A program made the position numbers and the translations under genes. 64,000 bases of DNA, from NCBI GenBank assembly GCA_021647785.1, contig JAKIUC010000019.1, positions 1-64,000 of the forward strand, given 5' to 3'. This stretch comes from Melioribacteraceae bacterium (GTDB lineage Bacteria; Bacteroidota; Ignavibacteria; Ignavibacteriales; Melioribacteraceae). This document shows positions 1-64,000 of the stretch, piece after piece. Within the stretch, counting starts at the first letter, position 1. Every line of letters starts with the position of its first letter. The notes under the pieces were generated by a model. That model did not search any database. It saw nothing but the letters and a program-made list of their open reading frames with translations, and was not told where the DNA came from.

Positions 1-126
1 GGTAACTCCAGTCGCCCTATCGGGCTCCTTACGTTACCCCAAATTCTCTATTAGTGAAATTATTTTATTAAATTAGTCTGACATTTCTAAAGAGTTTTGA
101 TACTGACATTTTTAAAGAGTTATAAC
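1..126 (+). repeat. Right end of an upstream IS copy (element A), with hairpin
   Basis: This stretch matches 977-1083 closely apart from the hairpin core. It starts inside a hairpin with outer arms GGTAAC/GTTACC and inner arms GCCC/GGGC, runs through an AT-rich stretch, and ends in two direct copies of the terminal motif TGACATTTYTAAAGAGTT at 79-96 and 104-121, the second continuing to 126. It is read as the 3' end of an IS copy whose body lies left of the window. No gene is seen in 1-234. Confidence 0.6.
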
Positions 127-167
127 ACAATTTTCTTGGGATTTGTTATAACTCTTTAAAAATGTCA
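104..167. repeat. Perfect 23-bp inverted repeat where two IS ends face each other
   Basis: Positions 104-126 and 145-167 are exact reverse complements over 23 bases, separated by an 18-base spacer at 127-144. The left arm is the outward end of element A and the right arm is the left terminal repeat of element B. The spacer may hold target DNA. A shorter, degenerate sub-terminal copy (GAAATGTCAG) follows near 184-193. Confidence 0.7.
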
Positions 168-234
168 TAGATACGACTCGATAGAAATGTCAGTAAAAAA
201 GACATATTAGTATTCCAAAAAAAAGGATACTAGT

Positions 235-966
235 ATGAGAAAGGATTTACTGATGAGTTTGAAAGAATATGACAGAATTAAATTGTTAGAAAAAGTAAAA
301 GCAAAAGAAATAACGATAAAAAAAGGAGCGGAACTATCAGGGATAAGTGAACGTCAGTTTTATCGGCTGAAGTCTTCTTATGAAAAAGAAGGAGTAAGTG
401 GTGTCATCCACAAATCACGGGGTCGCCCTTCCAATAGGGGATATAGTTCAACACTGAAATCAAAAGTAATAAAAATCTATAGAGAGAGTTACAGAGATTT
501 TGTACCAACATTTTTTTCGGAGAAGTTGGAAGAATATTGTTGCTGAGAAGTATCAAATAAAAATAGACCATGAAACACTTCGCAGATGGATAAGAGGTCG
601 TGGACATGTAGGCTGGCATAGAAAGAAACGTCCACACAGAAGGCGAAGAGAGAGAAGGAGTGCCTATGGAGAGATGCTCCAGTTTGATGGAAGCCATCAC
701 AATTGGTTTGAGGACAGAGGTGATAAGTCTTGTTTGTTGTTGTGCATTGATGATGCAAGCAGTAAAGTTCATATGCGGTTTTCCCCAACAGAATCAACAG
801 AGAGCGTATTTATAGCCTTGCAAGAGTATGTAGAAGAAACAGGTATTCCCCGCTCGATATATGTAGATAAACATAGTGTTTATTATGAAAGAGAAAAAGA
901 GACAGAATTTAGCAGAGTAATGAAAAAGATGAGTGAAGTAGTAAACAGAGTAACAATTTTTTTCGA
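235..966 (+). pseudogene. IS1202-group transposase, frameshifted and truncated
   Basis: The first part (235 to about 535) has an N-terminal helix-turn-helix (AELSGISERQFYRLKSSY), then RGRPSNRGYS and FVPTFFSEKLEE, typical of this transposase group. Reading then has to move forward one base at about 532-536 to continue as IVAEKYQIKIDHETLRRW in the next frame, so there is a one-base insertion. The second part carries the first two catalytic acidic sites (LQFDGSHHNWFE and IYVDKHSVYY). Homology fades near 930, before the third catalytic Glu, and the frame then runs into the hairpin. It is not expected to be active. Confidence 0.7.
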
Positions 967-1030
967 GAGAATTTGGGGTAACTCCTGTCGCACCGACATA
1001 TCGGTGCTCCTTCCGTTACCCCAAATTCTC
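967..1030. repeat. Nested hairpin inside IS element B
   Basis: Outer arms 967-982 and 1015-1030 are perfect 16-base reverse complements (GAGAATTTGGGGTAAC and its partner). The loop holds a second perfect stem, GCACCGA-CATA-TCGGTGC. The counterpart at position 1 has the same outer sequence and the same flanks (GTCG before and GCTCCTT after the core) but a different inner stem. The hairpin sits where the transposase reading frame breaks down. Confidence 0.75.
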
Positions 1031-1076
1031 TATTAGTGAAATTATTTTATTAACTTAGTATGACATTTCTAAAGAG

Positions 1077-3413
1077 TTATAACATTTTTATTATTGTAAC
1101 ACCTTCTCCACCAAGTTCTATTTTAGCAAAATTATAATCTTTAACTCCACTATGGTTTTTAAGAATTTCGTGTACAGTTTGTTTTAATACTCCTGTTCCC
1201 TTTCCATGTACAATTTCAACTTGGTCTGTGTTATTACTAAAAGCATCATCTAAAAATTTAATTACTTCAAATTCAATTTCTTCAGGTTTATTTCCTCTAA
1301 TATCTAAACGAATATTTGGTGCATCGAGGGATAGATTAGAATACGCATAGTTTTTCTTAATCACTTTTGGTTTTTTAGAAAGTTCTAAACTATTCAGTTT
1401 TGCTGTAACTTTTATATTGCCAGTAAGTATCTGAGCTATATTTCTATTGATGCTAATTATTTCACCAACAGTATTTGTATCTTTTATTTTTACATAATCA
1501 CCAATCTTAGGATTCCCAAGATTTCTATCTTCTTCAATTCGAGTTTTAACTTCACTCTCCTTTTTTAGATTCCTAATAGTCTGCTTGGCTTTTTTAATTA
1601 CAACACGTTCAGCGTTCCCCTCTTTAATATCTTTTATAGTTTGTTCCACTTCACGATTTACTTTTTCAAGAAGTTCGTTGGCTTTCTCTTTAGCATCTAA
1701 AATAATTTTCCTTTTATCTTTTTCCAATTTATCAATTTTTGTTTGATAAAGATTTGCCAATCCCTTTAATCTTGAATTTTCTATTTCATATTCATTAAGT
1801 TTATCCCTAATTTTATTCGTCTTTTGTTCAAGGTCAATTAAGAACTCCTCTATTCTATTACTATCATCTTTGATATTTTCTTTAGCAGTTTTAATTAAAG
1901 CCTCATTAACTCCAATTCTTTTAGCAACCTCAAATGCATAACTAGAGCCTGGCATTCCTTGTTTAAATCTGTAAGTTGGCTTTAGTTCTTTAAGATTAAA
2001 CTCCATTGATGCATTTTGGAACCCGCTTTTATTATTAGCTAATATTTTTAAATCGCCATGATGTGTAGTTGCTAAAACAATGGACTTATTTTTATTAAAC
2101 TCGTAAAGTATTGATGCAGCAAGTGCAGCTCCTTCTGTTGGGTCAGTTCCGGTTCCTAATTCATCAAGAAGCACAAGTGAATCTTTATCTGACTCTTTTA
2201 ATATTTCATTGATATTTGATAAGTGTGAACTGAATGTACTTAAATCATCTTCTATTGATTGCTGGTCGCCAATATCCAAAAATATATTATTGAAAAATCT
2301 AAAATTAGAATCCGCCTCTACTGGTACATGAATTCCGGATATTACTAATAGTGAAAGTAATCCTACAGTTTTAAGAACTACTGTTTTTCCACCAGCATTT
2401 GGACCAGTAATAATAATTATTCTGTTACTATCTATTTCCAAACTTAATGGAACAGTATTTTTTCTATTTAATTTTTTAAGTAATATCGGATGATATCCAT
2501 CTATTATTTCAAACTTATTTTCATTTATAATTGATGGGAAACTTCCAATAATTTCAATAGAGTATTGTGCTTTTGCAAAAATAGAATCTAACTCACCAAT
2601 AGTATTTAACGACTCTTTTAATTCAAAACTATGGCTGCCAATTTTTTGTGTAATTGTTTTAAGGATTTTTTCAATCTCTCTTTTCTCGGCAAAATGAAGT
2701 GAGAGCAAATCGTTATTCAGCTCCAACGATTCTTCAGGTTCTATATATATAGTTTGTCCGGTTGCAGATTCAGAATGGATAAACCCCTTTACGTGGCGTT
2801 TATGCTCTGCTTTTATGGGAAGAACAACTCGCCCATCTCTTAATGTAACATACTCCTCTTGTACAAGTAACGATTTGCTTAAATGTTTTAAAATTCTATT
2901 TACTGTTTTTCTTAGTAAATGATTTTTTTCATTAATGCTGACTCTAATTCTTTTTAATTCACTACTTGCAGAATCTTTAACTTCACCGGAAACATCAAAT
3001 ACTTTTTCAATTTCATTTTCAAAATTTTTATCAACAAATAATTTGGAAGCAAATTCAACAAAGAGAGTTGTCTCTTTGCAATATTGTTCAATAAACTTGG
3101 AGAGTTTTCTCGATTGGATTGATAGACTTTTAACACTTCTGATATTTTCGATTGTTAACAAAGAGCCAGTAATTCTACTATGCGATAATGCTTCATGTAA
3201 ATTTGGTAAAGACTCGATAGGTGGAATATCATTCTTTATCAAAATCTCTTTAGCTTCAGAAACAAATTTACCATTTTGCAAAGTCTCTTTAATATTCACT
3301 AATGGTTTACTTGATAATATCAATCCCCTTCCTAACTCGGTATAAGTATATTTTGCAATATACTCTAATACTTTTTGATATTCTAAGAGTGGAAAAACTT
3401 TTTCTGAAATCAT
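1077..3413 (-). CDS. mutS2: Endonuclease MutS2
   Basis: MutS2 is a MutS-family ATPase with a nuclease domain, linked in other bacteria to suppression of recombination and to rescue of collided ribosomes. The 778-residue product has the MutS core, a P-loop GPNAGGKT at about 337-344, Walker B LVLLDELGTGTDP at about 412-424, a long coiled coil at about 510-640, and a C-terminal Smr domain from about 702 with LDIRG and HGKGTGVL. Length is normal. The start codon overlaps the end of the cvpA-like gene by four bases (ATGA), so it is the last gene of yqeY-cvpA-mutS2. Its stop codon and last residues lie within the terminal repeat of the IS element at 145-1083. Confidence 0.95.
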   Translation of the reverse strand: MISEKVFPLLEYQKVLEYIAKYTYTELGRGLILSSKPLVNIKETLQNGKFVSEAKEILIKNDIPPIESLPNLHEALSHSRITGSLLTIENIRSVKSLSIQSRKLSKFIEQYCKETTLFVEFASKLFVDKNFENEIEKVFDVSGEVKDSASSELKRIRVSINEKNHLLRKTVNRILKHLSKSLLVQEEYVTLRDGRVVLPIKAEHKRHVKGFIHSESATGQTIYIEPEESLELNNDLLSLHFAEKREIEKILKTITQKIGSHSFELKESLNTIGELDSIFAKAQYSIEIIGSFPSIINENKFEIIDGYHPILLKKLNRKNTVPLSLEIDSNRIIIITGPNAGGKTVVLKTVGLLSLLVISGIHVPVEADSNFRFFNNIFLDIGDQQSIEDDLSTFSSHLSNINEILKESDKDSLVLLDELGTGTDPTEGAALAASILYEFNKNKSIVLATTHHGDLKILANNKSGFQNASMEFNLKELKPTYRFKQGMPGSSYAFEVAKRIGVNEALIKTAKENIKDDSNRIEEFLIDLEQKTNKIRDKLNEYEIENSRLKGLANLYQTKIDKLEKDKRKIILDAKEKANELLEKVNREVEQTIKDIKEGNAERVVIKKAKQTIRNLKKESEVKTRIEEDRNLGNPKIGDYVKIKDTNTVGEIISINRNIAQILTGNIKVTAKLNSLELSKKPKVIKKNYAYSNLSLDAPNIRLDIRGNKPEEIEFEVIKFLDDAFSNNTDQVEIVHGKGTGVLKQTVHEILKNHSGVKDYNFAKIELGGEGVTIIKML

Positions 3414-3940
3414 TTCGGTTCTGTTACGTCACTGCTTTGTTCAATAAATTCCTTTACCAAATTCATAGCTTCAGAGTCTTTGCCAATTATTAAATCGATA
3501 CTAAAGGGAATAACATTGTAGGCATCGTTGTAGAAAAGTGATAATTCCTTATCTTCATTATTTGGGATATTGAAAACATTTAGAAATAATAAAAAACCAC
3601 TAATAAAAAATAATATCTGCAAAGTGCCTGATATTCCTCCAAGAAGTTGGTTTGTAAATCTATTTACTTTATCTAATGGATGAATAATTCTTTTTAATAT
3701 TGAAGCCAAAAAAATAACTCCAATAAAAATAAAGAGCCATGCAATTATTTCTGCGAGATAAATTTCATCATTAATAATTGGTGAGATAAAGAGACCTAAT
3801 TTTTTATAGAATTCTAAAGCTAAAACAAAGCCAAATACTAATCCAATAAGTCCTATTACTTTACGTATCAATCCATCTCTAAAACCTAAAGCAAAACCAA
3901 TAAATAGGATGAAAATAATTATAAAATCGATGTAATTCAT
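3410..3940 (-). CDS. CvpA-family membrane protein
   Basis: This 176-residue protein has four predicted membrane segments at about 3-20, 28-46, 63-82 and 105-123. The glycine-rich FALGFRDGLIRKVIGLIGLV near the N-terminus is typical of CvpA, a family named for colicin V production in E. coli whose biochemical role is unclear. It lies between the yqeY-like gene (11-base gap) and mutS2 (4-base overlap). A CvpA-like gene next to mutS2 is a common arrangement. The family call is firm; its function here is not known. Confidence 0.85.
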   Translation of the reverse strand: MNYIDFIIIFILFIGFALGFRDGLIRKVIGLIGLVFGFVLALEFYKKLGLFISPIINDEIYLAEIIAWLFIFIGVIFLASILKRIIHPLDKVNRFTNQLLGGISGTLQILFFISGFLLFLNVFNIPNNEDKELSLFYNDAYNVIPFSIDLIIGKDSEAMNLVKEFIEQSSDVTEPK

Positions 3941-3951
3941 GTGTTTAATAC

Positions 3952-4398
3952 TTAGCTTAAAACTTTATCAACTATCTCCTTTACCTTTCTTCCATCAGCT
4001 TTTCCCTTAAATGTTTTAGCAGATAGAGGCATCAGTTTTGGGAAATCTGCTTTACTTGAAGCTCCAATTTCAGCAGCTAATTTTCTTATTTCTTCTTCAA
4101 GTTCTTCATCGGTAAGTTGTTTTGGAAGATATTTACTTAATATCTCTAATTCCTTCTCTTCAATCTCTGCTAAATCTGTTCTATCAGCTTTTCTATATTG
4201 TTCAATAGAGTCTCGTCTTTTTTTTGCTGCACTCGTAATTAACAACAACTCCTCTTCTGCATTAAGTTCTCTATTTGCTCCACTCTTTTCAAAATCTAAA
4301 ATTAAAGCCCTAATTGAACGAATAGTGGAAAGTCTTAGCTTATCACCTGCTTTCATAGCTTCTTTTAAATCAGAATTTATTTTTTCTTTTAAACTCAT
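3952..4398 (-). CDS. GatB/YqeY domain protein
   Basis: The 148-residue product matches the YqeY family throughout: MSLKEKINSDLKEAMKAGD at the start, RRDSIEQYRKADRTDLAEIE in the middle, and a C-terminal helical region with KADGRKVKEIVDKVL. The family resembles the tail domain of GatB, the tRNA-dependent amidotransferase subunit that helps hold tRNA, but free-standing YqeY has no settled role. The ATG is preceded by an AGGAA ribosome site. It is the first gene of a unit with cvpA and mutS2, separated from the upstream exbD by a terminator at 4427-4460. Confidence 0.9.
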   Translation of the reverse strand: MSLKEKINSDLKEAMKAGDKLRLSTIRSIRALILDFEKSGANRELNAEEELLLITSAAKKRRDSIEQYRKADRTDLAEIEEKELEILSKYLPKQLTDEELEEEIRKLAAEIGASSKADFPKLMPLSAKTFKGKADGRKVKEIVDKVLS

Positions 4399-4426
4399 TT
4401 CAATTTCCTAAATATTTTAAATCAAA

Positions 4427-4460
4427 AAAAAGGCAGGTTATATTTACACATAACCTGCCT
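4427..4460 (-). terminator. Intrinsic terminator after the exbB-exbD-exbD operon
   Basis: A perfect 10-base stem (GGCAGGTTAT at 4432-4441, ATAACCTGCC at 4450-4459) has an 8-base loop and, read on the minus strand, is followed by seven T residues. It lies just downstream of the exbD stop at 4483 and before the yqeY-like start, so it should end the proton-channel transcript. Confidence 0.85.
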
Positions 4461-4482
4461 ACCAAAATATATTTCGTATCTG

Positions 4483-4896
4483 TTACTGTTTAAGCATAGA
4501 TGAGTAGTTTATTCGCCGTGCATCAGCTTTTCTAAGTGCTTGCTGAATATCGTGCACAATTCCCATATCAGATTCTTTATCAATACGGAGCGAAACTATA
4601 ACATTTGGTAACTCAACACGCTTTTGATACATAATTTCTTGAATATCCTCAACTTTAACAATATTATCATTCAACTGGATTTTTCCACTTTTACCAACCC
4701 AGATATAAGATATCAATCTTTTATTTTCAATTTTTTGAATTGCTACAGCTTCAGGAAGTTTGAACTTTACATAAACATCAATTTCTCTTAGAGTAGTAGC
4801 AACCATAAAGAAAAGTAAAAGCATGAAAATAATATCAGGCATTGATGCAGTAGGAATTTCTTGCTTACTATTTGCTCTTTTTTTCTTAAAAGTCAT
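4483..4896 (-). CDS. ExbD/TolR-family biopolymer transport protein (distal copy)
   Basis: A 137-residue protein with one N-terminal membrane helix (about 20-36, MPDIIFMLLLFFMVATTL) and a periplasmic domain. The Asp at the start of the helix is the proton-relay residue of the ExbD/TolR family. With an ExbB/TolQ channel such proteins use the proton gradient to energise a TonB- or TolA-like partner. It is the third gene of exbB-exbD-exbD, 16 bases after the other exbD, with an AGGAAA ribosome site. TonB/TolA partners are not in the window, so the system served (TonB, Tol-Pal or gliding-like) cannot be fixed. Confidence 0.88.
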   Translation of the reverse strand: MTFKKKRANSKQEIPTASMPDIIFMLLLFFMVATTLREIDVYVKFKLPEAVAIQKIENKRLISYIWVGKSGKIQLNDNIVKVEDIQEIMYQKRVELPNVIVSLRIDKESDMGIVHDIQQALRKADARRINYSSMLKQ

Positions 4897-4912
4897 TCTG
4901 TTTCCTAAATTC

Positions 4913-5452
4913 TTAATTTATTTGTTCTGGTTCTGCAATTGATATAATAATTGGAATTTTTTCTCTTGTTACTATCTTTGATTCTTCCGGCGTTAAATCA
5001 GCAAGTTTTTTTCCATAAGTTTGCTGAGAATAAGCCTCTTGAACCTCAGCATAAGAAAACTTAATTTGATCTAATGCCTGAATATAAAGATTATAATTTG
5101 TTCTTCTATCAGTTTTAACAGAAACAACCAACTTTCTCTTTGATGGTAAATTAATTTTACTTTCAATTCTAGGTTTTAATGTTTCACTAATTTGAGGAAT
5201 TGCAATTATCTCACCATCAAGAAGTACATCACCATTTTCATTTATATTCAATGCAGCTAATCTATCTTTTGATAGTGGAACAAACTCTTGTTCCTCAGGT
5301 GGAACATATTCAGGTAAAAATAACCCAATACCTGTATCTACATCAATTGTTGTTGAAACCAGAAAGAATAACAGAAGTAGAAACACAATATCTGACATAC
5401 CTGCACTTGGTATAGAGGCATCTATCTCTTTTTTCTTTTTAATCTGAACCAT
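4913..5452 (-). CDS. ExbD/TolR-family biopolymer transport protein (proximal copy)
   Basis: A 179-residue paralogue of the next gene, with one membrane helix at about 20-36 (SDIVFLLLLFFLVSTTID) containing the conserved Asp, and a longer periplasmic part ending in a charged C-terminal tail (about 140-179) absent from the shorter copy. Paired, unequal ExbD proteins after one ExbB are common in Bacteroidetes-type genomes and may form a heteromeric stator (inference). It lies 28 bases after exbB in the same operon. Confidence 0.88.
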   Translation of the reverse strand: MVQIKKKKEIDASIPSAGMSDIVFLLLLFFLVSTTIDVDTGIGLFLPEYVPPEEQEFVPLSKDRLAALNINENGDVLLDGEIIAIPQISETLKPRIESKINLPSKRKLVVSVKTDRRTNYNLYIQALDQIKFSYAEVQEAYSQQTYGKKLADLTPEESKIVTREKIPIIISIAEPEQIN

Positions 5453-5480
5453 TATTTTATTCTCTCAATAATTTTAATAA

Positions 5481-6167
5481 TTATTTTTTATTTAATTGAT
5501 ATAAAGCATCAATCAGTTCTATTGAACTCTCTTCCATATCACCAACAATTTTGTCAATTCTTGAAATAAGATAGTTAAAGAATATTTGAAGAATAATAGC
5601 GGTTATAAGACCAAATAATGTTGTTAATAATGCAACAGCAATAGGAGCAGCCACAACTGATGGCGACATTTGTGCAGAAGCTGCAATAGAATCGAACGCT
5701 TCAACCATACCTTGTACTGTTCCTGTAAAACCAAGCATAGGAGCAACAGAAATAAATGTTGCAATCCAAATCATTCCTTTTTCAAGAAATCCCATTTCAA
5801 TTGCACCATAAGCCATTATAGCCTTTTCAGCTGCATCAACACCTTCATCAGCTCTTAATAAACCAGCATGAAATACTGATGCAATAGAACCACGAGAATT
5901 TTCGCATACTTTTATTGCTTCATCTACACCACCTTTTTGTAAAGCATCTTTTACTTGCAGAATGAATTTTTTAGCATTTACATTAGCTCTTGTAAGAGTA
6001 TATATTTTAGCAAATACAAATCCTAATCCAACTATTAAAGAACCAAGAATTGGATACATGAATGCACCGCCAGCATTAAATTTCTCTTGTAAGTAAGTAA
6101 GTGCACCTGTGCTTTCAACTTGCGCAATTAGGTATGAAATTGAACCTATGATTTCTGAAAATTGCAT
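5481..6167 (-). CDS. MotA/TolQ/ExbB proton channel family protein
   Basis: The 228-residue product has three membrane segments at about 33-56, 128-152 and 168-195, the layout of the ExbB/TolQ channel. The conserved stretch after the second helix (PMLGFTGTVQGMVEAF) and the AAPIAVALLTTLFGL segment of the third are present. It would form the proton-conducting channel for the two ExbD proteins that follow. The ATG has a strong AGGAGG ribosome site. It is the first gene of the operon; no clear promoter was identified in 6168-6303. Confidence 0.92.
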   Translation of the reverse strand: MQFSEIIGSISYLIAQVESTGALTYLQEKFNAGGAFMYPILGSLIVGLGFVFAKIYTLTRANVNAKKFILQVKDALQKGGVDEAIKVCENSRGSIASVFHAGLLRADEGVDAAEKAIMAYGAIEMGFLEKGMIWIATFISVAPMLGFTGTVQGMVEAFDSIAASAQMSPSVVAAPIAVALLTTLFGLITAIILQIFFNYLISRIDKIVGDMEESSIELIDALYQLNKK

Positions 6168-6303
6168 AAGAGATAACCTCCTAAGTTATATTATTAAATA
6201 AAATGAATACTTTTTAGTATAGTGTAAATTATAAACGTCAATATTATTCAAATAACATAAGAATGTCAATTCTTTTCTCTAAATAGGAAAGAAAAATAAA
6301 AAA

Positions 6304-7332
6304 TTATTGAACAAAAATAAATTTTGCACCTACAGGTATATGGTCACTAAATCCTGCAATGTATTTTCTTCCTCCAAAAGTAGGAGTTGCTGCACCTTTA
6401 TATTTACCCGATTGTGTAATCATAAAATCTGGTTTTATCAATTCAAACGAGTTGCAGATATATTTAATTCTGCCATCCTCTACTATTTCATTTGAAACAA
6501 TTATTTGATCAAGCATATTCCAATTACCCCGATAGAGGTAAGTACCATTTCCTGAAATGAACTCACTATAAGATAAATTATATAATCTCATTGGTTCTGC
6601 TTTAGTGCTGCATGTATATGGGTGTGTCCATAAATAGCGTGCAATTGAAACATTGTTTGGATTATCATTGAAATCCCCAATGATAACTATATTTAATTTA
6701 TCATTCTTTTTGTAGAGTATATCAATAACATCTCTTAAAACACTTGCTGCTTTAATCCTATTGGGCTTCGACCTTTCTTCACCACCACTACGCGAGGGCC
6801 AATGATTAACGAAAACATAAACTTCCTCTCCATTTATATTTTTCAAATGTACTTCTAATATATACCGTGTTGGATATTTACTTGGCAGCTCAACTTCTAT
6901 CGGATTGATATCTATCAACTCAAATTTATCTCCATTGTAAATCAATCCATTATCAATGCCGCGTTTATCAGGGGTCTCTTTATATGCAACTTTATAATTC
7001 TTATTCGGAAAATATCTCTGCAATAGTGTATCTATTAGGTGTTGATGTTCAACTTCCTGTATGCCCAATAAATCGGGACCTCTGCCGTTATTCATCCATT
7101 CTATTACTCTTGCTTGATTCTTTATTTTTAAATCAATCTTCTCGTTAGTCCATTCCTTCTTTCCATCAGGAAGGAACTCTTCATCCCTTTTATCTGGATC
7201 GTCAATTGCATCAAAAAGATTTTCCATATTCCACGAAGCAATATAGAGTGTGTCATTTTCACTTTGTGCAGCACTAAAGCTAAACGCAATTAAACTAAAC
7301 GAAATAATAAATATTTTAATTCTCTTTTTCAT
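6304..7332 (-). CDS. Secreted endonuclease/exonuclease/phosphatase family protein
   Basis: The 342-residue product starts with a Sec signal peptide (residues 1-22, ending at about FSAAQS). The mature part has the motifs of the EEP metal-dependent phosphoesterase fold in order: ASWNMENLFDA, LLGIQEVE, RGIDNGLIY, NHWPSR, IIGDFNDNP and the final SDH in GFSDHIPVG. These are the metal-binding and catalytic residues, so it should be active on a phosphodiester or phosphomonoester outside the cytoplasm. The substrate (DNA, sphingolipid or inositol phosphate) cannot be told. It is transcribed away from polA and stands alone. Confidence 0.9.
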   Translation of the reverse strand: MKKRIKIFIISFSLIAFSFSAAQSENDTLYIASWNMENLFDAIDDPDKRDEEFLPDGKKEWTNEKIDLKIKNQARVIEWMNNGRGPDLLGIQEVEHQHLIDTLLQRYFPNKNYKVAYKETPDKRGIDNGLIYNGDKFELIDINPIEVELPSKYPTRYILEVHLKNINGEEVYVFVNHWPSRSGGEERSKPNRIKAASVLRDVIDILYKKNDKLNIVIIGDFNDNPNNVSIARYLWTHPYTCSTKAEPMRLYNLSYSEFISGNGTYLYRGNWNMLDQIIVSNEIVEDGRIKYICNSFELIKPDFMITQSGKYKGAATPTFGGRKYIAGFSDHIPVGAKFIFVQ

Positions 7333-7434
7333 ACCATTCTCATTTAGGGTTCAAGTTATTTTGGATTTGTTCAATAATTAAATAGATTGCCACCTACATT
7401 AATGATTAAAACAAGGTTAGAAGATAGAGAATAA

Positions 7435-10209
7435 ATGGAAAATCCACAAAAACGTTTTGTAATAATTGATGCAATGGCTATTGCTTACAGAGGATACTTT
7501 GCTTTTATAAATAACCCCCTTAAAAACTCTAAAGGTGAACCAACTTCAGCAGTTTATGGATTTATGAACCAGTTAGTAAAAATTATTGAAGATACAAAAC
7601 CAGATTATTTAGTTATTGCAACGGATACAAAAGAGAAAACTTTTAGACATGAGCGATATGAGAAATATAAATCATCACGCACAGAAATGCCTGAAGATAT
7701 GATACCGCAGATAAAAAGGATAATGGAATTAATTGAAGCATTAAAAATTCCACTCTACATTTTACCAGGTTATGAAGCGGACGATTTAGTTGGAACGGCA
7801 GTTAAAAAAGCTGAGGCACTTGGTTTACATTCCTATGCTGTTACTCCTGATAAAGATTTTGTTCAACTTGTTACTGATAATGTTACAATGATTAAACCAG
7901 GACGCTCTGGTAACGATGTTGTAATAATGGATAAAGCAAAGGTAATTGAGGAGTATGGATTTGAACCAAAATTTATGGTTGATTACCTTGCTCTGGTTGG
8001 TGATTCAAGTGACGATATACCTGGCGTTGCTGGTGTTGGACCAAAATCGGCAACTCCGCTAATTCAGCAGTTTGGCGATTTAGAGAATATTTATAATAAC
8101 CTTGATTCTATTGAGAAGAAAGGAGTTCGAACAAAATTAGAAGCAAGCAGAGAGAATGCATTTCTATCAAAAGAACTTGCAACTATTATGACTGATGTTC
8201 CATACGTTATGGATATTGAAGCATCCAAATTCACTCCGCCAGATTTGCAAAATGCAATAAGTATTCTATCTGAACTTGAATTGAAAAGTATAATTAATAA
8301 ACTAAATAAATTATTTAATACGGGTGAAATAGATAGTACTGCTACTCCTCAAAATACCACTATGCAAGCAGAGTATGACTCATCAAAAGTGAATTACAAA
8401 TTAATTACCGATATTAATGAAGCAAAGGAATTAGCTAATCTCTTACAGAACAGTAACCTTTTCGTTTTTGATACTGAAACAAACTCACTTAATGTTTTCG
8501 ATGTAAAACTTGCGGGTGCATCTTTTTCGATAAAAGCAAACGAAGCATATTTTGTTCCTATAAATCCTTTTCTCTTTTCCGATAGTTTATTTGTACGTGA
8601 CTTATCCGATAGACTTACAATAGATGAATTCACTGAAATATTTGGACCAGTATTTGAAAATAAGAATGTAAAAAAAGTCTGTCAGAATGGAAAATATGAT
8701 ATAGCAGTTCTTAAAACAAATAATATTAATGTTGAAAACTTTTACTTTGATACAATGATAGCAAGCTACATTATTGACCCAGACCAGAAACATGGAATGA
8801 ATGCACTCTCTGAAAAATATCTTGGTTACTCCCCTATTCCCATTTCCGAATTAATTGGGAAAAAGAAAGATGCAGATTTAATATTTGATGTTGACATAAA
8901 TAAGCTATCAATATACGCTTGCGAAGATGCTGATATTACATTCAGATTATACGAGGTATTTAAGAAACTTCTATCAAAAAATAAGTTGGAAACAATTTCA
9001 GAGAAAATTGAATTTCCATTAGTAACAGTTTTAGAAAAAATGGAACGTGCGGGAATTAATTTAAATATTAAAGCATTAAATAAATTTAGTCTATTATTAC
9101 AAAGCTCAATGGATAGATACACAAAAGAGATTTACGAACATGCTGGTGAAGTTTTCAATATTAATTCTCCAAAACAGTTACAAGTAATTCTTTTTGATAA
9201 ATTAAATCTACCACCAACTAGGAAAACAAAAACCGGATTTTCCACAGACGCTTCTTCACTTGAAGCACTAAAGGGTCAAAGTCCTATTGTTGATTATCTA
9301 TTGGAATACCGACAAGCAGCAAAACTAAAATCTACTTATGCAGATGCTTTGCCAAAACTAATAAATCCAGTAACAAAGCGAGTGCATACTTCATTTAATC
9401 AGACTGTAACTTCAACTGGAAGATTATCGAGTTTGAATCCTAATTTGCAGAACATTCCAATACGTACAGAATTGGGTAAGAAAATTCGTGAAGCCTTTAT
9501 TCCACGGGATGAAAACCATGTTCTCCTTAGTTCAGACTATAGCCAAATTGAGTTACGAATTATGGCATCAATCTGCGAAGATGAAACTTTGATGGAAGCA
9601 TTTAAAAATGGCGAAGATATTCATAAATCAACAGCAGCACTTGTCTTTTCTGTACCGCAGGAAGAAGTAACCTCTGATATGAGACGTAAAGCAAAGGAAG
9701 TTAATTTTGGAATTCTTTATGGTATTGGTGTATTTGGTTTATCGAATCGATTAGGAATTACTCGCACGCAAGGGAAAGAAATTATTGATACATACTTTTC
9801 AAACTTCAGCAAAGTAAAGAGTTTCATTGATGATTCTATTGCATTTGCTCGTGAACATGAATACGCAGAGACACTTCTTGGACGAAGGAGATATCTCAAA
9901 AATATTAATAGTAATAATAGAGTAATGAAACAATTTGAAGAACGTGTAGCTGTTAATATGCCAATTCAAGGTACTGCTGCTGATATGATTAAACTTGCAA
10001 TGATTAAAGTTCAGAATGAATTGGAAAAAATAAATGCAAAAACAAAAATGGTATTACAAGTACACGATGAGTTAGTTTTTGATGTTCCAAAAAATGAACT
10101 TGAAATTGTAAAACCAATAATCAAAAAAAATATGGAGGGGGCTTTTATATTAAAAGTACCAACGGTTGTAGATATTGGCGTTGGCAACAATTGGCTTGAA
10201 GCACATTGA
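7435..10209 (+). CDS. polA: DNA polymerase I
   Basis: A 924-residue, full-length Pol I. The N-terminal 5'-3' exonuclease domain spans about 1-290 (YEADDLVGTA, GDSSDDIPGV). The 3'-5' proofreading domain, about 320-510, keeps its metal site (FDTETNSL with Asp346 and Glu348, NGKYDI, YACEDADIT), so proofreading should be active. The polymerase domain has SSDYSQIELRIMA near 701, RRKAKEVNFGILYGIG on the O helix, and QVHDELVFDVP near 875. It acts in repair and Okazaki-fragment processing. It is monocistronic, divergent from the phosphoesterase, and its stop codon sits at the edge of an 8-base-period array. Confidence 0.98.
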   Translation: MENPQKRFVIIDAMAIAYRGYFAFINNPLKNSKGEPTSAVYGFMNQLVKIIEDTKPDYLVIATDTKEKTFRHERYEKYKSSRTEMPEDMIPQIKRIMELIEALKIPLYILPGYEADDLVGTAVKKAEALGLHSYAVTPDKDFVQLVTDNVTMIKPGRSGNDVVIMDKAKVIEEYGFEPKFMVDYLALVGDSSDDIPGVAGVGPKSATPLIQQFGDLENIYNNLDSIEKKGVRTKLEASRENAFLSKELATIMTDVPYVMDIEASKFTPPDLQNAISILSELELKSIINKLNKLFNTGEIDSTATPQNTTMQAEYDSSKVNYKLITDINEAKELANLLQNSNLFVFDTETNSLNVFDVKLAGASFSIKANEAYFVPINPFLFSDSLFVRDLSDRLTIDEFTEIFGPVFENKNVKKVCQNGKYDIAVLKTNNINVENFYFDTMIASYIIDPDQKHGMNALSEKYLGYSPIPISELIGKKKDADLIFDVDINKLSIYACEDADITFRLYEVFKKLLSKNKLETISEKIEFPLVTVLEKMERAGINLNIKALNKFSLLLQSSMDRYTKEIYEHAGEVFNINSPKQLQVILFDKLNLPPTRKTKTGFSTDASSLEALKGQSPIVDYLLEYRQAAKLKSTYADALPKLINPVTKRVHTSFNQTVTSTGRLSSLNPNLQNIPIRTELGKKIREAFIPRDENHVLLSSDYSQIELRIMASICEDETLMEAFKNGEDIHKSTAALVFSVPQEEVTSDMRRKAKEVNFGILYGIGVFGLSNRLGITRTQGKEIIDTYFSNFSKVKSFIDDSIAFAREHEYAETLLGRRRYLKNINSNNRVMKQFEERVAVNMPIQGTAADMIKLAMIKVQNELEKINAKTKMVLQVHDELVFDVPKNELEIVKPIIKKNMEGAFILKVPTVVDIGVGNNWLEAH

Positions 10210-10247
10210 GGATTTGGAGATTTTATAATTTGGAAATTTGAGGATTT
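10208..10247. repeat. Five-unit 8-base-period array at the polA stop codon
   Basis: The units are gaggattt, ggagattt, tataattt, ggaaattt and gaggattt: each is eight bases and ends in ATTT. The first unit overlaps the polA stop codon (TGA at 10207-10209). Other arrays of the same period but different sequence occur at 17108-17190 and 35529-35604. Confidence 0.6.
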
Positions 10248-10362
10248 AAAATAATTTTTTGAGACTACTAATCGCTCTTAAATTTTCATTAGATGAAGGC
10301 TTAGCATAACCTACGCCCCTTACGAGTTGTTGGTAAATACCATTAAATAATCTAACACACGA

Positions 10363-10390
10363 AACTCGTAACTCGAAACCCGTACCCCGC
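10363..10390. repeat. Four-unit heptamer array
   Basis: Four successive 7-base units, AACTCGT, AACTCGA, AACCCGT and ACCCCGC, form a degenerate tandem array in the short gap between polA and the small lipoprotein gene. It recalls the short tandem heptanucleotide repeats described in cyanobacteria, but relatedness is not implied. Confidence 0.5.
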
Positions 10391-10411
10391 AATGCTATTA
10401 CAATTAATAAT

Positions 10412-10702
10412 TTATTTCTCATCCTTTTTTCTAAAGAACGATAACCCGCCAAAACCACTAATTATTGCCATGTAAAAACCAAAATCGTACCACCAGCCAG
10501 TATTGTGAATTTCGTAAACTCTAATTTCTGAATTAAAAAAGCCCATAAAAAGGGATACTGGTGCAATCCACCCATGCCAAATACCCATAAAAAATCCGGC
10601 AGGGTCATCAAAACTACTTGCACCACTACCTGGAGTGCACGATGTAAAAACAAGAATTAATAATAGAATAAGGATAGGATAAACTATTTTTCTTCTATTC
10701 AT
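10412..10702 (-). CDS. Small lipoprotein with membrane segment, function unknown
   Basis: A 96-residue protein with a type II signal peptide: a charged start (MNRRK), a hydrophobic stretch and the lipobox VFTSC with lipidated Cys at about 22. The mature part is rich in Gly, Trp and Phe, with a second hydrophobic segment (about 72-90, FGFYMAIISGFGGLSFF) and a basic tail RKKDEK. The pattern suggests a small membrane-anchored protein seen as hypothetical in related genomes. It follows ptsI by 11 bases and could be the last gene of that operon; a link to the PTS proteins is only positional. Confidence 0.65.
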   Translation of the reverse strand: MNRRKIVYPILILLLILVFTSCTPGSGASSFDDPAGFFMGIWHGWIAPVSLFMGFFNSEIRVYEIHNTGWWYDFGFYMAIISGFGGLSFFRKKDEK

Positions 10703-10713
10703 AACAGACCTAA

Positions 10714-12474
10714 TTAATTTGAATAAAATTCATTTGAAGATTCACTAAAATTATCAGAATAAAATTTATCTAATTTGTCATGAATTTCTTTTTCAGTTTT
10801 GCATTTTAAACACTGACTTACAAAAACAGATATTTCAGAATAATTTAGTGACCTAATAATTTTTTTAGCATGTGGAATTACAGAACCACTCACACTTATC
10901 GAGTCAAGTCCTAATCCTACCAATAGTGGAATAGCTTTATAATCAGCAGCCATCTCACCACAAAGGCTAACTTTAGTTTTAGTCTTCTTTGCTTCGTTAA
11001 TTATAAAATTTAGTGTTCTTATCACTGCCGGATGAAATCCTTGATATTGGTTTGTAACAATATCGTTTCCTCTATCCACTGCAAGCAAATATTGAATTAA
11101 ATCATTAGTACCAATGCTGAAAAAATCGACATCTTCCGCAAATTCTTTTATCATTAAAGCTGCTGATGGTACTTCAATCATAATCCCTAATTCTAAATGT
11201 TCATCAAAAGGAATTTTTTCTAATATTAGTTCAGCCATACATTTTGCAATTAGTTCTTTCGTTAATTCTATCTCACTAACTGACGAAACCATAGGTATCA
11301 TAAATTTAATATTTTTATGAATACTAGATTTTAACACAGCTCGTATTTGTGTTCTAAAAAGTTCTTCATTATCCAATAGAAATCTTATGCCTCGCCAACC
11401 TAACATTGGGTTTGGCTCTTGTACATCAACAGGAAGAACTTTATCGCCCCCAATATCAAATGCTCTAATTGTTAAAGGAAGCGGATAGAGTTTTTCTGCA
11501 TAATTAGAATAAACCTCTGACTGTTCATCCTCGCTGGGGAAAGAATCATACTCCTGAAATATTTGCTCGGTACGCATTAAGCCAACACCTTCGGCACCAT
11601 TCTGTATTATTAATTCAATTTCCTCATTCAGGTCAAGGTTTGCAAGAATATCAATTTTCTTTCCATCCAATGTTTCTGCTGGTAAATCTCTTAACTTTGC
11701 TAACTCAATATTTACAACTTCAAGTTTTTTTAATTTTCTTTGGTAATGCAAAAGTTGTTCATCATCCGGATTTACAATAACAATTCCATTAAATCCATCA
11801 ATAATTACTTTATCAGAATTTTTAATATTTTCGGTTGCATCATGAAGCCCAACAATGGCGGGTACATTAAGCGAACGAGCAACAATTGCAGCGTGTGATG
11901 TTAATCCGCCAAAATTTGTAATATATCCTGTAACATTCATTCTTGAAAAAAGTACAGTATCAGCAGGCGTAAGTGAATTTGAAACAAGAATAACCTCGCC
12001 AGTTGATATTCTTGATTTCCATTTTTTCTTCCGAATATTTCTGATTATTCTGTTCTTAATATCTTCGATATCCTGCGAACGCTCCCTCATATACTGCTCG
12101 TGAGAAAGAGTCATAATATCTTGATATTTAGAAATCTCATCATTAACAATAAACTCCGAGTTCTTTTTCTCAGCCCTAATTCTATCTATAATCCGATTAA
12201 CTAAAACTGGATCATCAAGAATCATTATTTGTGCTTCAAAAAGAGCCGCACGTTTTCTACCAAGTTTATCTACTGCAAGACTAAAAACCTTTGCCAACTC
12301 TTTTTTCGATTTTGCAAGTGCCTCAGTAAAATTACCAATTGCTTCGTCAACATTTGTTATTGCTTCATCAGTAACTTTTTCAATCTCTTTTTTGAATAAA
12401 AAAGCATTTGCAATTTTAATACCGGGTGCAGCCGGAATTCCTTTGTAAACATTTTCTTTTTCTAAATCAATCAT
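10714..12474 (-). CDS. ptsI: Phosphoenolpyruvate-protein phosphotransferase (enzyme I)
   Basis: The 586-residue product is a standard PTS enzyme I, which takes phosphate from PEP and passes it to HPr. The phosphohistidine motif is GGLTSHAAIVARS (His at about 194). The PEP-binding barrel has MRTEQIF, GWRGIRF, GTNDLIQYLLAVDRGN and SLCGEMAAD with the active Cys near 500. Its start codon overlaps the ptsH stop by four bases. No EII permease is present in the window, so a role in regulation rather than sugar import is possible. Confidence 0.95.
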   Translation of the reverse strand: MIDLEKENVYKGIPAAPGIKIANAFLFKKEIEKVTDEAITNVDEAIGNFTEALAKSKKELAKVFSLAVDKLGRKRAALFEAQIMILDDPVLVNRIIDRIRAEKKNSEFIVNDEISKYQDIMTLSHEQYMRERSQDIEDIKNRIIRNIRKKKWKSRISTGEVILVSNSLTPADTVLFSRMNVTGYITNFGGLTSHAAIVARSLNVPAIVGLHDATENIKNSDKVIIDGFNGIVIVNPDDEQLLHYQRKLKKLEVVNIELAKLRDLPAETLDGKKIDILANLDLNEEIELIIQNGAEGVGLMRTEQIFQEYDSFPSEDEQSEVYSNYAEKLYPLPLTIRAFDIGGDKVLPVDVQEPNPMLGWRGIRFLLDNEELFRTQIRAVLKSSIHKNIKFMIPMVSSVSEIELTKELIAKCMAELILEKIPFDEHLELGIMIEVPSAALMIKEFAEDVDFFSIGTNDLIQYLLAVDRGNDIVTNQYQGFHPAVIRTLNFIINEAKKTKTKVSLCGEMAADYKAIPLLVGLGLDSISVSGSVIPHAKKIIRSLNYSEISVFVSQCLKCKTEKEIHDKLDKFYSDNFSESSNEFYSN

Positions 12475-12737
12475 AATTCATCAAAGCCTTTATTGAAATA
12501 CTCCGTAATTGCTTCTGCCATTTCCACTTCATCAGGTCCATCAAAAGTTAAAGTTAACTCTGAACCCTTTGCAGCGGCAAGGGTCATAACTCCTATTATA
12601 CTTTTTCCATTGATATCTAAATCATCTTTAAGTATAAAAAATTCTGACTTAAACTGTGCAGCAATTTTTACAATTGTTGCTGCCGGACGTGTATGCAGAC
12701 CTGCATTATTTATAATTGTAATTCTTTTTTCTACCAT
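12471..12737 (-). CDS. ptsH: Phosphocarrier protein HPr
   Basis: An 88-residue HPr. His15 in AGLHTRPA is the residue phosphorylated by enzyme I. Ser46 in NGKSIIGVMTLAA matches the site that HPr kinase/phosphorylase modifies in other bacteria, so HPr may also act as a regulator here (inference; the kinase gene is not in view). The gene shares one base with the prenyl synthase stop and overlaps ptsI by four, making it part of one tightly coupled transcript with isoprenoid genes. Confidence 0.95.
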   Translation of the reverse strand: MVEKRITIINNAGLHTRPAATIVKIAAQFKSEFFILKDDLDINGKSIIGVMTLAAAKGSELTLTFDGPDEVEMAEAITEYFNKGFDEL

Positions 12738-13732
12738 TATTTATTTCTGTCTATTAATGAATTTGCTAACCATCTTAAATTTTCTTTAGCATCCGAGTCT
12801 TTAATTTTATTTAATGATTTTAAAGCCAAGTTTGTATATCTATTTATTTCTTTTTCAGTTATTTCTAAAATATTAAGTTTTTCGTATAACTTTTTATATT
12901 TTTTGATTTGGTTCTTTCTAATTCCACTATTTTTAACAACCTTTAACAATTCAAGTTTATCGTTTCCTTCAGCAATTTCAAGGGCTTTCAAAAAAAGAAA
13001 TGTTTTTTTGCCTTCAACTAAATCGCCTCCAACATTTTTACCAAAGTCTTTTTCATCTCCCATTATATCAAGCAAATCATCTTTTAACTGAAACGCTAAA
13101 CCTATATTTCTTCCATAAATTTCTAATGCTTTAATTTCATTTCTATTTCCACCACCAATTTGTGCCCCTATGGAACAACACATTTCAATTAAAGCTGCTG
13201 TTTTCTTCTGAATCATTTTCGTGTATTCCTGAATAGTTACATCACCTCTCACTTCAAATTCTTTATCAAGGCTCTGTCCTTCACAAACATCAAGTACACT
13301 TTGGTTAAAAGTATTTAGAATATTTAATGTATTTACTTTTGAATCTTTTAAAAGATATTTATATGCAACCGCTATTAAACTATCGCCAGCCAGAATTGCT
13401 GTACTAATATCATATTTAATATGTAGTGTCTCTCTACCGCGTCTTTTATCAGCACTATCCATTATATCATCGTGAACCAGTGTAAAGCTATGTAATACTT
13501 CTACCGAAAGTGCTGCATTATATGCTTTTGATATTTTGCCGCCAACCGCTTTTGTTGTTAGCAATACTAAGTACGAGCGTAAATGTTTCCCTCCGCTTTG
13601 CAAAATATAGCTGCACGGCTCGTAAAGTGATTTTGGGGTTTTAGCTTCAAGAATTTTTGATAATTTTTCATCAATCTTTTTAGTTACGTTGCTATAGTTT
13701 AAACTATACTTCTCTGTAATATTCTTTTTCAA
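12737..13732 (-). CDS. Polyprenyl (FPP/GGPP-type) synthase
   Basis: The 331-residue enzyme has both aspartate-rich metal motifs of trans-prenyltransferases: LVHDDIMDSADKRRGRE at about 89-105 and QLKDDLLDIMGD at about 213-224, plus GGKHLRSYLVLL near the N-terminus. It condenses IPP with allylic diphosphates. Product length depends on residues just before the first motif (SFTLVHDD) and cannot be set from sequence alone; quinone side-chain or farnesyl/geranylgeranyl synthesis are the options. It overlaps fni by four bases, and fni supplies its DMAPP substrate. Confidence 0.92.
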   Translation of the reverse strand: MKKNITEKYSLNYSNVTKKIDEKLSKILEAKTPKSLYEPCSYILQSGGKHLRSYLVLLTTKAVGGKISKAYNAALSVEVLHSFTLVHDDIMDSADKRRGRETLHIKYDISTAILAGDSLIAVAYKYLLKDSKVNTLNILNTFNQSVLDVCEGQSLDKEFEVRGDVTIQEYTKMIQKKTAALIEMCCSIGAQIGGGNRNEIKALEIYGRNIGLAFQLKDDLLDIMGDEKDFGKNVGGDLVEGKKTFLFLKALEIAEGNDKLELLKVVKNSGIRKNQIKKYKKLYEKLNILEITEKEINRYTNLALKSLNKIKDSDAKENLRWLANSLIDRNK

Positions 13733-14772
13733 AAGAGGTCCTCTTTTCTCAATATTTTATTTTGCTGTAGTTCCAGTATGGTTGAACTTCCAGTTAAAAA
13801 CATAATTTTTTTAATTCCGATGAACAAATTAATAATAAAATTTATAACTCCCCCAACTCCTGATGAATCAAGTGTTTTTAAAATTGTGCCGGCAGATGCA
13901 ACAATATCGGCACCAAGTGCAATTGCTTTTGCAGCATCATCAAAAGTTGAAATACCACCAGAACCAATTAAGATAAATTTTTGCTTCTTTTTTAATTTAG
14001 AAATCTCCCTAATTGAATAGGAGGTTCTATAGCCCCACTCTCTGAAATAATAATTACTTTCATCATCATTTCGCTTTAACTCAACAGCAGCCCAGCTTGT
14101 TCCTCCAGCCCCAGCAACATCAATTACATCAACACCAGAATTAAGAAGTTTTTCAGCAGAATTATAATCAAACCCGGAACCAACTTCTTTAACTATTAAT
14201 GGAATATCGATTTTGTTTTTTATCTCTTCTAATCTATTTAAAAGTTCAGAAAAGTCTCTATCACCTTCAAGCTGCAGAAGTTCCTGCAAAGGATTTAGGT
14301 GTACAATTAATCCATCAGCTTCAATTGGGTCAATAATTCTTTTTAATTCAATTACATCTTTTAACTGTACTATTTGAGCTGCCCCAATATTGCTCATTAT
14401 TGGAACTTTGGGAGCATTTTTTCTTACAATATTAAACGATGATTCTTGCAAACTATCTTCGAGCATAATTCTCTGGCTACCAACCCCGATAGGAATATTT
14501 AGTTCATTGGCAATAATGGATAGTTTTTCATTTAATGATGTGGTCTCTTTTGTACCTCCGGTCATAGAAGAAATTATAAATGGTAAACTGATTTTTTTTT
14601 CTAAGAAGTTACTGCTGAAATCTATTTCATCAATTTTAACTTCAGTAATTGGATTATGAATAAAATCATATTTTTCAAATCCGTTACTTTTTTTATATGT
14701 AACATCCGAATTGAGGCAAATATCAATATGCTCTTTTTTGCGTTCCGATATTTTAATTGAGTTCTGTTCCAT
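13729..14772 (-). CDS. fni: Type 2 isopentenyl-diphosphate delta-isomerase
   Basis: The 347-residue product is the FMN-dependent type 2 isomerase that interconverts IPP and DMAPP. It has the N-terminal RKKEHIDICL, the FMN-barrel segments SSMTGGTKET and GVGSQRIML, HLNPLQELLQ with PLIVKEVGSGF, VDVIDVAGAGGTSWAAVE, and the phosphate-binding IGSGGISTFDDAAKAI. It is unrelated to the Nudix (type 1) enzyme. It appears to be the first gene of fni-prenyl synthase-ptsH-ptsI; 14773-14945 separates it from pabB. Confidence 0.95.
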   Translation of the reverse strand: MEQNSIKISERKKEHIDICLNSDVTYKKSNGFEKYDFIHNPITEVKIDEIDFSSNFLEKKISLPFIISSMTGGTKETTSLNEKLSIIANELNIPIGVGSQRIMLEDSLQESSFNIVRKNAPKVPIMSNIGAAQIVQLKDVIELKRIIDPIEADGLIVHLNPLQELLQLEGDRDFSELLNRLEEIKNKIDIPLIVKEVGSGFDYNSAEKLLNSGVDVIDVAGAGGTSWAAVELKRNDDESNYYFREWGYRTSYSIREISKLKKKQKFILIGSGGISTFDDAAKAIALGADIVASAGTILKTLDSSGVGGVINFIINLFIGIKKIMFLTGSSTILELQQNKILRKEDLF

Positions 14773-14945
14773 AGATGTGTCTATTTTTTTGATACTCGAA
14801 GATAATTATTTTAATTATGAATTTCTTTTTGGAATTAACTTTACAATACACGAATGAATAACCTTTGCCCCGAAATACAATTTCTCTAAATTAAAACCTC
14901 CGCTGTTTTCAAAACTATTATCTTACTGCAAAATATAAGTGATTC

Positions 14946-16781
14946 TTAAGAATCACACCCTAAAACAACCTCACCAATATCTAACACCTTAATCACAGAG
15001 TTCAAAATAAAAACTTCATCTGCTGAAATTAAGTCATTCACAAATAGAATTTTCTCGGTAATATTTTTATTTGATGTAAGCAAATATCCGCGATAGCAGC
15101 CATTTAGCAAACCAGAGGAAACAGGCGGTGTAAATAATTTTCCACCTTTTGAAATCATAATATTTGTTATTGCCCCTTCGGTTATTTCCCCCTTTTCATT
15201 TTGAAAAATCACATCATCAAATCCTTCACTCTTCCACTTTTTGAATTCACTATTAAATAGTTTTCTATTTGTAGTTTTGAAATATTTAAAATAATCATTG
15301 CTATTAATTCTCTTATCAGAAATTACAATTCTACCACTATTTTTAGAATCCAATATTTCTTCCAAACTATACTTAAGTTCGCCCCACTTTGATAGGAGTA
15401 ATCTAATTTTGAATCTTTTTTTAGAATTTAATCCAACAACAATTTGATAAAGTAATTCCCGTAATTTTGACTCATCAAAATGGAAGAGAAAATACTCCGC
15501 CGATTTTCTTAATCGATTAATGTGGTTTTCTATCAAAAAGATATCCCCACTCTCCACAAGCATTGTTTCAATAAGTTCAAAATAATTTGCTGGTTTAGTT
15601 AGGAAGTTACTCTTTAATTTTGCTTCTTCAAATTCATCGCTCGATATGCTATCCCAAACAATGCCGCTTCCAATTCCCATCTCTCCACTGCTATCATTTT
15701 TGTTGATAGTAATTGTGCGTATCGGAATATTAAAATTGTAATCGCCATTATCAATTAAGCCAATTGTGCCAGTATAAATACCTCGTTTTCCTCTCTCTAA
15801 ACTATTAATAATCTCCATAGTTCTAATTTTAGGAGCACCAGTAATTGAACCACACGGAAAAAGATTTTTAATAATTGATGAAAATGATTTCTCCTTCAAC
15901 TCACCAGAAACTGTGGAGGTCATTTGGAAAAGAGTTTCAAATTTTTCAATTTCAAAAAGAGGTTTAGCCGTAACTGAATTGAACTTGCTGATTTTACCAA
16001 TATCATTTCTTAACAAATCAACAATCATAATATTTTCAGCTTTATCTTTTTTACTACTCTTTAGCTGCTCACTCTTTGCAAAATCATCATCTAAATTTAT
16101 CCCTCGCTTAATTGTCCCCTTCATTGGTTTGGAAATTATTTTATCCCCATCGGTTTTAAAAAATAATTCGGGCGAACTTGAAATTATATAGTTGTTTTCA
16201 TCATTAATAAATGCCGTATATTCTGCGGACTGATTAAAAATTAAACTTGCAACAAATGAAGTAATATCTCCATCAAAATTAAATTTAGATTTAAGAGTAT
16301 AGTTAACTTGATAAGTATCCCCTATTTCAATTAGTCTCTTAATTTCCTTAATGCTTTTCTCATATTCACTTTCTGTTTGGTTCAACTCAAGGTTTTTAAT
16401 TGTAAAGTTTTTTCTACCGAGCAATGACTGAATGCTTTTAAAAGATATTTCCTTCGATGGAATTATTTTTACATCTTCACAATTATAAAAATTGAAAGAA
16501 ATTAATTTATCTCTCGTCTCTTTAAAGAGTTGTTTTAATTTTTCTTCAAACGAGTATCCAACTTCATACGTAATAAATCCGTAAGCATATTTATAGATTT
16601 TTGATAAAGAATCAATCTCGTTTAATGTGCTTTCTATTTCTTCAAGATTTTTGCAAATAATTGTTTTTTTAGGAGTGCTGAAGATATAACTTTTTGTATC
16701 GTCATTTTTATATGGTGTATAAAAAAATGCGGAGCCAACATTGTGTTTTATTTTATTGAGTATTTCTATGATATCGTACAT
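14946..16781 (-). CDS. pabB: Fused aminodeoxychorismate synthase component I and lyase (PabB-PabC)
   Basis: A 611-residue two-domain enzyme for p-aminobenzoate, a folate precursor. Residues about 1-385 are the chorismate-binding PabB domain, with TYQVNYTLK, SSSPELFFK, KPMKGTIKRG, FPCGSITGAPK and GEMGIGSGIVWDS. Residues about 395-611 form a class IV PLP fold (PabC), with VESGDIFLIENHINRL, EGAITNIMI and LLNGCYRGYLL. The fusion occurs in many Bacteroidetes-type and other bacteria. The glutaminase PabA is not in the window. The ATG lies 15 bases after the stop of the small upstream gene. Confidence 0.92.
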   Translation of the reverse strand: MYDIIEILNKIKHNVGSAFFYTPYKNDDTKSYIFSTPKKTIICKNLEEIESTLNEIDSLSKIYKYAYGFITYEVGYSFEEKLKQLFKETRDKLISFNFYNCEDVKIIPSKEISFKSIQSLLGRKNFTIKNLELNQTESEYEKSIKEIKRLIEIGDTYQVNYTLKSKFNFDGDITSFVASLIFNQSAEYTAFINDENNYIISSSPELFFKTDGDKIISKPMKGTIKRGINLDDDFAKSEQLKSSKKDKAENIMIVDLLRNDIGKISKFNSVTAKPLFEIEKFETLFQMTSTVSGELKEKSFSSIIKNLFPCGSITGAPKIRTMEIINSLERGKRGIYTGTIGLIDNGDYNFNIPIRTITINKNDSSGEMGIGSGIVWDSISSDEFEEAKLKSNFLTKPANYFELIETMLVESGDIFLIENHINRLRKSAEYFLFHFDESKLRELLYQIVVGLNSKKRFKIRLLLSKWGELKYSLEEILDSKNSGRIVISDKRINSNDYFKYFKTTNRKLFNSEFKKWKSEGFDDVIFQNEKGEITEGAITNIMISKGGKLFTPPVSSGLLNGCYRGYLLTSNKNITEKILFVNDLISADEVFILNSVIKVLDIGEVVLGCDS

Positions 16782-16796
16782 TAGTGGTTTCTTTTT

Positions 16797-17030
16797 TCAT
16801 GCTTTTAACATTTCAAGAAAATCTTTTACAGGAATTCCTTTACCTTCATTATCTCTATCAGCATTAAAAATATTTCCAAACATATCGTCATTATTTTCAT
16901 CCATAAATGCTTGAGTAAGTGCAATACGTATAAGACTACTTGCAGGAACACCATATTTTTTTGCTTTCTGAGAAATGGCTTCCTTAAGAGGAGAATCAAT
17001 TTTTAGTTGAAGTAATGATTTCATTATCAT
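16797..17030 (-). CDS. Small ribbon-helix-helix-like protein
   Basis: A 77-residue protein. Its N-terminal half, LLQLKIDSPLKEAISQKAKKYGVPASSLIRIALTQAF, looks like a ribbon-helix-helix DNA-binding fold as in the RelB/DinJ and CopG-type antitoxins: a beta strand, a helix and a second helix starting ASSLIR. The rest is acidic. No toxin gene lies beside it, so it may be an orphan antitoxin-like regulator or a DNA-binding protein of another kind. It is followed 15 bases later by pabB and could be cotranscribed. The fold call is by pattern only. Confidence 0.6.
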   Translation of the reverse strand: MIMKSLLQLKIDSPLKEAISQKAKKYGVPASSLIRIALTQAFMDENNDDMFGNIFNADRDNEGKGIPVKDFLEMLKA

Positions 17031-17107
17031 CCTTATTTAATTATTTTTGCATATAAATTATATTGAATTTATATGAATATTGCTAATAATTATTATATAT
17101 CTTAACC

Positions 17108-17190
17108 ATTGTTACATTGCTCTATTGTTAAATTGTTGATTTAAATGCTTTTAACAATGAAACAATAGAGCAATGAAGCAATGTAACAAT
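17108..17190. repeat. Two facing 8-base-period arrays (ATTGYTNN / CAATNNNN)
   Basis: The left array, 17108-17139, has four units (attgttac, attgctct, attgttaa, attgttga). The right array, 17155-17190, has caatgaaa, caatagag, caatgaag, caatgtaa and a final caat. The two are approximately inverted copies, the left arm lacking one unit. The same pattern recurs at 35529-35604. It lies between the RHH-like gene and the MFS gene and would be read into the N-terminus if the MFS gene were started at 17173. Confidence 0.65.
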
Positions 17191-17274
17191 ATTATTACAA
17201 TATGTTGCAAGTATCCAACCAAACTATATATCTTTCTTAATCAATATTTTATCAAATTAAATCATGAGATATTA

Positions 17275-18768
17275 ATGAAAAAACCACCATTATCTATTTG
17301 GCAAATCTGGAATATGAGTTTTGGGTTTATGGGAATCCAATTTGGTTTTGCACTTCAGAATGCAAATGTATCGAGAATATTTGAGACACTCGGTGCAAGT
17401 ATAGATGAAATTCCAATACTATGGATTGCTGCCCCAGTAACTGGTTTAATAGTGCAGCCAATTATTGGTTATATGAGTGATAAAACATGGAATAGATTTG
17501 GTCGCAGACGTCCGTTCTTCCTTGTTGGAGCAATCTTAGCATCACTTGCTTTATTTGTGATGCCTAACTCACCAGTACTTTGGGTTGCTGCCGGAATGCT
17601 TTGGATTATGGATGCATCAATAAATATCTCTATGGAACCATTTAGAGCATTTGTTGGTGATATGCTTCCTGCCGAACAACGTACAGTTGGTTTTTCGATG
17701 CAGAGCTTTTTTATTGGTACCGGAGCAGTTGTTGCCTCTGCACTTCCCTACATCATGACAAACTGGTTTGGAATTAGCAACATTGCCCCCGAAGGTGTAA
17801 TTCCGGAATCTGTAAAATACTCTTTCTACATTGGTGGTTTAGCTTTCTTTCTTGCTGTTTTATGGACTGTAGTTAAAACAAAGGAATATAGTCCCGAAGA
17901 ATTGGATGCTTTTGAAAAAGATGATGTTCAACTGCAATCTGAGAAATTGGATAGCGAAAAAATAAACTCGCAAAAATTACTTCGTAATGGATTTATTTGG
18001 ACAATTATTGGAATACTTTTATACGCAATTTTTGAATTGTTTATCTACATGGATTATGGCTTATTAGTTTTCTTTCTCGGCATTGCCATTTTTGGAATAA
18101 TTCAAATTTATTCCTCTTATCTCAACAAAGCCAATTCCAGTTCTGGTTTACTCTCTGTTATCACTGATTTATATAATATGCCGAGAACAATGAAGCAGCT
18201 TGCTTATGTGCAGTTCTTCTCGTGGTTTGCTCTATTCGCAATGTGGATTTACACTACGCCTGCAGTTACAAATCATATTTATGGTACAACAGATACAACT
18301 TCCCTACTTTATAATGAAGGAGCTGACTGGGTTGGAATACTTATGTCGGTCTATAATGGAGTAGCTGCTCTATCTGCATTCCTTTTAGTCTGGATGTCAA
18401 AAAGAATAGAACGAAAAAAAGTCCATTCAATAAGTTTAATTCTCGGCGGCTTAGGGTTAGCATCATTTTTTATAATCAAATCACCAAACATGCTTTTGAT
18501 ATCAGAGATTGGTATTGGCATTGCTTGGGCATCTATTTTATCAATTCCGTATGCAATTCTTACAGGCTCTTTACCACAAAAGAAACTTGGAGTTTATATG
18601 GGAATTTTCAATTTCTTTATTGTAATACCGCAAATTACTGCAGCAGCTATTTTAGGCTTTTTTGTGAAATACATTTTTGGAGGTGATGCTATATATGCAC
18701 TACTGCTTGGTGGGCTTTCAATGTTCACCGCTGCAATAATTATGTTAAAAGTTGATGATGTGGAGTAA
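17275..18768 (+). CDS. MFS transporter, sugar (SLC45/GPH)-like
   Basis: A 497-residue membrane protein with about twelve helices. The N-terminal MSFGFMGIQFGFALQNANVS and the loop SDKTWNRFGRRRPFFLVGA between helices 2 and 3 are typical of the MFS branch that includes sucrose and maltose proton symporters. A cytoplasmic insert of about 40 residues (near 205-245) is rich in Lys, Glu and Ser. I chose ATG at 17275 because the longer frame from 17173 would translate the 8-base repeat array. The substrate is not certain; the gene stands alone. Confidence 0.88.
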   Translation: MKKPPLSIWQIWNMSFGFMGIQFGFALQNANVSRIFETLGASIDEIPILWIAAPVTGLIVQPIIGYMSDKTWNRFGRRRPFFLVGAILASLALFVMPNSPVLWVAAGMLWIMDASINISMEPFRAFVGDMLPAEQRTVGFSMQSFFIGTGAVVASALPYIMTNWFGISNIAPEGVIPESVKYSFYIGGLAFFLAVLWTVVKTKEYSPEELDAFEKDDVQLQSEKLDSEKINSQKLLRNGFIWTIIGILLYAIFELFIYMDYGLLVFFLGIAIFGIIQIYSSYLNKANSSSGLLSVITDLYNMPRTMKQLAYVQFFSWFALFAMWIYTTPAVTNHIYGTTDTTSLLYNEGADWVGILMSVYNGVAALSAFLLVWMSKRIERKKVHSISLILGGLGLASFFIIKSPNMLLISEIGIGIAWASILSIPYAILTGSLPQKKLGVYMGIFNFFIVIPQITAAAILGFFVKYIFGGDAIYALLLGGLSMFTAAIIMLKVDDVE

Positions 18769-18778
18769 GAGGAGAAGC

Positions 18779-18870
18779 AAAAGCCCAACTTTTTAAATCT
18801 AATAATTTGAAAATTTTTGATTCCTTTGAACTACATTTATAAAATAATTCTCAATAAAAGTTGGGCTTTT
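18779..18870. repeat. Palindromic element P1 (RAYT-associated)
   Basis: Perfect 15-base arms, AAAAGCCCAACTTTT at 18779-18793 and its reverse complement at 18856-18870, enclose 62 bases of AT-rich sequence. It lies 10 bases after the MFS stop codon and could also end that transcript, since the right arm finishes in a T-run. Confidence 0.8.
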
Positions 18871-19028
18871 TAATAATTGCTTAACTCGGATATGCAATAT
18901 TCACCATACTATTTGTTGGCATTCAATTTTTATTGCAGAATTCCTATTGATTTGGGAGGCAATGATTTAATTAAAATGAATAAACACAAATACATGAAGG
19001 CAAAAGAGACTTGTTTATTCATGGAAAG

Positions 19029-19122
19029 AAAAGCCCAACTTTTGCTTTATTTAAGGGTATTTAGTTTTAACTTAATATTTTAGTGCTTAAAAATATTAAT
19101 GACCCATAAAAGTTGGGCTTTT
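19029..19122. repeat. Palindromic element P2 (RAYT-associated)
   Basis: Same 15-base arms as P1, at 19029-19043 and 19108-19122, with a 64-base interior. It ends six bases before the stop codon of the transposase gene. The interior, reverse-complemented, aligns with that of P3, most clearly over its final part (ctaaaatat...aaataaagc). Confidence 0.8.
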
Positions 19123-19128
19123 TAGATT

Positions 19129-19683
19129 TCAAAACAAAAGTTTTTTCACAAAACAATTTTGATTTTCTTGATAGCCAAGAACAAACTCCTCATAATTCTT
19201 TACTTGTTCTATGATTAGACCATTATTAATAAAAGAACATTTTACTTTGTTTACATATACATTATAGCTAGAGTACTCATATTCAATCGGAACTTTAACT
19301 AAGCCCTTTCTAACTGGATTCAAGTGAATATATCGAGAAAGATGAAGTAAATAATTATTTTCTGGAACAATTTTAATCTTATATCTTCCCTGGAATAAAT
19401 GCCCAACTCTGTTTTGACTTAAGTTAACTGCTTTAGTATAACTTGTTGAAAATTTCTGCATAGCTTTTCCCAAGACCCCATCTTCATTTAGCTTTATGAT
19501 AAAATGATAATGATTAGGCATCAGAACATATGCAACAATATCTATTTTTTTATTAAAACATTTAATAATTCTATTCAAGAAGAAATCGTAATTCTTCTTT
19601 TCGAAAAATATTTTTTCAAAATTATTTCCTCTATTATAGAGATGATAATAACTATCCTTTTTTGATTCTTCACGATATGGCAT
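19129..19683 (-). CDS. REP-associated tyrosine transposase (RAYT, Y1/HuH family)
   Basis: A 184-residue member of the IS200-like Y1 transposase superfamily. It has the HuH metal motif in VLMPNHYHFII (His58, His60), a candidate catalytic Tyr82 in FSTSYTKAVN, and the signature VGHLFQGRYK followed by LLHLSRYIHLNPVRKGLV. These features define RAYTs, single-strand nucleases that recognise REP hairpins. The frame is intact. It is flanked by two palindromic elements on each side with shared arms, the expected setting for a RAYT and its cognate repeats. It has no partner gene. Confidence 0.92.
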   Translation of the reverse strand: MPYREESKKDSYYHLYNRGNNFEKIFFEKKNYDFFLNRIIKCFNKKIDIVAYVLMPNHYHFIIKLNEDGVLGKAMQKFSTSYTKAVNLSQNRVGHLFQGRYKIKIVPENNYLLHLSRYIHLNPVRKGLVKVPIEYEYSSYNVYVNKVKCSFINNGLIIEQVKNYEEFVLGYQENQNCFVKKLLF

Positions 19684-19710
19684 ATTCCCTCACTATTTTA
19701 GTAAAATTTC

Positions 19711-19803
19711 AAAATCCAACTTTTGAAATCATAATATTAAATACATTTCTTACACTTTTAAAATTGCATCTCCTCTAAACACAAATCTAAAAGTTGTTTT
19801 TTT
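19711..19803. repeat. Degenerate palindromic element P4
   Basis: A decayed version of the P1-P3 design: left arm AAAATCCAACTTTT (19711-19724, one base lost and one changed) and right arm AAAAGTTGTTTTTTT (19789-19803, three changes), overall 93 bases. It lies 27 bases upstream of the transposase start codon. Confidence 0.55.
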
Positions 19804-19888
19804 CAATAAGTGTCTTATAACTTAAATTATTTGGTTTTGTTCTAATTATAACAGCAAAATATATTCTTCTCCACTGAGATATTTATAC

Positions 19889-19983
19889 AAAAGCCCAACT
19901 TTTATGAATTTTCAGCATTTATTAAATTGCTAAAATATCAAATAAAAAATAAACACACTAAATAAAGCAAAAGTTGGGCTTTT
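19889..19983. repeat. Palindromic element P3 (RAYT-associated)
   Basis: Perfect 15-base arms at 19889-19903 and 19969-19983 with a 65-base interior. Relative to P2 it is in inverse orientation. With P2 it brackets the transposase gene as an inverted pair spanning 19029-19983. Confidence 0.8.
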
Positions 19984-20013
19984 AGTTCTGCACGGGGAAT
20001 TAATTTTGTTTAA

Positions 20014-21045
20014 TTACTTTATAGTTTTTCTAATCCTTTCTTTCTTATTTTCTGGTGCTAACTCTAAAGCTTTTTTGTAATTTTTAATTGCTTCATCATT
20101 TTTACCGGCACGTGTCAAAGCATCCCCATAACTATCATAACAATTCCAAGAATTTGGATGACGACTAATATTCATTTTAAAAATCTCTAATGCTTCATCA
20201 ATATTATTTTTATTTAATAATTCATATCCATAATCGTTTAATTCTTTTTCAGATGAATTTTCAAAAGCCTCTTTTCTAACTTTATCCGATTTTTCTATTT
20301 CTCCAATTTTAAGTAACAGTTCTGCTTTAATAATTTTATTCTGAAATGTAGGATTTCTGTTAATCGAAACATCTATCCACTCCAATGCTTCATCGTAATT
20401 AAAATTATTATTTAAACAAAATGCTGCTGCTTCCATTGGTCCTTCCCATCCAAAGCCAGGGAGAGATAATAACTGCTCCCTAATATTTTTAAGAACAATT
20501 TCATTTTCATCAAAAGATATTTTAAAATTAATTTTCAACTTTTCCCATTTCATATAAACGGTAACAGAACTCGAAGTAATATCTTCAAATCCATATTCTA
20601 ACCATTCTGTAAATTCATTTTGAGATGGAATAACTTTTACCCTAAGAGCATCAAATGTTTCATCATAAAAGAAACTGCCCCAAGACTTATTATGATTATT
20701 AAAAATTAGAATCCATTCTGTTTCACTTGGTATAATGTGAAATCCGTAAACTCCAGCTTTTATAAATTTACCATTAATTTCAGCATCATCAGATATTTCA
20801 ATTGTAGTATTTTCATTAGCACCTGCACGCCAAGGGAATGGAATGCCATTATTGTAGGGTACTAATCCGCCCCATATTTTTCTTCCCTTTACTCCTGGTC
20901 TGCTATAATTAATAGCTACTTTACTTAAACCAATTTGCTGCGTTACTTCTGCTTTAGTACTAAGCCTTGGCAGCTCTAATGATTGTGCAAATAAAGGGAT
21001 TATCCAAAAAAGAGATAGTATTAAGTAATTGATAAAAGGTTTCAT
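20014..21045 (-). CDS. Secreted DUF2911 and TPR protein
   Basis: A 343-residue protein with a signal peptide (1-20, ending LFAQS). Residues about 24-180 match DUF2911, with LSTKAEVTQQIGLSKVAINYSRP, GVKGRKIWGGLVPY, PWRAGANENTTIEIS and the GVYGFHIIP/WGSFFYDE segments. The C-terminal part, about 205-343, is helical with TPR-like repeats, the clearest being NSWNCYDSYGDALTRAGKND and the following NYKKALELAPENK. DUF2911 proteins are common in Bacteroidetes-type genomes and have no known function. It stands alone, after element P3. Confidence 0.88.
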   Translation of the reverse strand: MKPFINYLILSLFWIIPLFAQSLELPRLSTKAEVTQQIGLSKVAINYSRPGVKGRKIWGGLVPYNNGIPFPWRAGANENTTIEISDDAEINGKFIKAGVYGFHIIPSETEWILIFNNHNKSWGSFFYDETFDALRVKVIPSQNEFTEWLEYGFEDITSSSVTVYMKWEKLKINFKISFDENEIVLKNIREQLLSLPGFGWEGPMEAAAFCLNNNFNYDEALEWIDVSINRNPTFQNKIIKAELLLKIGEIEKSDKVRKEAFENSSEKELNDYGYELLNKNNIDEALEIFKMNISRHPNSWNCYDSYGDALTRAGKNDEAIKNYKKALELAPENKKERIRKTIK

Positions 21046-21168
21046 ATTTTCCTCTAAATTTTATTTTTAAGTTATCTAAAATAACAAAGTCTTCCAAAAT
21101 GGTTTTGTAATTTTTTAAGATGCTTGTTTATTGTGTTTCGATTTATGGATTCAAAAAAAAAAGAATGC

Positions 21169-21180
21169 CGCGAATTCGCG
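21169..21180. repeat. Perfect 12-base palindrome CGCGAATTCGCG in the 21046-21339 gap
   Basis: An exact palindrome in the 294-base gap between divergent genes, set in AT-rich sequence (gaatgc before, ataaaaatc after). It resembles short palindromic repeats seen widely between genes in such genomes; a regulatory role is not shown. No gene was found in the gap. Confidence 0.45.
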
Positions 21181-21339
21181 AATAAAAATCTAATCACGTA
21201 TTTTTAGTGTTTTCAATGGTTTATTGAATTAAACATATCACATCAAAATAATTTGTAGCGTCCAAAATTCATCCAATGAAAAAGTACTTCATTATTTATA
21301 TATTGATAGGATAAAAATTGAAATTATGTGAGTTGTTTT

Positions 21340-22815
21340 ATGTCAGAATTAGAAAAATATTTTGAACCTTTCAGAAAAAATATCGTTGGGATTGATCAAA
21401 CATTTAAGACTCCGTATGGAGAGAAAAAAATAATTTATGCTGATTGGGTAGCAAGTGGAAGACTCTACGGACCAATTGAAGATAGAATAAAAAACGATTT
21501 TGGTCCCTTTGTTGGCAACACTCATACCGAAACAAGCATTACCGGAACCACAACTACACATGCATATCGAATTGCACAGAAAATTATTAAAGACCATTGC
21601 AACGCAAGTGATAATGATGTTTTAATAACTGCCGGTTCGGGAATGACAACTGTGATCAATAAACTTCAACGGATACTTGGGTTTAAGTTACCTGAGCAAT
21701 TAAAGAAATTTATTGATATCCCTGAAGAATACCGTCCGGTAATTTTTTTAACACACATGGAACACCATTCAAATCAAACAAGCTGGTTTGAAACAATTGC
21801 AGAGACTGTAGTATTAGAGCCAACAGAGGAAGGTCTAATTGATGTTCAAAAATTAAATGAAACTCTTGAAAAATATAAAAATAGAAAACTGAAAATTGGC
21901 TCTTTCTCGGCTTGTTCAAATGTTACGGGAATTAGAGTACCCTATCACAAATTGGCAAAAATAATGCATCAGCATGGTGGATTTTGCTTTGTTGATATTG
22001 CTGCTTCTGCTCCATACGACCCAATAAACATGCACCCAAGAGACCCTGAAGAGAGATTGGATGCTATATTTTTTTCTCCTCATAAATTTCTTGGCGGTCC
22101 AGGAACATCCGGTGTTGTAATATTTAATAAAACTCTTTATAAAAGAAATGTACCAGATCATCCAGGCGGCGGCACTGTTGAGTGGACTAACCCTTGGGGC
22201 GGGCACAGATATGTAAATAGTATTGAAGCACGTGAGGATGGCGGTACACCTGGGTTTCTTCAAACAATAAGAACAGCACTTAGCATCAAATTAAAAGAAG
22301 AAATGGGTGTTGAAAATATTATTGCCCGTGAAAAAGAACTTTTACCAATTGCATTAAAACGCTTACGGAAAATTCCAAGGGTTCATCTTCTTGCAAATAA
22401 TATTGATGATAGACTCGGTATTATTTCATTTTATGTAGAGGATATTCACTTCAATTTAATGGTAAAATTATTAAACGATAGATATGGAATTCAAATGCGC
22501 GGTGGCTGCTCGTGTGCTGGTACTTATGGGCATTATCTTCTTCACATCGATCCCACTCGTTCTAAAGGTATAACTGATATGATTGATAAACAAGACCTTT
22601 CACAAAAGCCTGGTTGGGTTCGATTTTCTATCCACCCCACTATGACAAATAGTGAGTTAGAATTTATTATGAATGGAATTGAAGATATTGTTTTAAATAT
22701 TTCTGAATTTGAAAAAGATTACATACATAATCTAGGAAATAATGAATACTATCATATCTCTGAAAACAATGATAAGTATGATTACTTATTGAACTATTTT
22801 AACATTAGTGAATAA
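21340..22815 (+). CDS. Class V aminotransferase-fold PLP enzyme (cysteine desulfurase-like)
   Basis: A 491-residue fold-type I PLP enzyme. It has YADWVASGRLYGPIE at the N-terminus, NTHTETSITG, HMEHHSNQTSW, SACSNVTGIRVP, FVDIAASAPYD, and the PLP-binding Lys in FFSPHKFLGGPGTSG at about 250. RGGCSCAGTYGHYLL near 390 has two Cys, but the enzyme is longer than IscS/SufS and belongs to a separate group whose substrate I cannot name. The ATG at 21340 is chosen over an in-frame GTG at 21328; neither has a good ribosome site. It is monocistronic. Confidence 0.85.
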   Translation: MSELEKYFEPFRKNIVGIDQTFKTPYGEKKIIYADWVASGRLYGPIEDRIKNDFGPFVGNTHTETSITGTTTTHAYRIAQKIIKDHCNASDNDVLITAGSGMTTVINKLQRILGFKLPEQLKKFIDIPEEYRPVIFLTHMEHHSNQTSWFETIAETVVLEPTEEGLIDVQKLNETLEKYKNRKLKIGSFSACSNVTGIRVPYHKLAKIMHQHGGFCFVDIAASAPYDPINMHPRDPEERLDAIFFSPHKFLGGPGTSGVVIFNKTLYKRNVPDHPGGGTVEWTNPWGGHRYVNSIEAREDGGTPGFLQTIRTALSIKLKEEMGVENIIAREKELLPIALKRLRKIPRVHLLANNIDDRLGIISFYVEDIHFNLMVKLLNDRYGIQMRGGCSCAGTYGHYLLHIDPTRSKGITDMIDKQDLSQKPGWVRFSIHPTMTNSELEFIMNGIEDIVLNISEFEKDYIHNLGNNEYYHISENNDKYDYLLNYFNISE

Positions 22816-23121
22816 TTATTCATATTTAACATTGCAAATTTTTTGATTTACAATGTTGTGAAATCAAATCTCGTATAATTATTCGTAAATTGTTTTTTTT
22901 ATTAGTTTGATGAACAATAACAAATACCCATTTTCTTATAATGCTCTTTAGTTCTAACGGTTATAAAAATTTTTTCACTAAAATATTTTTTCTATAAATA
23001 TACTAATTAGTTCATTTTTAATAACCTTCTTCTTGACTTTAAATCTTAATTTTGCAATCTTGAGCAAATAGTTATGGTTAATGTAACATTTAGAAATTTG
23101 TTAAATAATTAAGAGGTTTTT
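22816..23121. other. Gene-free gap with a weak promoter candidate
   Basis: No gene is supported here. TAATTTTG at 23047-23054 fits the Bacteroidetes -7 element TAnnTTTG, but the only TTG upstream (23033-23035) is too close for a good -33 match, so the promoter call is weak. A short ACATTG...CAATGT hairpin just after the aminotransferase stop may be a remnant terminator. The downstream gene has a GAGG ribosome site. Confidence 0.35.
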
Positions 23122-24573
23122 ATGAAAAAGTTTTACATTTTTATTGCACTATCACTTTCCATTTTATTATCATTTTCAACACTATCTGCACAAACATTTG
23201 ATGGCGAATGGGCTACAGCCTTAGTTACAGATGATGATAATGATAATGGTACAAACCAAAGAACAATGGCAGTAGCTGCAACTACAGGAGAAAATAGTTT
23301 TGTGGCTCTCGTTAGTCGTCCATCTGTAGGTGAGTATTATTTAGTTGGTTACAAAAATGCTACAGACAGCTCTGGCAGATTGGGAGCAAGTTTTAGCAGT
23401 GGTGATGACCCAAAACAAACTTTATGGTTAAATGGGTTTAACCAAGTATTTATGGACAAATCTTGGGATATTGCATCGCATGGAGATTTAATTTTTGTTG
23501 CCAATAACGATGCTGCTCATAGTATTTTAGTCTTTGAAATTAAAGATGATTCTGTTTATACACATCCCAAAAAAATATCTACTGTTTCAAATGCTTTTAA
23601 TATCGATTCATTGTGGGCTATTGATGTTAATGATGCTGGTCAAGTATTTGTTACCACTCAAGGTAATGAAGCAACTCCAAGTAAAGTATTCGTTTATGAT
23701 TTTAACGATTCCGAATGGGATGCGGGAAGTGTTGCAACACCACGTCAAGTAATCACTCTTCCTGATAATGGCTTAGCACAAGGTGTTGCATCAAATTCTG
23801 ATGGTTCAGTTATTTATGTATCTAATTCATTAAATGGTAAAATTTATGCATACATCGGTAATATTACTGATGGATATGAATTGGCACCAACTTTTAATTA
23901 TGAAAGACTTGATTATGTCGATTCAGCAAATGTAGCTTCACCGCTTGGTCTATCATTTATGAATGATAATAATATTCTCTTTGCTGCTGTTGATAATGAC
24001 TTACATAGTTTAAGATCATATTGGTTTGGCAGAATGTACGCTATCAATCCTAACACCGGATCAATAATGGATACAATTGATGTAGCTGATTGGAACTATA
24101 TCTCGGCTGATAGTACTTATAACAACCATGTAGATAATGTCGCATCTGGTTATACTTCAACATTTAGTATTTCAATTGATGATAATAAAAATGTTTATAG
24201 CCAATCGTACTATGGATGGACTATTGAAAAATGGGTTTTTTCAGGAACCCTACCTACAATTAATTTAACTATTACAAGTGTTGAAAAAACTGATAATAAT
24301 ATTCCTACAAGTTTCGAGGTTTCTCAAAATTACCCTAATCCGTTTAACCCTTCTACTACAATTGAATTTTCAATTACAGAAAAAGCACAAATCACTTTAG
24401 AGGTTTACAGTATTACTGGAGAGTTGGTTACTAAATTAATTAATGGTGCTGAGTTTAGTAGTGGAAATTATAAAGTCTCTTTCGACGCTTCAAGATTATC
24501 TTCCGGTACATATATTTATAGTATCAACAATGGAATAAATACTATTTCTAAAAAAATGACTTTAATTAAATAG
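23122..24573 (+). CDS. Secreted T9SS cargo protein with beta-propeller-like body
   Basis: A 483-residue protein with signal peptide 1-23 (ending TLSAQ), a body of about 370 residues, and a T9SS type A sorting domain from about 403 (FEVSQNYPNPFNPSTTIEF to the end KKMTLIK). The body has repeated Asp/Asn-rich strands such as DLIFVANNDAAHSILVFEI and GVASNSDGSVIYVSNSLNG, which suggest a six- or seven-blade propeller. It should be exported across the outer membrane and anchored or released. The ligand is unknown. The next gene encodes a second cargo protein. Confidence 0.85.
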   Translation: MKKFYIFIALSLSILLSFSTLSAQTFDGEWATALVTDDDNDNGTNQRTMAVAATTGENSFVALVSRPSVGEYYLVGYKNATDSSGRLGASFSSGDDPKQTLWLNGFNQVFMDKSWDIASHGDLIFVANNDAAHSILVFEIKDDSVYTHPKKISTVSNAFNIDSLWAIDVNDAGQVFVTTQGNEATPSKVFVYDFNDSEWDAGSVATPRQVITLPDNGLAQGVASNSDGSVIYVSNSLNGKIYAYIGNITDGYELAPTFNYERLDYVDSANVASPLGLSFMNDNNILFAAVDNDLHSLRSYWFGRMYAINPNTGSIMDTIDVADWNYISADSTYNNHVDNVASGYTSTFSISIDDNKNVYSQSYYGWTIEKWVFSGTLPTINLTITSVEKTDNNIPTSFEVSQNYPNPFNPSTTIEFSITEKAQITLEVYSITGELVTKLINGAEFSSGNYKVSFDASRLSSGTYIYSINNGINTISKKMTLIK

Positions 24574-24582
24574 AACAAACAT

Positions 24583-24618
24583 AAAAGTCCGGTTAACATT
24601 AAGCCGGGCTTTTAATTT
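24583..24618 (+). terminator. Intrinsic terminator after the first T9SS cargo gene
   Basis: AAAAGTCCGG at 24583-24592 pairs with CCGGGCTTTT at 24604-24613 (one mismatch), with an 11-base loop and a T-rich tail. It lies ten bases after the stop codon, so the following gene probably has its own promoter. Confidence 0.7.
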
Positions 24619-24668
24619 TTATAGTTATACTAATTAACTTACTCACAAATCATAATGGAGGTATTATG

Positions 24669-27600
24669 ATGAAGCTAAAAACTACACTAATTTTATTAAC
24701 CCTGCTTATATCAACAAGTCTTGTAGCACAAGATTTATTTGTTAGAAGTGCTGTGATTCCTATTCCGGTTGCTGATCAAAACTTAGGGATTGGAAATGTT
24801 CTTGCCGGCGTTGATTTTGACGGTGATGGCAAAACAGAAATGTATTTTGTAAATGATATGTGGGACCAAGCTGGAGAAGTATATACTCCAAGAATGTACA
24901 AGTATGAGTTGAATGGAACTTCATGGGATTCTGTTTGGAGTGCTGCATTACCTCGTACACAAAATACTTGGCCTGGTCTTGCCCAAGCTGATTTAGATGG
25001 CGATGGTAAACCTGAAGTTATTTGGACACCTGCAGAAGGTTCAAGAACTCCTTCACCTGCAAGAATCTATGTGTTTGAAGCTCCTGGAGATGGCAGCGAC
25101 AACATGGGTGTTGATGATGGTGCTGGCGGCTGGAAAGCAAACACTGAATGGAATTTTGATCTACCTGATGGTGCCAGCATGCGTGCTATTAAAATAGTTG
25201 TTGCCGATTTTGATGGCGACGGTAAACAAGAAGTTGCTTTAGCTGATAGAAAAAGTTATTTCTCAATGGCTATTGTATCAGTTAGTGATGTTCCTGATGA
25301 TGCTAATGGCAGCGAAACTTGGACTTTAGAATTTAATGGTAAAGATGTTCAAGCAAATGAATTTATTCGTAATGGTGAAATTGCTTCACCTGATGGTGGT
25401 TTCGGTAATGCTGTTGCTGGTATGGATTATGATGGTGATGGACTTATTGAAATGTATGCTGTTAATAATAATTGGGTTGATGGTGCTGGTGGAGAATTAA
25501 TTCCAACTCTTTTTAAGTATGAATATGTTGCTGGTGCTTGGATAAAAAAATGGGAAACTATTGTAAATTATATTCCAGCACAAAATACATGGCCAATTCT
25601 CTTAGCTGGTGATTGGGATAATGATGGTAAAGGAGAAATTATTTGGACTCCCATAAACAATCTTGATGCAACAACTAATCCTAACCCTGATAGAATTTTA
25701 GTTTACGAATTCCCTGGCGATTCTACATCAGATGCTATGGGTATTGATAACGGTGATGGTACTTGGAACCCTAATGCTGCCTGGAACTTTGATGTTCCTG
25801 ATATGACAGAGATGAGACCTTTTGGTGCTGTACTTACTGATGTTGATAGTGATGGTACAGACGAATTTGTATTTGCCGAGAGAAAAGAATATTATGGTTG
25901 GGGTGTAGTCTCTGTAAGTGATATACCAGATCTTGGTGATGGTTCTGAAACATGGACTATGGAAGCAAATGGTACCAGCGATAACTCTGGTAGTAATTAC
26001 AGAGATGTATTAGTTGATGAGAACATTATTTACGTATTTGATTGGAATGGAGATATACAATCAATTGAAGCTACTGGTTCTTCATATGATTCACTAAAAA
26101 CACAAAATATTGGTTCATCATGGGTTTTTAGAGGTGCCAATGTTACTGATTTAGATAATGATGGAATTACTGAATTTATTGTGAATGATTATGGTGGTAG
26201 TGGTTCTAAGTCAATTTGGGTACTACAAAAAGATGCTGATTCTTTAGTTGCAACTGCTATTGTAGATTTCTCAGCAAATACGGCAAGTAGAATTACAACC
26301 GTAAGAGTTGGTAATATAGATTCAGATTCACTTGCTGAATTTATTGTTGGCTTTAGACAAACTGATGAAGTTTACAAAGTTGACTATCTAGGCGGAGATA
26401 TTACGGATCCTGCAAATTATACTACTTCCCTTCTTGACAAAGGGATAATTGGTGAAGATGGTAAAGGGCAAATAGACATTATAGTACTTGCAAATATTGA
26501 TGGCGATGATGCTGATGAAGTTATGTACGCTGGTCCACCAAGATCTTTTGATGCTAATGCTTTAGATATGGGTAGTGGAGATTTTGGCGATTGGTCAATT
26601 GGTTCATCTAATTGGGATGTTGTAACAGTAAACACTGAGGATGCTGTAGTTGCTGTTAGTATGAATCTTAGTGGAGATATTTACCCAGTATTTTATCACC
26701 CAGATAGCTCAAAATATAAATTTGGTCATTTCCAAAGTGGAATTATTGGCGGAAATGGAAACTTCCTATCTGCAAGTTCTGGTGATGTAGATGGTGATGG
26801 AAATGATGAAATATTTATGGGCGAATATTGGGGTTCAGCTAAAGTTTATATGCTTATGGTAAATGAAAATGGTGCAGCAGAAGCTCATATGATTGCAGAT
26901 TTAAGCCTACTTGGTGCAACAAGATTAACTGGTGGTGCTGCAGGAGATATTGATGGTGATGGAAACATCGATTTAGTTTTTGGTACCAGAGATGGCTCGC
27001 CTTGGAACTCTGTTTATAGAGTTAAATATATGGGTGGTGACCCTACAGATATCAATAGTTGGGGTAGTGAACTTATTGATTCAGGTATTCTTGCATCTGG
27101 TGGTCAAATAGATATAGTTCAATTAGCAAATGTTGATAATGATGCTGATCTTGAGGTTATCTATAGTGGTGTACCACGAGGTGATGGATATTTACCAATA
27201 GTTGTTCTTGACTTACAAAAAGTAAGTGCAGAGGCAATTGCTGGTGTAAAAATTGATTCTGATGGTGATGGTGTTCCTGATAGATTGGGTGAGCAAGTTG
27301 TAACTATGGGTATTGTTACATCATTAAACTTCTCTAGTTCAGGTTATCTTACAACTATTCAAGACGAATCTGCTGCAATTCACTTATGGTCTTCAGGTGA
27401 TACATTATCAAATTATAATATTGGTGATAGAGTTCAAGTTTCGGGAGAAGTTGCACAATTCAGAGGACTAACCGAAATTTATACAACTCCAGAAGATATC
27501 TTATTTTTAGGTACTGCTACTACACCTGAGCCAATGGTTGTAACTATTGCTGATTTACAGGCAGACCCAGAGAAATATGAATCAATGTTACTTAAAATTA

Positions 27601-28517
27601 ATGCTATTACTTTGTCAGGTGGTACTTGGCCTGCAGAAGGTAGTAACGCAAACCTTGATATGACAGATGGATACCTTGAAACAAGAGTAAGAATAGATAA
27701 AGACCTAGATTTAGATGGTCAACCTGAACCTGTATGGCCAGTCAATGTTATTGTTGTAGGTGCTCAATATTCAAGCAGTTCATCTGTTGTCAATGATGGA
27801 TATCAATATTTTCCAAGAATGTATAGTGACTTTGAACAAAATGTTGCAGCTCCACCATCACCTTATTTCTTCTTTACTGAGGAAACTGCTGCCTTAGATG
27901 GAGGAGAATATGAAATTACTAATGTTGATGAAGATTATTCATTAGTGTGGCATCCTGCTGTTGATTTAAATGGTGAAGCTCTAATATATCAAGTTGTTGG
28001 AATTAATGAAGGTAATGAAATTCTTTTAACTTCTTCTGATAATAATGCTGTAGATACCGTCTATTCTCAAACTGGACAAGATGTTATTGATATTATATTA
28101 GCTAATAGTAGTGATAATATGTTAGAAATTTCATACACTATTCGGACTGTTAGTTCAAATCCTGCAGAAGGTATTATTTCAAGTGTTGATACCATTACTG
28201 TAACTTTTAAAGATATGGTAACAGATATTAATGATAGAAATATTATTCCAAAAGAATTCTTTGTTGATCAAAACTATCCTAACCCGTTCAACCCAACAAC
28301 AACTATTAAATTTGGATTACCTGTTCAGGCTGAAGTTAATTTGATTATTTATGATATTTTAGGACGTGAAGTTACAAGATTAGTAAATAGTAAAGTTATG
28401 AGTGCAGGTGTTTATCAATATTCGTTTGATGCAGGGAGACTTGCTAGTGGAACTTATATTTATAGATTGCAAGCTGATAAGAAAGTAGAAGTTAAGAAAA
28501 TGCTTTTGCTAAAATAG
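24669..28517 (+). CDS. Large secreted FG-GAP/VCBS repeat protein with T9SS sorting domain
   Basis: A 1282-residue secreted protein: signal peptide to about 21, then many FG-GAP-like repeats with calcium-type loops (DFDGDGKTEMY, DLDGDGKPEV, DVDGDGNDEI, DIDGDGNIDLV). Residues of about 28-210 and 235-420 are a tandem duplication (both with QNTWP, GDG and SETWT landmarks). An OB-like DUF5689-type domain follows at about 870-1045 (VTMGIVTSLNFSSSGYLTTI), and the T9SS sorting domain starts with VDQNYPNPFNPTTTIKF. GGAGG at 24657-24661 suits ATG 24669 better than ATG 24666. Likely an adhesin or surface-binding protein; the ligand is unknown. Confidence 0.87.
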   Translation: MKLKTTLILLTLLISTSLVAQDLFVRSAVIPIPVADQNLGIGNVLAGVDFDGDGKTEMYFVNDMWDQAGEVYTPRMYKYELNGTSWDSVWSAALPRTQNTWPGLAQADLDGDGKPEVIWTPAEGSRTPSPARIYVFEAPGDGSDNMGVDDGAGGWKANTEWNFDLPDGASMRAIKIVVADFDGDGKQEVALADRKSYFSMAIVSVSDVPDDANGSETWTLEFNGKDVQANEFIRNGEIASPDGGFGNAVAGMDYDGDGLIEMYAVNNNWVDGAGGELIPTLFKYEYVAGAWIKKWETIVNYIPAQNTWPILLAGDWDNDGKGEIIWTPINNLDATTNPNPDRILVYEFPGDSTSDAMGIDNGDGTWNPNAAWNFDVPDMTEMRPFGAVLTDVDSDGTDEFVFAERKEYYGWGVVSVSDIPDLGDGSETWTMEANGTSDNSGSNYRDVLVDENIIYVFDWNGDIQSIEATGSSYDSLKTQNIGSSWVFRGANVTDLDNDGITEFIVNDYGGSGSKSIWVLQKDADSLVATAIVDFSANTASRITTVRVGNIDSDSLAEFIVGFRQTDEVYKVDYLGGDITDPANYTTSLLDKGIIGEDGKGQIDIIVLANIDGDDADEVMYAGPPRSFDANALDMGSGDFGDWSIGSSNWDVVTVNTEDAVVAVSMNLSGDIYPVFYHPDSSKYKFGHFQSGIIGGNGNFLSASSGDVDGDGNDEIFMGEYWGSAKVYMLMVNENGAAEAHMIADLSLLGATRLTGGAAGDIDGDGNIDLVFGTRDGSPWNSVYRVKYMGGDPTDINSWGSELIDSGILASGGQIDIVQLANVDNDADLEVIYSGVPRGDGYLPIVVLDLQKVSAEAIAGVKIDSDGDGVPDRLGEQVVTMGIVTSLNFSSSGYLTTIQDESAAIHLWSSGDTLSNYNIGDRVQVSGEVAQFRGLTEIYTTPEDILFLGTATTPEPMVVTIADLQADPEKYESMLLKINAITLSGGTWPAEGSNANLDMTDGYLETRVRIDKDLDLDGQPEPVWPVNVIVVGAQYSSSSSVVNDGYQYFPRMYSDFEQNVAAPPSPYFFFTEETAALDGGEYEITNVDEDYSLVWHPAVDLNGEALIYQVVGINEGNEILLTSSDNNAVDTVYSQTGQDVIDIILANSSDNMLEISYTIRTVSSNPAEGIISSVDTITVTFKDMVTDINDRNIIPKEFFVDQNYPNPFNPTTTIKFGLPVQAEVNLIIYDILGREVTRLVNSKVMSAGVYQYSFDAGRLASGTYIYRLQADKKVEVKKMLLLK

Positions 28518-28530
28518 TATATTTTAGGAG

Positions 28531-28627
28531 AGTCCCTTTGGGATTGCTGTTAAAATAATCAAGCGAAGCGAAGTATTATTTTAACACAATCCCGTGCTTT
28601 TTACGGGATTGCTGTTGAAATAATACA
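28531..28627. repeat. Composite repeat: direct and inverted copies of GGGATTGCTGTTAAAATAAT
   Basis: The unit occurs at 28540-28559 and again, slightly changed, from about 28605 to 28624, with an inverted copy (ATTATTTTAACACAATCCC) at about 28575-28593 between them. An inner hairpin AATCCCGT/ACGGGATT spans 28588-28610. A related unit (cgggactgttcttaaataat) lies at about 38640-38659. Confidence 0.55.
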
Positions 28628-28646
28628 ATAATCATTTTCAAATTTT

Positions 28647-28674
28647 AAGCCCGGTTTTGTCCGGGCTTTTTTTA
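28647..28674 (+). terminator. Intrinsic terminator after the large T9SS gene
   Basis: AAGCCCGG at 28647-28654 pairs with CCGGGCTT at 28661-28668 around a TTTTGT loop, followed by a run of T. It is the first strong terminator after the stop at 28517. Confidence 0.85.
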
Positions 28675-28837
28675 TCCCATCATCTAAAAACCCAACTTCT
28701 GGAATTAGATTTAAATTATAACAAACTAAATTTTTCTAAAACTGCAGGAACAGTGGTATGTTAGTAATTTATAATGTGTGTTGATTAAAGAGCCGCAAAA
28801 CGGTTATATGTTCTTTTGTTTGTTTCAAAGGGAATAT

Positions 28838-28995
28838 GTCTCCCGCACGGTGGGATTGTTTTATTTGGGTTTTGTATATTTGCATATCGCTGCGATGCAG
28901 CTATTTTACAAAGAGCCAATCTTGGCTATAGGTCTCTTGCCATTATCCACCTTTACGGATTTCAGTTCAATTATTTTCCTACCACTATAAATCGT
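28838..28995. repeat. Train of four small diversified hairpins between genes
   Basis: In the 28518-29205 gap, beyond the terminator, are four short stem-loops in series: near 28838 (CCCGCACGGTGGG, imperfect), near 28881 (GCATATCGCTGCGATGC), near 28916 (AGCCAATCTTGGCT, perfect) and near 28943 (ATCCACCTTTACGGAT). They end in a segment (cattatcc...caattatttt...ccactataaat, 28938-28991) that is repeated in diverged form at 35156-35208. No gene is supported here. Confidence 0.5.
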
Positions 28996-29135
28996 CTATA
29001 ACCATTATTTAAATACGTTTTCAGTCATTACTATTCAATATCAACACAGTACTTTGTTTTTCTGAATAACTATACAATTGTTACACATAGTGTAACATAT
29101 ACTAATATGAGTTATCTAATTTTTAAATATACTAA

Positions 29136-29167
29136 TTTGTGTCTTGTTTTAAATTGTAGTATTTTTG
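29136..29167 (+). promoter_or_regulatory. Bacteroidetes-type promoter for the lysine operon
   Basis: TTTG at 29136-29139 and TATTTTTG at 29160-29167, spaced by 20 bases, match the known -33 TTTG / -7 TAnnTTTG consensus used by the Bacteroidetes main sigma factor. Transcription would start near 29174, giving a leader of about 30 bases before lysW. No attenuator or riboswitch is visible in so short a leader. Confidence 0.55.
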
Positions 29168-29205
29168 CAGTTCAATTTTTTGTAAAAAAGAAGTAGGATA
29201 AAATA

Positions 29206-29370
29206 ATGGCAGAATGTCCAGTATGTGGTGCTGAAATTGAAAAAGCATCAGACACAGTTCTTGGTGAGCTTTTAGAATGCTCTGATTGTGGTACTGAATT
29301 AGAAGTAACAAATCTTGACCCTTTCCAAGTTGAGGAAGCACCTCAAGAAGAAGAAGATTGGGGCGAGTAG
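29206..29370 (+). CDS. lysW: LysW amino-group carrier protein
   Basis: A 54-residue acidic protein. Cys4, Cys7, Cys25 and Cys28 (CPVC...CSDC) form a zinc ribbon, and the C-terminus is EDWGE, the hallmark of LysW: the gamma-carboxyl of the last Glu is joined to the amino group of alpha-aminoadipate, which stays attached while it is converted to lysine. It opens the operon lysW-lysS-lysX-lysY-amidohydrolase-lysZ-lysJ. The stop codon is one base from the next gene's GTG start, suggesting coupled translation. The match is to the whole known family pattern. Confidence 0.95.
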   Translation: MAECPVCGAEIEKASDTVLGELLECSDCGTELEVTNLDPFQVEEAPQEEEDWGE

Positions 29371-29371
29371 C

Positions 29372-30541
29372 GTGCTTCAAGTTCTTGATTCGACATTACG
29401 AGAAGGTGAGCAAACGCCCGGAGTCTATTTTGACAAGCATATAAAACTTGCAATTGCAAAAATGTTAGATGACATTGGTGTGGGTATAATTGAAACTGGT
29501 CATCCGTCAGTTACAAAAGAAATTCATGATTCAGTACAGTTAATTGCTCATGGTGGATTTAATGCTACAATAGGTGCACATGCCCGCTCATTAAAAAGCG
29601 ATGTTGAACTTGCACTTAATTGTGGTGTTGATTTTATTGGAATTTTCTATTGTGTTTCTGATGATAGATTGAGTACAGTTTTTAAAAAGGACTTAGACCA
29701 AGCTATTACTCAAATTACAGATGTTATTAAATTTGCTAAAAGTGTAAATCATGAAATAATAATTCGCTACACTCCAGAGGACACGGTACGTTCAGAGTTT
29801 AGCAATGTTGTAGCTGCTTCTGTGGCTGCTGTTAAAGCTGGTGCGGATGTTATTAGTGTTGCCGATACTACTGGCTATATGATTCCTGGTACAGATAGAA
29901 GTATGTACGATTATGTTTCCAAATTAAAATCTGAATTAAACTCACGTGGTCTCCATCCTAAAATTGCTGTTCATTGTCATAACGACCGTGGTTTCGCACT
30001 TGCTAATGCAATTGGTGCGTACCGTGCTGGTGCAGAAATAATTGACGCATCTGTGCTGGGACTTGGCGAACGTGCCGGCATTGTTGATTTAGCTCAATTG
30101 CTGGTTGTGCTTTCAGCAGATTTTGGATTGGATAAGTGGAAGTTAGATAAGTTAGATGAACTGTACCAATTTGTGAGTGAGCATTCAGGAGTTCCAATAC
30201 CACGCAACTATCCTATTGTTGGCAAGCATGCCTTTACACACTGTGCAGGTGTTCATACCCACGCCGCAGCTATAAATCCCACACATTACGAAAGTTTAAA
30301 CCCTGAACTTATTGGAAAAGAGCGTTCATTCTCTCTTGACCAAATGTCAGGCATTGCATCCTTACAACATGCATTATCACTTACTAACGAGAGTGAATTA
30401 TCTGAGGAACTTCAACGTGAAGTTTTATCGGAAGTAAAAAACATTGGACAAAAAGGGAAAGCAGTTGAACTAACTGAACTTCCGCACATTGTTCATTACA
30501 TAAAGCAAAACTATAAGCATAAGAAGAAGAAATCTAAATAA
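29372..30541 (+). CDS. lysS: Homocitrate synthase
   Basis: A 389-residue DRE-TIM metallolyase that should condense acetyl-CoA with 2-oxoglutarate, the first step of the aminoadipate route. It has VLDSTLREGEQTPGVYF with the catalytic Arg, IETGHPSV, ADTTGYM, the metal site HCHNDRGFALAN, and HAFTHCAGVHTHA near 290. Isopropylmalate synthases are close relatives; the choice rests on position between lysW and lysX. GTG at 29372 is the natural start, just after the lysW stop; an earlier in-frame start would lie within lysW. Confidence 0.88.
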   Translation: MLQVLDSTLREGEQTPGVYFDKHIKLAIAKMLDDIGVGIIETGHPSVTKEIHDSVQLIAHGGFNATIGAHARSLKSDVELALNCGVDFIGIFYCVSDDRLSTVFKKDLDQAITQITDVIKFAKSVNHEIIIRYTPEDTVRSEFSNVVAASVAAVKAGADVISVADTTGYMIPGTDRSMYDYVSKLKSELNSRGLHPKIAVHCHNDRGFALANAIGAYRAGAEIIDASVLGLGERAGIVDLAQLLVVLSADFGLDKWKLDKLDELYQFVSEHSGVPIPRNYPIVGKHAFTHCAGVHTHAAAINPTHYESLNPELIGKERSFSLDQMSGIASLQHALSLTNESELSEELQREVLSEVKNIGQKGKAVELTELPHIVHYIKQNYKHKKKKSK

Positions 30542-30615
30542 TTTTATTTAGTATTTTTCTAATATCTGCATTTTAATATTCCCATAAAAGAAAGAACTAA
30601 ATCAAGGAGAAAACC

Positions 30616-31467
30616 ATGAGAGTTGGATTTTTACATTCACTAATACGAAAAGATGAAAAACTTCTAATAGAAGAATTTAATAAAAGAGACGATGTTGAGT
30701 TAGTTATGATGGATGACCGAAAGCTAAAGTTTGATTTGAAGAATAGTCAATTTAATATTGATGTTTTGATTGAACGGTCTATAAATCACTCCAGAGCTTT
30801 GCACGCTATTAAACTACTTGAAAGTGCTGGTGTAAAGTGTGTTAACACATTTGAAGTTGCAACAATTTGCGGAGATAAGCTTTTAACCTCATCAGCATTG
30901 CAGGATAACAATATTCCTCAACCAGATGTAAAAGTAGCCTTCACCGAAACTTCTGCTCTCGAAGCAATTGAGGAGATGGGTTATCCGGTTGTGCTTAAAC
31001 CAGCAGTTGGTTCTTGGGGCAGATTACTTTCAAAAATTAATGATAGAGATGCGGCTGAATCAATTCTTGAACATAAAACTGTGCTTGGTACATATCACCA
31101 TTCCATTTTTTATATTCAAAAATATGTTGATAAAAAAGATGGAAGAGATATTCGCAGCTTTGTTGTGGGTGATACTTGCATTGCAGCTATTTATCGCGGC
31201 TCGGAACATTGGATAACAAACACAGCAAAAGGTGCAGTTGCATCAAAGTGTGAAGTAACAAAAGAGATTGCCGATATCTCTATTGCTGCTGCAAAAGCTG
31301 TTGGCGGAGGTGTTGTTGCAATAGATCTCTTTGAAACAAAAGAGAACAAGTTAATGGTAAATGAAGTAAACTATACAATGGAATTTAAAAACAGCATTGC
31401 TACTACTGGTGTTGATATTCCGAAACTTGTGGTAGATTATATATTAAAAATTGGAAGGAGTAATTAA
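30616..31467 (+). CDS. lysX: LysW-aminoadipate ligase LysX (ATP-grasp)
   Basis: A 283-residue RimK-type ATP-grasp ligase that joins aminoadipate to the C-terminal Glu of LysW. Motifs are [68 protein letters not shown] and the LysX/ArgX signature [13 protein letters not shown] near the C-terminus. An AAGGAGA ribosome site precedes the ATG. The related ArgX acts on glutamate; with a single copy here, action on both substrates cannot be excluded. Confidence 0.95.
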
Positions 31468-32514
31468 ATGAGTAAAATTAGTGTCTCAATTATTGGAGCC
31501 TCTGGCTATACGGGTGGCGAGTTATTGCGGCTTTTACTTTTCCATCCTGATATTGAAGTGAAACAAATTACATCCAGTTCATACTACGGAAAGCTTGCGT
31601 ACAAAGCACATCCAAATTTAAGAAAAGTTACATCTTTGAAATTTTGCAGTATTGATGAACTTGAGAAAGTGGATGCTCTATTTCTCTGTACTCCACACGG
31701 AGAATCGATGAAAAGAATAGATGAGTTTAAAGAACTTGCAGATAAAGTTATTGACCTAAGTGGTGATTTCAGATTAAACGATGTTGCTGATTTTGAAAAA
31801 TGGTACAACCAGCCGCACTTAAATCCAAAGATGCTGCAGAGTTTTGTTTACGGAATTCCTGAACTTCACCGAAATGAAATGAAAGATGCTCACTTCATTT
31901 CAAGTGCCGGATGCAATGCAACCACCACTATACTTGGACTTTATCCACTTTACAAAAATGGATTAGTCGAAATTGATAGAACAGTAGTTGAAGTAAAAGT
32001 TGGGTCAAGTGAGGGTGGTAAAAAATCATCCTTTGCTACACATCATCCGGAGCGGAGTGGTGCTATGCGGTCATACAAACCAACTGCCCATAGGCATACT
32101 GCTGAAATAATTCAGGAACTCTCTTTTGATGAAAAAATTGAGATTCATTTTTCAGCTACATCTGTAGATATGATAAGAGGAACGTTGGCTACAAGTCATG
32201 TTTTCTTAAAAGAGAATTTAGCCGAAAAAGATATCTGGAAAGTTTACCGAAAAGCGTATGGTAACGAACCATTTATCAGAATCATTAAAGAGAGGGAAGG
32301 TAATTATCGCTACCCAGAACCTAAACTTTGCATAGGAACTAACTACTGTGATATTGGTTTTGAAAAGGACCCGCATTCAAATCGCCTTGTGGTTATTAGT
32401 GCAATAGATAATTTGATGAAGGGTGCTGCGGGGCAGGCATTGCAGGCGTTCAATATTATGTATGGCTTAGATGAAACAACTGGGCTTGAGTTTCCGGGAC
32501 TTCATCCTATTTAA
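31468..32514 (+). CDS. lysY: LysW-aminoadipate semialdehyde-forming reductase LysY
   Basis: A 348-residue member of the ArgC/LysY family that reduces the LysW-bound acyl phosphate to the semialdehyde with NADPH. It has the Rossmann start VSIIGASGYTGGELLRLLL, LCTPHGESM, VIDLSGDFRL, catalytic Cys149 in SSAGCNATTT, and KVGSSEGGKKSSFATHHPERSGAMR. It starts right after the lysX stop with a GGAAGGAG ribosome site. ArgC has the same fold; the operon decides the call. Confidence 0.93.
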   Translation: MSKISVSIIGASGYTGGELLRLLLFHPDIEVKQITSSSYYGKLAYKAHPNLRKVTSLKFCSIDELEKVDALFLCTPHGESMKRIDEFKELADKVIDLSGDFRLNDVADFEKWYNQPHLNPKMLQSFVYGIPELHRNEMKDAHFISSAGCNATTTILGLYPLYKNGLVEIDRTVVEVKVGSSEGGKKSSFATHHPERSGAMRSYKPTAHRHTAEIIQELSFDEKIEIHFSATSVDMIRGTLATSHVFLKENLAEKDIWKVYRKAYGNEPFIRIIKEREGNYRYPEPKLCIGTNYCDIGFEKDPHSNRLVVISAIDNLMKGAAGQALQAFNIMYGLDETTGLEFPGLHPI

Positions 32515-32525
32515 CGGAGGATTAA

Positions 32526-33164
32526 ATGTGCAGATTATTATTTGTGCAAAATAAAAATAACTTTCTCATTAGCGAGCATCTATTAAAGTTTGCTTCAATA
32601 GCCAAGAATAGCAAGGAATATCAAGGGCATGGCTGGGGTTGCAGTTATCTATTAGATGGTAATTGGGTTCACTATAAAAATATAAAACCAATTTGGGAAG
32701 ATGATATTAAAGAGTTTGGGAAAACAAAAAGGCTAATAGTTCACGCCCGCAGTGCTTTTGAGGATAGAGATATTGTGGTTGAAAACAATATGCCGTTTTA
32801 TGATAATAAATATATCTTCATATTTAATGGTGAACTGCGTAGAGTGAAAATAAAAGCTGATGGAAGAATTGGAGCAGAAAAAATATTCAATTTTATTAAA
32901 CGCTTTGATAAAGATGGAATGGAGAATGCACTTTCTAAGGGTGTTGATATTATTAAAAAGAAATCGGCATACGTTAGAGCAATGAATATTATCATTGCAG
33001 AAATAGATAAAGTACACTACTCTTCCCTATTCAATGAGGATGCAGAGTATTTCCAAATGTATTTCAAACAGAGTAAGAATGAATTGATAATCTGTTCAGA
33101 AATATATCCTAACGAAACAGGCTGGAATAAAATTGAAAATAAATCGAATGGAGTTTTTAAATGA
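32526..33164 (+). CDS. EgtC/YafJ-like class II glutamine amidotransferase-fold hydrolase
   Basis: A 212-residue Ntn hydrolase embedded between lysY and lysZ. Removal of Met exposes Cys2 (MCRLLF), the nucleophile of this fold. Other landmarks are YQGHGWGCSYL, IVHARSAF, NNMPFYDNKYIFIFNGEL and GRIGAEKIF, in the order found in YafJ and EgtC. No synthetase or ammonia-using domain is attached. EgtC uses this fold to cut a gamma-glutamyl bond. LysW-lysine is also a gamma-glutamyl amide and no lysK is present, so a lysine-releasing role is a reasonable hypothesis. GGAGG precedes the ATG; it overlaps lysZ by four bases (ATGA). Confidence 0.8.
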   Translation: MCRLLFVQNKNNFLISEHLLKFASIAKNSKEYQGHGWGCSYLLDGNWVHYKNIKPIWEDDIKEFGKTKRLIVHARSAFEDRDIVVENNMPFYDNKYIFIFNGELRRVKIKADGRIGAEKIFNFIKRFDKDGMENALSKGVDIIKKKSAYVRAMNIIIAEIDKVHYSSLFNEDAEYFQMYFKQSKNELIICSEIYPNETGWNKIENKSNGVFK

Positions 33165-33952
33165 CGATAATAAAAATTGGTGGTGGTGAACAAATTAACT
33201 TGGAATCAATTATTAAAGACTTAATTAATTTGGATGATGATTTTATAATTGTTCACGGAGCAAATGCTTTGCGTGATGAGTTGGCAAAAAAACTGGATTA
33301 CGAAAAACAAGTTCTCGTTTCAGCATCGGGTTACTCTTCTGTTTTTAGTGATGAGGAGGCTCTCGATATTATGCTTATGTCTTACTCTGGATTGCGTAAC
33401 AAGCGCATTGTTGAAATGTGTCAGCAAGCAGGAATTAATGCAATAGGCTTAACCGGACTTGATGGAAAACTAATTGAAGGGAAACGGAACCGCGGCATAA
33501 GAGTAAAGGAAGATGGTAAGCTAAGAATGGTGAGAGATTTTTCTGGCAAACCAAAAACCATCAATGTCGATTTGTTGAAATTACTGATTGATAATGGATA
33601 TGTCCCAATTCTAACTGTTCCAATAATTGATGAAAACAATTTTGCAATCAGTTCAGAGAATGATGATATAGTTGCATTGTTAAAACATTCATTGAATGCT
33701 GATAGAGTAATTCAACTTATTGAAGCACCTGGATTTTTGGATGATGCGAACAATCCGGATTCTGTTGTAAAAAACATCTCTCGAACAGAACTTGGAAAAC
33801 GTGAGGCACAAGTTGATGGAAGAATGAAAAGAAAAATGAAAGCACTAATTAAACTATTTGAAAGCGGCAGCACATCTGTTTACATTTGTGATGGACGAAT
33901 TGAAAACCCTATAACAAATGCACTGAATGGTGGAGGAACTTTAATAAAATGA
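33161..33952 (+). CDS. lysZ: LysW-aminoadipate kinase LysZ
   Basis: A 263-residue amino acid kinase of the ArgB/LysZ group that phosphorylates the side-chain carboxyl of LysW-bound aminoadipate. It has IIKIGGGEQINLESI at the N-terminus, FIIVHGANALRDELAKKL, AIGLTGLDGKLIEGK, YVPILTVPII and EAPGFLDDANNPDSV, with a C-terminal basic stretch DGRMKRKMKALIKL. Overlaps of four bases on both sides show tight coupling with the amidohydrolase and lysJ. Confidence 0.93.
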   Translation: MTIIKIGGGEQINLESIIKDLINLDDDFIIVHGANALRDELAKKLDYEKQVLVSASGYSSVFSDEEALDIMLMSYSGLRNKRIVEMCQQAGINAIGLTGLDGKLIEGKRNRGIRVKEDGKLRMVRDFSGKPKTINVDLLKLLIDNGYVPILTVPIIDENNFAISSENDDIVALLKHSLNADRVIQLIEAPGFLDDANNPDSVVKNISRTELGKREAQVDGRMKRKMKALIKLFESGSTSVYICDGRIENPITNALNGGGTLIK

Positions 33953-35103
33953 AAAATTATAAAGAACTAATAGATAATTATGAAGTAGCCGTTTATCCAA
34001 AAAGGGATTTAGTAATTGTAAAAGGGAAAGAAGCAACAGTATGGGATGAAAATGGAAACGAGTTCATTGATTGTGCTGCTGGCATTGGTGTTGCTACAAT
34101 AGGACACTCAAACCCCGCTGTAGTAAAGGCAATAACTGAACAAGCTGAAACGCTAATAACAAATTCGTGTGTTTTCTATAATGATACTCGTGCTTTATTT
34201 TTAGAGAAGTTAAATCAAATTACTCCAGCAAATTTAAAACGTTCATTTCTTACAAACTCCGGAACAGAGGCTATGGAAGCAGCTATTAAATTTGCACGAG
34301 TCTCCACTAATAGAACAGATTTCATAACCACAATGCGCGGTTTCCACGGTAGAACAATGGGAGCTTTAAGCGGAACTCACAAACCAGAATATCGCAAACC
34401 ATTTGAGCCACTTATTCCTGGCTTCTCTTTTGTGCCATATAATAATTTAGAAAAAATGGAAGGAGCAATTACTGAAAAGACTGCAGGAATTATTTTAGAA
34501 GTAATACAAGGGGAGGGTGGAGTAAATATTGCATCGCAAGAATATCTCGATGGAGTTCGTTCACTTTGCAACAAGCACAATGTGTTGATGATTGTTGATG
34601 AAATTCAAACAGGCTTTTGCCGAACCGGAAAAATGTTTGCGATAGAGCATTTTGGAATTGAGCCGGATATTATGACTGTTGCTAAAGGAATTGCTGGGGG
34701 CTTTCCAGTTGGTGCAGCTATCTGTTCGGATAAAGTTAAAATAGGATTTGGACAACACGGAACTACTTTTGGTGGTAATCCCCTTGCGTCCGCTGCTGGT
34801 CTATCTGCAATTAACTTTATGCTTGATAATAATCTTGCGGAGGAGTCTCAAAAAAAAGGTGATTATTTTGTTAGCAAATTAAATACGAGTGAACTTTCAA
34901 AAGTAAGAGCTATAAGACACAAAGGTTTAATGATTGGAATTGAATTGAAAGAAAAAGTTCAACCATATTTAATTAAACTTATGGAGGAAGGAATAATAGC
35001 AATGCCTGCTGGTAAAATTGTACTCCGTTTTCTTCCGCCAGTTGTAATTACATACGAACAATTAGATAAAGTTACAGAAGTGTTGAATAGAATTTTAAAG
35101 TAA
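33949..35103 (+). CDS. lysJ: LysW-lysine aminotransferase LysJ
   Basis: A 384-residue class III PLP aminotransferase of the ArgD/LysJ group that converts the LysW-bound semialdehyde to LysW-lysine. It shows [68 protein letters not shown] and the PLP Lys246 in [15 protein letters not shown]. It is the last gene of the operon. The remaining step, release of lysine from LysW, would need LysK, which is absent here. Confidence 0.93.
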
Positions 35104-35155
35104 GTTTTGTTACTTCATATTTATTTTCTATTGCATAATGGGTTTACGATTCTTA

Positions 35156-35218
35156 CCATTATCCGCAGTGGCGAATCATAGTCCAATTATTTTTATACCC
35201 ACTATAAATTATATAGAG
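35156..35218. repeat. Diverged copy of the 28938-28995 dispersed repeat
   Basis: The stretch cattatccgc...cgaat...agtccaattattttta...cccactataaat...tata follows the same order as the end of the hairpin train at 28938-28995, with substitutions. It starts about 50 bases after the lysJ stop, in a 772-base gap (35104-35875) that holds no intact gene. Confidence 0.5.
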
Positions 35219-35227
35219 CCTTAATTT

Positions 35228-35380
35228 TTAGATAATTTTAGGCTTATCAAATAGAGCTAAAAAATATTCTTTTGACCAGATATCAAGTTCTTTACTATTT
35301 TTAATAAAAGGTAAAACGTCCATTTTGGCTCTGTTAAAATCCAGATTATTTATTGTAGTAGTAAATAATTCTTTTAAATC
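35228..35380 (-). pseudogene. Possible C-terminal remnant of an AbiEii-like nucleotidyltransferase
   Basis: On the minus strand, a 50-codon open stretch ends in a stop at 35228-35230. It reads DLKELFTTTINNLDFNRAKM, then a segment with DVLPFIKNSKELDIWSKEYF, and ends FDKPKII. The pattern DVxPFxxxxxELxxWSxxxFL recalls the C-terminus of AbiEii-type antiphage/toxin nucleotidyltransferases. Upstream, a stop interrupts this frame and the likely continuation (INLIK) is in another frame, so the gene has decayed. The family call is from memory of the pattern only. Confidence 0.35.
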
Positions 35381-35528
35381 TTTTTATCAAATTTATTTGT
35401 TTTATTATAATTCTGCGATTGCACTATTCTACTATATAGTATTTGGTCGCATACTTACACGCGGTACAGGTGTAACATATTTAATTCAAAGGAGTTATAC
35501 TATTTTCATATAACGAATAATAGACAAA

Positions 35529-35618
35529 ATTGTTCTATTGTTTCATTGTTCTATTGTTATTACAAGTTATTATCAACAAGTTAGCAATGGAGCAATAAAA
35601 CAATCCGCCACGGCGGAT
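35529..35618. repeat. 8-base-period arrays joined to a perfect hairpin
   Basis: Four units (attgttct, attgtttc, attgttct, attgttat) at 35529-35560 face an inverted array caatggag, caataaaa, caat at 35585-35604. The second array overlaps the perfect hairpin ATCCGCCACGGCGGAT at 35603-35618. The array design is the same as at 17108-17190. Confidence 0.6.
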
Positions 35619-35875
35619 AGAACATTCATTCTAATAGCTGTAAGTCTTTTGATTCTATTGTATTATGAATAACCGACCAAACACTAAGTACTTTTTTTAT
35701 AAAGACATGAGACTATCCGACCAGACACTAGTTAAGATAACTTATTAATAAATGCAAAACTTTTTATACAAAAAATAGTTATTTAACCTTAAATCACCTT
35801 TCATTTTTAAATTGCACTTCCCCATCAAAGAGATTAATTTAAGATACTATTTTATTGAAATTCTTTGGAGAACTT

Positions 35876-38038
35876 ATGAAGCGTTTAATCCACTTTTTTA
35901 TTGTGGTTCTATCATTCAACTTATTATTAATAGCACAAGACAAAAATTTTACAATGGAGGATGTTGTTTTTAATTCGAGTTCTTCATTGGCTCCAACTAC
36001 TCTTAAGCAATTAGAATGGTTACCCACCGAGTATTCCTACAGCTATATTGAAGAGGATGGTGATAGCAAATGGCTTGCAAAAGGTTATGCAACTTCTGGA
36101 AAAAAAGCTCAGTTGCTTTCTCTCACAGAGTTATCGAATGATTTAGATAATTACGATGTAGAAGCTCCAAAAAAATTCCCTAATGTTACTTGGATAGACG
36201 ACCTAAATTTTTATTTCAAAGAAGATAATAAATTATTTACATATTCTGTTGAAGATAGAGACTTAGAATTAAGAGCCACTTTCCCCAAAGATGCTGAAGG
36301 CATAACCCTATCTGAGGATAAGAGTCAAATAGCTTTCGTAAATGAGAATAATCTTTTTATTGTTTTAAATGAAGAAGAGAATAAACAAATAACTACAGAC
36401 GGCAAATATGGAGTAACAAATGGAATGTCTGTTTCGAGAAGTGAGTTTGGAATTGATGGTGGAATATTTTGGTCTCCGAATAGCAACTACTTAGCTTTCT
36501 ATCACGAAGATTTATCGCATGTTACCGATTATCCGTTGTTAGATATAACCATAACTCCAGCACAGATTGAAAATATTAAATACCCGATGGCAGGAGATAT
36601 TTCACCGGTTGTTTCAATTGGCATTTACAATCTGCGAAAAAAGGATTTAGTGTGGTTGAAAATTGATGGACCCAAAGACCAATATTTAACAAGTGTAACT
36701 TGGGGACCAAACGAAAAATATTTATATGTTGGTCATCTAAACAGAGACCAGAATCATCTGCAACTTGCAAAGTACGATGCCCAAAGTGGTGAAAAAATTA
36801 AAATACTTTTTGAAGAAAAAGATGAGCAATATGTTGAACCGCAACACCAGCTTCACTTTTTACCGAATGACCCAAATAAATTTGTATGGTTTTCGCAAAG
36901 AGATGGCTGGATGCACCTTTACCTTTACAACACAGATGGCGAAATGATAAAGCAGCTTACCAAAGGTGAATGGGTGGTTAAAGACTTTTTAGGATTTGAT
37001 AGAAAACATGAAAACTTTTACATTGTTGCAACATTAGATTCACCAATGGAGAGGCATCTTTATAAAATAGATTTAAAAGATGAAAAATATATTAGAAAGC
37101 TCACTAAAAATATTGGCACACATAAAATTTTGAAACATAGTAGCATGCTCTATTTTATTGATCTGTTTTCAAGTATTACAACGCCAAAAGAGATTAGCAT
37201 TCTCACAGATAAAGGTGATGTTTATGGAATAATTCATAATTCCACAAATCCTATTGTAAGCTATGCTGTTGGTGAAACCAAACTCTTTTCAATAAAAGCT
37301 AATGACGATTCAACTGATTTATTTTGTAGAATAATTTATCCTCCCAATTTTGATAATGAGAAAAAATATCCTGTTATAGTTTATGTTTACGGTGGACCTC
37401 ATGTTCAGTTAGTTAAAAATAGTTGGACACGCGGACGCTATGCATTCTGGTTTAATTATATGGCACAACAAGGTTATATTGTTTTTACCCTTGATAATAG
37501 AGGCTCGCACAACCGTGGTCTGGAGTTTGAGCAAGCTATACACCGTCAATTAGGTACTGTGGAGATTGAAGATCAGATGACTGGGTTGGAATATTTGTAC
37601 TCACTCCCTTATGTAATTCCGGAAAGAGTTGGAGTTTTTGGCTGGAGCTATGGCGGGTTTATGGCAACATCTCTTATGACCCGCACCAATGGGGCTTTTA
37701 AGGTAGGAGTTGCCGGAGGTGCAGTGATAGACTGGAAATATTACGAAGTTATGTACACAGAAAGGTATATGGATACTCCCAAGCAAAACCCTGCTGGATA
37801 TGAAACTGCAAATTTACTGAACCATATTAATAATCTTGATGGCAAATTACTTGAAGTACACGGCACCGTTGACCCAGTTGTTGTTTGGCAGCATACTTTG
37901 CAATTAACTAAAAAAGCTGCAAGTCTTAATGTGCCACTCGATTACTATCCATACCCTGGACATCCGCATCATGTACGAGGAAAGGATGCTCTCCATTTGT
38001 ACAATAAAATTACTAATTATTTTTTGGATAATTTGTAA
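35876..38038 (+). CDS. Secreted dipeptidyl-peptidase IV family protein (S9)
   Basis: A 720-residue serine peptidase with a signal peptide (1-20, MKRLIHFFIVVLSFNLLLIA). The N-terminal two thirds form the DPP IV beta-propeller. The C-terminal alpha/beta hydrolase domain begins near 490 (YPVIVYVYGGPHVQLV) and has catalytic Ser591 in FGWSYGGFM, Asp666 in VHGTVDPVVV and His in PGHPHHVRG near 698. It should cut dipeptides after proline or alanine from peptides outside the cytoplasm. ATG 35876 is preferred for its signal peptide and TGGAG ribosome site. Its 3' end overlaps the opposite gene by 135 bases. Confidence 0.93.
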   Translation: MKRLIHFFIVVLSFNLLLIAQDKNFTMEDVVFNSSSSLAPTTLKQLEWLPTEYSYSYIEEDGDSKWLAKGYATSGKKAQLLSLTELSNDLDNYDVEAPKKFPNVTWIDDLNFYFKEDNKLFTYSVEDRDLELRATFPKDAEGITLSEDKSQIAFVNENNLFIVLNEEENKQITTDGKYGVTNGMSVSRSEFGIDGGIFWSPNSNYLAFYHEDLSHVTDYPLLDITITPAQIENIKYPMAGDISPVVSIGIYNLRKKDLVWLKIDGPKDQYLTSVTWGPNEKYLYVGHLNRDQNHLQLAKYDAQSGEKIKILFEEKDEQYVEPQHQLHFLPNDPNKFVWFSQRDGWMHLYLYNTDGEMIKQLTKGEWVVKDFLGFDRKHENFYIVATLDSPMERHLYKIDLKDEKYIRKLTKNIGTHKILKHSSMLYFIDLFSSITTPKEISILTDKGDVYGIIHNSTNPIVSYAVGETKLFSIKANDDSTDLFCRIIYPPNFDNEKKYPVIVYVYGGPHVQLVKNSWTRGRYAFWFNYMAQQGYIVFTLDNRGSHNRGLEFEQAIHRQLGTVEIEDQMTGLEYLYSLPYVIPERVGVFGWSYGGFMATSLMTRTNGAFKVGVAGGAVIDWKYYEVMYTERYMDTPKQNPAGYETANLLNHINNLDGKLLEVHGTVDPVVVWQHTLQLTKKAASLNVPLDYYPYPGHPHHVRGKDALHLYNKITNYFLDNL

Positions 38039-38572
38039 AGGGATTGCCAACTCTCTATTGGCGAGACCTGTAGAATAGAGAGTACCAAGGATATCTGCTC
38101 TTTTATCAATTTGAAATCCATTATTTTCCCAACGACTGATTATAATTCTTAAATACGCAGAAGCATATAAAATGTTTAGTGAATCATTTTCAAGTTTCTC
38201 AATTATCTCCTCTGGCGAATTGCTTAAAGCTAACTTCCCTTTATACTTTTTATTTGGAAAGTAGACTGAACTTACATCATTTAATTGAACCTCTATCCAA
38301 TAAGCTGTTTTTAATTTTACTTGACAAAATCCTATTGAACTGTTTAATCCAGATTCTGCAAGTAAATTATCAAATATAGCATCTTCCCAAGTATAATTAA
38401 GTGTACGTTCAACATAAATTATTGAAGAAAGAATTTTGCTCTCCACATCAAACATTTCAGATGCTGATTCTATTAAATATTCTCTTTGCTGCAGTTTTGA
38501 AAGTGTAGTATCCGGATGCTCTGCAAAAGTTAAAATAGATATTGTTAATATGAGTGTTAATAATAATTTCAT
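37904..38572 (-). CDS. Lysozyme-like (DUF1402-type) secreted protein, 3' end probably lost
   Basis: A 222-residue frame with signal peptide 1-17 (MKLLLTLILTISILTFA). The middle has SSIIYVERTLNYTWEDAIFD, LLAESGLNSSIGFCQVKLKT and ADILGTLYSTGLANRE, the pattern of lysozyme-fold, transglycosylase-like proteins, with Glu in YVER as candidate catalytic acid. After about residue 178 the sequence loses family character and the last 45 residues are the antisense of the DPP IV gene. The original 3' end has probably been deleted and the frame now ends by chance. It may be a pseudogene. ATG 38572 gives the signal peptide; a longer frame begins at 38593. Confidence 0.6.
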   Translation of the reverse strand: MKLLLTLILTISILTFAEHPDTTLSKLQQREYLIESASEMFDVESKILSSIIYVERTLNYTWEDAIFDNLLAESGLNSSIGFCQVKLKTAYWIEVQLNDVSSVYFPNKKYKGKLALSNSPEEIIEKLENDSLNILYASAYLRIIISRWENNGFQIDKRADILGTLYSTGLANRELAIPLQIIQKIISNFIVQMESILSSYMMRMSRVWIVIEWHIKTCSFFS

Positions 38573-38582
38573 TTTTACTTTA

Positions 38583-38602
38583 GGGCGTTGCAAGCAACGC
38601 CC
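38583..38602. repeat. Perfect hairpin GGGCGTTGC-AA-GCAACGCCC
   Basis: A 9-base stem with a 2-base loop, ten bases upstream of the lysozyme-like gene start and followed by CTACA. It belongs to the loose set of diversified intergenic hairpins in this window (compare 49043-49060, 35603-35618, 967-1030). Confidence 0.6.
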
Positions 38603-38616
38603 CTACAATAATTTAT

Positions 38617-38690
38617 TTTAGAAACAACCCCGCAAAAAACGGGACTGTTCTTAAATAATCATCCCGCTTTGCGGGATATTATTTAATTAG
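38617..38690 (-). repeat. Composite hairpin repeat at the end of the beta-helix gene, terminator-like
   Basis: Two stems lie here: CCCG-CAAAAAA-CGGG at about 38630-38644 within a longer imperfect pairing, and ATCCCGC-TTT-GCGGGAT at 38661-38677. The second is two bases from the stop of the minus-strand gene ending at 38679. The part cgggactgttcttaaataat resembles the unit at 28605-28624. It could end transcription, but lacks a clear T-run directly after the second stem. Confidence 0.5.
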
Positions 38691-41600
38691 CAGCATCTTG
38701 GCTGTTTTTTCATAAGTTTTTCCATTTTCCAATGAAATTGCTTTGAATCTGTATAAATAAACCCCACTCGAAACTCTGCTCCCTTGCTGGTTATCACCAT
38801 TCCAAACTATGTTTTGATAACCAGCTGATTGAACAGATTCATCGAATACTTTTACTACTTTTCCTGTTATATCATAAATAGTAAGTTCTACATTAGAGTT
38901 ATATGGCAATGCATAACTTATTGTGGTTCTTGGGTTGAACGGATTTGGGTAGTTACCAAGCAATTCATAAGTTTTTGGTTTTTCTGTTATTTCTTCATTT
39001 GGAATACTCTTCCCAAGAAGTGGTTCCAAAGGTATTATTACATTATTGCCAAGATGTCTTTGTGAAGCAAAATATGATTCGGAATTTGGGAATAATTTTC
39101 CTAATTCATCTGAAGTTAGTTTTGCTACCTCTAAGTTATTCTCTTCATAAAGGTAATACATAAACTTCTGAAAGAGTACATGTTCAACAAGTGGTGTATC
39201 CTTATAACGGGTTTCAATATCTGCAATAGAAGATACGCGCTGTGACTTTTCACTAACAGAAACTAATAGCTCTGCTACACCATATAATTGTTTCTTTCTC
39301 TTTAGTTTAACTTTATCTTTTACAAATGCTGAAAACTGTGTGCTTTTATCTTTCTTTCGCGACTGCCACAATAAATCTAATGCCAAATAGGAGCGTGCTG
39401 AATCTGGAAAGTCTGTTATTACACTCTCACATATTTTTGCTGCTAAATTATACTTCTTAACTCTTAACAAATTCCTTGCATAGAGTAGTTTCCATTCAAT
39501 TTGCCAACTCTCATTATATCCATATTTATCATTTGTTATAGACCCTAAACTTAATGGCTCAACTGAGTTTTCACTAGAAGTAATTTGAGGTGTAAAACGC
39601 TTATTAAATATTTCCTCTTCTTGTGAAACGCTAATTGCACTATTACCCGAAGGTGGTGAGTTTAAATACGGATATGGATCAAAGAAAGAACCAGAACTAA
39701 CAGAGTAAGAAGGAGGTCCGCCACCCCACCAATTGTTTTCTGCATAAACGGTACAATTATTATTCAAATTTACATCTTTTGTTGTATTTCCATCTATAGT
39801 ATTATTTCCTCCAAACGTTACGCAAGAAACTCTACCAAGCCAAGGATTAGAATTGAAATCTGCCATAAGACCAAAGCTATTTGTATGAATCCAATTATAG
39901 CCATTAGATGCTGAATTATTATCATCTGGTGCAAGATATGGTGAAGAACTATATGTGCTTATTGCAATATAATTATGGTCAATTTGATTATTTGATAAAT
40001 GTACATTGGTAGAATAATAAAAATCAATACCAACTGTTTGTTCATAAATTCTTGTATTGGTAATGTAAGTATCATTGTTTGAATTATTTGTGTTATATAA
40101 ATGGATTCCGCTATAACCATTTCTTATTGTGCAATTATCTATTGTTGCATTTCCTTGGTTTATAAATAGACCAGTATAGGCATTACGTATCTCTGCATGT
40201 GCAATATTTGCATTTCCAGTAGAATTTATTTTGATTCCATTTTTAGGCGGGTTTTGTGGATATTGAAAATCAAATAAGACCTTATTACCAGATGTACCAT
40301 TTACATCAAGTGTACCGTTAACAATTAGAGATGAACCATTTTCAAAAGTTATATTTGTTCCAGATTCAATTGTTAAAGTTACACCACTATTAATAGTAGT
40401 TGTAGTATTTGCAGTATAATCACCGGAGATTGTAGTATTACTACTAATTATTGAAGGTAATATTAATTTGTTTGTAAAATAAATTGATTTAGTTTTCCAT
40501 CCTTGTTCATATTCTTGATAGTATTCATCATATAGTGGTTTGTATTCAATACTAAAAACATATTCTCCAAAATCAAAACCACTCCTTGGTATATTCTCTT
40601 CATGATAACCACCAGCTATCATTGAATATGATTTACTCCATTGTGAAACACCATTTTTTAATATTTTTAGATTAACTTTAGAATAGGATGTGAGTGTGTA
40701 ATTAAAATTAAAATAATTTTCATCAATTGAATGATTGATATTAAAGACATCGGAGTTTTGAAAAAATCTTCTTCCACCTGAATTATCAGACCAAACACTT
40801 ACTATATTTGTTTCCATAATAACACGACCATCAAAATTATTTGCAAATGATGATATTCTTTTGGGCAAATTGAAACCAGAGAAATTAGAAGAAGAATTTG
40901 AAAAGGAGCAGATGTAATCACCTTCAAATGAAAACTTATGGACTTTATTTAAACCAATATCTGACACTAAATACTCACCATTTGGGCAAATTGCAATATC
41001 TGAGAAATTTGATAAATAGGAAAAGCTCTCTGCTACATCATATGAATAAATATGATTTGTGTAGTTTATGATTAATCCTTGAATTACCTTTTTTAACCCA
41101 TTGTCTATTAGTGCAACATAACCGTTATATCTATTTGTTGCCACTCGTTGAATATGATTAAACGGTTGATATCCATTCTGATCTGAAAAGCCAGTTGTTG
41201 TAGTAAGTATATTCCCATTTAAATCAACTTGAAGTAATGTCTGATTTAACATATCTACAATTACTAATCTATTTGGCCATATCGAAGCATAACTTTTGCA
41301 GTATGAAATATCAGATGGTTTACCAAGACCTGCAATATTCAAAGTTTGTTGATAGAGTATAGTATTTGTATTTGGAAAATATTTTAGTTTAATGATTTTG
41401 TTTAAACCAATATCTGCTACAAATAAATCGCCATTCTCTCCAACAGCAATTGCAATTGGATTTTGAAATTTGAATTCACCATTATGATCCCCATAGGATT
41501 TAATTTCGTAATTATTAGATGGCTCTTGATTAACAAATAATAATCTACCGTAAACAGGGTCTAAGAATAAATAAACTGATTCGCTCATATAGGGGTCAGG

Positions 41601-42260
41601 ACCATATACATAAACATTAATATCTACTTCTGAATCCTTCGAAAAAAAATCTACATTTTGAAAATTACTATTTGCAAGACTCTTATTTATTTCCCACACA
41701 GTTGGTAATGAACTATATTTAATTGGAATTAATGTTTCAGAATTGTCAATAATTTCAACTTCGGTAGAGCTGGTTTGTACACTTGCAATTTTTGTGTTTG
41801 CAACAAATGCTTGCGATATAGACGAAAGCATCTTGTCATCATCATCAGGGATAGACCAAGCATTATTAAGTTTATTAAAATAAAGAGTAAATGGACTGCT
41901 ACTTTTGTTTTTATCATAAACCAAATTTGCAACACATGATATTATTCTAGTCCCTTCACTATCAGTATGAACTTTTTCAATCTCAAAATTAATAGTCTTC
42001 GGTGTTTTCTTAATTGAATAATTTGAAGTTATCCTTTTTTGAGACTGTTTTGTGAAAGCATTGGTTTGTTTCTTAATGGATAGTAAATTTCCTTTTATAT
42101 ATTTATAGGAACCATCCCTTATTGTATTTTCAATCTTTTTTAGCATTTGATTCACAATAAGATTATCATTTACTTCTTTAGTAAAACTAAAATGGTTATT
42201 GCTTTGTGAAAAAATAGTGGCGATAAGAATTAGTTTTACTGCTAATATTTTAATATACAT
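38679..42260 (-). CDS. Giant secreted NHL/beta-helix protein with T9SS sorting domain
   Basis: A 1193-residue secreted protein. After a signal peptide (1-18) and an Asn/Ser-rich N-terminal domain come NHL-type propeller repeats at about 240-480 (NGDLFVADIGLNKIIKLKYF, GEYLVSDIGLNKVHKFSFEG). A right-handed parallel beta-helix follows at about 610-860 (many NATIDNCTIRNGYSGIHLY-like rungs), then a helical region at about 915-1090 and a T9SS sorting domain (LLGNYPNPFNPRTTISYALP to KMLLIK). GGAGG precedes the ATG. It probably binds or modifies a surface polymer; the target is unknown. It is the last gene of a three-gene set. Confidence 0.87.
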   Translation of the reverse strand: MYIKILAVKLILIATIFSQSNNHFSFTKEVNDNLIVNQMLKKIENTIRDGSYKYIKGNLLSIKKQTNAFTKQSQKRITSNYSIKKTPKTINFEIEKVHTDSEGTRIISCVANLVYDKNKSSSPFTLYFNKLNNAWSIPDDDDKMLSSISQAFVANTKIASVQTSSTEVEIIDNSETLIPIKYSSLPTVWEINKSLANSNFQNVDFFSKDSEVDINVYVYGPDPYMSESVYLFLDPVYGRLLFVNQEPSNNYEIKSYGDHNGEFKFQNPIAIAVGENGDLFVADIGLNKIIKLKYFPNTNTILYQQTLNIAGLGKPSDISYCKSYASIWPNRLVIVDMLNQTLLQVDLNGNILTTTTGFSDQNGYQPFNHIQRVATNRYNGYVALIDNGLKKVIQGLIINYTNHIYSYDVAESFSYLSNFSDIAICPNGEYLVSDIGLNKVHKFSFEGDYICSFSNSSSNFSGFNLPKRISSFANNFDGRVIMETNIVSVWSDNSGGRRFFQNSDVFNINHSIDENYFNFNYTLTSYSKVNLKILKNGVSQWSKSYSMIAGGYHEENIPRSGFDFGEYVFSIEYKPLYDEYYQEYEQGWKTKSIYFTNKLILPSIISSNTTISGDYTANTTTTINSGVTLTIESGTNITFENGSSLIVNGTLDVNGTSGNKVLFDFQYPQNPPKNGIKINSTGNANIAHAEIRNAYTGLFINQGNATIDNCTIRNGYSGIHLYNTNNSNNDTYITNTRIYEQTVGIDFYYSTNVHLSNNQIDHNYIAISTYSSSPYLAPDDNNSASNGYNWIHTNSFGLMADFNSNPWLGRVSCVTFGGNNTIDGNTTKDVNLNNNCTVYAENNWWGGGPPSYSVSSGSFFDPYPYLNSPPSGNSAISVSQEEEIFNKRFTPQITSSENSVEPLSLGSITNDKYGYNESWQIEWKLLYARNLLRVKKYNLAAKICESVITDFPDSARSYLALDLLWQSRKKDKSTQFSAFVKDKVKLKRKKQLYGVAELLVSVSEKSQRVSSIADIETRYKDTPLVEHVLFQKFMYYLYEENNLEVAKLTSDELGKLFPNSESYFASQRHLGNNVIIPLEPLLGKSIPNEEITEKPKTYELLGNYPNPFNPRTTISYALPYNSNVELTIYDITGKVVKVFDESVQSAGYQNIVWNGDNQQGSRVSSGVYLYRFKAISLENGKTYEKTAKMLLIK

Positions 42261-42271
42261 ATTCCCTCCAT

Positions 42272-43318
42272 TTAATTAATTTTAATAAATGTTAATTCAA
42301 TTTCATTACTGTTTGTTTTTATTCTCGTCGGCTCCTTTTTACTTGCATAACCAAATATATTTTCTGAAAACGCTTTAATAAGCAATTCGCCATTGGGTGT
42401 AGTTCTCATATTTCGAGAAGATGTATAGAGATTATTACCTATTATGTTTTTTAGTTTGATATATTTAATAGTATTTTCACTAAAATTAAATTTTGCTATT
42501 TGTTCATTATTTGCATAATAAAGTATTTCGTTTTTCCCTACTCCAACAAAATACCAACTATCAGCATTGCTTCTTTGCCATTTTTCTTTAACAATATTTT
42601 TATAAGGAATTTTTATTTTTTTCGTTTCTTTTTCATCTTGTAATTCTATTTTTTCATATATTTTTGTGACTTCGAATCCATCCTCTTTATAATCTGCCTT
42701 ATATGAATTGTTATCAGAATCATGCACATAATATTTAGATCTTCTTAAGAATACTCCTTCTAAATTATAAATAAATATCCTACCAATATTAAAAAGTTCT
42801 GGATTAGTGATATCAATCGGCATTGTATTAAATATAATTTCACTTGTTGAATGGTTTATATAGTAAGAAATAATTCGATTAGATGGAGTTTTACCTTTTA
42901 ATGCATATTTTTCTTGAATTATTCCATTACTATCATATTTTAAAAAGCCTATAAAATACTCATTGCTTTTAATGAGACAGTACAAATTGCTATTTGCATC
43001 AGTTTCTATATCTAAATCTAAACTGCTGTAATTCACGATATTTTCTAAATTTATACTATGTAAATCATTCACTAAATTTTTCGTGAAAATTCTTCGCCCA
43101 GTTTTATCAAATTTTATGATACCCAATTCATCCTTATTTGTTAAATAAATATTGTTGTTATCTATAGCAAAATCATTCTGTAGGTAATATTTAACATTTC
43201 TGTTTGTTTTATCATAAATTGTATTTATATCTATTGAAAATATTTTTTCCTTAAAAGTATTTTTCTGTGAATAGATCAAATTACTTAATAAAAGTAAAAT
43301 AATAATTATTGATTTCAT
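42272..43318 (-). CDS. Secreted protein of unknown function, propeller-like
   Basis: A 348-residue protein with signal peptide 1-18 (MKSIIIILLLLSNLIYSQ) and no T9SS tail. The body is strand-rich with recurring aromatic and polar patterns (NIYLTNKDELGIIKFDKTGR, SNLYCLIKSNEYFIGFLKYD, NGELLIKAFSENIFGYASKK), resembling NHL/6-bladed propeller proteins. The ATG at 43318 has an AAAGGA ribosome site and is preferred over one eight codons upstream. It lies 11 bases before the giant beta-helix gene and 13 bases after the preceding gene. Confidence 0.7.
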   Translation of the reverse strand: MKSIIIILLLLSNLIYSQKNTFKEKIFSIDINTIYDKTNRNVKYYLQNDFAIDNNNIYLTNKDELGIIKFDKTGRRIFTKNLVNDLHSINLENIVNYSSLDLDIETDANSNLYCLIKSNEYFIGFLKYDSNGIIQEKYALKGKTPSNRIISYYINHSTSEIIFNTMPIDITNPELFNIGRIFIYNLEGVFLRRSKYYVHDSDNNSYKADYKEDGFEVTKIYEKIELQDEKETKKIKIPYKNIVKEKWQRSNADSWYFVGVGKNEILYYANNEQIAKFNFSENTIKYIKLKNIIGNNLYTSSRNMRTTPNGELLIKAFSENIFGYASKKEPTRIKTNSNEIELTFIKIN

Positions 43319-43331
43319 GTTATATCCTTTA

Positions 43332-44153
43332 TTAATTTTCATTTATAAAAATTTTCCAAGTATAATCTTGCAAGCCTGGGTCCCATGTTGAGAAATTCCC
43401 TCTTGGAGGAGTTCCAAATACTTCTAGTCTATGTTCATGAACACCATAATGGAAATGTTCCAATATCCCATTTGAACTTAGTACGCGCCAATTTTTTACA
43501 TCAGGATCAGAATTGTCTTTAATTATTCCAACATGATCAAAGATACCATCATTGTTCCAATCATATGCTACAATATCTCCGTTAAATTGATATTCATTCG
43601 AATATTCACTTTCAAGAGCAGGAGTTTTATTAGCAACTATATTATCACAATCTTCAGGTATTGCTTCACTTTTACCAGCATCAATATTCACTCTATAAAC
43701 AAATGCATAACATACATACCCATTTTGAAAATCCAGAGTAGGGAATAAATATTCAGTATTTGAAAGTTCATATGTAAATCCTGGAAAGCCTGCACCAGGT
43801 TCAACTTTGTATTGACTATATGTTTGCTGATTTATTTCAGTTGCAAGATTTAACCTTTGAATATATTCATCTTTTGTGATTACTTCATTATTAACTTTTA
43901 CCACTGTCGGAGTCCATGAAGCTACTCCTCGTAGATTTTTTAATTCTGTCCAATTCTCTGGAAAATAGAGAGGAGATATCTCATTTTTCGGATAAAAAAA
44001 TTGTGGACATCCATAAGTGAATTTTTCTGCTGCTTTAACTACTTTTTTCCCATACTCACTACTCGTTTGAGTACTTTCACTACAACTACTAACTATAATA
44101 CTTAATAATAAAAAAATTAATAAGAATTTGTTATAAATAAACTTCAATTTCAT
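43332..44153 (-). CDS. Lipoprotein with NlpC/CHAP-like cysteine-hydrolase features
   Basis: A 273-residue product starting at the ATG with a GAGG ribosome site (44153). The signal peptide ends in a lipobox, SIIVSSCSES, so it is likely a lipoprotein. In the middle, NGYVCYAFVYRV has a Cys and, further on, GDIVAYDWNNDGIFDHVGII has the Gly-Asp and Asp-His-Val-Gly pattern seen in NlpC/P60, CHAP and amidase-type cysteine hydrolases, with a further His in LEHFHYGVHEHR. A peptidoglycan or peptide hydrolase is possible (inference). It begins the three-gene secreted block. Confidence 0.65.
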   Translation of the reverse strand: MKLKFIYNKFLLIFLLLSIIVSSCSESTQTSSEYGKKVVKAAEKFTYGCPQFFYPKNEISPLYFPENWTELKNLRGVASWTPTVVKVNNEVITKDEYIQRLNLATEINQQTYSQYKVEPGAGFPGFTYELSNTEYLFPTLDFQNGYVCYAFVYRVNIDAGKSEAIPEDCDNIVANKTPALESEYSNEYQFNGDIVAYDWNNDGIFDHVGIIKDNSDPDVKNWRVLSSNGILEHFHYGVHEHRLEVFGTPPRGNFSTWDPGLQDYTWKIFINEN

Positions 44154-44710
44154 TTTAACCTCTAAATTTGTAATAGAATTAACATTTTCTTTGAGAAGAA
44201 TCAACTCAAACAAACCCAACAAAATATTCCCTTAGCTTATCAACCATTTTGTAAGCCACATGATGTATTGAAAATAAATGTATTAAAAAAGAAAAGTTCT
44301 GTAAAAGTAGTTTTAGCTCTATTTTGTGAAAATAGTTTTTTTCTTGTATTGGGTAAAAACTTTGTATGCAAAAAATGTAAGTCTTCGTTCTCCGAATTTC
44401 GTCGTATAAAAAAATTGGGGGGGGCAAATAGTATGCCAAATGTTTTATGTGAAACGTGAAATAGGAAATGTGAAAAAGGAATTACTTTTTCTTTAATAAT
44501 TATTGTTTTAATTTTTGCATTATTTCTTGTAGCTTTTAATATTTCTACAGCCTTTTCAAGTTTCCCCTTTTTTAGTTAAATAGATTATTATCATTTTTTG
44601 TACAAAAAAGTTTATACATTTATTTTTAGTGTCAAGGTAAATATTCAGCTTAATAGGACTTATTATCTATTATTTTAATTCTGATGTAGCTCTTCTCATT
44701 ACAATTTTAA
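44154..44710. other. 557-base gap without a supported gene
   Basis: AT-rich sequence with many short stops. A run of eight G at about 44417-44424 stands out in so AT-rich a context and could be prone to slippage. A short plus-strand frame nearby contains FVCKKCKSSF, which looks slightly like a zinc ribbon, but it has no start context or neighbours to support it. No promoter or terminator could be named with confidence. Confidence 0.4.
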
Positions 44711-45331
44711 TTATTTTTGTAATGAAGTGGAATTTATCTCGCTTGCATCCCAAACTGGAATATCCAAAAATTCACTTAGAACTTTTGCATCAAGTCTAAT
44801 TTGTTTAAGGTTTGAGTGATCAATTACATTTAATCTTTGTGAATCGGTAAGAATTAGATTAAGTTCAAAACTATCAAAGGCGTTGTTACTATTTTTAACA
44901 TATTCTGAGATAATTTGAATTGCACAAATATTTGTAAGTTTAGTAGAATTTTTAAGATTTGAGCCTCCAATTGTGTTCTCCGGATTTTTGCGTCCTCTCC
45001 AGAAAAAACCATTCCCTTTATCAAATACAATTGGAACTGTTCCAAAATAATATAACATACCGCCCCCAACAGCAAATGCAGCACCAATCAACATTGGGAA
45101 AAATGATGAAATTTCGATATCCACGATTTTGAAATAATAGAAGGCAATGCTCATTGCCACACCAAAGAGTGTGAAAATAAAATAGACTATTTTTGCACCG
45201 AGCGAAGTTTGGAATTCAATTCTGTTAGAATTGATTTGGGTTAAGTTGTGAGTTTTAAAACTAGCACCACCTTTTCTAAGAGGTTCCCAACTTACACTCT
45301 CGGCAAATTTATTGTTTGTTTTAGAATCCAT
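44711..45331 (-). CDS. Membrane protein of unknown function
   Basis: A 206-residue protein with a hydrophilic N-terminus (about 45 residues including SVSWEPLRKGGASFKTHNL), two membrane helices at about 47-65 and 74-94 joined by a short loop, and a soluble C-terminal domain of about 110 residues with FDKGNGFFWRGRK and the strand-rich IISEYVKN...SFELNLIL. I do not recognise a named family; the helix pair plus a PH-like strand domain is the visible architecture. It lies 16 bases downstream of the acyltransferase and may be cotranscribed. Confidence 0.7.
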   Translation of the reverse strand: MDSKTNNKFAESVSWEPLRKGGASFKTHNLTQINSNRIEFQTSLGAKIVYFIFTLFGVAMSIAFYYFKIVDIEISSFFPMLIGAAFAVGGGMLYYFGTVPIVFDKGNGFFWRGRKNPENTIGGSNLKNSTKLTNICAIQIISEYVKNSNNAFDSFELNLILTDSQRLNVIDHSNLKQIRLDAKVLSEFLDIPVWDASEINSTSLQK

Positions 45332-45347
45332 TTTCTTAACTCATCTT

Positions 45348-46163
45348 TTATTCCAGAATTAGCTCTTCCCTTCCCCACTTTTTTAGATGAGAAATAATAA
45401 ACTCTACTACTTGCTTATGCTGCTCACTTCCGTTTCCTGTTATTTCCATCGGTTTACCAAAAGAGAAATGGACTTTTTTGCTTATATCAATTTTGCCGAA
45501 TTCTTTCATTATTTTCCCATTTCCCCAAGCATCTGTAAGCAATGCAATAGGTACTACAGGAACATTATTCCGTTTTGCTAATTTAATTCCGAGAGTGTTA
45601 AAATTATTTTGATCAAAAATAGGAGTTCTTGTTTTTTGCGGAAATAGGATTATTGAACGACCATCTTCTAATCTTTCAGCACCTTGCTTCATTACTTGCA
45701 TTAAATCTTCACGAGCATTTTTTCTACTAACAATAATTGGATGACGCGAGCTATTAATTGGTCCAAAAAGTGGAGTGGAGTTTAACTCTTCCTTAGTAAC
45801 AAAAACTACTGGTTTCACTGGGTTTATAATTCGTGGTAATGCTATAGTTTCTAACGTACTCATGTGATTTCCAATAAAGACGGCTGGTCCATCAAAAGAG
45901 CTTAAATTATGCATCCCATCAATTTCAATTTTAACCCCTACTTTTTCTAATCCATCCATAATCATTTTTGATGAATTAACCCAGTTATAGCGGTTGTAAA
46001 TATTTTTTCTTGTTAGTTTATTGGCATAAAAAAAGATGTGTAATAAATTAGGGAAGAAACGTAATTCAGTTGGCAGAGAAGATTTCTTCTCTGCATCAAC
46101 GGGTGTTTTGTAAACATCTTGCTTTGCAAGTATGTTATCATATTCTGTAACTATTTTCATCAT
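45348..46163 (-). CDS. 1-acyl-glycerol-3-phosphate acyltransferase (PlsC-like)
   Basis: A 271-residue acyltransferase of the PlsC fold, which adds an acyl chain to lysophosphatidate. The usual NHxSxxD motif reads GNHMSTLETIALP, so Glu replaces the catalytic Asp, and the FPEGTR motif reads LFPQKTRTPIF. The remaining landmarks (VFVTKEELNSTPLFGP, PIIVSRKNAREDL, VPVVPIALLTDAWGNGK) agree with a subgroup I recall from several phyla that shares both changes, so it is likely active. It precedes the unknown membrane protein. Confidence 0.82.
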   Translation of the reverse strand: MMKIVTEYDNILAKQDVYKTPVDAEKKSSLPTELRFFPNLLHIFFYANKLTRKNIYNRYNWVNSSKMIMDGLEKVGVKIEIDGMHNLSSFDGPAVFIGNHMSTLETIALPRIINPVKPVVFVTKEELNSTPLFGPINSSRHPIIVSRKNAREDLMQVMKQGAERLEDGRSIILFPQKTRTPIFDQNNFNTLGIKLAKRNNVPVVPIALLTDAWGNGKIMKEFGKIDISKKVHFSFGKPMEITGNGSEQHKQVVEFIISHLKKWGREELILE

Positions 46164-46186
46164 ACTTTTATTAAATATTATTGGTA

Positions 46187-47653
46187 CTATTTTGTATATT
46201 TTAATAAAATTGCTTTAACTAACTCATAAAATTTTGCAGTTGCCTTAATGTGTAATCTTTCATCAGGCGAATGTGCCCCTTCTATAGTTGGACCAAATGA
46301 TATCATATCTATACCCGGATATTTAGCACCGAGTAACCCAGTCTCTAAACCAGCATGAATTGCCTTAATTTCCGGTTCTGAATTATTGATTTCGCTATAA
46401 ACTTCTTTAGCAACTTTAAGTAATTCAGAATCCATGTTTGGCTGCCAGCCTGGATATCCATCACCAGTATCAACTCTATCGGCACCACCAAGTTCAAAAA
46501 TAGCTTTAACCATATTTGATACATGCCACTTTGCACTATCAATAGCACTGCGCTGGCTTGTACCAATCACCAATTGATTATCGATAATACCAAGAGTAGC
46601 AAGGTTCGTGGATGTCTCAACTAAGCCGGGAATATCTGGACTCATTGCAGTGATACCATGCGGAGCAGCTAATAAAACTTTAATTAAATTAGTTACAAAT
46701 TCTTTTGTAAATACTTTTTCAGCATTTGAATCTTTTTTATTAAATAATATTTTTAAGCCAGGGTCATTAACATTGAATTCTAAAAGAGTATCAGCAATAA
46801 ATCTATCAGCTATCTCTTTCACTTTCCCCTCATCTGCTGGATTGATTAATAGTGTAGCTTCTGATTCACGTGGTATTGCATTACGGAGTGAGCCTCCTGA
46901 TATTGCCGATAATTCATAATCAACTTCTGCCTCAATTCTATTTAGCAACTGTGCTAATAACCGAATTGCATTTGCTCTACCATTGGCAACATCTAAACCG
47001 GAGTGACCTCCTTTTAAGCCAGTAAGCATAAGGTCATAAGAGGTAAGTTCTTTATTGCTTTCTCTATAATCGAGATTAAAATATCCACGTGTATCTTGAC
47101 CACCGGAACATCCAACATAAAAAGCTCCATCTTCCTCTGAGTCAAGGTTAAGAAGAGTCTTGCCAGTTATAAAGCCAGGCTGTAAAGCATTTACACCAGT
47201 CATACCAGTCTCCTCATCAATTGTACACAATAATTCTAATGGTCCGTGTATCACAGATGGATCAGTGGCAGCAGCCATACCAGCAGCTACACCAATTCCA
47301 TTATCTGCACCAAGTGTTGTTCCTTCGGCAGTTATCCAATCACCATCACGATATATTTTTATTGGGTCATTATCAAAATCATGCTCTGTGCCTTTATTCT
47401 TTTCACAAACCATATCCAAGTGCCCTTGAATAACTATAGTTGGAGCATTTTCATACCCAGGTGTTGCCGGAACTTTTATTACAATATTTCCAACAGAATC
47501 TTCTACAAATTCAAAACTATTTGTATTTGCAAAATTGCGTACATGTGCTCTAATTTTTTCTTCTTTCTTTGAAGGACGTGGGACTTGGGTAATTTCATAA
47601 AAATATTCCCAAACTAATTTTGGTTCTAATCCTTCAATTGCTGCCTTTGACAT
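46187..47653 (-). CDS. pepD: Aminoacyl-histidine dipeptidase (M20C, PepD)
   Basis: A 488-residue cytosolic di-zinc dipeptidase. Metal and catalytic residues appear in IQGHLDMVCEKN, LGADNGIGVA, CTIDEETGMTG, LNLDSEEDG and GAHSPDERLHI near the C-terminus; GGHSGLDVANGRANAI is the M20 dimerisation and substrate segment. It cleaves dipeptides such as carnosine and Xaa-His. The ATG at 47653 has a GGAG ribosome site and gives the normal family start. It belongs to a different M20 branch from LysK. Confidence 0.93.
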   Translation of the reverse strand: MSKAAIEGLEPKLVWEYFYEITQVPRPSKKEEKIRAHVRNFANTNSFEFVEDSVGNIVIKVPATPGYENAPTIVIQGHLDMVCEKNKGTEHDFDNDPIKIYRDGDWITAEGTTLGADNGIGVAAGMAAATDPSVIHGPLELLCTIDEETGMTGVNALQPGFITGKTLLNLDSEEDGAFYVGCSGGQDTRGYFNLDYRESNKELTSYDLMLTGLKGGHSGLDVANGRANAIRLLAQLLNRIEAEVDYELSAISGGSLRNAIPRESEATLLINPADEGKVKEIADRFIADTLLEFNVNDPGLKILFNKKDSNAEKVFTKEFVTNLIKVLLAAPHGITAMSPDIPGLVETSTNLATLGIIDNQLVIGTSQRSAIDSAKWHVSNMVKAIFELGGADRVDTGDGYPGWQPNMDSELLKVAKEVYSEINNSEPEIKAIHAGLETGLLGAKYPGIDMISFGPTIEGAHSPDERLHIKATAKFYELVKAILLKYTK

Positions 47654-47871
47654 ACTTTCTCCTTTATTAAAATATATTTCTTTATAGAAATAGTTAAACA
47701 TTTATAAAATATTTTCAAAAAATAAAATCGTAATTTATTGTCATTTACTACGTGTCATTTCATAGTCATTAAACATAATAGTAATAGCAAAATTAATGAC
47801 TTAATGATAAAATAAATAAAGTATTCCAAATTATATATCTTTTATTTTTCAACAATATTTGAAATAATATT

Positions 47872-48954
47872 TTAGCTATGACGAATATTAAGAATATCTC
47901 CGTCTTTAACTATATATTGTTTTCCTTCTAATCTCCAAACTCCAGCTTCTTTACATTTACTAAAAGAACCGTGAGTAATATAATCATCATAATGTACAAC
48001 TTCTGCACGTATAAATTTATTGTAAAAATCTGTATGAATTACTCCCGCAGAATCTTGTGCTGTATAGTTCTTTTTGATTGTCCAAGCTCTGTTTTCATCT
48101 TCACCAACTGTAAAGAACGATTGAAGCCCAAGTTTATCATAAGCGGAGCCAAGAATTTTACTAAGGGCAGACTCTTTTATTCCATAATCTTCCATGAATG
48201 TTATTCTATCTTCCTCATCCATTGAAGATAATTCATACTCAATTTTTCCAAAAAATGGGACTATTGTTTCATCTTTATTTAGAAGCGAGTCTCTAATTTC
48301 TGCGATTGTGCTTTCAACATCGTCAATCGAATTTTCATCAAAATTAACTCCAATAAGTAATGGCTTTAATGTCAACAGTTGATATCCGGAAAGTATTTTC
48401 AATTCATCATCACTAAGCCCTAATGTACGCAAGGGTTTTTCATCCTCAACATGAGCATAGCATTTCTCGATAATTGGTAATTCCCTTTTCATCTTTTCAT
48501 CTTTAGTTTTCATTATTTCTTTTTTTAACTTAACAATTCTACTTTCTAAAAAGGCTAAATCATAAAAGAGAAATTCTGTTTCAAGAAATTCAATATCACG
48601 AGCAGGGTTTACAGTATTCATTGGGTGAGCAACAGAGCCATCGCTAAACTGACGGACTACATAAAATAACGCATCATTATTTTTTACATTGTTCATAAAT
48701 TGAGTAGTAATTTTCACTTTGCCATTATCCGACATTTTTAAGCCAGGTGTGTCAAATATTTCAATTGTAGCATGAACAGTTTTTTTTGGATTAAACATTT
48801 CTGTTAATATATCAAGTCTTTTATCGGGTACTTTTACAACTTCAATGGTTGCTTCTTCTTTACCCATACTCATTTCCGGATTTTCAATTCCAGCAATTGT
48901 ATTAAAAAGAGTTGTCTTGCCTGAATATTGTAATCCTACTAAACCAATTTGCAT
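47872..48954 (-). CDS. YchF-related GTPase with TGS (DUF933) domain
   Basis: A 360-residue Obg/YchF-like P-loop NTPase. The G1 motif is GLQYSGKTTLF instead of the GLPNVGKSTLF usual in YchF, G3 is FDTPGLKM instead of DIAGL, and the GEGLGN stretch is missing. A coiled coil follows (about 130-165, VKLKKEIMKTKDEKMKRE). The C-terminal TGS domain is typical of the family (IHTDFYNKFIRAEVVHYDDY, DGDILNIRHS). It is probably a divergent paralogue rather than YchF itself. Its cellular role, presumably ribosome- or stress-linked, is not known. Confidence 0.85.
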   Translation of the reverse strand: MQIGLVGLQYSGKTTLFNTIAGIENPEMSMGKEEATIEVVKVPDKRLDILTEMFNPKKTVHATIEIFDTPGLKMSDNGKVKITTQFMNNVKNNDALFYVVRQFSDGSVAHPMNTVNPARDIEFLETEFLFYDLAFLESRIVKLKKEIMKTKDEKMKRELPIIEKCYAHVEDEKPLRTLGLSDDELKILSGYQLLTLKPLLIGVNFDENSIDDVESTIAEIRDSLLNKDETIVPFFGKIEYELSSMDEEDRITFMEDYGIKESALSKILGSAYDKLGLQSFFTVGEDENRAWTIKKNYTAQDSAGVIHTDFYNKFIRAEVVHYDDYITHGSFSKCKEAGVWRLEGKQYIVKDGDILNIRHS

Positions 48955-49042
48955 GTTATATTCCTATGTGTGTTTTTATCTGTTAATAATTAATAATTAG
49001 ATATAAGATTTAGAGATATAAGATTCTTGTATGTTAAAAGCG

Positions 49043-49118
49043 AACATCCCACGGGATGTTTCTACACTTTTTCTTAATCTTAATTCTTACTTAGCCTTAA
49101 TTCTTACTCTTAATTTTA
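49043..49118. repeat. Perfect hairpin plus TTAATTCTTAC tandem stretch
   Basis: AACATCCC-AC-GGGATGTT (49043-49060) is a perfect 8-base stem with a 2-base loop, followed by TCTACA. From about 49072 to 49118 the sequence repeats TTAAT/CTTAC units, for example taattcttac and ttaattcttact. The pair fills the gap between the GTPase gene and clpS. Confidence 0.55.
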
Positions 49119-49217
49119 TTCTATTATTATTTCATATTATATTATTTACTAATAGTAATCTATTTTATATCAACATTATTTATTTATAGATTCGGTTGAT
49201 ATAATCATCCTCCAAAT

Positions 49218-49508
49218 CTATTCTGAAAGAATTTGTGTATGTAATGCAATCTCTTCGAGAATAGAAGTAACTTTTAAGCATGATGGCAAATCACCTCCAA
49301 AGACTATAGCTTTACCTTTTACATGAACTTCAAAAGCAAAGCTGCGACCTTCTTTAAAGGTACATCCAACAGCTTTAACTAACTGAACAATTACTTCATC
49401 AAATGTGTGAACTTCATCGTTATAAAGAACGACTTTAAAAGGAATTCCTATAGAAGTCTTTTCTTCTACTACTGTTTCAATTATTCCTTCTGTTTGCTCT
49501 TTCTGCAC
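49218..49508 (-). CDS. clpS: ATP-dependent Clp protease adaptor ClpS
   Basis: A 96-residue ClpS. It binds N-degron substrates and delivers them to ClpA- or ClpC-type unfoldases. The core motif VVLYNDEVHTFDEVIVQL and the following KEGRSFAFEVHVKGKAIVF and LEEIALHTQILSE match the family, with an unstructured N-terminal extension of about 20 residues as expected. The start is GTG at 49508, preceded by AAGGAT. It stands alone between a repeat region and etfB on the other strand. Confidence 0.92.
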   Translation of the reverse strand: MQKEQTEGIIETVVEEKTSIGIPFKVVLYNDEVHTFDEVIVQLVKAVGCTFKEGRSFAFEVHVKGKAIVFGGDLPSCLKVTSILEEIALHTQILSE

Positions 49509-49617
49509 TATCTTAATCCTTTTTTTTTAAGTACAAAAGGTATTAAATTACTATAGTAAAGGAAAATTTACTTATATTTTATTATTAAACTTTATAACAA
49601 AATTAAATGGAGAAAAA

Positions 49618-50364
49618 ATGAAAATAGTTGTTTGTGTTAACCATGTACCCGATACAGCTACAAAAATCAGCATATCTTCAGATCAAAAAACTATTGACAC
49701 TACTGGGGTTACTTATGTTTTAAACCCTTACGATGAAATTGCAATTGAAGAAGCATTAAAAACCAAAGAGGCAATTGGAGGCGAAGTTATTGCCCTCTCT
49801 CTGGGAAATGACTCCAATAAAGAGTCGCTTCGGAAAGCATTAGCAATGGGTGCTGATAGTGCAGTATTACTTAAAGGGAACTCATCGTTAGATTCAATAG
49901 TAACAGCTAATGCTCTTGCTACTGAAATTATTAGTCAAGATTCTAAATTAGTATTTATGGGAAAACAATCTGTTGATTACGATAGCTCAATTATGGGACA
50001 GTTAGTTGCTTCACTTCTTGATTATAATATAGTTTCAAATGCTACATCATTTAGTATAGATGGTGATAAGATTATAGCTGAACGAGAAATTGAAGGTGGT
50101 AAAGAGAGTATTGAAACTTCACTACCTGCAATTGTAACAGCACAGAAGGGACTTAACGAGCCAAGGTATGCATCCTTAAAAGGGATAATGACTGCTAAGA
50201 GAAAAACTATTGAAGAGAAAGATATTGAAATATCTGAATCGCACGTAGTTGTTAACATTATGAAAAAACCAGAAGAGAAAGCTGCGGGTAAAATTGTTGG
50301 TGAAGATGCAAGTGCAGTTCCAGAACTGGTACATTTATTAAAAGAAGAAGCAAAAATTATTTGA
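49618..50364 (+). CDS. etfB: Electron transfer flavoprotein, beta subunit
   Basis: A 248-residue EtfB, which with EtfA carries electrons from acyl-CoA and other dehydrogenases to the quinone pool. It has KIVVCVNHVPDTATKISISS, YVLNPYDEIAIEEAL, LAMGADSAVLLKG and GKQSVDYDSSIMGQLVA near the AMP/FAD site, and the recognition loop ETSLPAIVTAQKGLNEPRYASLKGI. The ATG follows a TGGAG ribosome site, and etfA starts 12 bases after the stop. Confidence 0.96.
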   Translation: MKIVVCVNHVPDTATKISISSDQKTIDTTGVTYVLNPYDEIAIEEALKTKEAIGGEVIALSLGNDSNKESLRKALAMGADSAVLLKGNSSLDSIVTANALATEIISQDSKLVFMGKQSVDYDSSIMGQLVASLLDYNIVSNATSFSIDGDKIIAEREIEGGKESIETSLPAIVTAQKGLNEPRYASLKGIMTAKRKTIEEKDIEISESHVVVNIMKKPEEKAAGKIVGEDASAVPELVHLLKEEAKII

Positions 50365-50376
50365 GGAGTTTAAATA

Positions 50377-51339
50377 ATGGGAAATAAATTTTTAGTCTTT
50401 ATTGAACAACGTGATGGTGAAATTAAGAAATCGTCATTGGAAGTTATTAAAAAAGGGAGTGACTTAGCTGCTTCGCAAAATGCAGATATTGAAGCAGTTA
50501 CAATTGGTGATGTGGTTAATAACCTTGAGAACATTGGAGGTTATGGCATTTCAAAAGTTACTCATATTCATAATAGTGAATTATCAAATTTTTCTGTTTC
50601 GGCATATTCTGAATTGCTGATTAGTTTTGCTCTTGAGATTAATGCTGATACAATTCTATTTGCCAATACTGCAATGGGGAAAGACCTTGCACCACCTTTG
50701 GCTGTAAAATTAAACGCTGGTGTAGTTGTAGATTGTATATCTCTTGATTTCAAAGATGGTAAACTGACTGCTGCACGCCCAGTTTATGCAGGCAAAGCTA
50801 TAGTGGAAGTAGAATCTAACTTAGATAAAAGTGTTTACACACTCCGCCCAAATGTCTTTACTATAGGTGAAACATCGGATGCTAAAGCTGAAGTTGTAAT
50901 TAAAAATATTGATACTTTAAACCTTGCAAACAAAGTTGTTTCAGTAAGTAAAGCAGAAGGTAAACTTGATGTTGCGGAAGCAGATATAATTGTATCTGGC
51001 GGACGAGGCATGAAAGCTGCAGAAAACTTTGGAATGATTGAAGAGTTAGCCGATATACTTGGTGCTGCTACTGGTGCTTCGCGTGCTGTAGTAGATGCAG
51101 GCTGGAGACCACACAGTGAACAAGTGGGACAAACTGGAAAAACTGTCTCTCCAAATCTTTATATTGCAGTTGGAATTTCGGGAGCTATTCAACATCTGGC
51201 GGGAATGCAATCGTCAAAATATATTGTTGCAATTAACAAAGATAAAGATGCTCCTATTTTTCAAGTTGCTGATTATGGAATTGCAGGTGATGCATTTGAA
51301 GTACTACCTGCACTAATAGAAGAATTAAAGAAAGACTAA
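50377..51339 (+). CDS. etfA: Electron transfer flavoprotein, alpha subunit
   Basis: A 320-residue EtfA, with a less conserved N-terminal domain and the FAD-binding C-terminal domain: IIVSGGRGMKAAENF, AVVDAGWRPHSEQVGQTGK, VSPNLYIAVGISGAIQHLAG and INKDKDAPIFQVADYGIAGD. It pairs with the EtfB encoded just upstream. A GGAG ribosome site precedes the ATG. No acyl-CoA dehydrogenase or ETF-quinone oxidoreductase gene lies nearby, so the electron source cannot be told. Confidence 0.96.
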   Translation: MGNKFLVFIEQRDGEIKKSSLEVIKKGSDLAASQNADIEAVTIGDVVNNLENIGGYGISKVTHIHNSELSNFSVSAYSELLISFALEINADTILFANTAMGKDLAPPLAVKLNAGVVVDCISLDFKDGKLTAARPVYAGKAIVEVESNLDKSVYTLRPNVFTIGETSDAKAEVVIKNIDTLNLANKVVSVSKAEGKLDVAEADIIVSGGRGMKAAENFGMIEELADILGAATGASRAVVDAGWRPHSEQVGQTGKTVSPNLYIAVGISGAIQHLAGMQSSKYIVAINKDKDAPIFQVADYGIAGDAFEVLPALIEELKKD

Positions 51340-51343
51340 TATC

Positions 51344-51934
51344 ATGAATAAAGTTCAAGTTGAAATATTAGGGTTATCATCAAGCCCCTCTGCTGGAGGG
51401 GCTTATGCCTTACTGCTTCGCGAAATATATGGGAAGCGACGATTACCAATAATAATTGGGCAATTTGAAGCTCAAGCAATTGCACTTGAACTTGAAGGAA
51501 TATCACCACCAAGACCACTTACACATGATCTTCTTAAAACTCTTGTAGATAATCTTGGTGCAACAGTAACAGAAATTTTAATAGATGAATTAAGAGATAA
51601 TACATTTTATTCTAAAATATATATTGATGTTTCATCTTTAAGTAATAGTATTGATGCAAGACCGAGTGATGCCATTGCTCTTGCTGTTCGTACTGCTGCA
51701 CCAATTTTTGTTGCAGAATCAGTTATGGAAGTTGCTTCATTTATTCCATCAGAAAATGATAAGCGAGATATTTTTTCTCAATCGGTGAATGAAGGAGTAG
51801 GGAAAGCCACTGAAGATGAGACTAAAAGTGCTTCGTTGCAAGATCAACTTCGCGAAGCAATTCAAAAAGAAGACTATGAAAGAGCGGCTAAATTGAGAGA
51901 CGAAATTGACAAAATAAGCGGCAGCAATAATTAG
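51344..51934 (+). CDS. Bifunctional nuclease family (DUF151) protein with UVR motif
   Basis: A 196-residue protein. Residues about 1-135 are the DUF151/BFN domain (ILGLSSSPSAGGAYALLLRE, PIIIGQFEAQAIALELEG, RPLTHDLLKTL, DARPSDAIALAVRT), described in other organisms as an RNase/DNase. The C-terminal LQDQLREAIQKEDYERAAKL is a UvrB/UvrC motif, a protein-protein contact helix also found in Clp-linked proteins. It begins four bases after etfA and meets the DUF2851 gene tail to tail with a 4-base overlap. Confidence 0.88.
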   Translation: MNKVQVEILGLSSSPSAGGAYALLLREIYGKRRLPIIIGQFEAQAIALELEGISPPRPLTHDLLKTLVDNLGATVTEILIDELRDNTFYSKIYIDVSSLSNSIDARPSDAIALAVRTAAPIFVAESVMEVASFIPSENDKRDIFSQSVNEGVGKATEDETKSASLQDQLREAIQKEDYERAAKLRDEIDKISGSNN

Positions 51935-53412
51935 TTAAAAACAACTTTCCCAATTTCGCACTCTAAACATTTCGATTTTGAACAATAACTTCTGTAAAGT
52001 TCAATCATACCTTGCACATAAATAGTATTTTTCAAAAGTGGTGCAACATGCAAACTTTCAGCTACTTCACGAGTAATTTTATTATCCCCCTTTTGCTCAT
52101 ACTCATTGTATATTCGTAAAACTTTTTTTGATAATTCTGTTTTACCAAATGCATCAAAATAGACTGTGAAAAATGGTAGAATAACATTAACAAATATTTC
52201 ATCTGCTCTCGAAGCACCAATAAAATATTTAATTTCAGTCTTAGATTTTTGATCAAAAATATAATGATTTCTCCAAAACCCGCTGGACCTTACTATTAGA
52301 AGGGAACGTATTGAATTTATTAATATTGATATTTTTCTAATCTCTTCTATTTTCTTAATTATTGTTCCAATCAAATTATGATTTATAATCATATCAAGAT
52401 ATTTAATACCACCCGCGATTCTTATAGTTGGAAAATTTTGGGGTCGGATTCTAAAGAAGTGCCAATCAGTTTCATCAAACCTTTCACCATCATATATTTT
52501 ACCAATTTGCTCCCATTCAGTTGCTAATCTCAAAGTATATTCAGAGACTTCTTCCTTCGGCAAACTCTTAACTTGCGGAACTAATCCAGCCACATTAAAA
52601 AATATGGAATCGATACCACCTGATTCTTTATGATTTGCAATGTGATTTTGTACAAAATCAATATTCACGGCTCTAGATAACTTCAACATTATTTCTTTGT
52701 TTTGAGTGTAACCAAGTGCCTCGAATAATTGCTCATAAAGTAGTTGCTGCCAAAGAGTTTTCATTTTAAAATCTTCACTATTGAATTCCCTTTTTTGAAA
52801 TTCGGGTTGCAGACTGTACTTAACTGTTGGTTCCTTAATATTTAATTCGCTAAGGTACGCTAGCTCTTTAAGTCGTTCATAAATACGATTGCATTTTTTA
52901 CTGAATCTTTCAACTCCTAATTTTGCAATATATTCTCCCTTCTTCGATGTTTCCATTGTGTCAGAAGCGGATGAACATCTAAGTATTCTTGAATTATTAC
53001 CCCGCCCTTTCTGAACTTCAGCATTCACCTTTTCAAAGAATTCTTTTTTTACAAATTTTGATAATGTAACGTGCGGAACTTTTCGCCCATCCTTAGTATA
53101 GATATAATGATGATTGTTTTTATTAATTAATGAAATATGTAGAATAACCTTATTGTACTTTGAATCAATATTATGCCCGTGAGATTTCCAATTACTATAT
53201 TCACTATCAATCTCAATATCACCAACATAAACAAGATAACCAATTCTAATCCGTGCATTTTTAAAGTCGGGACCAGATGAATCACTATTTAATTCACCAA
53301 CATTAAGAACCGAAATAATATCACCAGATTGTGTTTGGAGAGATGAAGTGAATGACTGCTTAATCCAAATATCTTGGAGTTCGTTTTCACTTATGTCTTG
53401 AGGCTTTCTCAT
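51931..53412 (-). CDS. DUF2851 family protein
   Basis: A 493-residue protein of the DUF2851 family, common in Bacteroidetes-type genomes. The N-terminal part has ISENELQDIWIKQSF, GELNSDSSGPDFKNARIRIG and VGDIEIDSEYSNWKSHGH, with acidic and His residues spaced as in a metal-dependent nuclease-like core, though this is not proven. The C-terminus ends with four Cys in YCSKSKCLECEIGKVVF plus a preceding segment, a possible metal site. Function is unknown. It is monocistronic. Confidence 0.85.
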   Translation of the reverse strand: MRKPQDISENELQDIWIKQSFTSSLQTQSGDIISVLNVGELNSDSSGPDFKNARIRIGYLVYVGDIEIDSEYSNWKSHGHNIDSKYNKVILHISLINKNNHHYIYTKDGRKVPHVTLSKFVKKEFFEKVNAEVQKGRGNNSRILRCSSASDTMETSKKGEYIAKLGVERFSKKCNRIYERLKELAYLSELNIKEPTVKYSLQPEFQKREFNSEDFKMKTLWQQLLYEQLFEALGYTQNKEIMLKLSRAVNIDFVQNHIANHKESGGIDSIFFNVAGLVPQVKSLPKEEVSEYTLRLATEWEQIGKIYDGERFDETDWHFFRIRPQNFPTIRIAGGIKYLDMIINHNLIGTIIKKIEEIRKISILINSIRSLLIVRSSGFWRNHYIFDQKSKTEIKYFIGASRADEIFVNVILPFFTVYFDAFGKTELSKKVLRIYNEYEQKGDNKITREVAESLHVAPLLKNTIYVQGMIELYRSYCSKSKCLECEIGKVVFN

Positions 53413-53534
53413 TTGATGCTCAATTAGCAGATTAATCTAATAATTGGATTAGTAAAAAATAGTTATAGTTATGTTAAACGGCAAATCGTAATTAAACACA
53501 ACTACAAACTTTAGAGATGGCGTTTAAAGGATTC

Positions 53535-54338
53535 TTATACATCTTTAATAATTCGATTATAACCCTTTAGAACTTCTCTACTAACTTCAGCAAATTTTTC
53601 TGTGCTATCTGCATAGATAAGTGCACGACTAACATTAATAATATAATTGTTATTTGAATGCTCATTAAATGTTCTAATAATTCCTTCCAAATCTCCACCT
53701 TGTGCACCAACACCTGGTAGTAGAACAAACAAGTCTTTAAAATTAATGATGTTATCTTTTAGTTCGTCTAAGTTTGTTGCTCCAAAAACAATTCCAAGGT
53801 TTTTGCTTTTATTCCACTCACTAACTTTTGAAATAACTTCTTGGTAAACTTTCTTCCCGGAAATTAAATCTAATTTTTCAAAATCATGTGAACCTGGGTT
53901 TGAAGTTAATGCTAAAATGAAATGAATATTTTTTGTATAATCAATAAATGGTGAAAGAGAATCATACCCCATATATGGACTTAGTGTGGAAGCATCAAGT
54001 TTATAATGCTCAAACATAGACTGGGCGTACATCTGAGATGTGTTCCCAATATCACCACGTTTTGCATCACCAATAACAAGCACATCATCCGGAATTAGTT
54101 CTAATGTTCGAGAAAGAAGTTCCATCCCCTTTGAACCTTCCTTTTCATAAAAGGCAAAATTGATTTTAAATGCTCCTGCAATATCACTGGTATTTTCAAT
54201 AATTGATTTATTAAATTTTAATATTGCATCATCTTCATTCTTTAAATGCTCTGGTATTTTATTTATATCACTATCTAAACCAACACAAATATGAAAACCT
54301 TTTTCTAATCTATTTTTTATTTTTGTTAAAGCATTCAT
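53535..54338 (-). CDS. pyrF: Orotidine 5'-phosphate decarboxylase (type 2)
   Basis: A 267-residue OMP decarboxylase of the second subfamily, which makes UMP from OMP. It shows GFHICVGLDSDINKIPEHL, FKINFAFYEKEGSKGMELL, the catalytic DAKRGDIGNTSQMYAQ, LSPYMGYDSLSPF and the phosphate-binding VLLPGVGAQGGDLEG. AAGGAG precedes the ATG. It follows rodA by 115 bases containing small hairpins and may be separately transcribed. Confidence 0.95.
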   Translation of the reverse strand: MNALTKIKNRLEKGFHICVGLDSDINKIPEHLKNEDDAILKFNKSIIENTSDIAGAFKINFAFYEKEGSKGMELLSRTLELIPDDVLVIGDAKRGDIGNTSQMYAQSMFEHYKLDASTLSPYMGYDSLSPFIDYTKNIHFILALTSNPGSHDFEKLDLISGKKVYQEVISKVSEWNKSKNLGIVFGATNLDELKDNIINFKDLFVLLPGVGAQGGDLEGIIRTFNEHSNNNYIINVSRALIYADSTEKFAEVSREVLKGYNRIIKDV

Positions 54339-54365
54339 ACTTTCTCCTTGTTATATATGTTACTC

Positions 54366-54426
54366 CGTGTAACCCCCAATGGGGTAATAGTTCTTGAGTC
54401 CTTTGCCCCCGATTAAAATAGGGGTT
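54366..54426 (-). terminator. Paired C4/G4 stem-loops between rodA and pyrF
   Basis: CCCC-AAT-GGGG at 54374-54384 and a second CCCC...GGGG pair at 54407-54424 form two possible stems sharing similar arms, so alternative pairings exist. Placed just after the rodA stop on the minus strand they may act as a terminator or attenuator, though neither has a strong T-run. Confidence 0.35.
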
Positions 54427-54453
54427 AATGAAAATATTACTTATTTAGTTTAT

Positions 54454-55683
54454 TCAAACATGGTGTTTTCTATTTTTATAAATATTAAGCACTACTCCAA
54501 CCAAAAACATATTTGTTAATAGTGAGCTTCCACCGTAGCTTACAAAAGGAAGAGGCAAGCCAATTACAGGAGTTATTCCTAAATTCATTCCAATATTAAT
54601 TGAAAAATGTGTAAAGAAAAGAGTGAGAATACCTATAATTGTTATTCTTCCAAACCTATCACCAGCAAGAGATGTTAAATTCAACAACCTCAAAAAGAGG
54701 ATTAAAAATATTGCAATTAAAAAGATACTCCCCATAAATCCGAACTCTTCTCCAATAACGCAGTAAATAAAATCAGTCCATTGTTCTGGTATAAATCTTA
54801 ATTGTGTTTGGTTACCTTCTAAAAATCCTTTGCCAAATAATCCGCCAGAACCCATTGCAACCTTAGCCTGAAGAGCATTGTATCCAGAGCCAAGTGGGTC
54901 TGCAGTTGGGTCAACAAATGATAATATTCTTTTAACTTGGTGAGGTTGTAATATTTTAAGTATAAATTCAAAAATAAATCCGGTAGCTAAATTCATTACA
55001 AAAACACTGCCGCTAATAAATAGGTCCTGTTTAAATAACAAAAGTGCTACAATAATCAATAACAACGCTACTATAAAGGGAATAGTTCCAAATAGAGATG
55101 CGAACAATATTATACCAGGTGAGAGTACAACAAATAAACCGAACAGATTAATACCACTCCAGAAAATCATTACAAGTGAGATAGCACTATATACTATTGC
55201 AGTACCCATATCAGGTTCCAATAAAATTAAAAGAATTGGAAAAAATGATATTGAAACAGTATAAAATAATTCTTTTAAATTATTAATATCTCTCTTGCTA
55301 TCTGTAAGCCAATGCGATAAAAAGAATATTAAACCAATTTTTGCAAACTCAGATGGTTGAAATCCTACGCCCCCAATGCTCATCCAGCTTTTTGCACCAT
55401 ATACTGTCTTGCCCAAAAATAAAACAACAACCAAAAGAATTATCGAAATAATATAGGAAGGAAGTGCAACAACTCTAAACGAACGAGCCGGGAGAAAATA
55501 GAGTAGAAACAATAATAAAATTGAAACCACAGTAAAAATTAATTGTTTATTAAAATTACCTTTTGCAGTTGGATGATTATAAGTAGCACTATAGATTGCA
55601 ACTATCCCAATACCCAATAGAATAGCAACAGAGAGGAATATTACTAAATCAAATTTATCTTGTAATTTATAATCAATCTTCAA
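54454..55683 (-). CDS. rodA: Rod shape-determining protein RodA
   Basis: A 409-residue SEDS-family membrane protein, the peptidoglycan glycosyltransferase of the elongasome. Around ten membrane segments are visible. Family motifs include VAIYSATYNHP near the first helix, GAKSWMSIGGVGFQPSEFAKI, LEPDMGTAIVY, SGYNALQAKVAMGSGGLFGKG, FIPEQWTDFIYCVIGEEFGF and GITPVIGLPLPFVSYGGSSLL. It overlaps mrdA by four bases, matching the known PBP2-RodA partnership. Confidence 0.96.
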   Translation of the reverse strand: MKIDYKLQDKFDLVIFLSVAILLGIGIVAIYSATYNHPTAKGNFNKQLIFTVVSILLLFLLYFLPARSFRVVALPSYIISIILLVVVLFLGKTVYGAKSWMSIGGVGFQPSEFAKIGLIFFLSHWLTDSKRDINNLKELFYTVSISFFPILLILLEPDMGTAIVYSAISLVMIFWSGINLFGLFVVLSPGIILFASLFGTIPFIVALLLIIVALLLFKQDLFISGSVFVMNLATGFIFEFILKILQPHQVKRILSFVDPTADPLGSGYNALQAKVAMGSGGLFGKGFLEGNQTQLRFIPEQWTDFIYCVIGEEFGFMGSIFLIAIFLILFLRLLNLTSLAGDRFGRITIIGILTLFFTHFSINIGMNLGITPVIGLPLPFVSYGGSSLLTNMFLVGVVLNIYKNRKHHV

Positions 55684-57485
55684 AATACTTCCTTTAAATT
55701 ACTATTCGTGAATTCAATTTCACTCTTATCTCCGCTTCCAAGATATGCCTTGATAATTTTTTGTGCTATTGGTGCTGCATAAGTAGAACCATAACCAACA
55801 TTTTCAACTATTGCTGCAACGGCTATTTTAGGATTATCAAATGGTGCAAATGCTATAAATATTGAATGGTCTTCACCGTGCGGATTTTGTGCTGTACCTG
55901 TCTTACCACTAATAGATATCTCCTTCATTCTAATATTTCGTGCAGTTCCATCTTTTGAATTAACAACATCCAACATAGCATCTCTAATTATTTTTAAAGT
56001 ATTATTACTTACATTAATTTTAACAGAATCATATTTAAGAGATACAAACTCATTGGTATTGCTATCAATATATCCTTTAACAAAATGTGGTATCTTAGTT
56101 TCTCCCCAATTTGCCATTAGTGATGTATATTGAACCAACTGAATTGGGGTTGTAACAAGTTCACCTTGCCCAATTCCAATATTTAGAAGATATCCATCAG
56201 TCCATTTCCCCTTTCCATAAACTCTATCGTAATACTCTTTACTCGGAACATTCCCTTTTGATTCTGGAGATATATCAATTCCTGTTCTTTCACCAAACCC
56301 AAACATTGTAGAATACTTATGAAAATTCTGAAGTCCCACTTTTAAAATTAATTTATAAAAATAAGTATTGCACGATTGTTCAATAGCTTCTTTCATATCT
56401 ACTTTGCCATGATAGTGGGTACACTTAAAAAAACGATTTCCAAAATAGAAGCCGCCATTGCAATTAACTTTTTTTGAAGTAGAGATTACTCCCTCTTCCA
56501 AAGCAGCTATTGCAATTATCATCTTATAGGTAGAACCTGGCGGGTACATTGATATAGTACCTCTGTTAAAGAGAGGCTTACCTTCATCAAACCGTAAACT
56601 ATCCCAAACCAAATTAGAGGTAACATCAGCAAAACTTGATAAGTCATATTGCGGTGCACTTACGTATGCAAGTATTTCACCAGTCGCTGGTTCTATTGCA
56701 ACTACAGAGCCTTTAATATTGGTAAACAACTCCTCTGCCATTTTTTGGGTTTTATAATCAATAGTTGTAATTATATCATTCCCCTTTATTGGAGGAATAT
56801 CATTTTCACCTTCATTATATCTTTTAACAATTTTCTGACGCGAGTTAGCAACAAAGTATTCTTTCCCCTTCTCCCCACGCAGGAGAGTTTCATAACTTTT
56901 TTCTAATCCAATAAAACCCACATTATCCCCAATAGAATAGGTCTCTTTCTTTTTCTTTAGTGCCTCTCTACCTATCTCCTTTGTATATCCAAAAATGTGC
57001 GACCCAATAATTCCAAAACTATAATCTCGTTGCGTATCAACTTGATAACTGATACCTGAAAGTTTTTGCTGATTCTCTTCTATCCAAGAGATCATTCTAT
57101 AGTCGGCACCACTTAGTAGAGTTCGAGGTTTGTACTTAGAAAACTTTTTATATTTTTTCAGAATTTTATCAATATATCCAAGTTCAACTCCGAGAACTGT
57201 TTCAAGTATTTTTGAATTTTCTCTATCATACTCAGAGGGTGTAAGCAGAATAGTAAAAGATGCTTTATTACCAACAAGTATTTCAATGTTTCTATCAAAT
57301 ATTATTCCGCGTGGTGCATTAATAGTAAATGATTTAATGCTGTTGTCATGCGATTTCACTTCATATTTATTTGACTCTAACAATTGCATATTTATAAGTT
57401 GCATTGTTTGAACAGCAACCATGCCTATAATAATGAAGAAGATTATTCTTCTTCGTAAAGCAGAGCCAAAATAATCCGCACTCAT
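55680..57485 (-). CDS. mrdA: Penicillin-binding protein 2 (elongasome transpeptidase)
   Basis: A 601-residue class B PBP that crosslinks peptidoglycan with RodA. One N-terminal membrane helix (about 13-30), a pedestal domain with SGISYQVDTQRDYSFG, and the transpeptidase domain with active Ser318 in PPGSTYKM, SCNTYFY and KTGTAQNPHGEDHS near 530. I chose ATG 57485, which overlaps the mreD stop as ATGA and begins MSADYFGSALRRR; a longer frame from 57545 would lie inside mreD. Confidence 0.95.
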   Translation of the reverse strand: MSADYFGSALRRRIIFFIIIGMVAVQTMQLINMQLLESNKYEVKSHDNSIKSFTINAPRGIIFDRNIEILVGNKASFTILLTPSEYDRENSKILETVLGVELGYIDKILKKYKKFSKYKPRTLLSGADYRMISWIEENQQKLSGISYQVDTQRDYSFGIIGSHIFGYTKEIGREALKKKKETYSIGDNVGFIGLEKSYETLLRGEKGKEYFVANSRQKIVKRYNEGENDIPPIKGNDIITTIDYKTQKMAEELFTNIKGSVVAIEPATGEILAYVSAPQYDLSSFADVTSNLVWDSLRFDEGKPLFNRGTISMYPPGSTYKMIIAIAALEEGVISTSKKVNCNGGFYFGNRFFKCTHYHGKVDMKEAIEQSCNTYFYKLILKVGLQNFHKYSTMFGFGERTGIDISPESKGNVPSKEYYDRVYGKGKWTDGYLLNIGIGQGELVTTPIQLVQYTSLMANWGETKIPHFVKGYIDSNTNEFVSLKYDSVKINVSNNTLKIIRDAMLDVVNSKDGTARNIRMKEISISGKTGTAQNPHGEDHSIFIAFAPFDNPKIAVAAIVENVGYGSTYAAPIAQKIIKAYLGSGDKSEIEFTNSNLKEVF

Positions 57486-57964
57486 AAATTTCTCTTTGGA
57501 AGAATAAAAATAGCAAGTGAAATTACAGTTGTATAAAATCCGCATAGTAACGAGTAGAGAATGAAGTTGTAGTTTTGCTCAACCTCAATACTCTGCATTC
57601 CGAGAATAGAATATAGTAAGAAGAATAGAGTTGATAATAATAATATTATTGATAAGAATACTTTAATATTATAGATGACTTCAAGATAATCCTCTTTGTG
57701 AAAATAACCTGCAACGAAGGCTGACAAAGTAAATGCGAACATTCCACTACCAATAAACCCCGCAGATGCAACATCAAAAAGGAAACCAACTGAAAACCCA
57801 AAAAGTACCCCAGCCACTTGACCAAAGCGAAGGGAATAGAGAACTATAAATACAAAAACAACATTTGGGATAATATACTTTATAGCAATTAAAGGAATTA
57901 TAAAGAATTGAATTGCAATTAGTATTGACGCTACTATCAAAGGGATTACAATTTTGTTTAACAT
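57482..57964 (-). CDS. mreD: Rod shape-determining protein MreD
   Basis: A 160-residue protein with about five membrane helices, the typical MreD layout, including VFIVLYSLRFGQVAGVLFGF and the following FDVASAGFIGSGMFAFTLSAF motif. It helps hold MreC and the PBP2-RodA pair together. It shares one base with the mreC stop and four with the mrdA start. Confidence 0.9.
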   Translation of the reverse strand: MLNKIVIPLIVASILIAIQFFIIPLIAIKYIIPNVVFVFIVLYSLRFGQVAGVLFGFSVGFLFDVASAGFIGSGMFAFTLSAFVAGYFHKEDYLEVIYNIKVFLSIILLLSTLFFLLYSILGMQSIEVEQNYNFILYSLLCGFYTTVISLAIFILPKRNL

Positions 57965-58794
57965 TACTTACTCAACAAATTTAATTCAAGACTATCAATC
58001 TGAGTACTCTCAACACTTTCTAAAACAAATACATTTTTCACAGAATATACATCCACAAAAGGTTTGATGGTTACATTACTTAATAAACCTGAAATATTTG
58101 ATTCCTTTTTAACAACTAAACCTACTGGAATTGAGGGTGGAAAGATTGTACTTAATACTGAGGTTACAACTCTATCTCCCTTATTTATATCAGCAGTAGT
58201 CGGGATGTTTTGCATAATAAGATGACTCCCATCCCAGCGTACTATACCGTTAACATTACTGCGCGGTATTGTTGCCGATATTCTTAATGAACTATTTGTT
58301 AATGTCTGAACAAGAGCAAAGTCAGCGGATGCCTCCGAGATAATTCCTATTAATCCTTTCTCATTTATTACAGGCATGCTTTTAGAAATGTTATCCTTAA
58401 ATCCGGAATTAATTATATATGCACCTTGTGTATTTGAGATATTTTTGGAAACAATGGTGGAAGGAATTAGGTCATAGTTTGAAGTTAATTTAAAACTAAG
58501 TATTTTTTTTAATTCACTATTCTCTAAAGCATACTCGCGTAGTGAATTTACAGCAAGCATTAGTTCAGCATTCTCTTTCCGAAGTTCTATTAGTTCATCA
58601 TCACTACAAAACAAAGAGGAAGTGCTTTCTATTAAATTTCCAAATATTGCAAATGTTGCAAAAGCATAAGTTTTAATTTTTCTAATTTCAGGATTGTTGT
58701 TTTGTGGAATTATAGATAGAGAAATAATTAATAAAAGAATTAACAACATATATTCTTTCGATTTATTAAATAATTTTCTAATCAAAATTTCCAT
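57964..58794 (-). CDS. mreC: Rod shape-determining protein MreC
   Basis: A 276-residue bitopic protein with one N-terminal helix (about 15-30), a coiled coil at about 65-95 (DDELIELRKENAELMLAVNS) and the two-barrel periplasmic domain with TQGAYIINSGFKDNISKSMP, GLIGIISEASADFALVQTL and GDRVVTSVLSTIFPPSIPVG. It activates PBP2 in the elongasome. One-base overlaps tie it to mreB and mreD. Confidence 0.93.
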   Translation of the reverse strand: MEILIRKLFNKSKEYMLLILLLIISLSIIPQNNNPEIRKIKTYAFATFAIFGNLIESTSSLFCSDDELIELRKENAELMLAVNSLREYALENSELKKILSFKLTSNYDLIPSTIVSKNISNTQGAYIINSGFKDNISKSMPVINEKGLIGIISEASADFALVQTLTNSSLRISATIPRSNVNGIVRWDGSHLIMQNIPTTADINKGDRVVTSVLSTIFPPSIPVGLVVKKESNISGLLSNVTIKPFVDVYSVKNVFVLESVESTQIDSLELNLLSK

Positions 58795-59819
58795 TAGTAA
58801 CTTCTTTTTCTGATAAACACCTTAGAGTATTTATTAATATTCTCTATTGCTTTACCTACTCCTCTCACTACCGCAGTTAGTGGGTCTTCTGCAACATGAA
58901 CAGGTAATTTAGTTTCCATTTTTAATCGCTCATCAAGTCCTTTCAGCAAAGCACCGCCACCAGTGAGCATTATGCCTCTGTCCAAAATATCAGCAGAGAG
59001 TTCGGGCGGAGTACGTTCCAAAGTTTGCTTAACAGCTTCAACAATTTGTGTAACAGTTTCATTAAGAGCATCCCTAATTTCTACTGAACTTACTTCTGTA
59101 GTTTTCGGAATACCTCCAACCAAATCTCGCCCTTTAACTTGAATTGTAATTTCCTCCTTTAATGGCATAGCCGAACCAACTTCACACTTAATATTTTCTG
59201 CAGTTCTCTCGCCAACAAGTAAATTATAATTCTTCTTAAAAAATTGCATTATTGCATTGTTCATTTCATCGCCTGCAATACGTATTGATTCTTGATTAAC
59301 TATACCAGCCAACGAAATAATTGCAATCTCAGTAGTTCCACCACCTATATCAATAATCATATTTCCCGCAGCAGCATCAACGTCAATACCAATACCAATA
59401 GCAGCAGCCATAGGTTCATAAAGGAGATGAACTTCCTTAGCACCAGCATGTTCAGCACTGTCGCGAACTGCTCTCTTTTCTACTTCAGTTACACCGCTTG
59501 GTATTGCAACAATAATTCTTCTGCTCGAGAAAGCACCCGAGCTAACTTTTTTTATGAATGCCCTAATCATTCCTTCAGCTATTTCAAAATCTGCAATAAC
59601 ACCATCCCTCATCGGGCGGGATACTCTAATCTCCTTGTGTTCTCTACCTTGCATCATCTTTGCACTATTTCCAATTGCAATAATTTTTTTGGTGTTTCTA
59701 TCAAATGCAACAATGGATGGCTCATTAAGGATAATACCTTTTCCTTTAACATAAATTAATGTATTCGCAGTTCCTAAATCCATTGCCACATCTGTGGATA
59801 GAAAATCAAATATTCCCAT
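58794..59819 (-). CDS. mreB: Rod shape-determining protein MreB
   Basis: A 341-residue bacterial actin. The nucleotide-binding motifs are present: MDLGTANTLIYVKGKGIIL, MRDGVIADFEIAEGMIRAF, EPMAAAIGIGIDVD, MIIDIGGGTTEIAIISLAG and IMLTGGGALLKGLDERL. It guides elongation of the rod wall with MreC, MreD, PBP2 and RodA, all encoded directly downstream. It begins eight bases after the purH stop, so purine and cell-shape genes are probably on one transcript. Confidence 0.98.
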   Translation of the reverse strand: MGIFDFLSTDVAMDLGTANTLIYVKGKGIILNEPSIVAFDRNTKKIIAIGNSAKMMQGREHKEIRVSRPMRDGVIADFEIAEGMIRAFIKKVSSGAFSSRRIIVAIPSGVTEVEKRAVRDSAEHAGAKEVHLLYEPMAAAIGIGIDVDAAAGNMIIDIGGGTTEIAIISLAGIVNQESIRIAGDEMNNAIMQFFKKNYNLLVGERTAENIKCEVGSAMPLKEEITIQVKGRDLVGGIPKTTEVSSVEIRDALNETVTQIVEAVKQTLERTPPELSADILDRGIMLTGGGALLKGLDERLKMETKLPVHVAEDPLTAVVRGVGKAIENINKYSKVFIRKRSY

Positions 59820-59827
59820 AGTATTCC

Positions 59828-61345
59828 TTAATGTTTAAAATTTCTAATTCCAGTAAAAACCATTGCAATTTTTCTATCATTTGCAGCAGCAATAACTTCT
59901 TCATCACGTACCGAACCACCTGGTTGAATTACTGCCGTTATTCCACTATCAGCAATAGCCAGTAATCCATCAGCAAATGGAAAGAATGCATCTGATGCAG
60001 CAACGGCTCCAACGATGTTATGTCCATGTTCTTTAGCCTTCATCGCAGCAATATTGGATGAATCCAAACGAGACATCTGCCCGGCACCAGCACCTAATAA
60101 CTTTTTATCCTTTACATAAACAATAGCGTTCGATTTTGTATGCTTGCAAATTGTCCACGCAAATTTCAAATCGTCAAGTTGTTTCTTCTCTGGTTTTACT
60201 TCTGTTACCACTTCAAAATTTAACCCACTACTTTTTGAATTATCAATTGTCTGTGCTATTATTCCACCTGGAATATTTTTGATTAATATTTTATTATCAT
60301 TATTCTTTTTTATTTCTTTAAGTAAACGCCTATTTTTTTTCTTCTTTAATACTTTAAGTGCATCATCATCAAACTCCGGAGCTACAATTATTTCCAAAAA
60401 TATTTCATTAAGTTTTTCAGCAGTAGCTTTATCTACTTTAGTATTGAATGCAACAATTCCTCCAAACGCCGATACAGGGTCACCAGAGAGTGCATTCGTA
60501 TAGGCATCCAGAACATTATTACTTGTTGCAGCACCGGCAGCATTTGTATGTTTAATAATTGCACATGAAACTGGTTCAAGTTCATTTACCAAATCTACTG
60601 CTGCAATTAAATCTACAATATTATTATATGATAATTCCTTCCCATGCAGCACATCAAAGTATTCATAAAAATCACCCGCAATAAAAGCCTCTTGATGCGG
60701 ATTTTCGCCATAGCGAAGTTTGTTTTTCACCGGGAAGTTTAATCGGATTGCATCTTTCTCAATATTAAACTGCGATTCAAAATAATCGGCAATTAAGGTA
60801 TCATAATATGAAGTATGCGAAAATGCACGGCTTGCAAGAAGTTCGCGTGTTGCAAGGCTTACATCACCACTCTTCAACTCCGATAGGAACACATCATACT
60901 GTTTCGGATTTGTAAGTACCGAAACGTACTTGTAATTTTTTGCTGCTGCTCTTATTAAACTTGGTCCACCAATATCTATATTTTCTATTTTCTCAGCGAG
61001 TTCAATATCGTTACGCTTTACTACTTCCGGAAATGGATAGAGATTAACACAAACAATATCAATTGGCAAAACATCATTGGCTACTGCTTCAGTCTTGTCA
61101 GATTCATTATCACGTCTCATTAAAATTCCGCCAAATATTTTTGGTTGAAGTGTTTTCACTCTTCCGGAAAATATTTCTGGGAATGATGCGTACTCCTCAA
61201 CACCAGTAAAATCAATACCTGCATCAGCAATCATTCTTGCTGTGCCGCCAGTGGCTAAAATAGAATATCCAAGTTCAACAAGTTTTGAAGCAAATTGTAC
61301 TAATCCAGATTTATCTGATACACTTAATAAGGCTAACTTTTTCAA
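59828..61345 (-). CDS. purH: Bifunctional AICAR transformylase/IMP cyclohydrolase
   Basis: A 505-residue enzyme for the last two purine steps. The N-terminal MGS-like IMP cyclohydrolase domain (about 1-190) has LLSVSDKSGLVQFA, ILATGGTARMI, VKTLQPKIFGGIL and VNLYPF; the AICAR transformylase domain has LRYGENPHQEAF, IIKHTNAAGAA, AFGGIVAFN, CKHTKSNAIVYV and the end GITAVIQPGGSVRDEEVI. The start is TTG, six bases after an AGGA ribosome site. It follows purN by 15 bases. Confidence 0.97.
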   Translation of the reverse strand: MKKLALLSVSDKSGLVQFASKLVELGYSILATGGTARMIADAGIDFTGVEEYASFPEIFSGRVKTLQPKIFGGILMRRDNESDKTEAVANDVLPIDIVCVNLYPFPEVVKRNDIELAEKIENIDIGGPSLIRAAAKNYKYVSVLTNPKQYDVFLSELKSGDVSLATRELLASRAFSHTSYYDTLIADYFESQFNIEKDAIRLNFPVKNKLRYGENPHQEAFIAGDFYEYFDVLHGKELSYNNIVDLIAAVDLVNELEPVSCAIIKHTNAAGAATSNNVLDAYTNALSGDPVSAFGGIVAFNTKVDKATAEKLNEIFLEIIVAPEFDDDALKVLKKKKNRRLLKEIKKNNDNKILIKNIPGGIIAQTIDNSKSSGLNFEVVTEVKPEKKQLDDLKFAWTICKHTKSNAIVYVKDKKLLGAGAGQMSRLDSSNIAAMKAKEHGHNIVGAVAASDAFFPFADGLLAIADSGITAVIQPGGSVRDEEVIAAANDRKIAMVFTGIRNFKH

Positions 61346-61360
61346 TATTTTCCTACAAAA

Positions 61361-61978
61361 TTAATTTAGTAAATAAACTCTATTATTTCTCTCTACTACT
61401 TTGTTCATCGAAAACTTCTTTATTACAAATGGTAAAAGTTGATGTTCAATTTTAAGTACTCTCTCCGCAATATCTTTCGGAGTATTTACATTACCAATAT
61501 TTACAGATTGCTGAGCAATAATTTTTCCGTTGTCATAAATTTTATCAACAAAATGAATTGTTGCACCTGAAACTTGAACCGATTTTTCAAATACAGCTTT
61601 ATGAACATTACTTCCGTACATCCCTTTACCACCAAACGAAGGAAGCAAAGCTGGATGAATATTAATAATTCTCTTTTCATATTGTTCAATTAATTCATCC
61701 GGAATTTTTTTTAGATATCCAGCAAGAACTATTAAATCAACTTTAAGATTATCTAATATTGAAATTAACTCAGAATAAACTAAATAATATTCTTTATTTA
61801 CATTAGAGATAGAATAAGTTTTAATGTTGTTTTGATGAGCAGTTTCAAATGCAGGACAATCAATTTTATCACTAACAACGCATACAACTTTCACTTCATT
61901 TTCATCTTGCGGAAAAGAATCTAAAATAGATTTGAGGTTTGAACCTCGACCTGAAACAAACACTGCAATCTTATACAT
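61361..61978 (-). CDS. purN: Phosphoribosylglycinamide formyltransferase
   Basis: A 205-residue PurN, which transfers formyl from 10-formyl-THF to GAR. It shows IAVFVSGRGSNLKSILDSF, VVCVVSDKIDCPAFETA, DLIVLAGYLKKIP, the catalytic IINIHPALLPSFGGKGMYG and VSGATIHFVDKIYDNGKIIAQ. ATG 61978 gives the normal start; an in-frame start at 62002 adds eight non-conserved residues. It leads into purH. Confidence 0.95.
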   Translation of the reverse strand: MYKIAVFVSGRGSNLKSILDSFPQDENEVKVVCVVSDKIDCPAFETAHQNNIKTYSISNVNKEYYLVYSELISILDNLKVDLIVLAGYLKKIPDELIEQYEKRIINIHPALLPSFGGKGMYGSNVHKAVFEKSVQVSGATIHFVDKIYDNGKIIAQQSVNIGNVNTPKDIAERVLKIEHQLLPFVIKKFSMNKVVERNNRVYLLN

Positions 61979-62068
61979 TTTCACCAATATTCTAACTTTC
62001 AAAGTTAACTAAATTATTAAAATAATTTCAATTTTGAGTGCGATTTTTCAACTTTATAATCAATATTT

Positions 62069-63562
62069 TCAATGATTTAGCTTTGAATTAAAATTCACTA
62101 ATAATCTGTTTAATTTGTTATTATGTTTATTCAGATTTTCAAATGCCAATTCAAGTATTTCCTTTGCTTTATCATATTCTTTTTCATGAAACATCTGCAC
62201 AGACTTAAAGTAAAGGAGTTTTGAATAACAATTAAACTTATTAAATCGAGTTAGGTTCTTGTATTTACTAAATATCTCACCACTTTTAAAGAAATTATTT
62301 TTGAGTTGATATGATTCAATTCTTACTAATTCCACTTGGAGATTCAATTCAGCACCAATTTTTTCTTTTTTGATTTTATTTAGTTCCTCAATAGCCAAAC
62401 CATATTTGCCGGATTCTAAATAGTTCTGAGCCAAAATTAAATTTTTATCACTATCGGAAAATTCTTTATCGAAATAAACTTCGCTCATTTCAGACGCTTG
62501 TGAATCTTCTGCAATATTTTGGTTTCCATTTCTTGCTAAAATAAAATGCTTCTGTGCCATTAAATTATTGTCTAACATCATAAATGAAAGTGCAATTTTA
62601 AAATTAGCAATCCCAGTATAGTCTATTGATGTTGTTTGTTGAATAAAGTTCTCATAATCTTCTATAGCATTTTTAAACCTATTTTCTTTAAATGATATTT
62701 CACCTTTTAAAAAAAGAGATAATGCATAAGTTTGATGAAAATTTGAAGGTAAATTATTCATCAATATTTTATTCAAATATTTTCGAGCTTTCAACAAGTT
62801 CCGTTCATCAATTTGCAGAATTGCATACTGGTAAAGGAATAGCTCATTCATAGGATAGAGTTCAACTAAATTAGAAAGATGATTTTCCGCTTTCTCATAT
62901 TCTGCATTGTACTCTGTATAAATTTTACCAAGGTGATAAGAGGCTTCCACTTTTGAAAAATCACTTTTTTCATACGCTTTCAAAACATCATTTAATCCTT
63001 CCGATTTTTCCCCATCAAGCCCTGCAACAGAGATTGCCCATCCTAAGAATCCAGGTACAAATCCTAAAGCATACTTAATTGTGCCAAGTCCTAAGTAAGG
63101 GTCATAATAATTACCATCTAATTCAATTGCTTCTTCAAAATAATTAACTGCACTTTTGGTAGCCCAAAAAGCATCCATAGTGTTCTGCTCAACCGAACTA
63201 AAAATAGATTTAAGCATATATATATTTCCCATATTGAAATTCACAACTGGGTTTTCTGGTTTATTCTCAAATTCCAATTCTCCTTTAACCTTAGCAAGCA
63301 CAAAATATTTTTGATATTCTGCTTTACTAACAGAATCTTTATTGGCAAGATAAAACCAAAGGCTATTTCTACTAATGTAATAATAACCCAGCGGTGAATT
63401 CGGATAGTCAGAAATCACATTCTTAAATGTTTGTGTGGCTTGCTTAAAACGGAATTGGAAAGATTGCTCGTTACCAATTGCAATAAGTGAATCTAACTTT
63501 GTTTGTGGGTAGGCATTAAAAGTAACGGAAACAAAAATAATCAGATAAAGAATAAACCTCAT
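62069..63562 (-). CDS. Secreted tetratricopeptide-repeat protein
   Basis: A 497-residue protein with a signal peptide (1-19, ending FNAYPQ) and helical repeats throughout. TPR-like units include FRFKQATQTFKNVISDYPNS, AVNYFEEAIELDGNYYDPYL, EKAENHLSNLVELYPMNELF, FKNAIEDYENFIQQ and LAQNYLESGKYGLAIEELNK. It likely serves as a periplasmic or surface scaffold; no partner can be named. It begins two bases after the pyrG stop, and purN follows after a 90-base gap. Confidence 0.8.
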   Translation of the reverse strand: MRFILYLIIFVSVTFNAYPQTKLDSLIAIGNEQSFQFRFKQATQTFKNVISDYPNSPLGYYYISRNSLWFYLANKDSVSKAEYQKYFVLAKVKGELEFENKPENPVVNFNMGNIYMLKSIFSSVEQNTMDAFWATKSAVNYFEEAIELDGNYYDPYLGLGTIKYALGFVPGFLGWAISVAGLDGEKSEGLNDVLKAYEKSDFSKVEASYHLGKIYTEYNAEYEKAENHLSNLVELYPMNELFLYQYAILQIDERNLLKARKYLNKILMNNLPSNFHQTYALSLFLKGEISFKENRFKNAIEDYENFIQQTTSIDYTGIANFKIALSFMMLDNNLMAQKHFILARNGNQNIAEDSQASEMSEVYFDKEFSDSDKNLILAQNYLESGKYGLAIEELNKIKKEKIGAELNLQVELVRIESYQLKNNFFKSGEIFSKYKNLTRFNKFNCYSKLLYFKSVQMFHEKEYDKAKEILELAFENLNKHNNKLNRLLVNFNSKLNH

Positions 63563-63564
63563 TA

Positions 63565-64000
63565 CTACTTATTTCCTTTCAAAGCATTTTTTGCAGATGC
63601 TTTTATAAATTCTCTAAAAAGCGGATGTGCTTTAGTTGCTCGAGATTTTAACTCTGGATGAAACTGCACACCTACAAACCAGGGATGATTTTCCAACTCA
63701 ATCATTTCAACTAATTCTTTATCTGGTGAGAGTCCACTAATAACAAGCCCATTCTTTTCAAGGTCTTTAACAAACTTATTATTCACTTCAAAACGATGAC
63801 GATGTCGTTCAGATATTTTTAGCTTCTTATACGCTGAATATGCTTTAGTCCCTTTTGCAAGTTCGCAAGGATAAGCACCCAACCTCATTGAACCACCTTT
63901 TAGCTTAACTTTTAACTGTTCAGGCATTAAATGAATTACATCTGTTTTTGTATTTTTAAACTCGCTACTATTTGCATTTTTTAAACCACAAACATTGCGT
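63565..64000 (-). CDS. pyrG: CTP synthase, C-terminal part (cut by the window edge)
   Basis: The 145 codons in view are the end of the class I glutaminase domain of CTP synthase, which makes CTP from UTP. Reading continues from the window edge as [14 protein letters not shown], then [19 protein letters not shown], the YGTRY-like region replaced by [15 protein letters not shown], and the catalytic His-Glu pair in [13 protein letters not shown]. The N-terminal synthetase and the active Cys lie beyond 64000. It is the first visible gene of the cluster that runs down to rodA. Confidence 0.92.

What the first reader, a model, noticed from the sequence alone, without database searches (positions are those of the whole stretch)
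32526..33164. EgtC-like N-terminal-Cys amidohydrolase inside a LysW lysine operon: candidate lysine-releasing enzyme
Seen: a stand-alone class II amidotransferase-fold protein (Cys2, GHGWG, VHARSA, NNMPF...FNGEL) sits between lysY and lysZ, overlapping lysZ by ATGA, with no ammonia-using partner. Known: LysW holds its cargo through the gamma-carboxyl of its last Glu, LysK (M20) normally cuts that bond, and EgtC uses this same fold to cut a gamma-glutamyl amide. Inference: this protein cuts LysW-gamma-lysine and replaces LysK. I know of no description of such a replacement.
Basis: partly seen in the sequence, partly recalled or inferred. Interest (0 to 1): 0.78.

Follow-up and report, generated by a model that had tools for sequence, protein, structure and literature searches.

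The report
Candidate lysine-release enzyme replacing LysK
Some bacteria and archaea that build lysine on a small carrier protein seem to lack the usual metal-dependent enzyme that frees the finished lysine, and carry in the same operon a cysteine enzyme related to EgtC that most likely does the job; this has not been tested at the bench.

Summary
In detail: a 212-residue stand-alone class II amidotransferase-fold protein ("EGC") lies between lysY and lysZ of a LysW operon without lysK. Of 245 class genomes, the 23 with strong EGC matches are exactly the 23 with LysW over cut-off; LysK is over cut-off in none. The best 80 of 246 relatives, from Ignavibacteria, Gammaproteobacteria and other phyla to Woesearchaeota, all lie by lysY and/or lysZ. 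Five of seven archaea seen with the operon have no M20 peptidase. The model matches EgtC (Z 25.1). The Asp that EgtC, GlmS, PurF and YafJ have at the substrate's alpha-amino site (role recalled) is Gly in 103 of 103 EGCs, as expected for a protein C-terminus. LysW tails in EGC operons are Glu (56 of 73) or Gln (17 of 73) only; a Gln tail needs a gamma-amidase first, which suggests a Pup/Dop-like double role. The replacement idea is supported; the chemistry is unproven. Against it: lysA is over cut-off in 13 of the 23, including the window's genome, so lysine need not depend on EGC there.

The parts
32526..33164 (+). EGC: EgtC-fold stand-alone Ntn amidohydrolase, proposed LysW-gamma-lysine hydrolase (LysK replacement) and LysW-Gln amidase
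32529..32531 (+). codon of Cys2, the expected nucleophile after removal of Met1 (by homology)
   Evidence: invariant in 103 of 103
32748..32750 (+). codon of Arg75 in HARSAF, expected to hold the alpha-carboxylate of the gamma-glutamyl group (role recalled from GlmS/PurF)
   Evidence: invariant in 103 of 103
32826..32831 (+). codons of Asn101-Gly102, expected oxyanion hole (role recalled)
   Evidence: invariant in 103 of 103
32871..32873 (+). codon of Gly116, where GlmS (Asp123), PurF (Asp127), YafJ and EgtC (4zfk, TVDSA) have Asp
   Evidence: Gly in 103 of 103; comparators, matched by motif
29206..29370 (+). lysW, amino-group carrier; here the tail is EDWGE
   Evidence: TIGR01206 over cut-off; sequence
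29365..29367 (+). codon GAG of the last LysW residue (Glu), the attachment point; Gln in 17 of 73 distinct EGC operons
29372..30541 (+). hcs, homocitrate-synthase-type gene (GTG start chosen by me; the ORF list gives 29315)
30616..31467 (+). lysX, LysW-aminoadipate ligase (signature [12 protein letters not shown])
31468..32514 (+). lysY, argC-family reductase
33161..33952 (+). lysZ, [LysW]-aminoadipate kinase
   Evidence: NF010659 over cut-off
33949..35103 (+). lysJ, class III aminotransferase

Best explanation
EGC is the release enzyme of a LysW-dependent lysine pathway that has no LysK. After LysX, LysZ, LysY and LysJ have built lysine on the gamma-carboxyl of the C-terminal residue of LysW, EGC binds that C-terminal gamma-glutamyl group. 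Arg75 holds its alpha-carboxylate; the pocket lacks the acid for a free alpha-amino group, because that nitrogen is in the LysW peptide chain. Cys2 attacks the gamma-amide and forms a gamma-glutamyl thioester, which frees lysine; water then regenerates LysW-Glu. The same chemistry would turn a LysW encoded with a C-terminal Gln into the usable Glu form. Shown by computation: operon membership, co-occurrence, absence of LysK over cut-off, fold, residue pattern, Glu/Gln tails. Inferred: the reaction, the thioester and the roles of single residues.
For: Exact co-occurrence: the same 23 of 245 genomes have EGC (E <= 8.4e-47) and LysW over cut-off. Order lysW-(hcs)-lysX-lysY-EGC-lysZ-lysJ holds in those 23; two are split over contig ends, one lacks hcs at that place. 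The best 80 of 246 named loci all lie by lysY and/or lysZ. LysK over cut-off: 0 of 245, 0 of 50, 0 of 33 (some genomes occur in more than one call). Of seven archaea seen with the operon, five (picked because they had no TIGR01902 match) have no Peptidase_M20, while 14 of 14 controls ring. In one of them, AR15 (chromosome record CP010425), the operon has lysW, a homocitrate synthase over cut-off, lysT- and lysU-like genes and an isopropylmalate/isohomocitrate-dehydrogenase-type gene, then lysX, lysY, EGC, lysZ, lysJ. All 5 LysW genomes over cut-off in a sample of 193 of that phylum have EGC, two of them (G257, G262) known before. Seven of 23 EGC genomes of the class have no lysA match. Model pLDDT 92.9; EgtC 4zfl Z 25.1, rmsd 2.0 over 199 residues. 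Asp-to-Gly in 103 of 103. Gln tails in 17 of 73 distinct operons, while Glu-to-Ala at the last residue of a LysW homologue gives arginine auxotrophy (PMC10433800, passages).
Against: No biochemical test exists. Of 23 EGC genomes of the class, 13 have lysA over cut-off, among them the window's, and 3 have matches below it, so lysine can have another source there. All 7 EGC bacteria probed have 4 to 10 Peptidase_M20 matches, and M20 scores on the LysK model reach 116 bits in G251 and 117 bits in the archaeon G641, under the cut-off of 163: a divergent LysK is not excluded. The window's genome has an ArgE/DapE-type M20 over the TIGR01910 cut-off (L003). In most of the gammaproteobacterial and deltaproteobacterial loci no hcs lies at the operon, so the cargo there may not be lysine. 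The Gln-tail contrast with M20-type operons is not significant by itself (17 of 73 against 0 of 9, Fisher p 0.19).
Confidence: 0.84

Rival explanations
1. EGC only activates the carrier: it deamidates the C-terminal Gln of LysW to Glu, and another enzyme releases lysine.
For: 17 of 73 distinct LysW tails are Gln, and a class II amidotransferase fold is a natural deamidase.
Against: 56 of 73 operons encode a Glu tail and need no deamidase, yet EGC is present. Five archaea with the operon have no M20, so the known release enzyme is missing there.
Confidence: 0.07
2. A divergent M20 peptidase elsewhere in each genome is the real LysK, and EGC does something auxiliary such as clearing mis-loaded LysW.
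For: Seven EGC bacteria probed hold 4 to 10 M20 matches each; the best TIGR01902 scores reach 101 to 117 bits in some EGC genomes. The window's genome has an ArgE/DapE-family M20 (L003, 250.8 bits on TIGR01910, over its cut-off) of unknown substrate.
Against: None is over the TIGR01902 cut-off. In the window's genome two of the four hits are assigned otherwise (L002 YgeY over cut-off, L005 dipeptidase over cut-off), and L002, L003 and L004 reach the [LysW]-lysine hydrolase model NF003367 at 112, 88 and 59 bits against 363. Five archaea with the operon have no M20.
Confidence: 0.06
3. EGC is a glutaminase subunit that supplies ammonia to a partner in the operon.
For: The fold is that of class II glutamine amidotransferases.
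Against: No step of the operon uses ammonia (pathway knowledge, recalled). The acid at the free alpha-amino site of glutamine in GlmS and PurF (role recalled) is Gly in 103 of 103 EGCs.
Confidence: 0.03

Closest known systems
LysK, [LysW]-lysine hydrolase (M20 metallopeptidase), e.g. Deinococcus plasmid operon L203
   Same: Proposed reaction and place in the pathway: release of lysine from the gamma-carboxyl of the LysW C-terminus; encoded in the same operon.
   Different: Unrelated fold and chemistry: N-terminal Cys instead of metal. EGC lies between lysY and lysZ; in L203 the hydrolase gene follows the aminotransferase gene.
EgtC, amidohydrolase of ergothioneine synthesis (PDB 4zfj, 4zfk, 4zfl)
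   Same: Fold (Z 25.1, rmsd 2.0, 199 residues), N-terminal Cys2, stand-alone hydrolase of a gamma-glutamyl amide (its substrate is recalled).
   Different: 17% identity; TIGR03442 cut-off failed (40 against 218.65 bits); Gly116 instead of the Asp of the EgtC TVDSA stretch and His35 instead of the Asp of DGWG; lysine operon.
Dop of the Pup system (recalled, not tested here)
   Same: Proposed logic: one enzyme both deamidates a C-terminal Gln carrier and cuts the gamma-glutamyl isopeptide bond that the carrier later forms.
   Different: Dop has a glutamine-synthetase-like fold and acts in protein tagging (recalled); EGC is an Ntn hydrolase in amino acid synthesis.
Class I GATase/Peptidase C26 proteins in three Streptomyces LysW operons (L251-L253)
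   Same: A cysteine gamma-glutamyl hydrolase family in a LysW operon with no M20 annotated in the 20 kb stretch; LysW there ends in Gln.
   Different: Unrelated fold (class I, not class II), other operon content, probably another product. Its role as release enzyme is my inference.

Membership tests
EgtC (TIGR03442) | score over the curated cut-off of the equivalog model | tested here: not met
   40 bits against 218.65; AR15 EGC 55 bits; an actinobacterial EgtC (L270) gives 280
EgtC (TIGR03442) | Asp at the substrate's alpha-amino site (role recalled; present in 4zfk and L270) | tested here: not met
   Gly116 in 103 of 103 EGCs; EgtC 4zfk ...STVDSAILAAL... and L270 ...STCDAAW...; matched by motif, not by superposed coordinates
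EgtC (TIGR03442) | ergothioneine genes nearby | tested here: not met
   the neighbours are lysine genes
Class II (Ntn) amidotransferase / amidohydrolase fold | fold of the N-terminal nucleophile class II domain | tested here: met
   EgtC Z 25.1, GlmS 1xff Z 20.9, PurF 1ecb Z 20.4
Class II (Ntn) amidotransferase / amidohydrolase fold | Cys at position 2, Arg of the HxR/TRW motif, Asn-Gly | tested here: met
   C2, R75, N101, G102 invariant in 103 of 103
Class II (Ntn) amidotransferase / amidohydrolase fold | Cys exposed as N-terminus after Met removal | not testable with these tools
   needs protein
LysK / M20 [LysW]-lysine hydrolase | M20 metallopeptidase domain, LysK models over cut-off | tested here: not met
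   EGC has no M20 match; TIGR01902 is over cut-off in no EGC genome tested
LysK / M20 [LysW]-lysine hydrolase | hydrolysis of LysW-gamma-lysine | not testable with these tools
   biochemistry needed
LysW-dependent (AAA) lysine operon | LysW, LysX and LysZ over cut-off | tested here: met
   (window)
LysW-dependent (AAA) lysine operon | C-terminal Glu of LysW | tested here: met
   Glu in the window; in distinct EGC operons with a readable LysW Glu 56 of 73, Gln 17 of 73
LysW-dependent (AAA) lysine operon | homoaconitase and homoisocitrate dehydrogenase genes in this genome | not tested
   not searched in G000; lysT/lysU homologues lie in the archaeal stretches L137, L140, L148, L185, L232, L234

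The most novel reading that the evidence does not exclude
EGC is a two-job enzyme with Pup/Dop-like logic in amino acid synthesis: it first matures carriers that are encoded with a C-terminal Gln (LysW-Gln to LysW-Glu), then, each cycle, cuts the gamma-glutamyl isopeptide bond to free lysine. The same solution with a class I cysteine amidase arose separately in Streptomyces LysW operons. Wherever a cysteine amidase replaced the M20 peptidase, Glu and Gln at the carrier tail became interchangeable.
Probability: 0.6. Interest if true: 0.8.

Novelty: new variant of a known kind. Interest (0 to 1): 0.74.

Why it matters
It would fill the missing last step of LysW lysine synthesis in a wide range of mostly uncultured bacteria and archaea whose operons lack lysK. 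It is a clean case of one reaction done by two unrelated folds, metal against N-terminal cysteine, and a second instance (after Pup, recalled) of a carrier that is encoded with Gln and must be deamidated. It can be tested with small soluble proteins.

Tried and rejected
Rejected: chance or misread ORF; EgtC proper; glutaminase subunit (Asp lost); a lysK over cut-off elsewhere in the window's genome (the ORFs were first judged by eye, then scanned).

Weak or dropped rows: G006 (EGC E 9.5e-4, 34% identity over query 24-108, no operon gene found near) was not counted. G222 and G195 have LysW matches below cut-off and no EGC. G222, same genus as the window's genome, keeps on one contig a LysW ending EEDWDE, 26 residues of the lysZ end and a complete lysJ: a gutted operon, and it has lysA over cut-off. 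G195 has only a LysW-like ORF among other genes and no lysA match. Both are LysW-without-EGC cases; no lysX was found in the stretches read. In the archaeal sample G761 and G676 (LysW E about 9e-4, below cut-off) were not counted. For tails, 108 stretches with 94 distinct EGC sequences were held; 21 distinct EGCs without a LysW in the stretch were dropped, leaving 73 (71 with EGC in the stretch, 2 with EGC on another contig). The set of 103 EGCs holds 91 distinct sequences. L209, first used as an EgtC stand-in, is below the TIGR03442 cut-off (203 bits) and nearer to 3mdn than to EgtC; a true EgtC (L270, 280 bits) and 4zfk were read afterwards.

Led nowhere: EGC against plasmids and viral contigs, no match; LysX in viral contigs gave five weak hits, 25-38% identical; Rfam found nothing over gathering score in 28400-35900; net charge of EGC runs from -11 to +10 and supports nothing about LysW binding. 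The sample of 395 genomes of the phylum gave LysW only in genomes already seen. I found no way to draw Deinococcota or Chloroflexota genomes; the LysK-type tail controls are therefore plasmid records only. Of 15 clear LysW places on plasmids (H15-H29) 12 were read; H26-H28, which look like near copies of H25, were not. Of the 9 M20-type LysW two are the same protein (L205, L237). PLSDB gene tables are incomplete. The paper search for the GlmS acid returned none, so its role rests on recall; the numbering Asp123/Asp127 agrees with E. coli sequences. One paper with the word LysW uses the name for a transporter (PMC5584792, passages).

Novelty searches: LysW+LysK, LysW or amino-group carrier protein (40 of 101 papers listed), EgtC+lysine biosynthesis, LysW+Woesearchaeota, aminoadipate pathway/LysW/lysine biosynthesis/carrier protein, Melioribacter+lysine biosynthesis, EDWGE, LysW+amidotransferase. 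No description of such a replacement seen in titles and abstract starts. Only open-licence papers are held; most subscription papers were not searchable.

Full report
What is there. The window (in a 4.25 Mb genome of 99 contigs) holds lysW, a homocitrate-synthase-type gene, lysX, lysY, the gene in question (EGC), lysZ and lysJ, all on the + strand from 29206 to 35103. EGC is 212 residues, begins Met-Cys, starts 11 bases after lysY and overlaps lysZ by ATGA. No lysK lies in the cluster. EGC reaches the EgtC model at 40 bits (cut-off 218.65) and no Pfam family at E 1e-3; 20 of 23 orthologues touch GATase_4 at E 0.01 or better.

Distribution in the class. Three searches, each of 245 genomes of the class, were joined by handle. 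EGC: 24 matches, 23 of them at E 8.4e-47 or better; the 24th (G006, 9.5e-4) has no operon gene near it. LysW: 25 matches, 23 over cut-off, exactly the 23 EGC genomes. LysK model TIGR01902: matches in 196 genomes, over cut-off in none; 4 of 14 controls are over cut-off. The order lysW-(hcs)-lysX-lysY-EGC-lysZ-lysJ holds in the 23; in G215 and G066 it is split over contig ends (in G066 between lysY and EGC), and in G155 hcs is not at that place (with LysW of G029 and G230 placed). The two LysW genomes without EGC are G222 (gutted operon, lysA present) and G195 (a lone LysW-like ORF).

Distribution beyond. One scan of the 84,980 species genomes gave 246 relatives; the best 80 were kept, so two thirds were not examined. 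All 80 have lysY upstream and/or lysZ downstream; in L139, L182 and L183 lysZ-lysJ follow and lysW, lysX and lysY were not found in 8 kb upstream. Record titles name Ignavibacteria, Calditrichota, KSB1, Deltaproteobacteria, Desulfobacterales, Binatia, Gammaproteobacteria (including a Thioglobus and Acidiferrobacteraceae) and Woesearchaeota, besides archaeon AR15 (CP010425). Labels of metagenome bins can be wrong. TIGR01902 is over cut-off in 0 of 50 of these genomes and in 0 of 33 (the other 30 and 3 archaea). In a sample of 193 genomes of the AR15 phylum, 7 have a LysW match, 5 over cut-off, and these 5 have EGC in the operon; two of the five, G257 and G262, were known from the scan. In 395 genomes of the window's phylum LysW occurs only in genomes already seen.

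No M20 at all. Seven archaea with the operon were seen (G255, G257, G262, G288, G609, G641, G695). G609 and G641 have M20 matches below the LysK cut-off (up to 117 bits). The other five, chosen because they had no TIGR01902 match, have no Peptidase_M20 (PF01546) match either, while 14 of 14 controls ring; 6 Ignavibacteria-class genomes and a Caldithrix bin in the same search have 4 to 10 each. Completeness of these archaeal genomes is not told, except that AR15 is a chromosome record. In AR15 the operon runs lysW, homocitrate synthase (TIGR02146 over cut-off), lysT- and lysU-like genes, an isopropylmalate/isohomocitrate dehydrogenase (TIGR02088 over cut-off), lysX, lysY, EGC, lysZ, lysJ. EGC is the one gene of that run without another role, and no M20 is there to take the last step.

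The window genome's own M20s. Of its four TIGR01902 matches, L002 is YgeY (538 bits, over cut-off) and L005 a dipeptidase (608 bits, over). L003 is an ArgE/DapE-family deacylase (TIGR01910 250.8 bits, over 217.6) of unassigned substrate, and L004 is unassigned. On the [LysW]-lysine hydrolase model NF003367 (cut-off 363) L002, L003 and L004 score 112, 88 and 59. So no LysK by model, but L003 stays a possible deacylase for some other or, less likely, this substrate.

Is lysine at stake? lysA (TIGR01048) was sought in 41 chosen genomes. Of the 23 EGC genomes of the class, 7 have no match (G019, G153, G191, G215, G226, G230, G241), 13 are over cut-off, among them the window's genome (473 bits), and 3 have only matches below it (G029, G113, G155). 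So in about a third the LysW operon looks like the only lysine route, while in the window's genome it may be redundant; the gutted operon of G222, which has lysA, fits that. LysX shows the signature NE(V/I)NxT(M/L)E(F/Y) in 95 of 96 sequences read, as in Deinococcus LysX.

Fold and active site. The AlphaFold2 model (23 sequences) has pLDDT 92.9 and pTM 0.91. The best solved matches are EgtC (4zfl, Z 25.1, rmsd 2.0 over 199 residues, 17% identity), then GlmS and PurF domains. Among 103 EGC sequences (91 distinct) Cys2, Arg3, Arg75, Ser76, Asn101 and Gly102 are invariant. Two acids of the relatives are gone. The Asp of GlmS (123, TDTE), PurF (127, SDSE) and YafJ (TDSE), and of EgtC 4zfk (TVDSA) and the EgtC of L270 (TCDAA), is Gly116 in 103 of 103; the neighbouring Glu118 is kept in 102. 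The Asp of EgtC and YafJ in DGWG is His35 in 102 of 103. The alignment program matched YafJ and GlmS at the motif directly; I matched PurF and EgtC by motif, not by superposed coordinates. From recall, not from a paper read here, Asp123/Asp127 binds the free alpha-amino group of glutamine and Arg73 its alpha-carboxylate. A pocket that keeps the Arg and lacks the acid fits a gamma-glutamyl group whose alpha-nitrogen is in a peptide bond and whose alpha-carboxylate is free: the C-terminus of LysW.

The Gln tails. In 73 distinct operons with a readable LysW (108 stretches held, deduplicated by EGC sequence, 21 distinct EGCs without a LysW in the stretch dropped) the tail is EDWGE in 56 and EDWGQ in 17, never anything else. 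On a quick LysX tree of 71 of them the tail changes at least 12 times (3 forced by strongly supported branches; shuffled mean 13.9), so Glu and Gln have swapped repeatedly. Cargo is joined to the gamma-carboxyl of the last Glu, and Glu54Ala in the haloarchaeal homologue ArgW gives arginine auxotrophy (PMC10433800, passages read). A Gln tail should therefore be dead unless something hydrolyses its gamma-amide. An enzyme that cuts LysW-gamma-lysine through a gamma-glutamyl thioester would do that as well. Controls: 9 of 9 LysW from plasmid operons with an M20 gene within the stretch read end in Glu (two are the same protein; in L256 the M20 was found by tblastn with Deinococcus LysK). In 3 of 3 Streptomyces operons where no M20 is annotated but a class I GATase/Peptidase C26 protein is, LysW ends in DWGQ. 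The contrast between EGC type and M20 type alone is not significant (Fisher p 0.19; with the three class I cases added p 0.11); the argument rests on chemistry and on the recurrent swaps.

Prior notice. The Caldithrix abyssi genome paper reports LysWXZYJ and Hcs in one locus and other pathway genes scattered and unresolved (PMC5317091, passages read); I did not read that locus. I saw no description of a replacement enzyme in the listings of eight searches. No NCBIfam model claims the window's EGC over its cut-off.

Verdict. I rate it a new variant of a known pathway.

Noticed in passing
L243/L251, L244/L252, L245/L253 (Streptomyces plasmids): LysW homologues that end in DWGQ, in operons with a LeuA/isopropylmalate-synthase-type gene, RimK-type ligase, argC, acetylglutamate-kinase-type gene and a class I GATase/Peptidase C26 protein, with no M20 annotated in the stretch: a possible second cysteine-type release enzyme.
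   Followed up: partly
L108 (G222, same genus as the window): Gutted LysW operon: a diverged lysW (tail EEDWDE), 26 residues of the lysZ end and a complete lysJ remain; hcs, lysX, lysY and EGC were not found there; lysA is present.
   Followed up: partly
L143, L187, L232, L233: Two lysX-like matches in one EGC operon, possibly ligases for different cargoes.
   Followed up: no
L106 (G058) 8830-12622: Diverged lysY-, lysZ- and lysJ-like matches (34, 26, 40%) directly downstream of the lysine operon, perhaps an argC/argB/argD set.
   Followed up: no
LysX tree (L137, L148, L234 among bacterial rows): Some archaeal operons fall among bacterial ones, which suggests transfer of the EGC-type operon between domains; quick tree, many open forks.
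   Followed up: no
L242 (Staphylococcus epidermidis plasmid) and L241 (Pseudalkalibacillus plasmid): LysW with RimK-type ligase, DegT-type aminotransferase, argC, a large M20 protein and a DXS-N-terminal-type gene: carrier-based operons of unknown product on plasmids of Bacillota.
   Followed up: no
L172 (Thioglobus MED-G25) and most other gammaproteobacterial loci: LysW-X-Y-EGC-Z-J without hcs beside it, in a genome that also has lysA over cut-off (G277): the cargo there is open.
   Followed up: no
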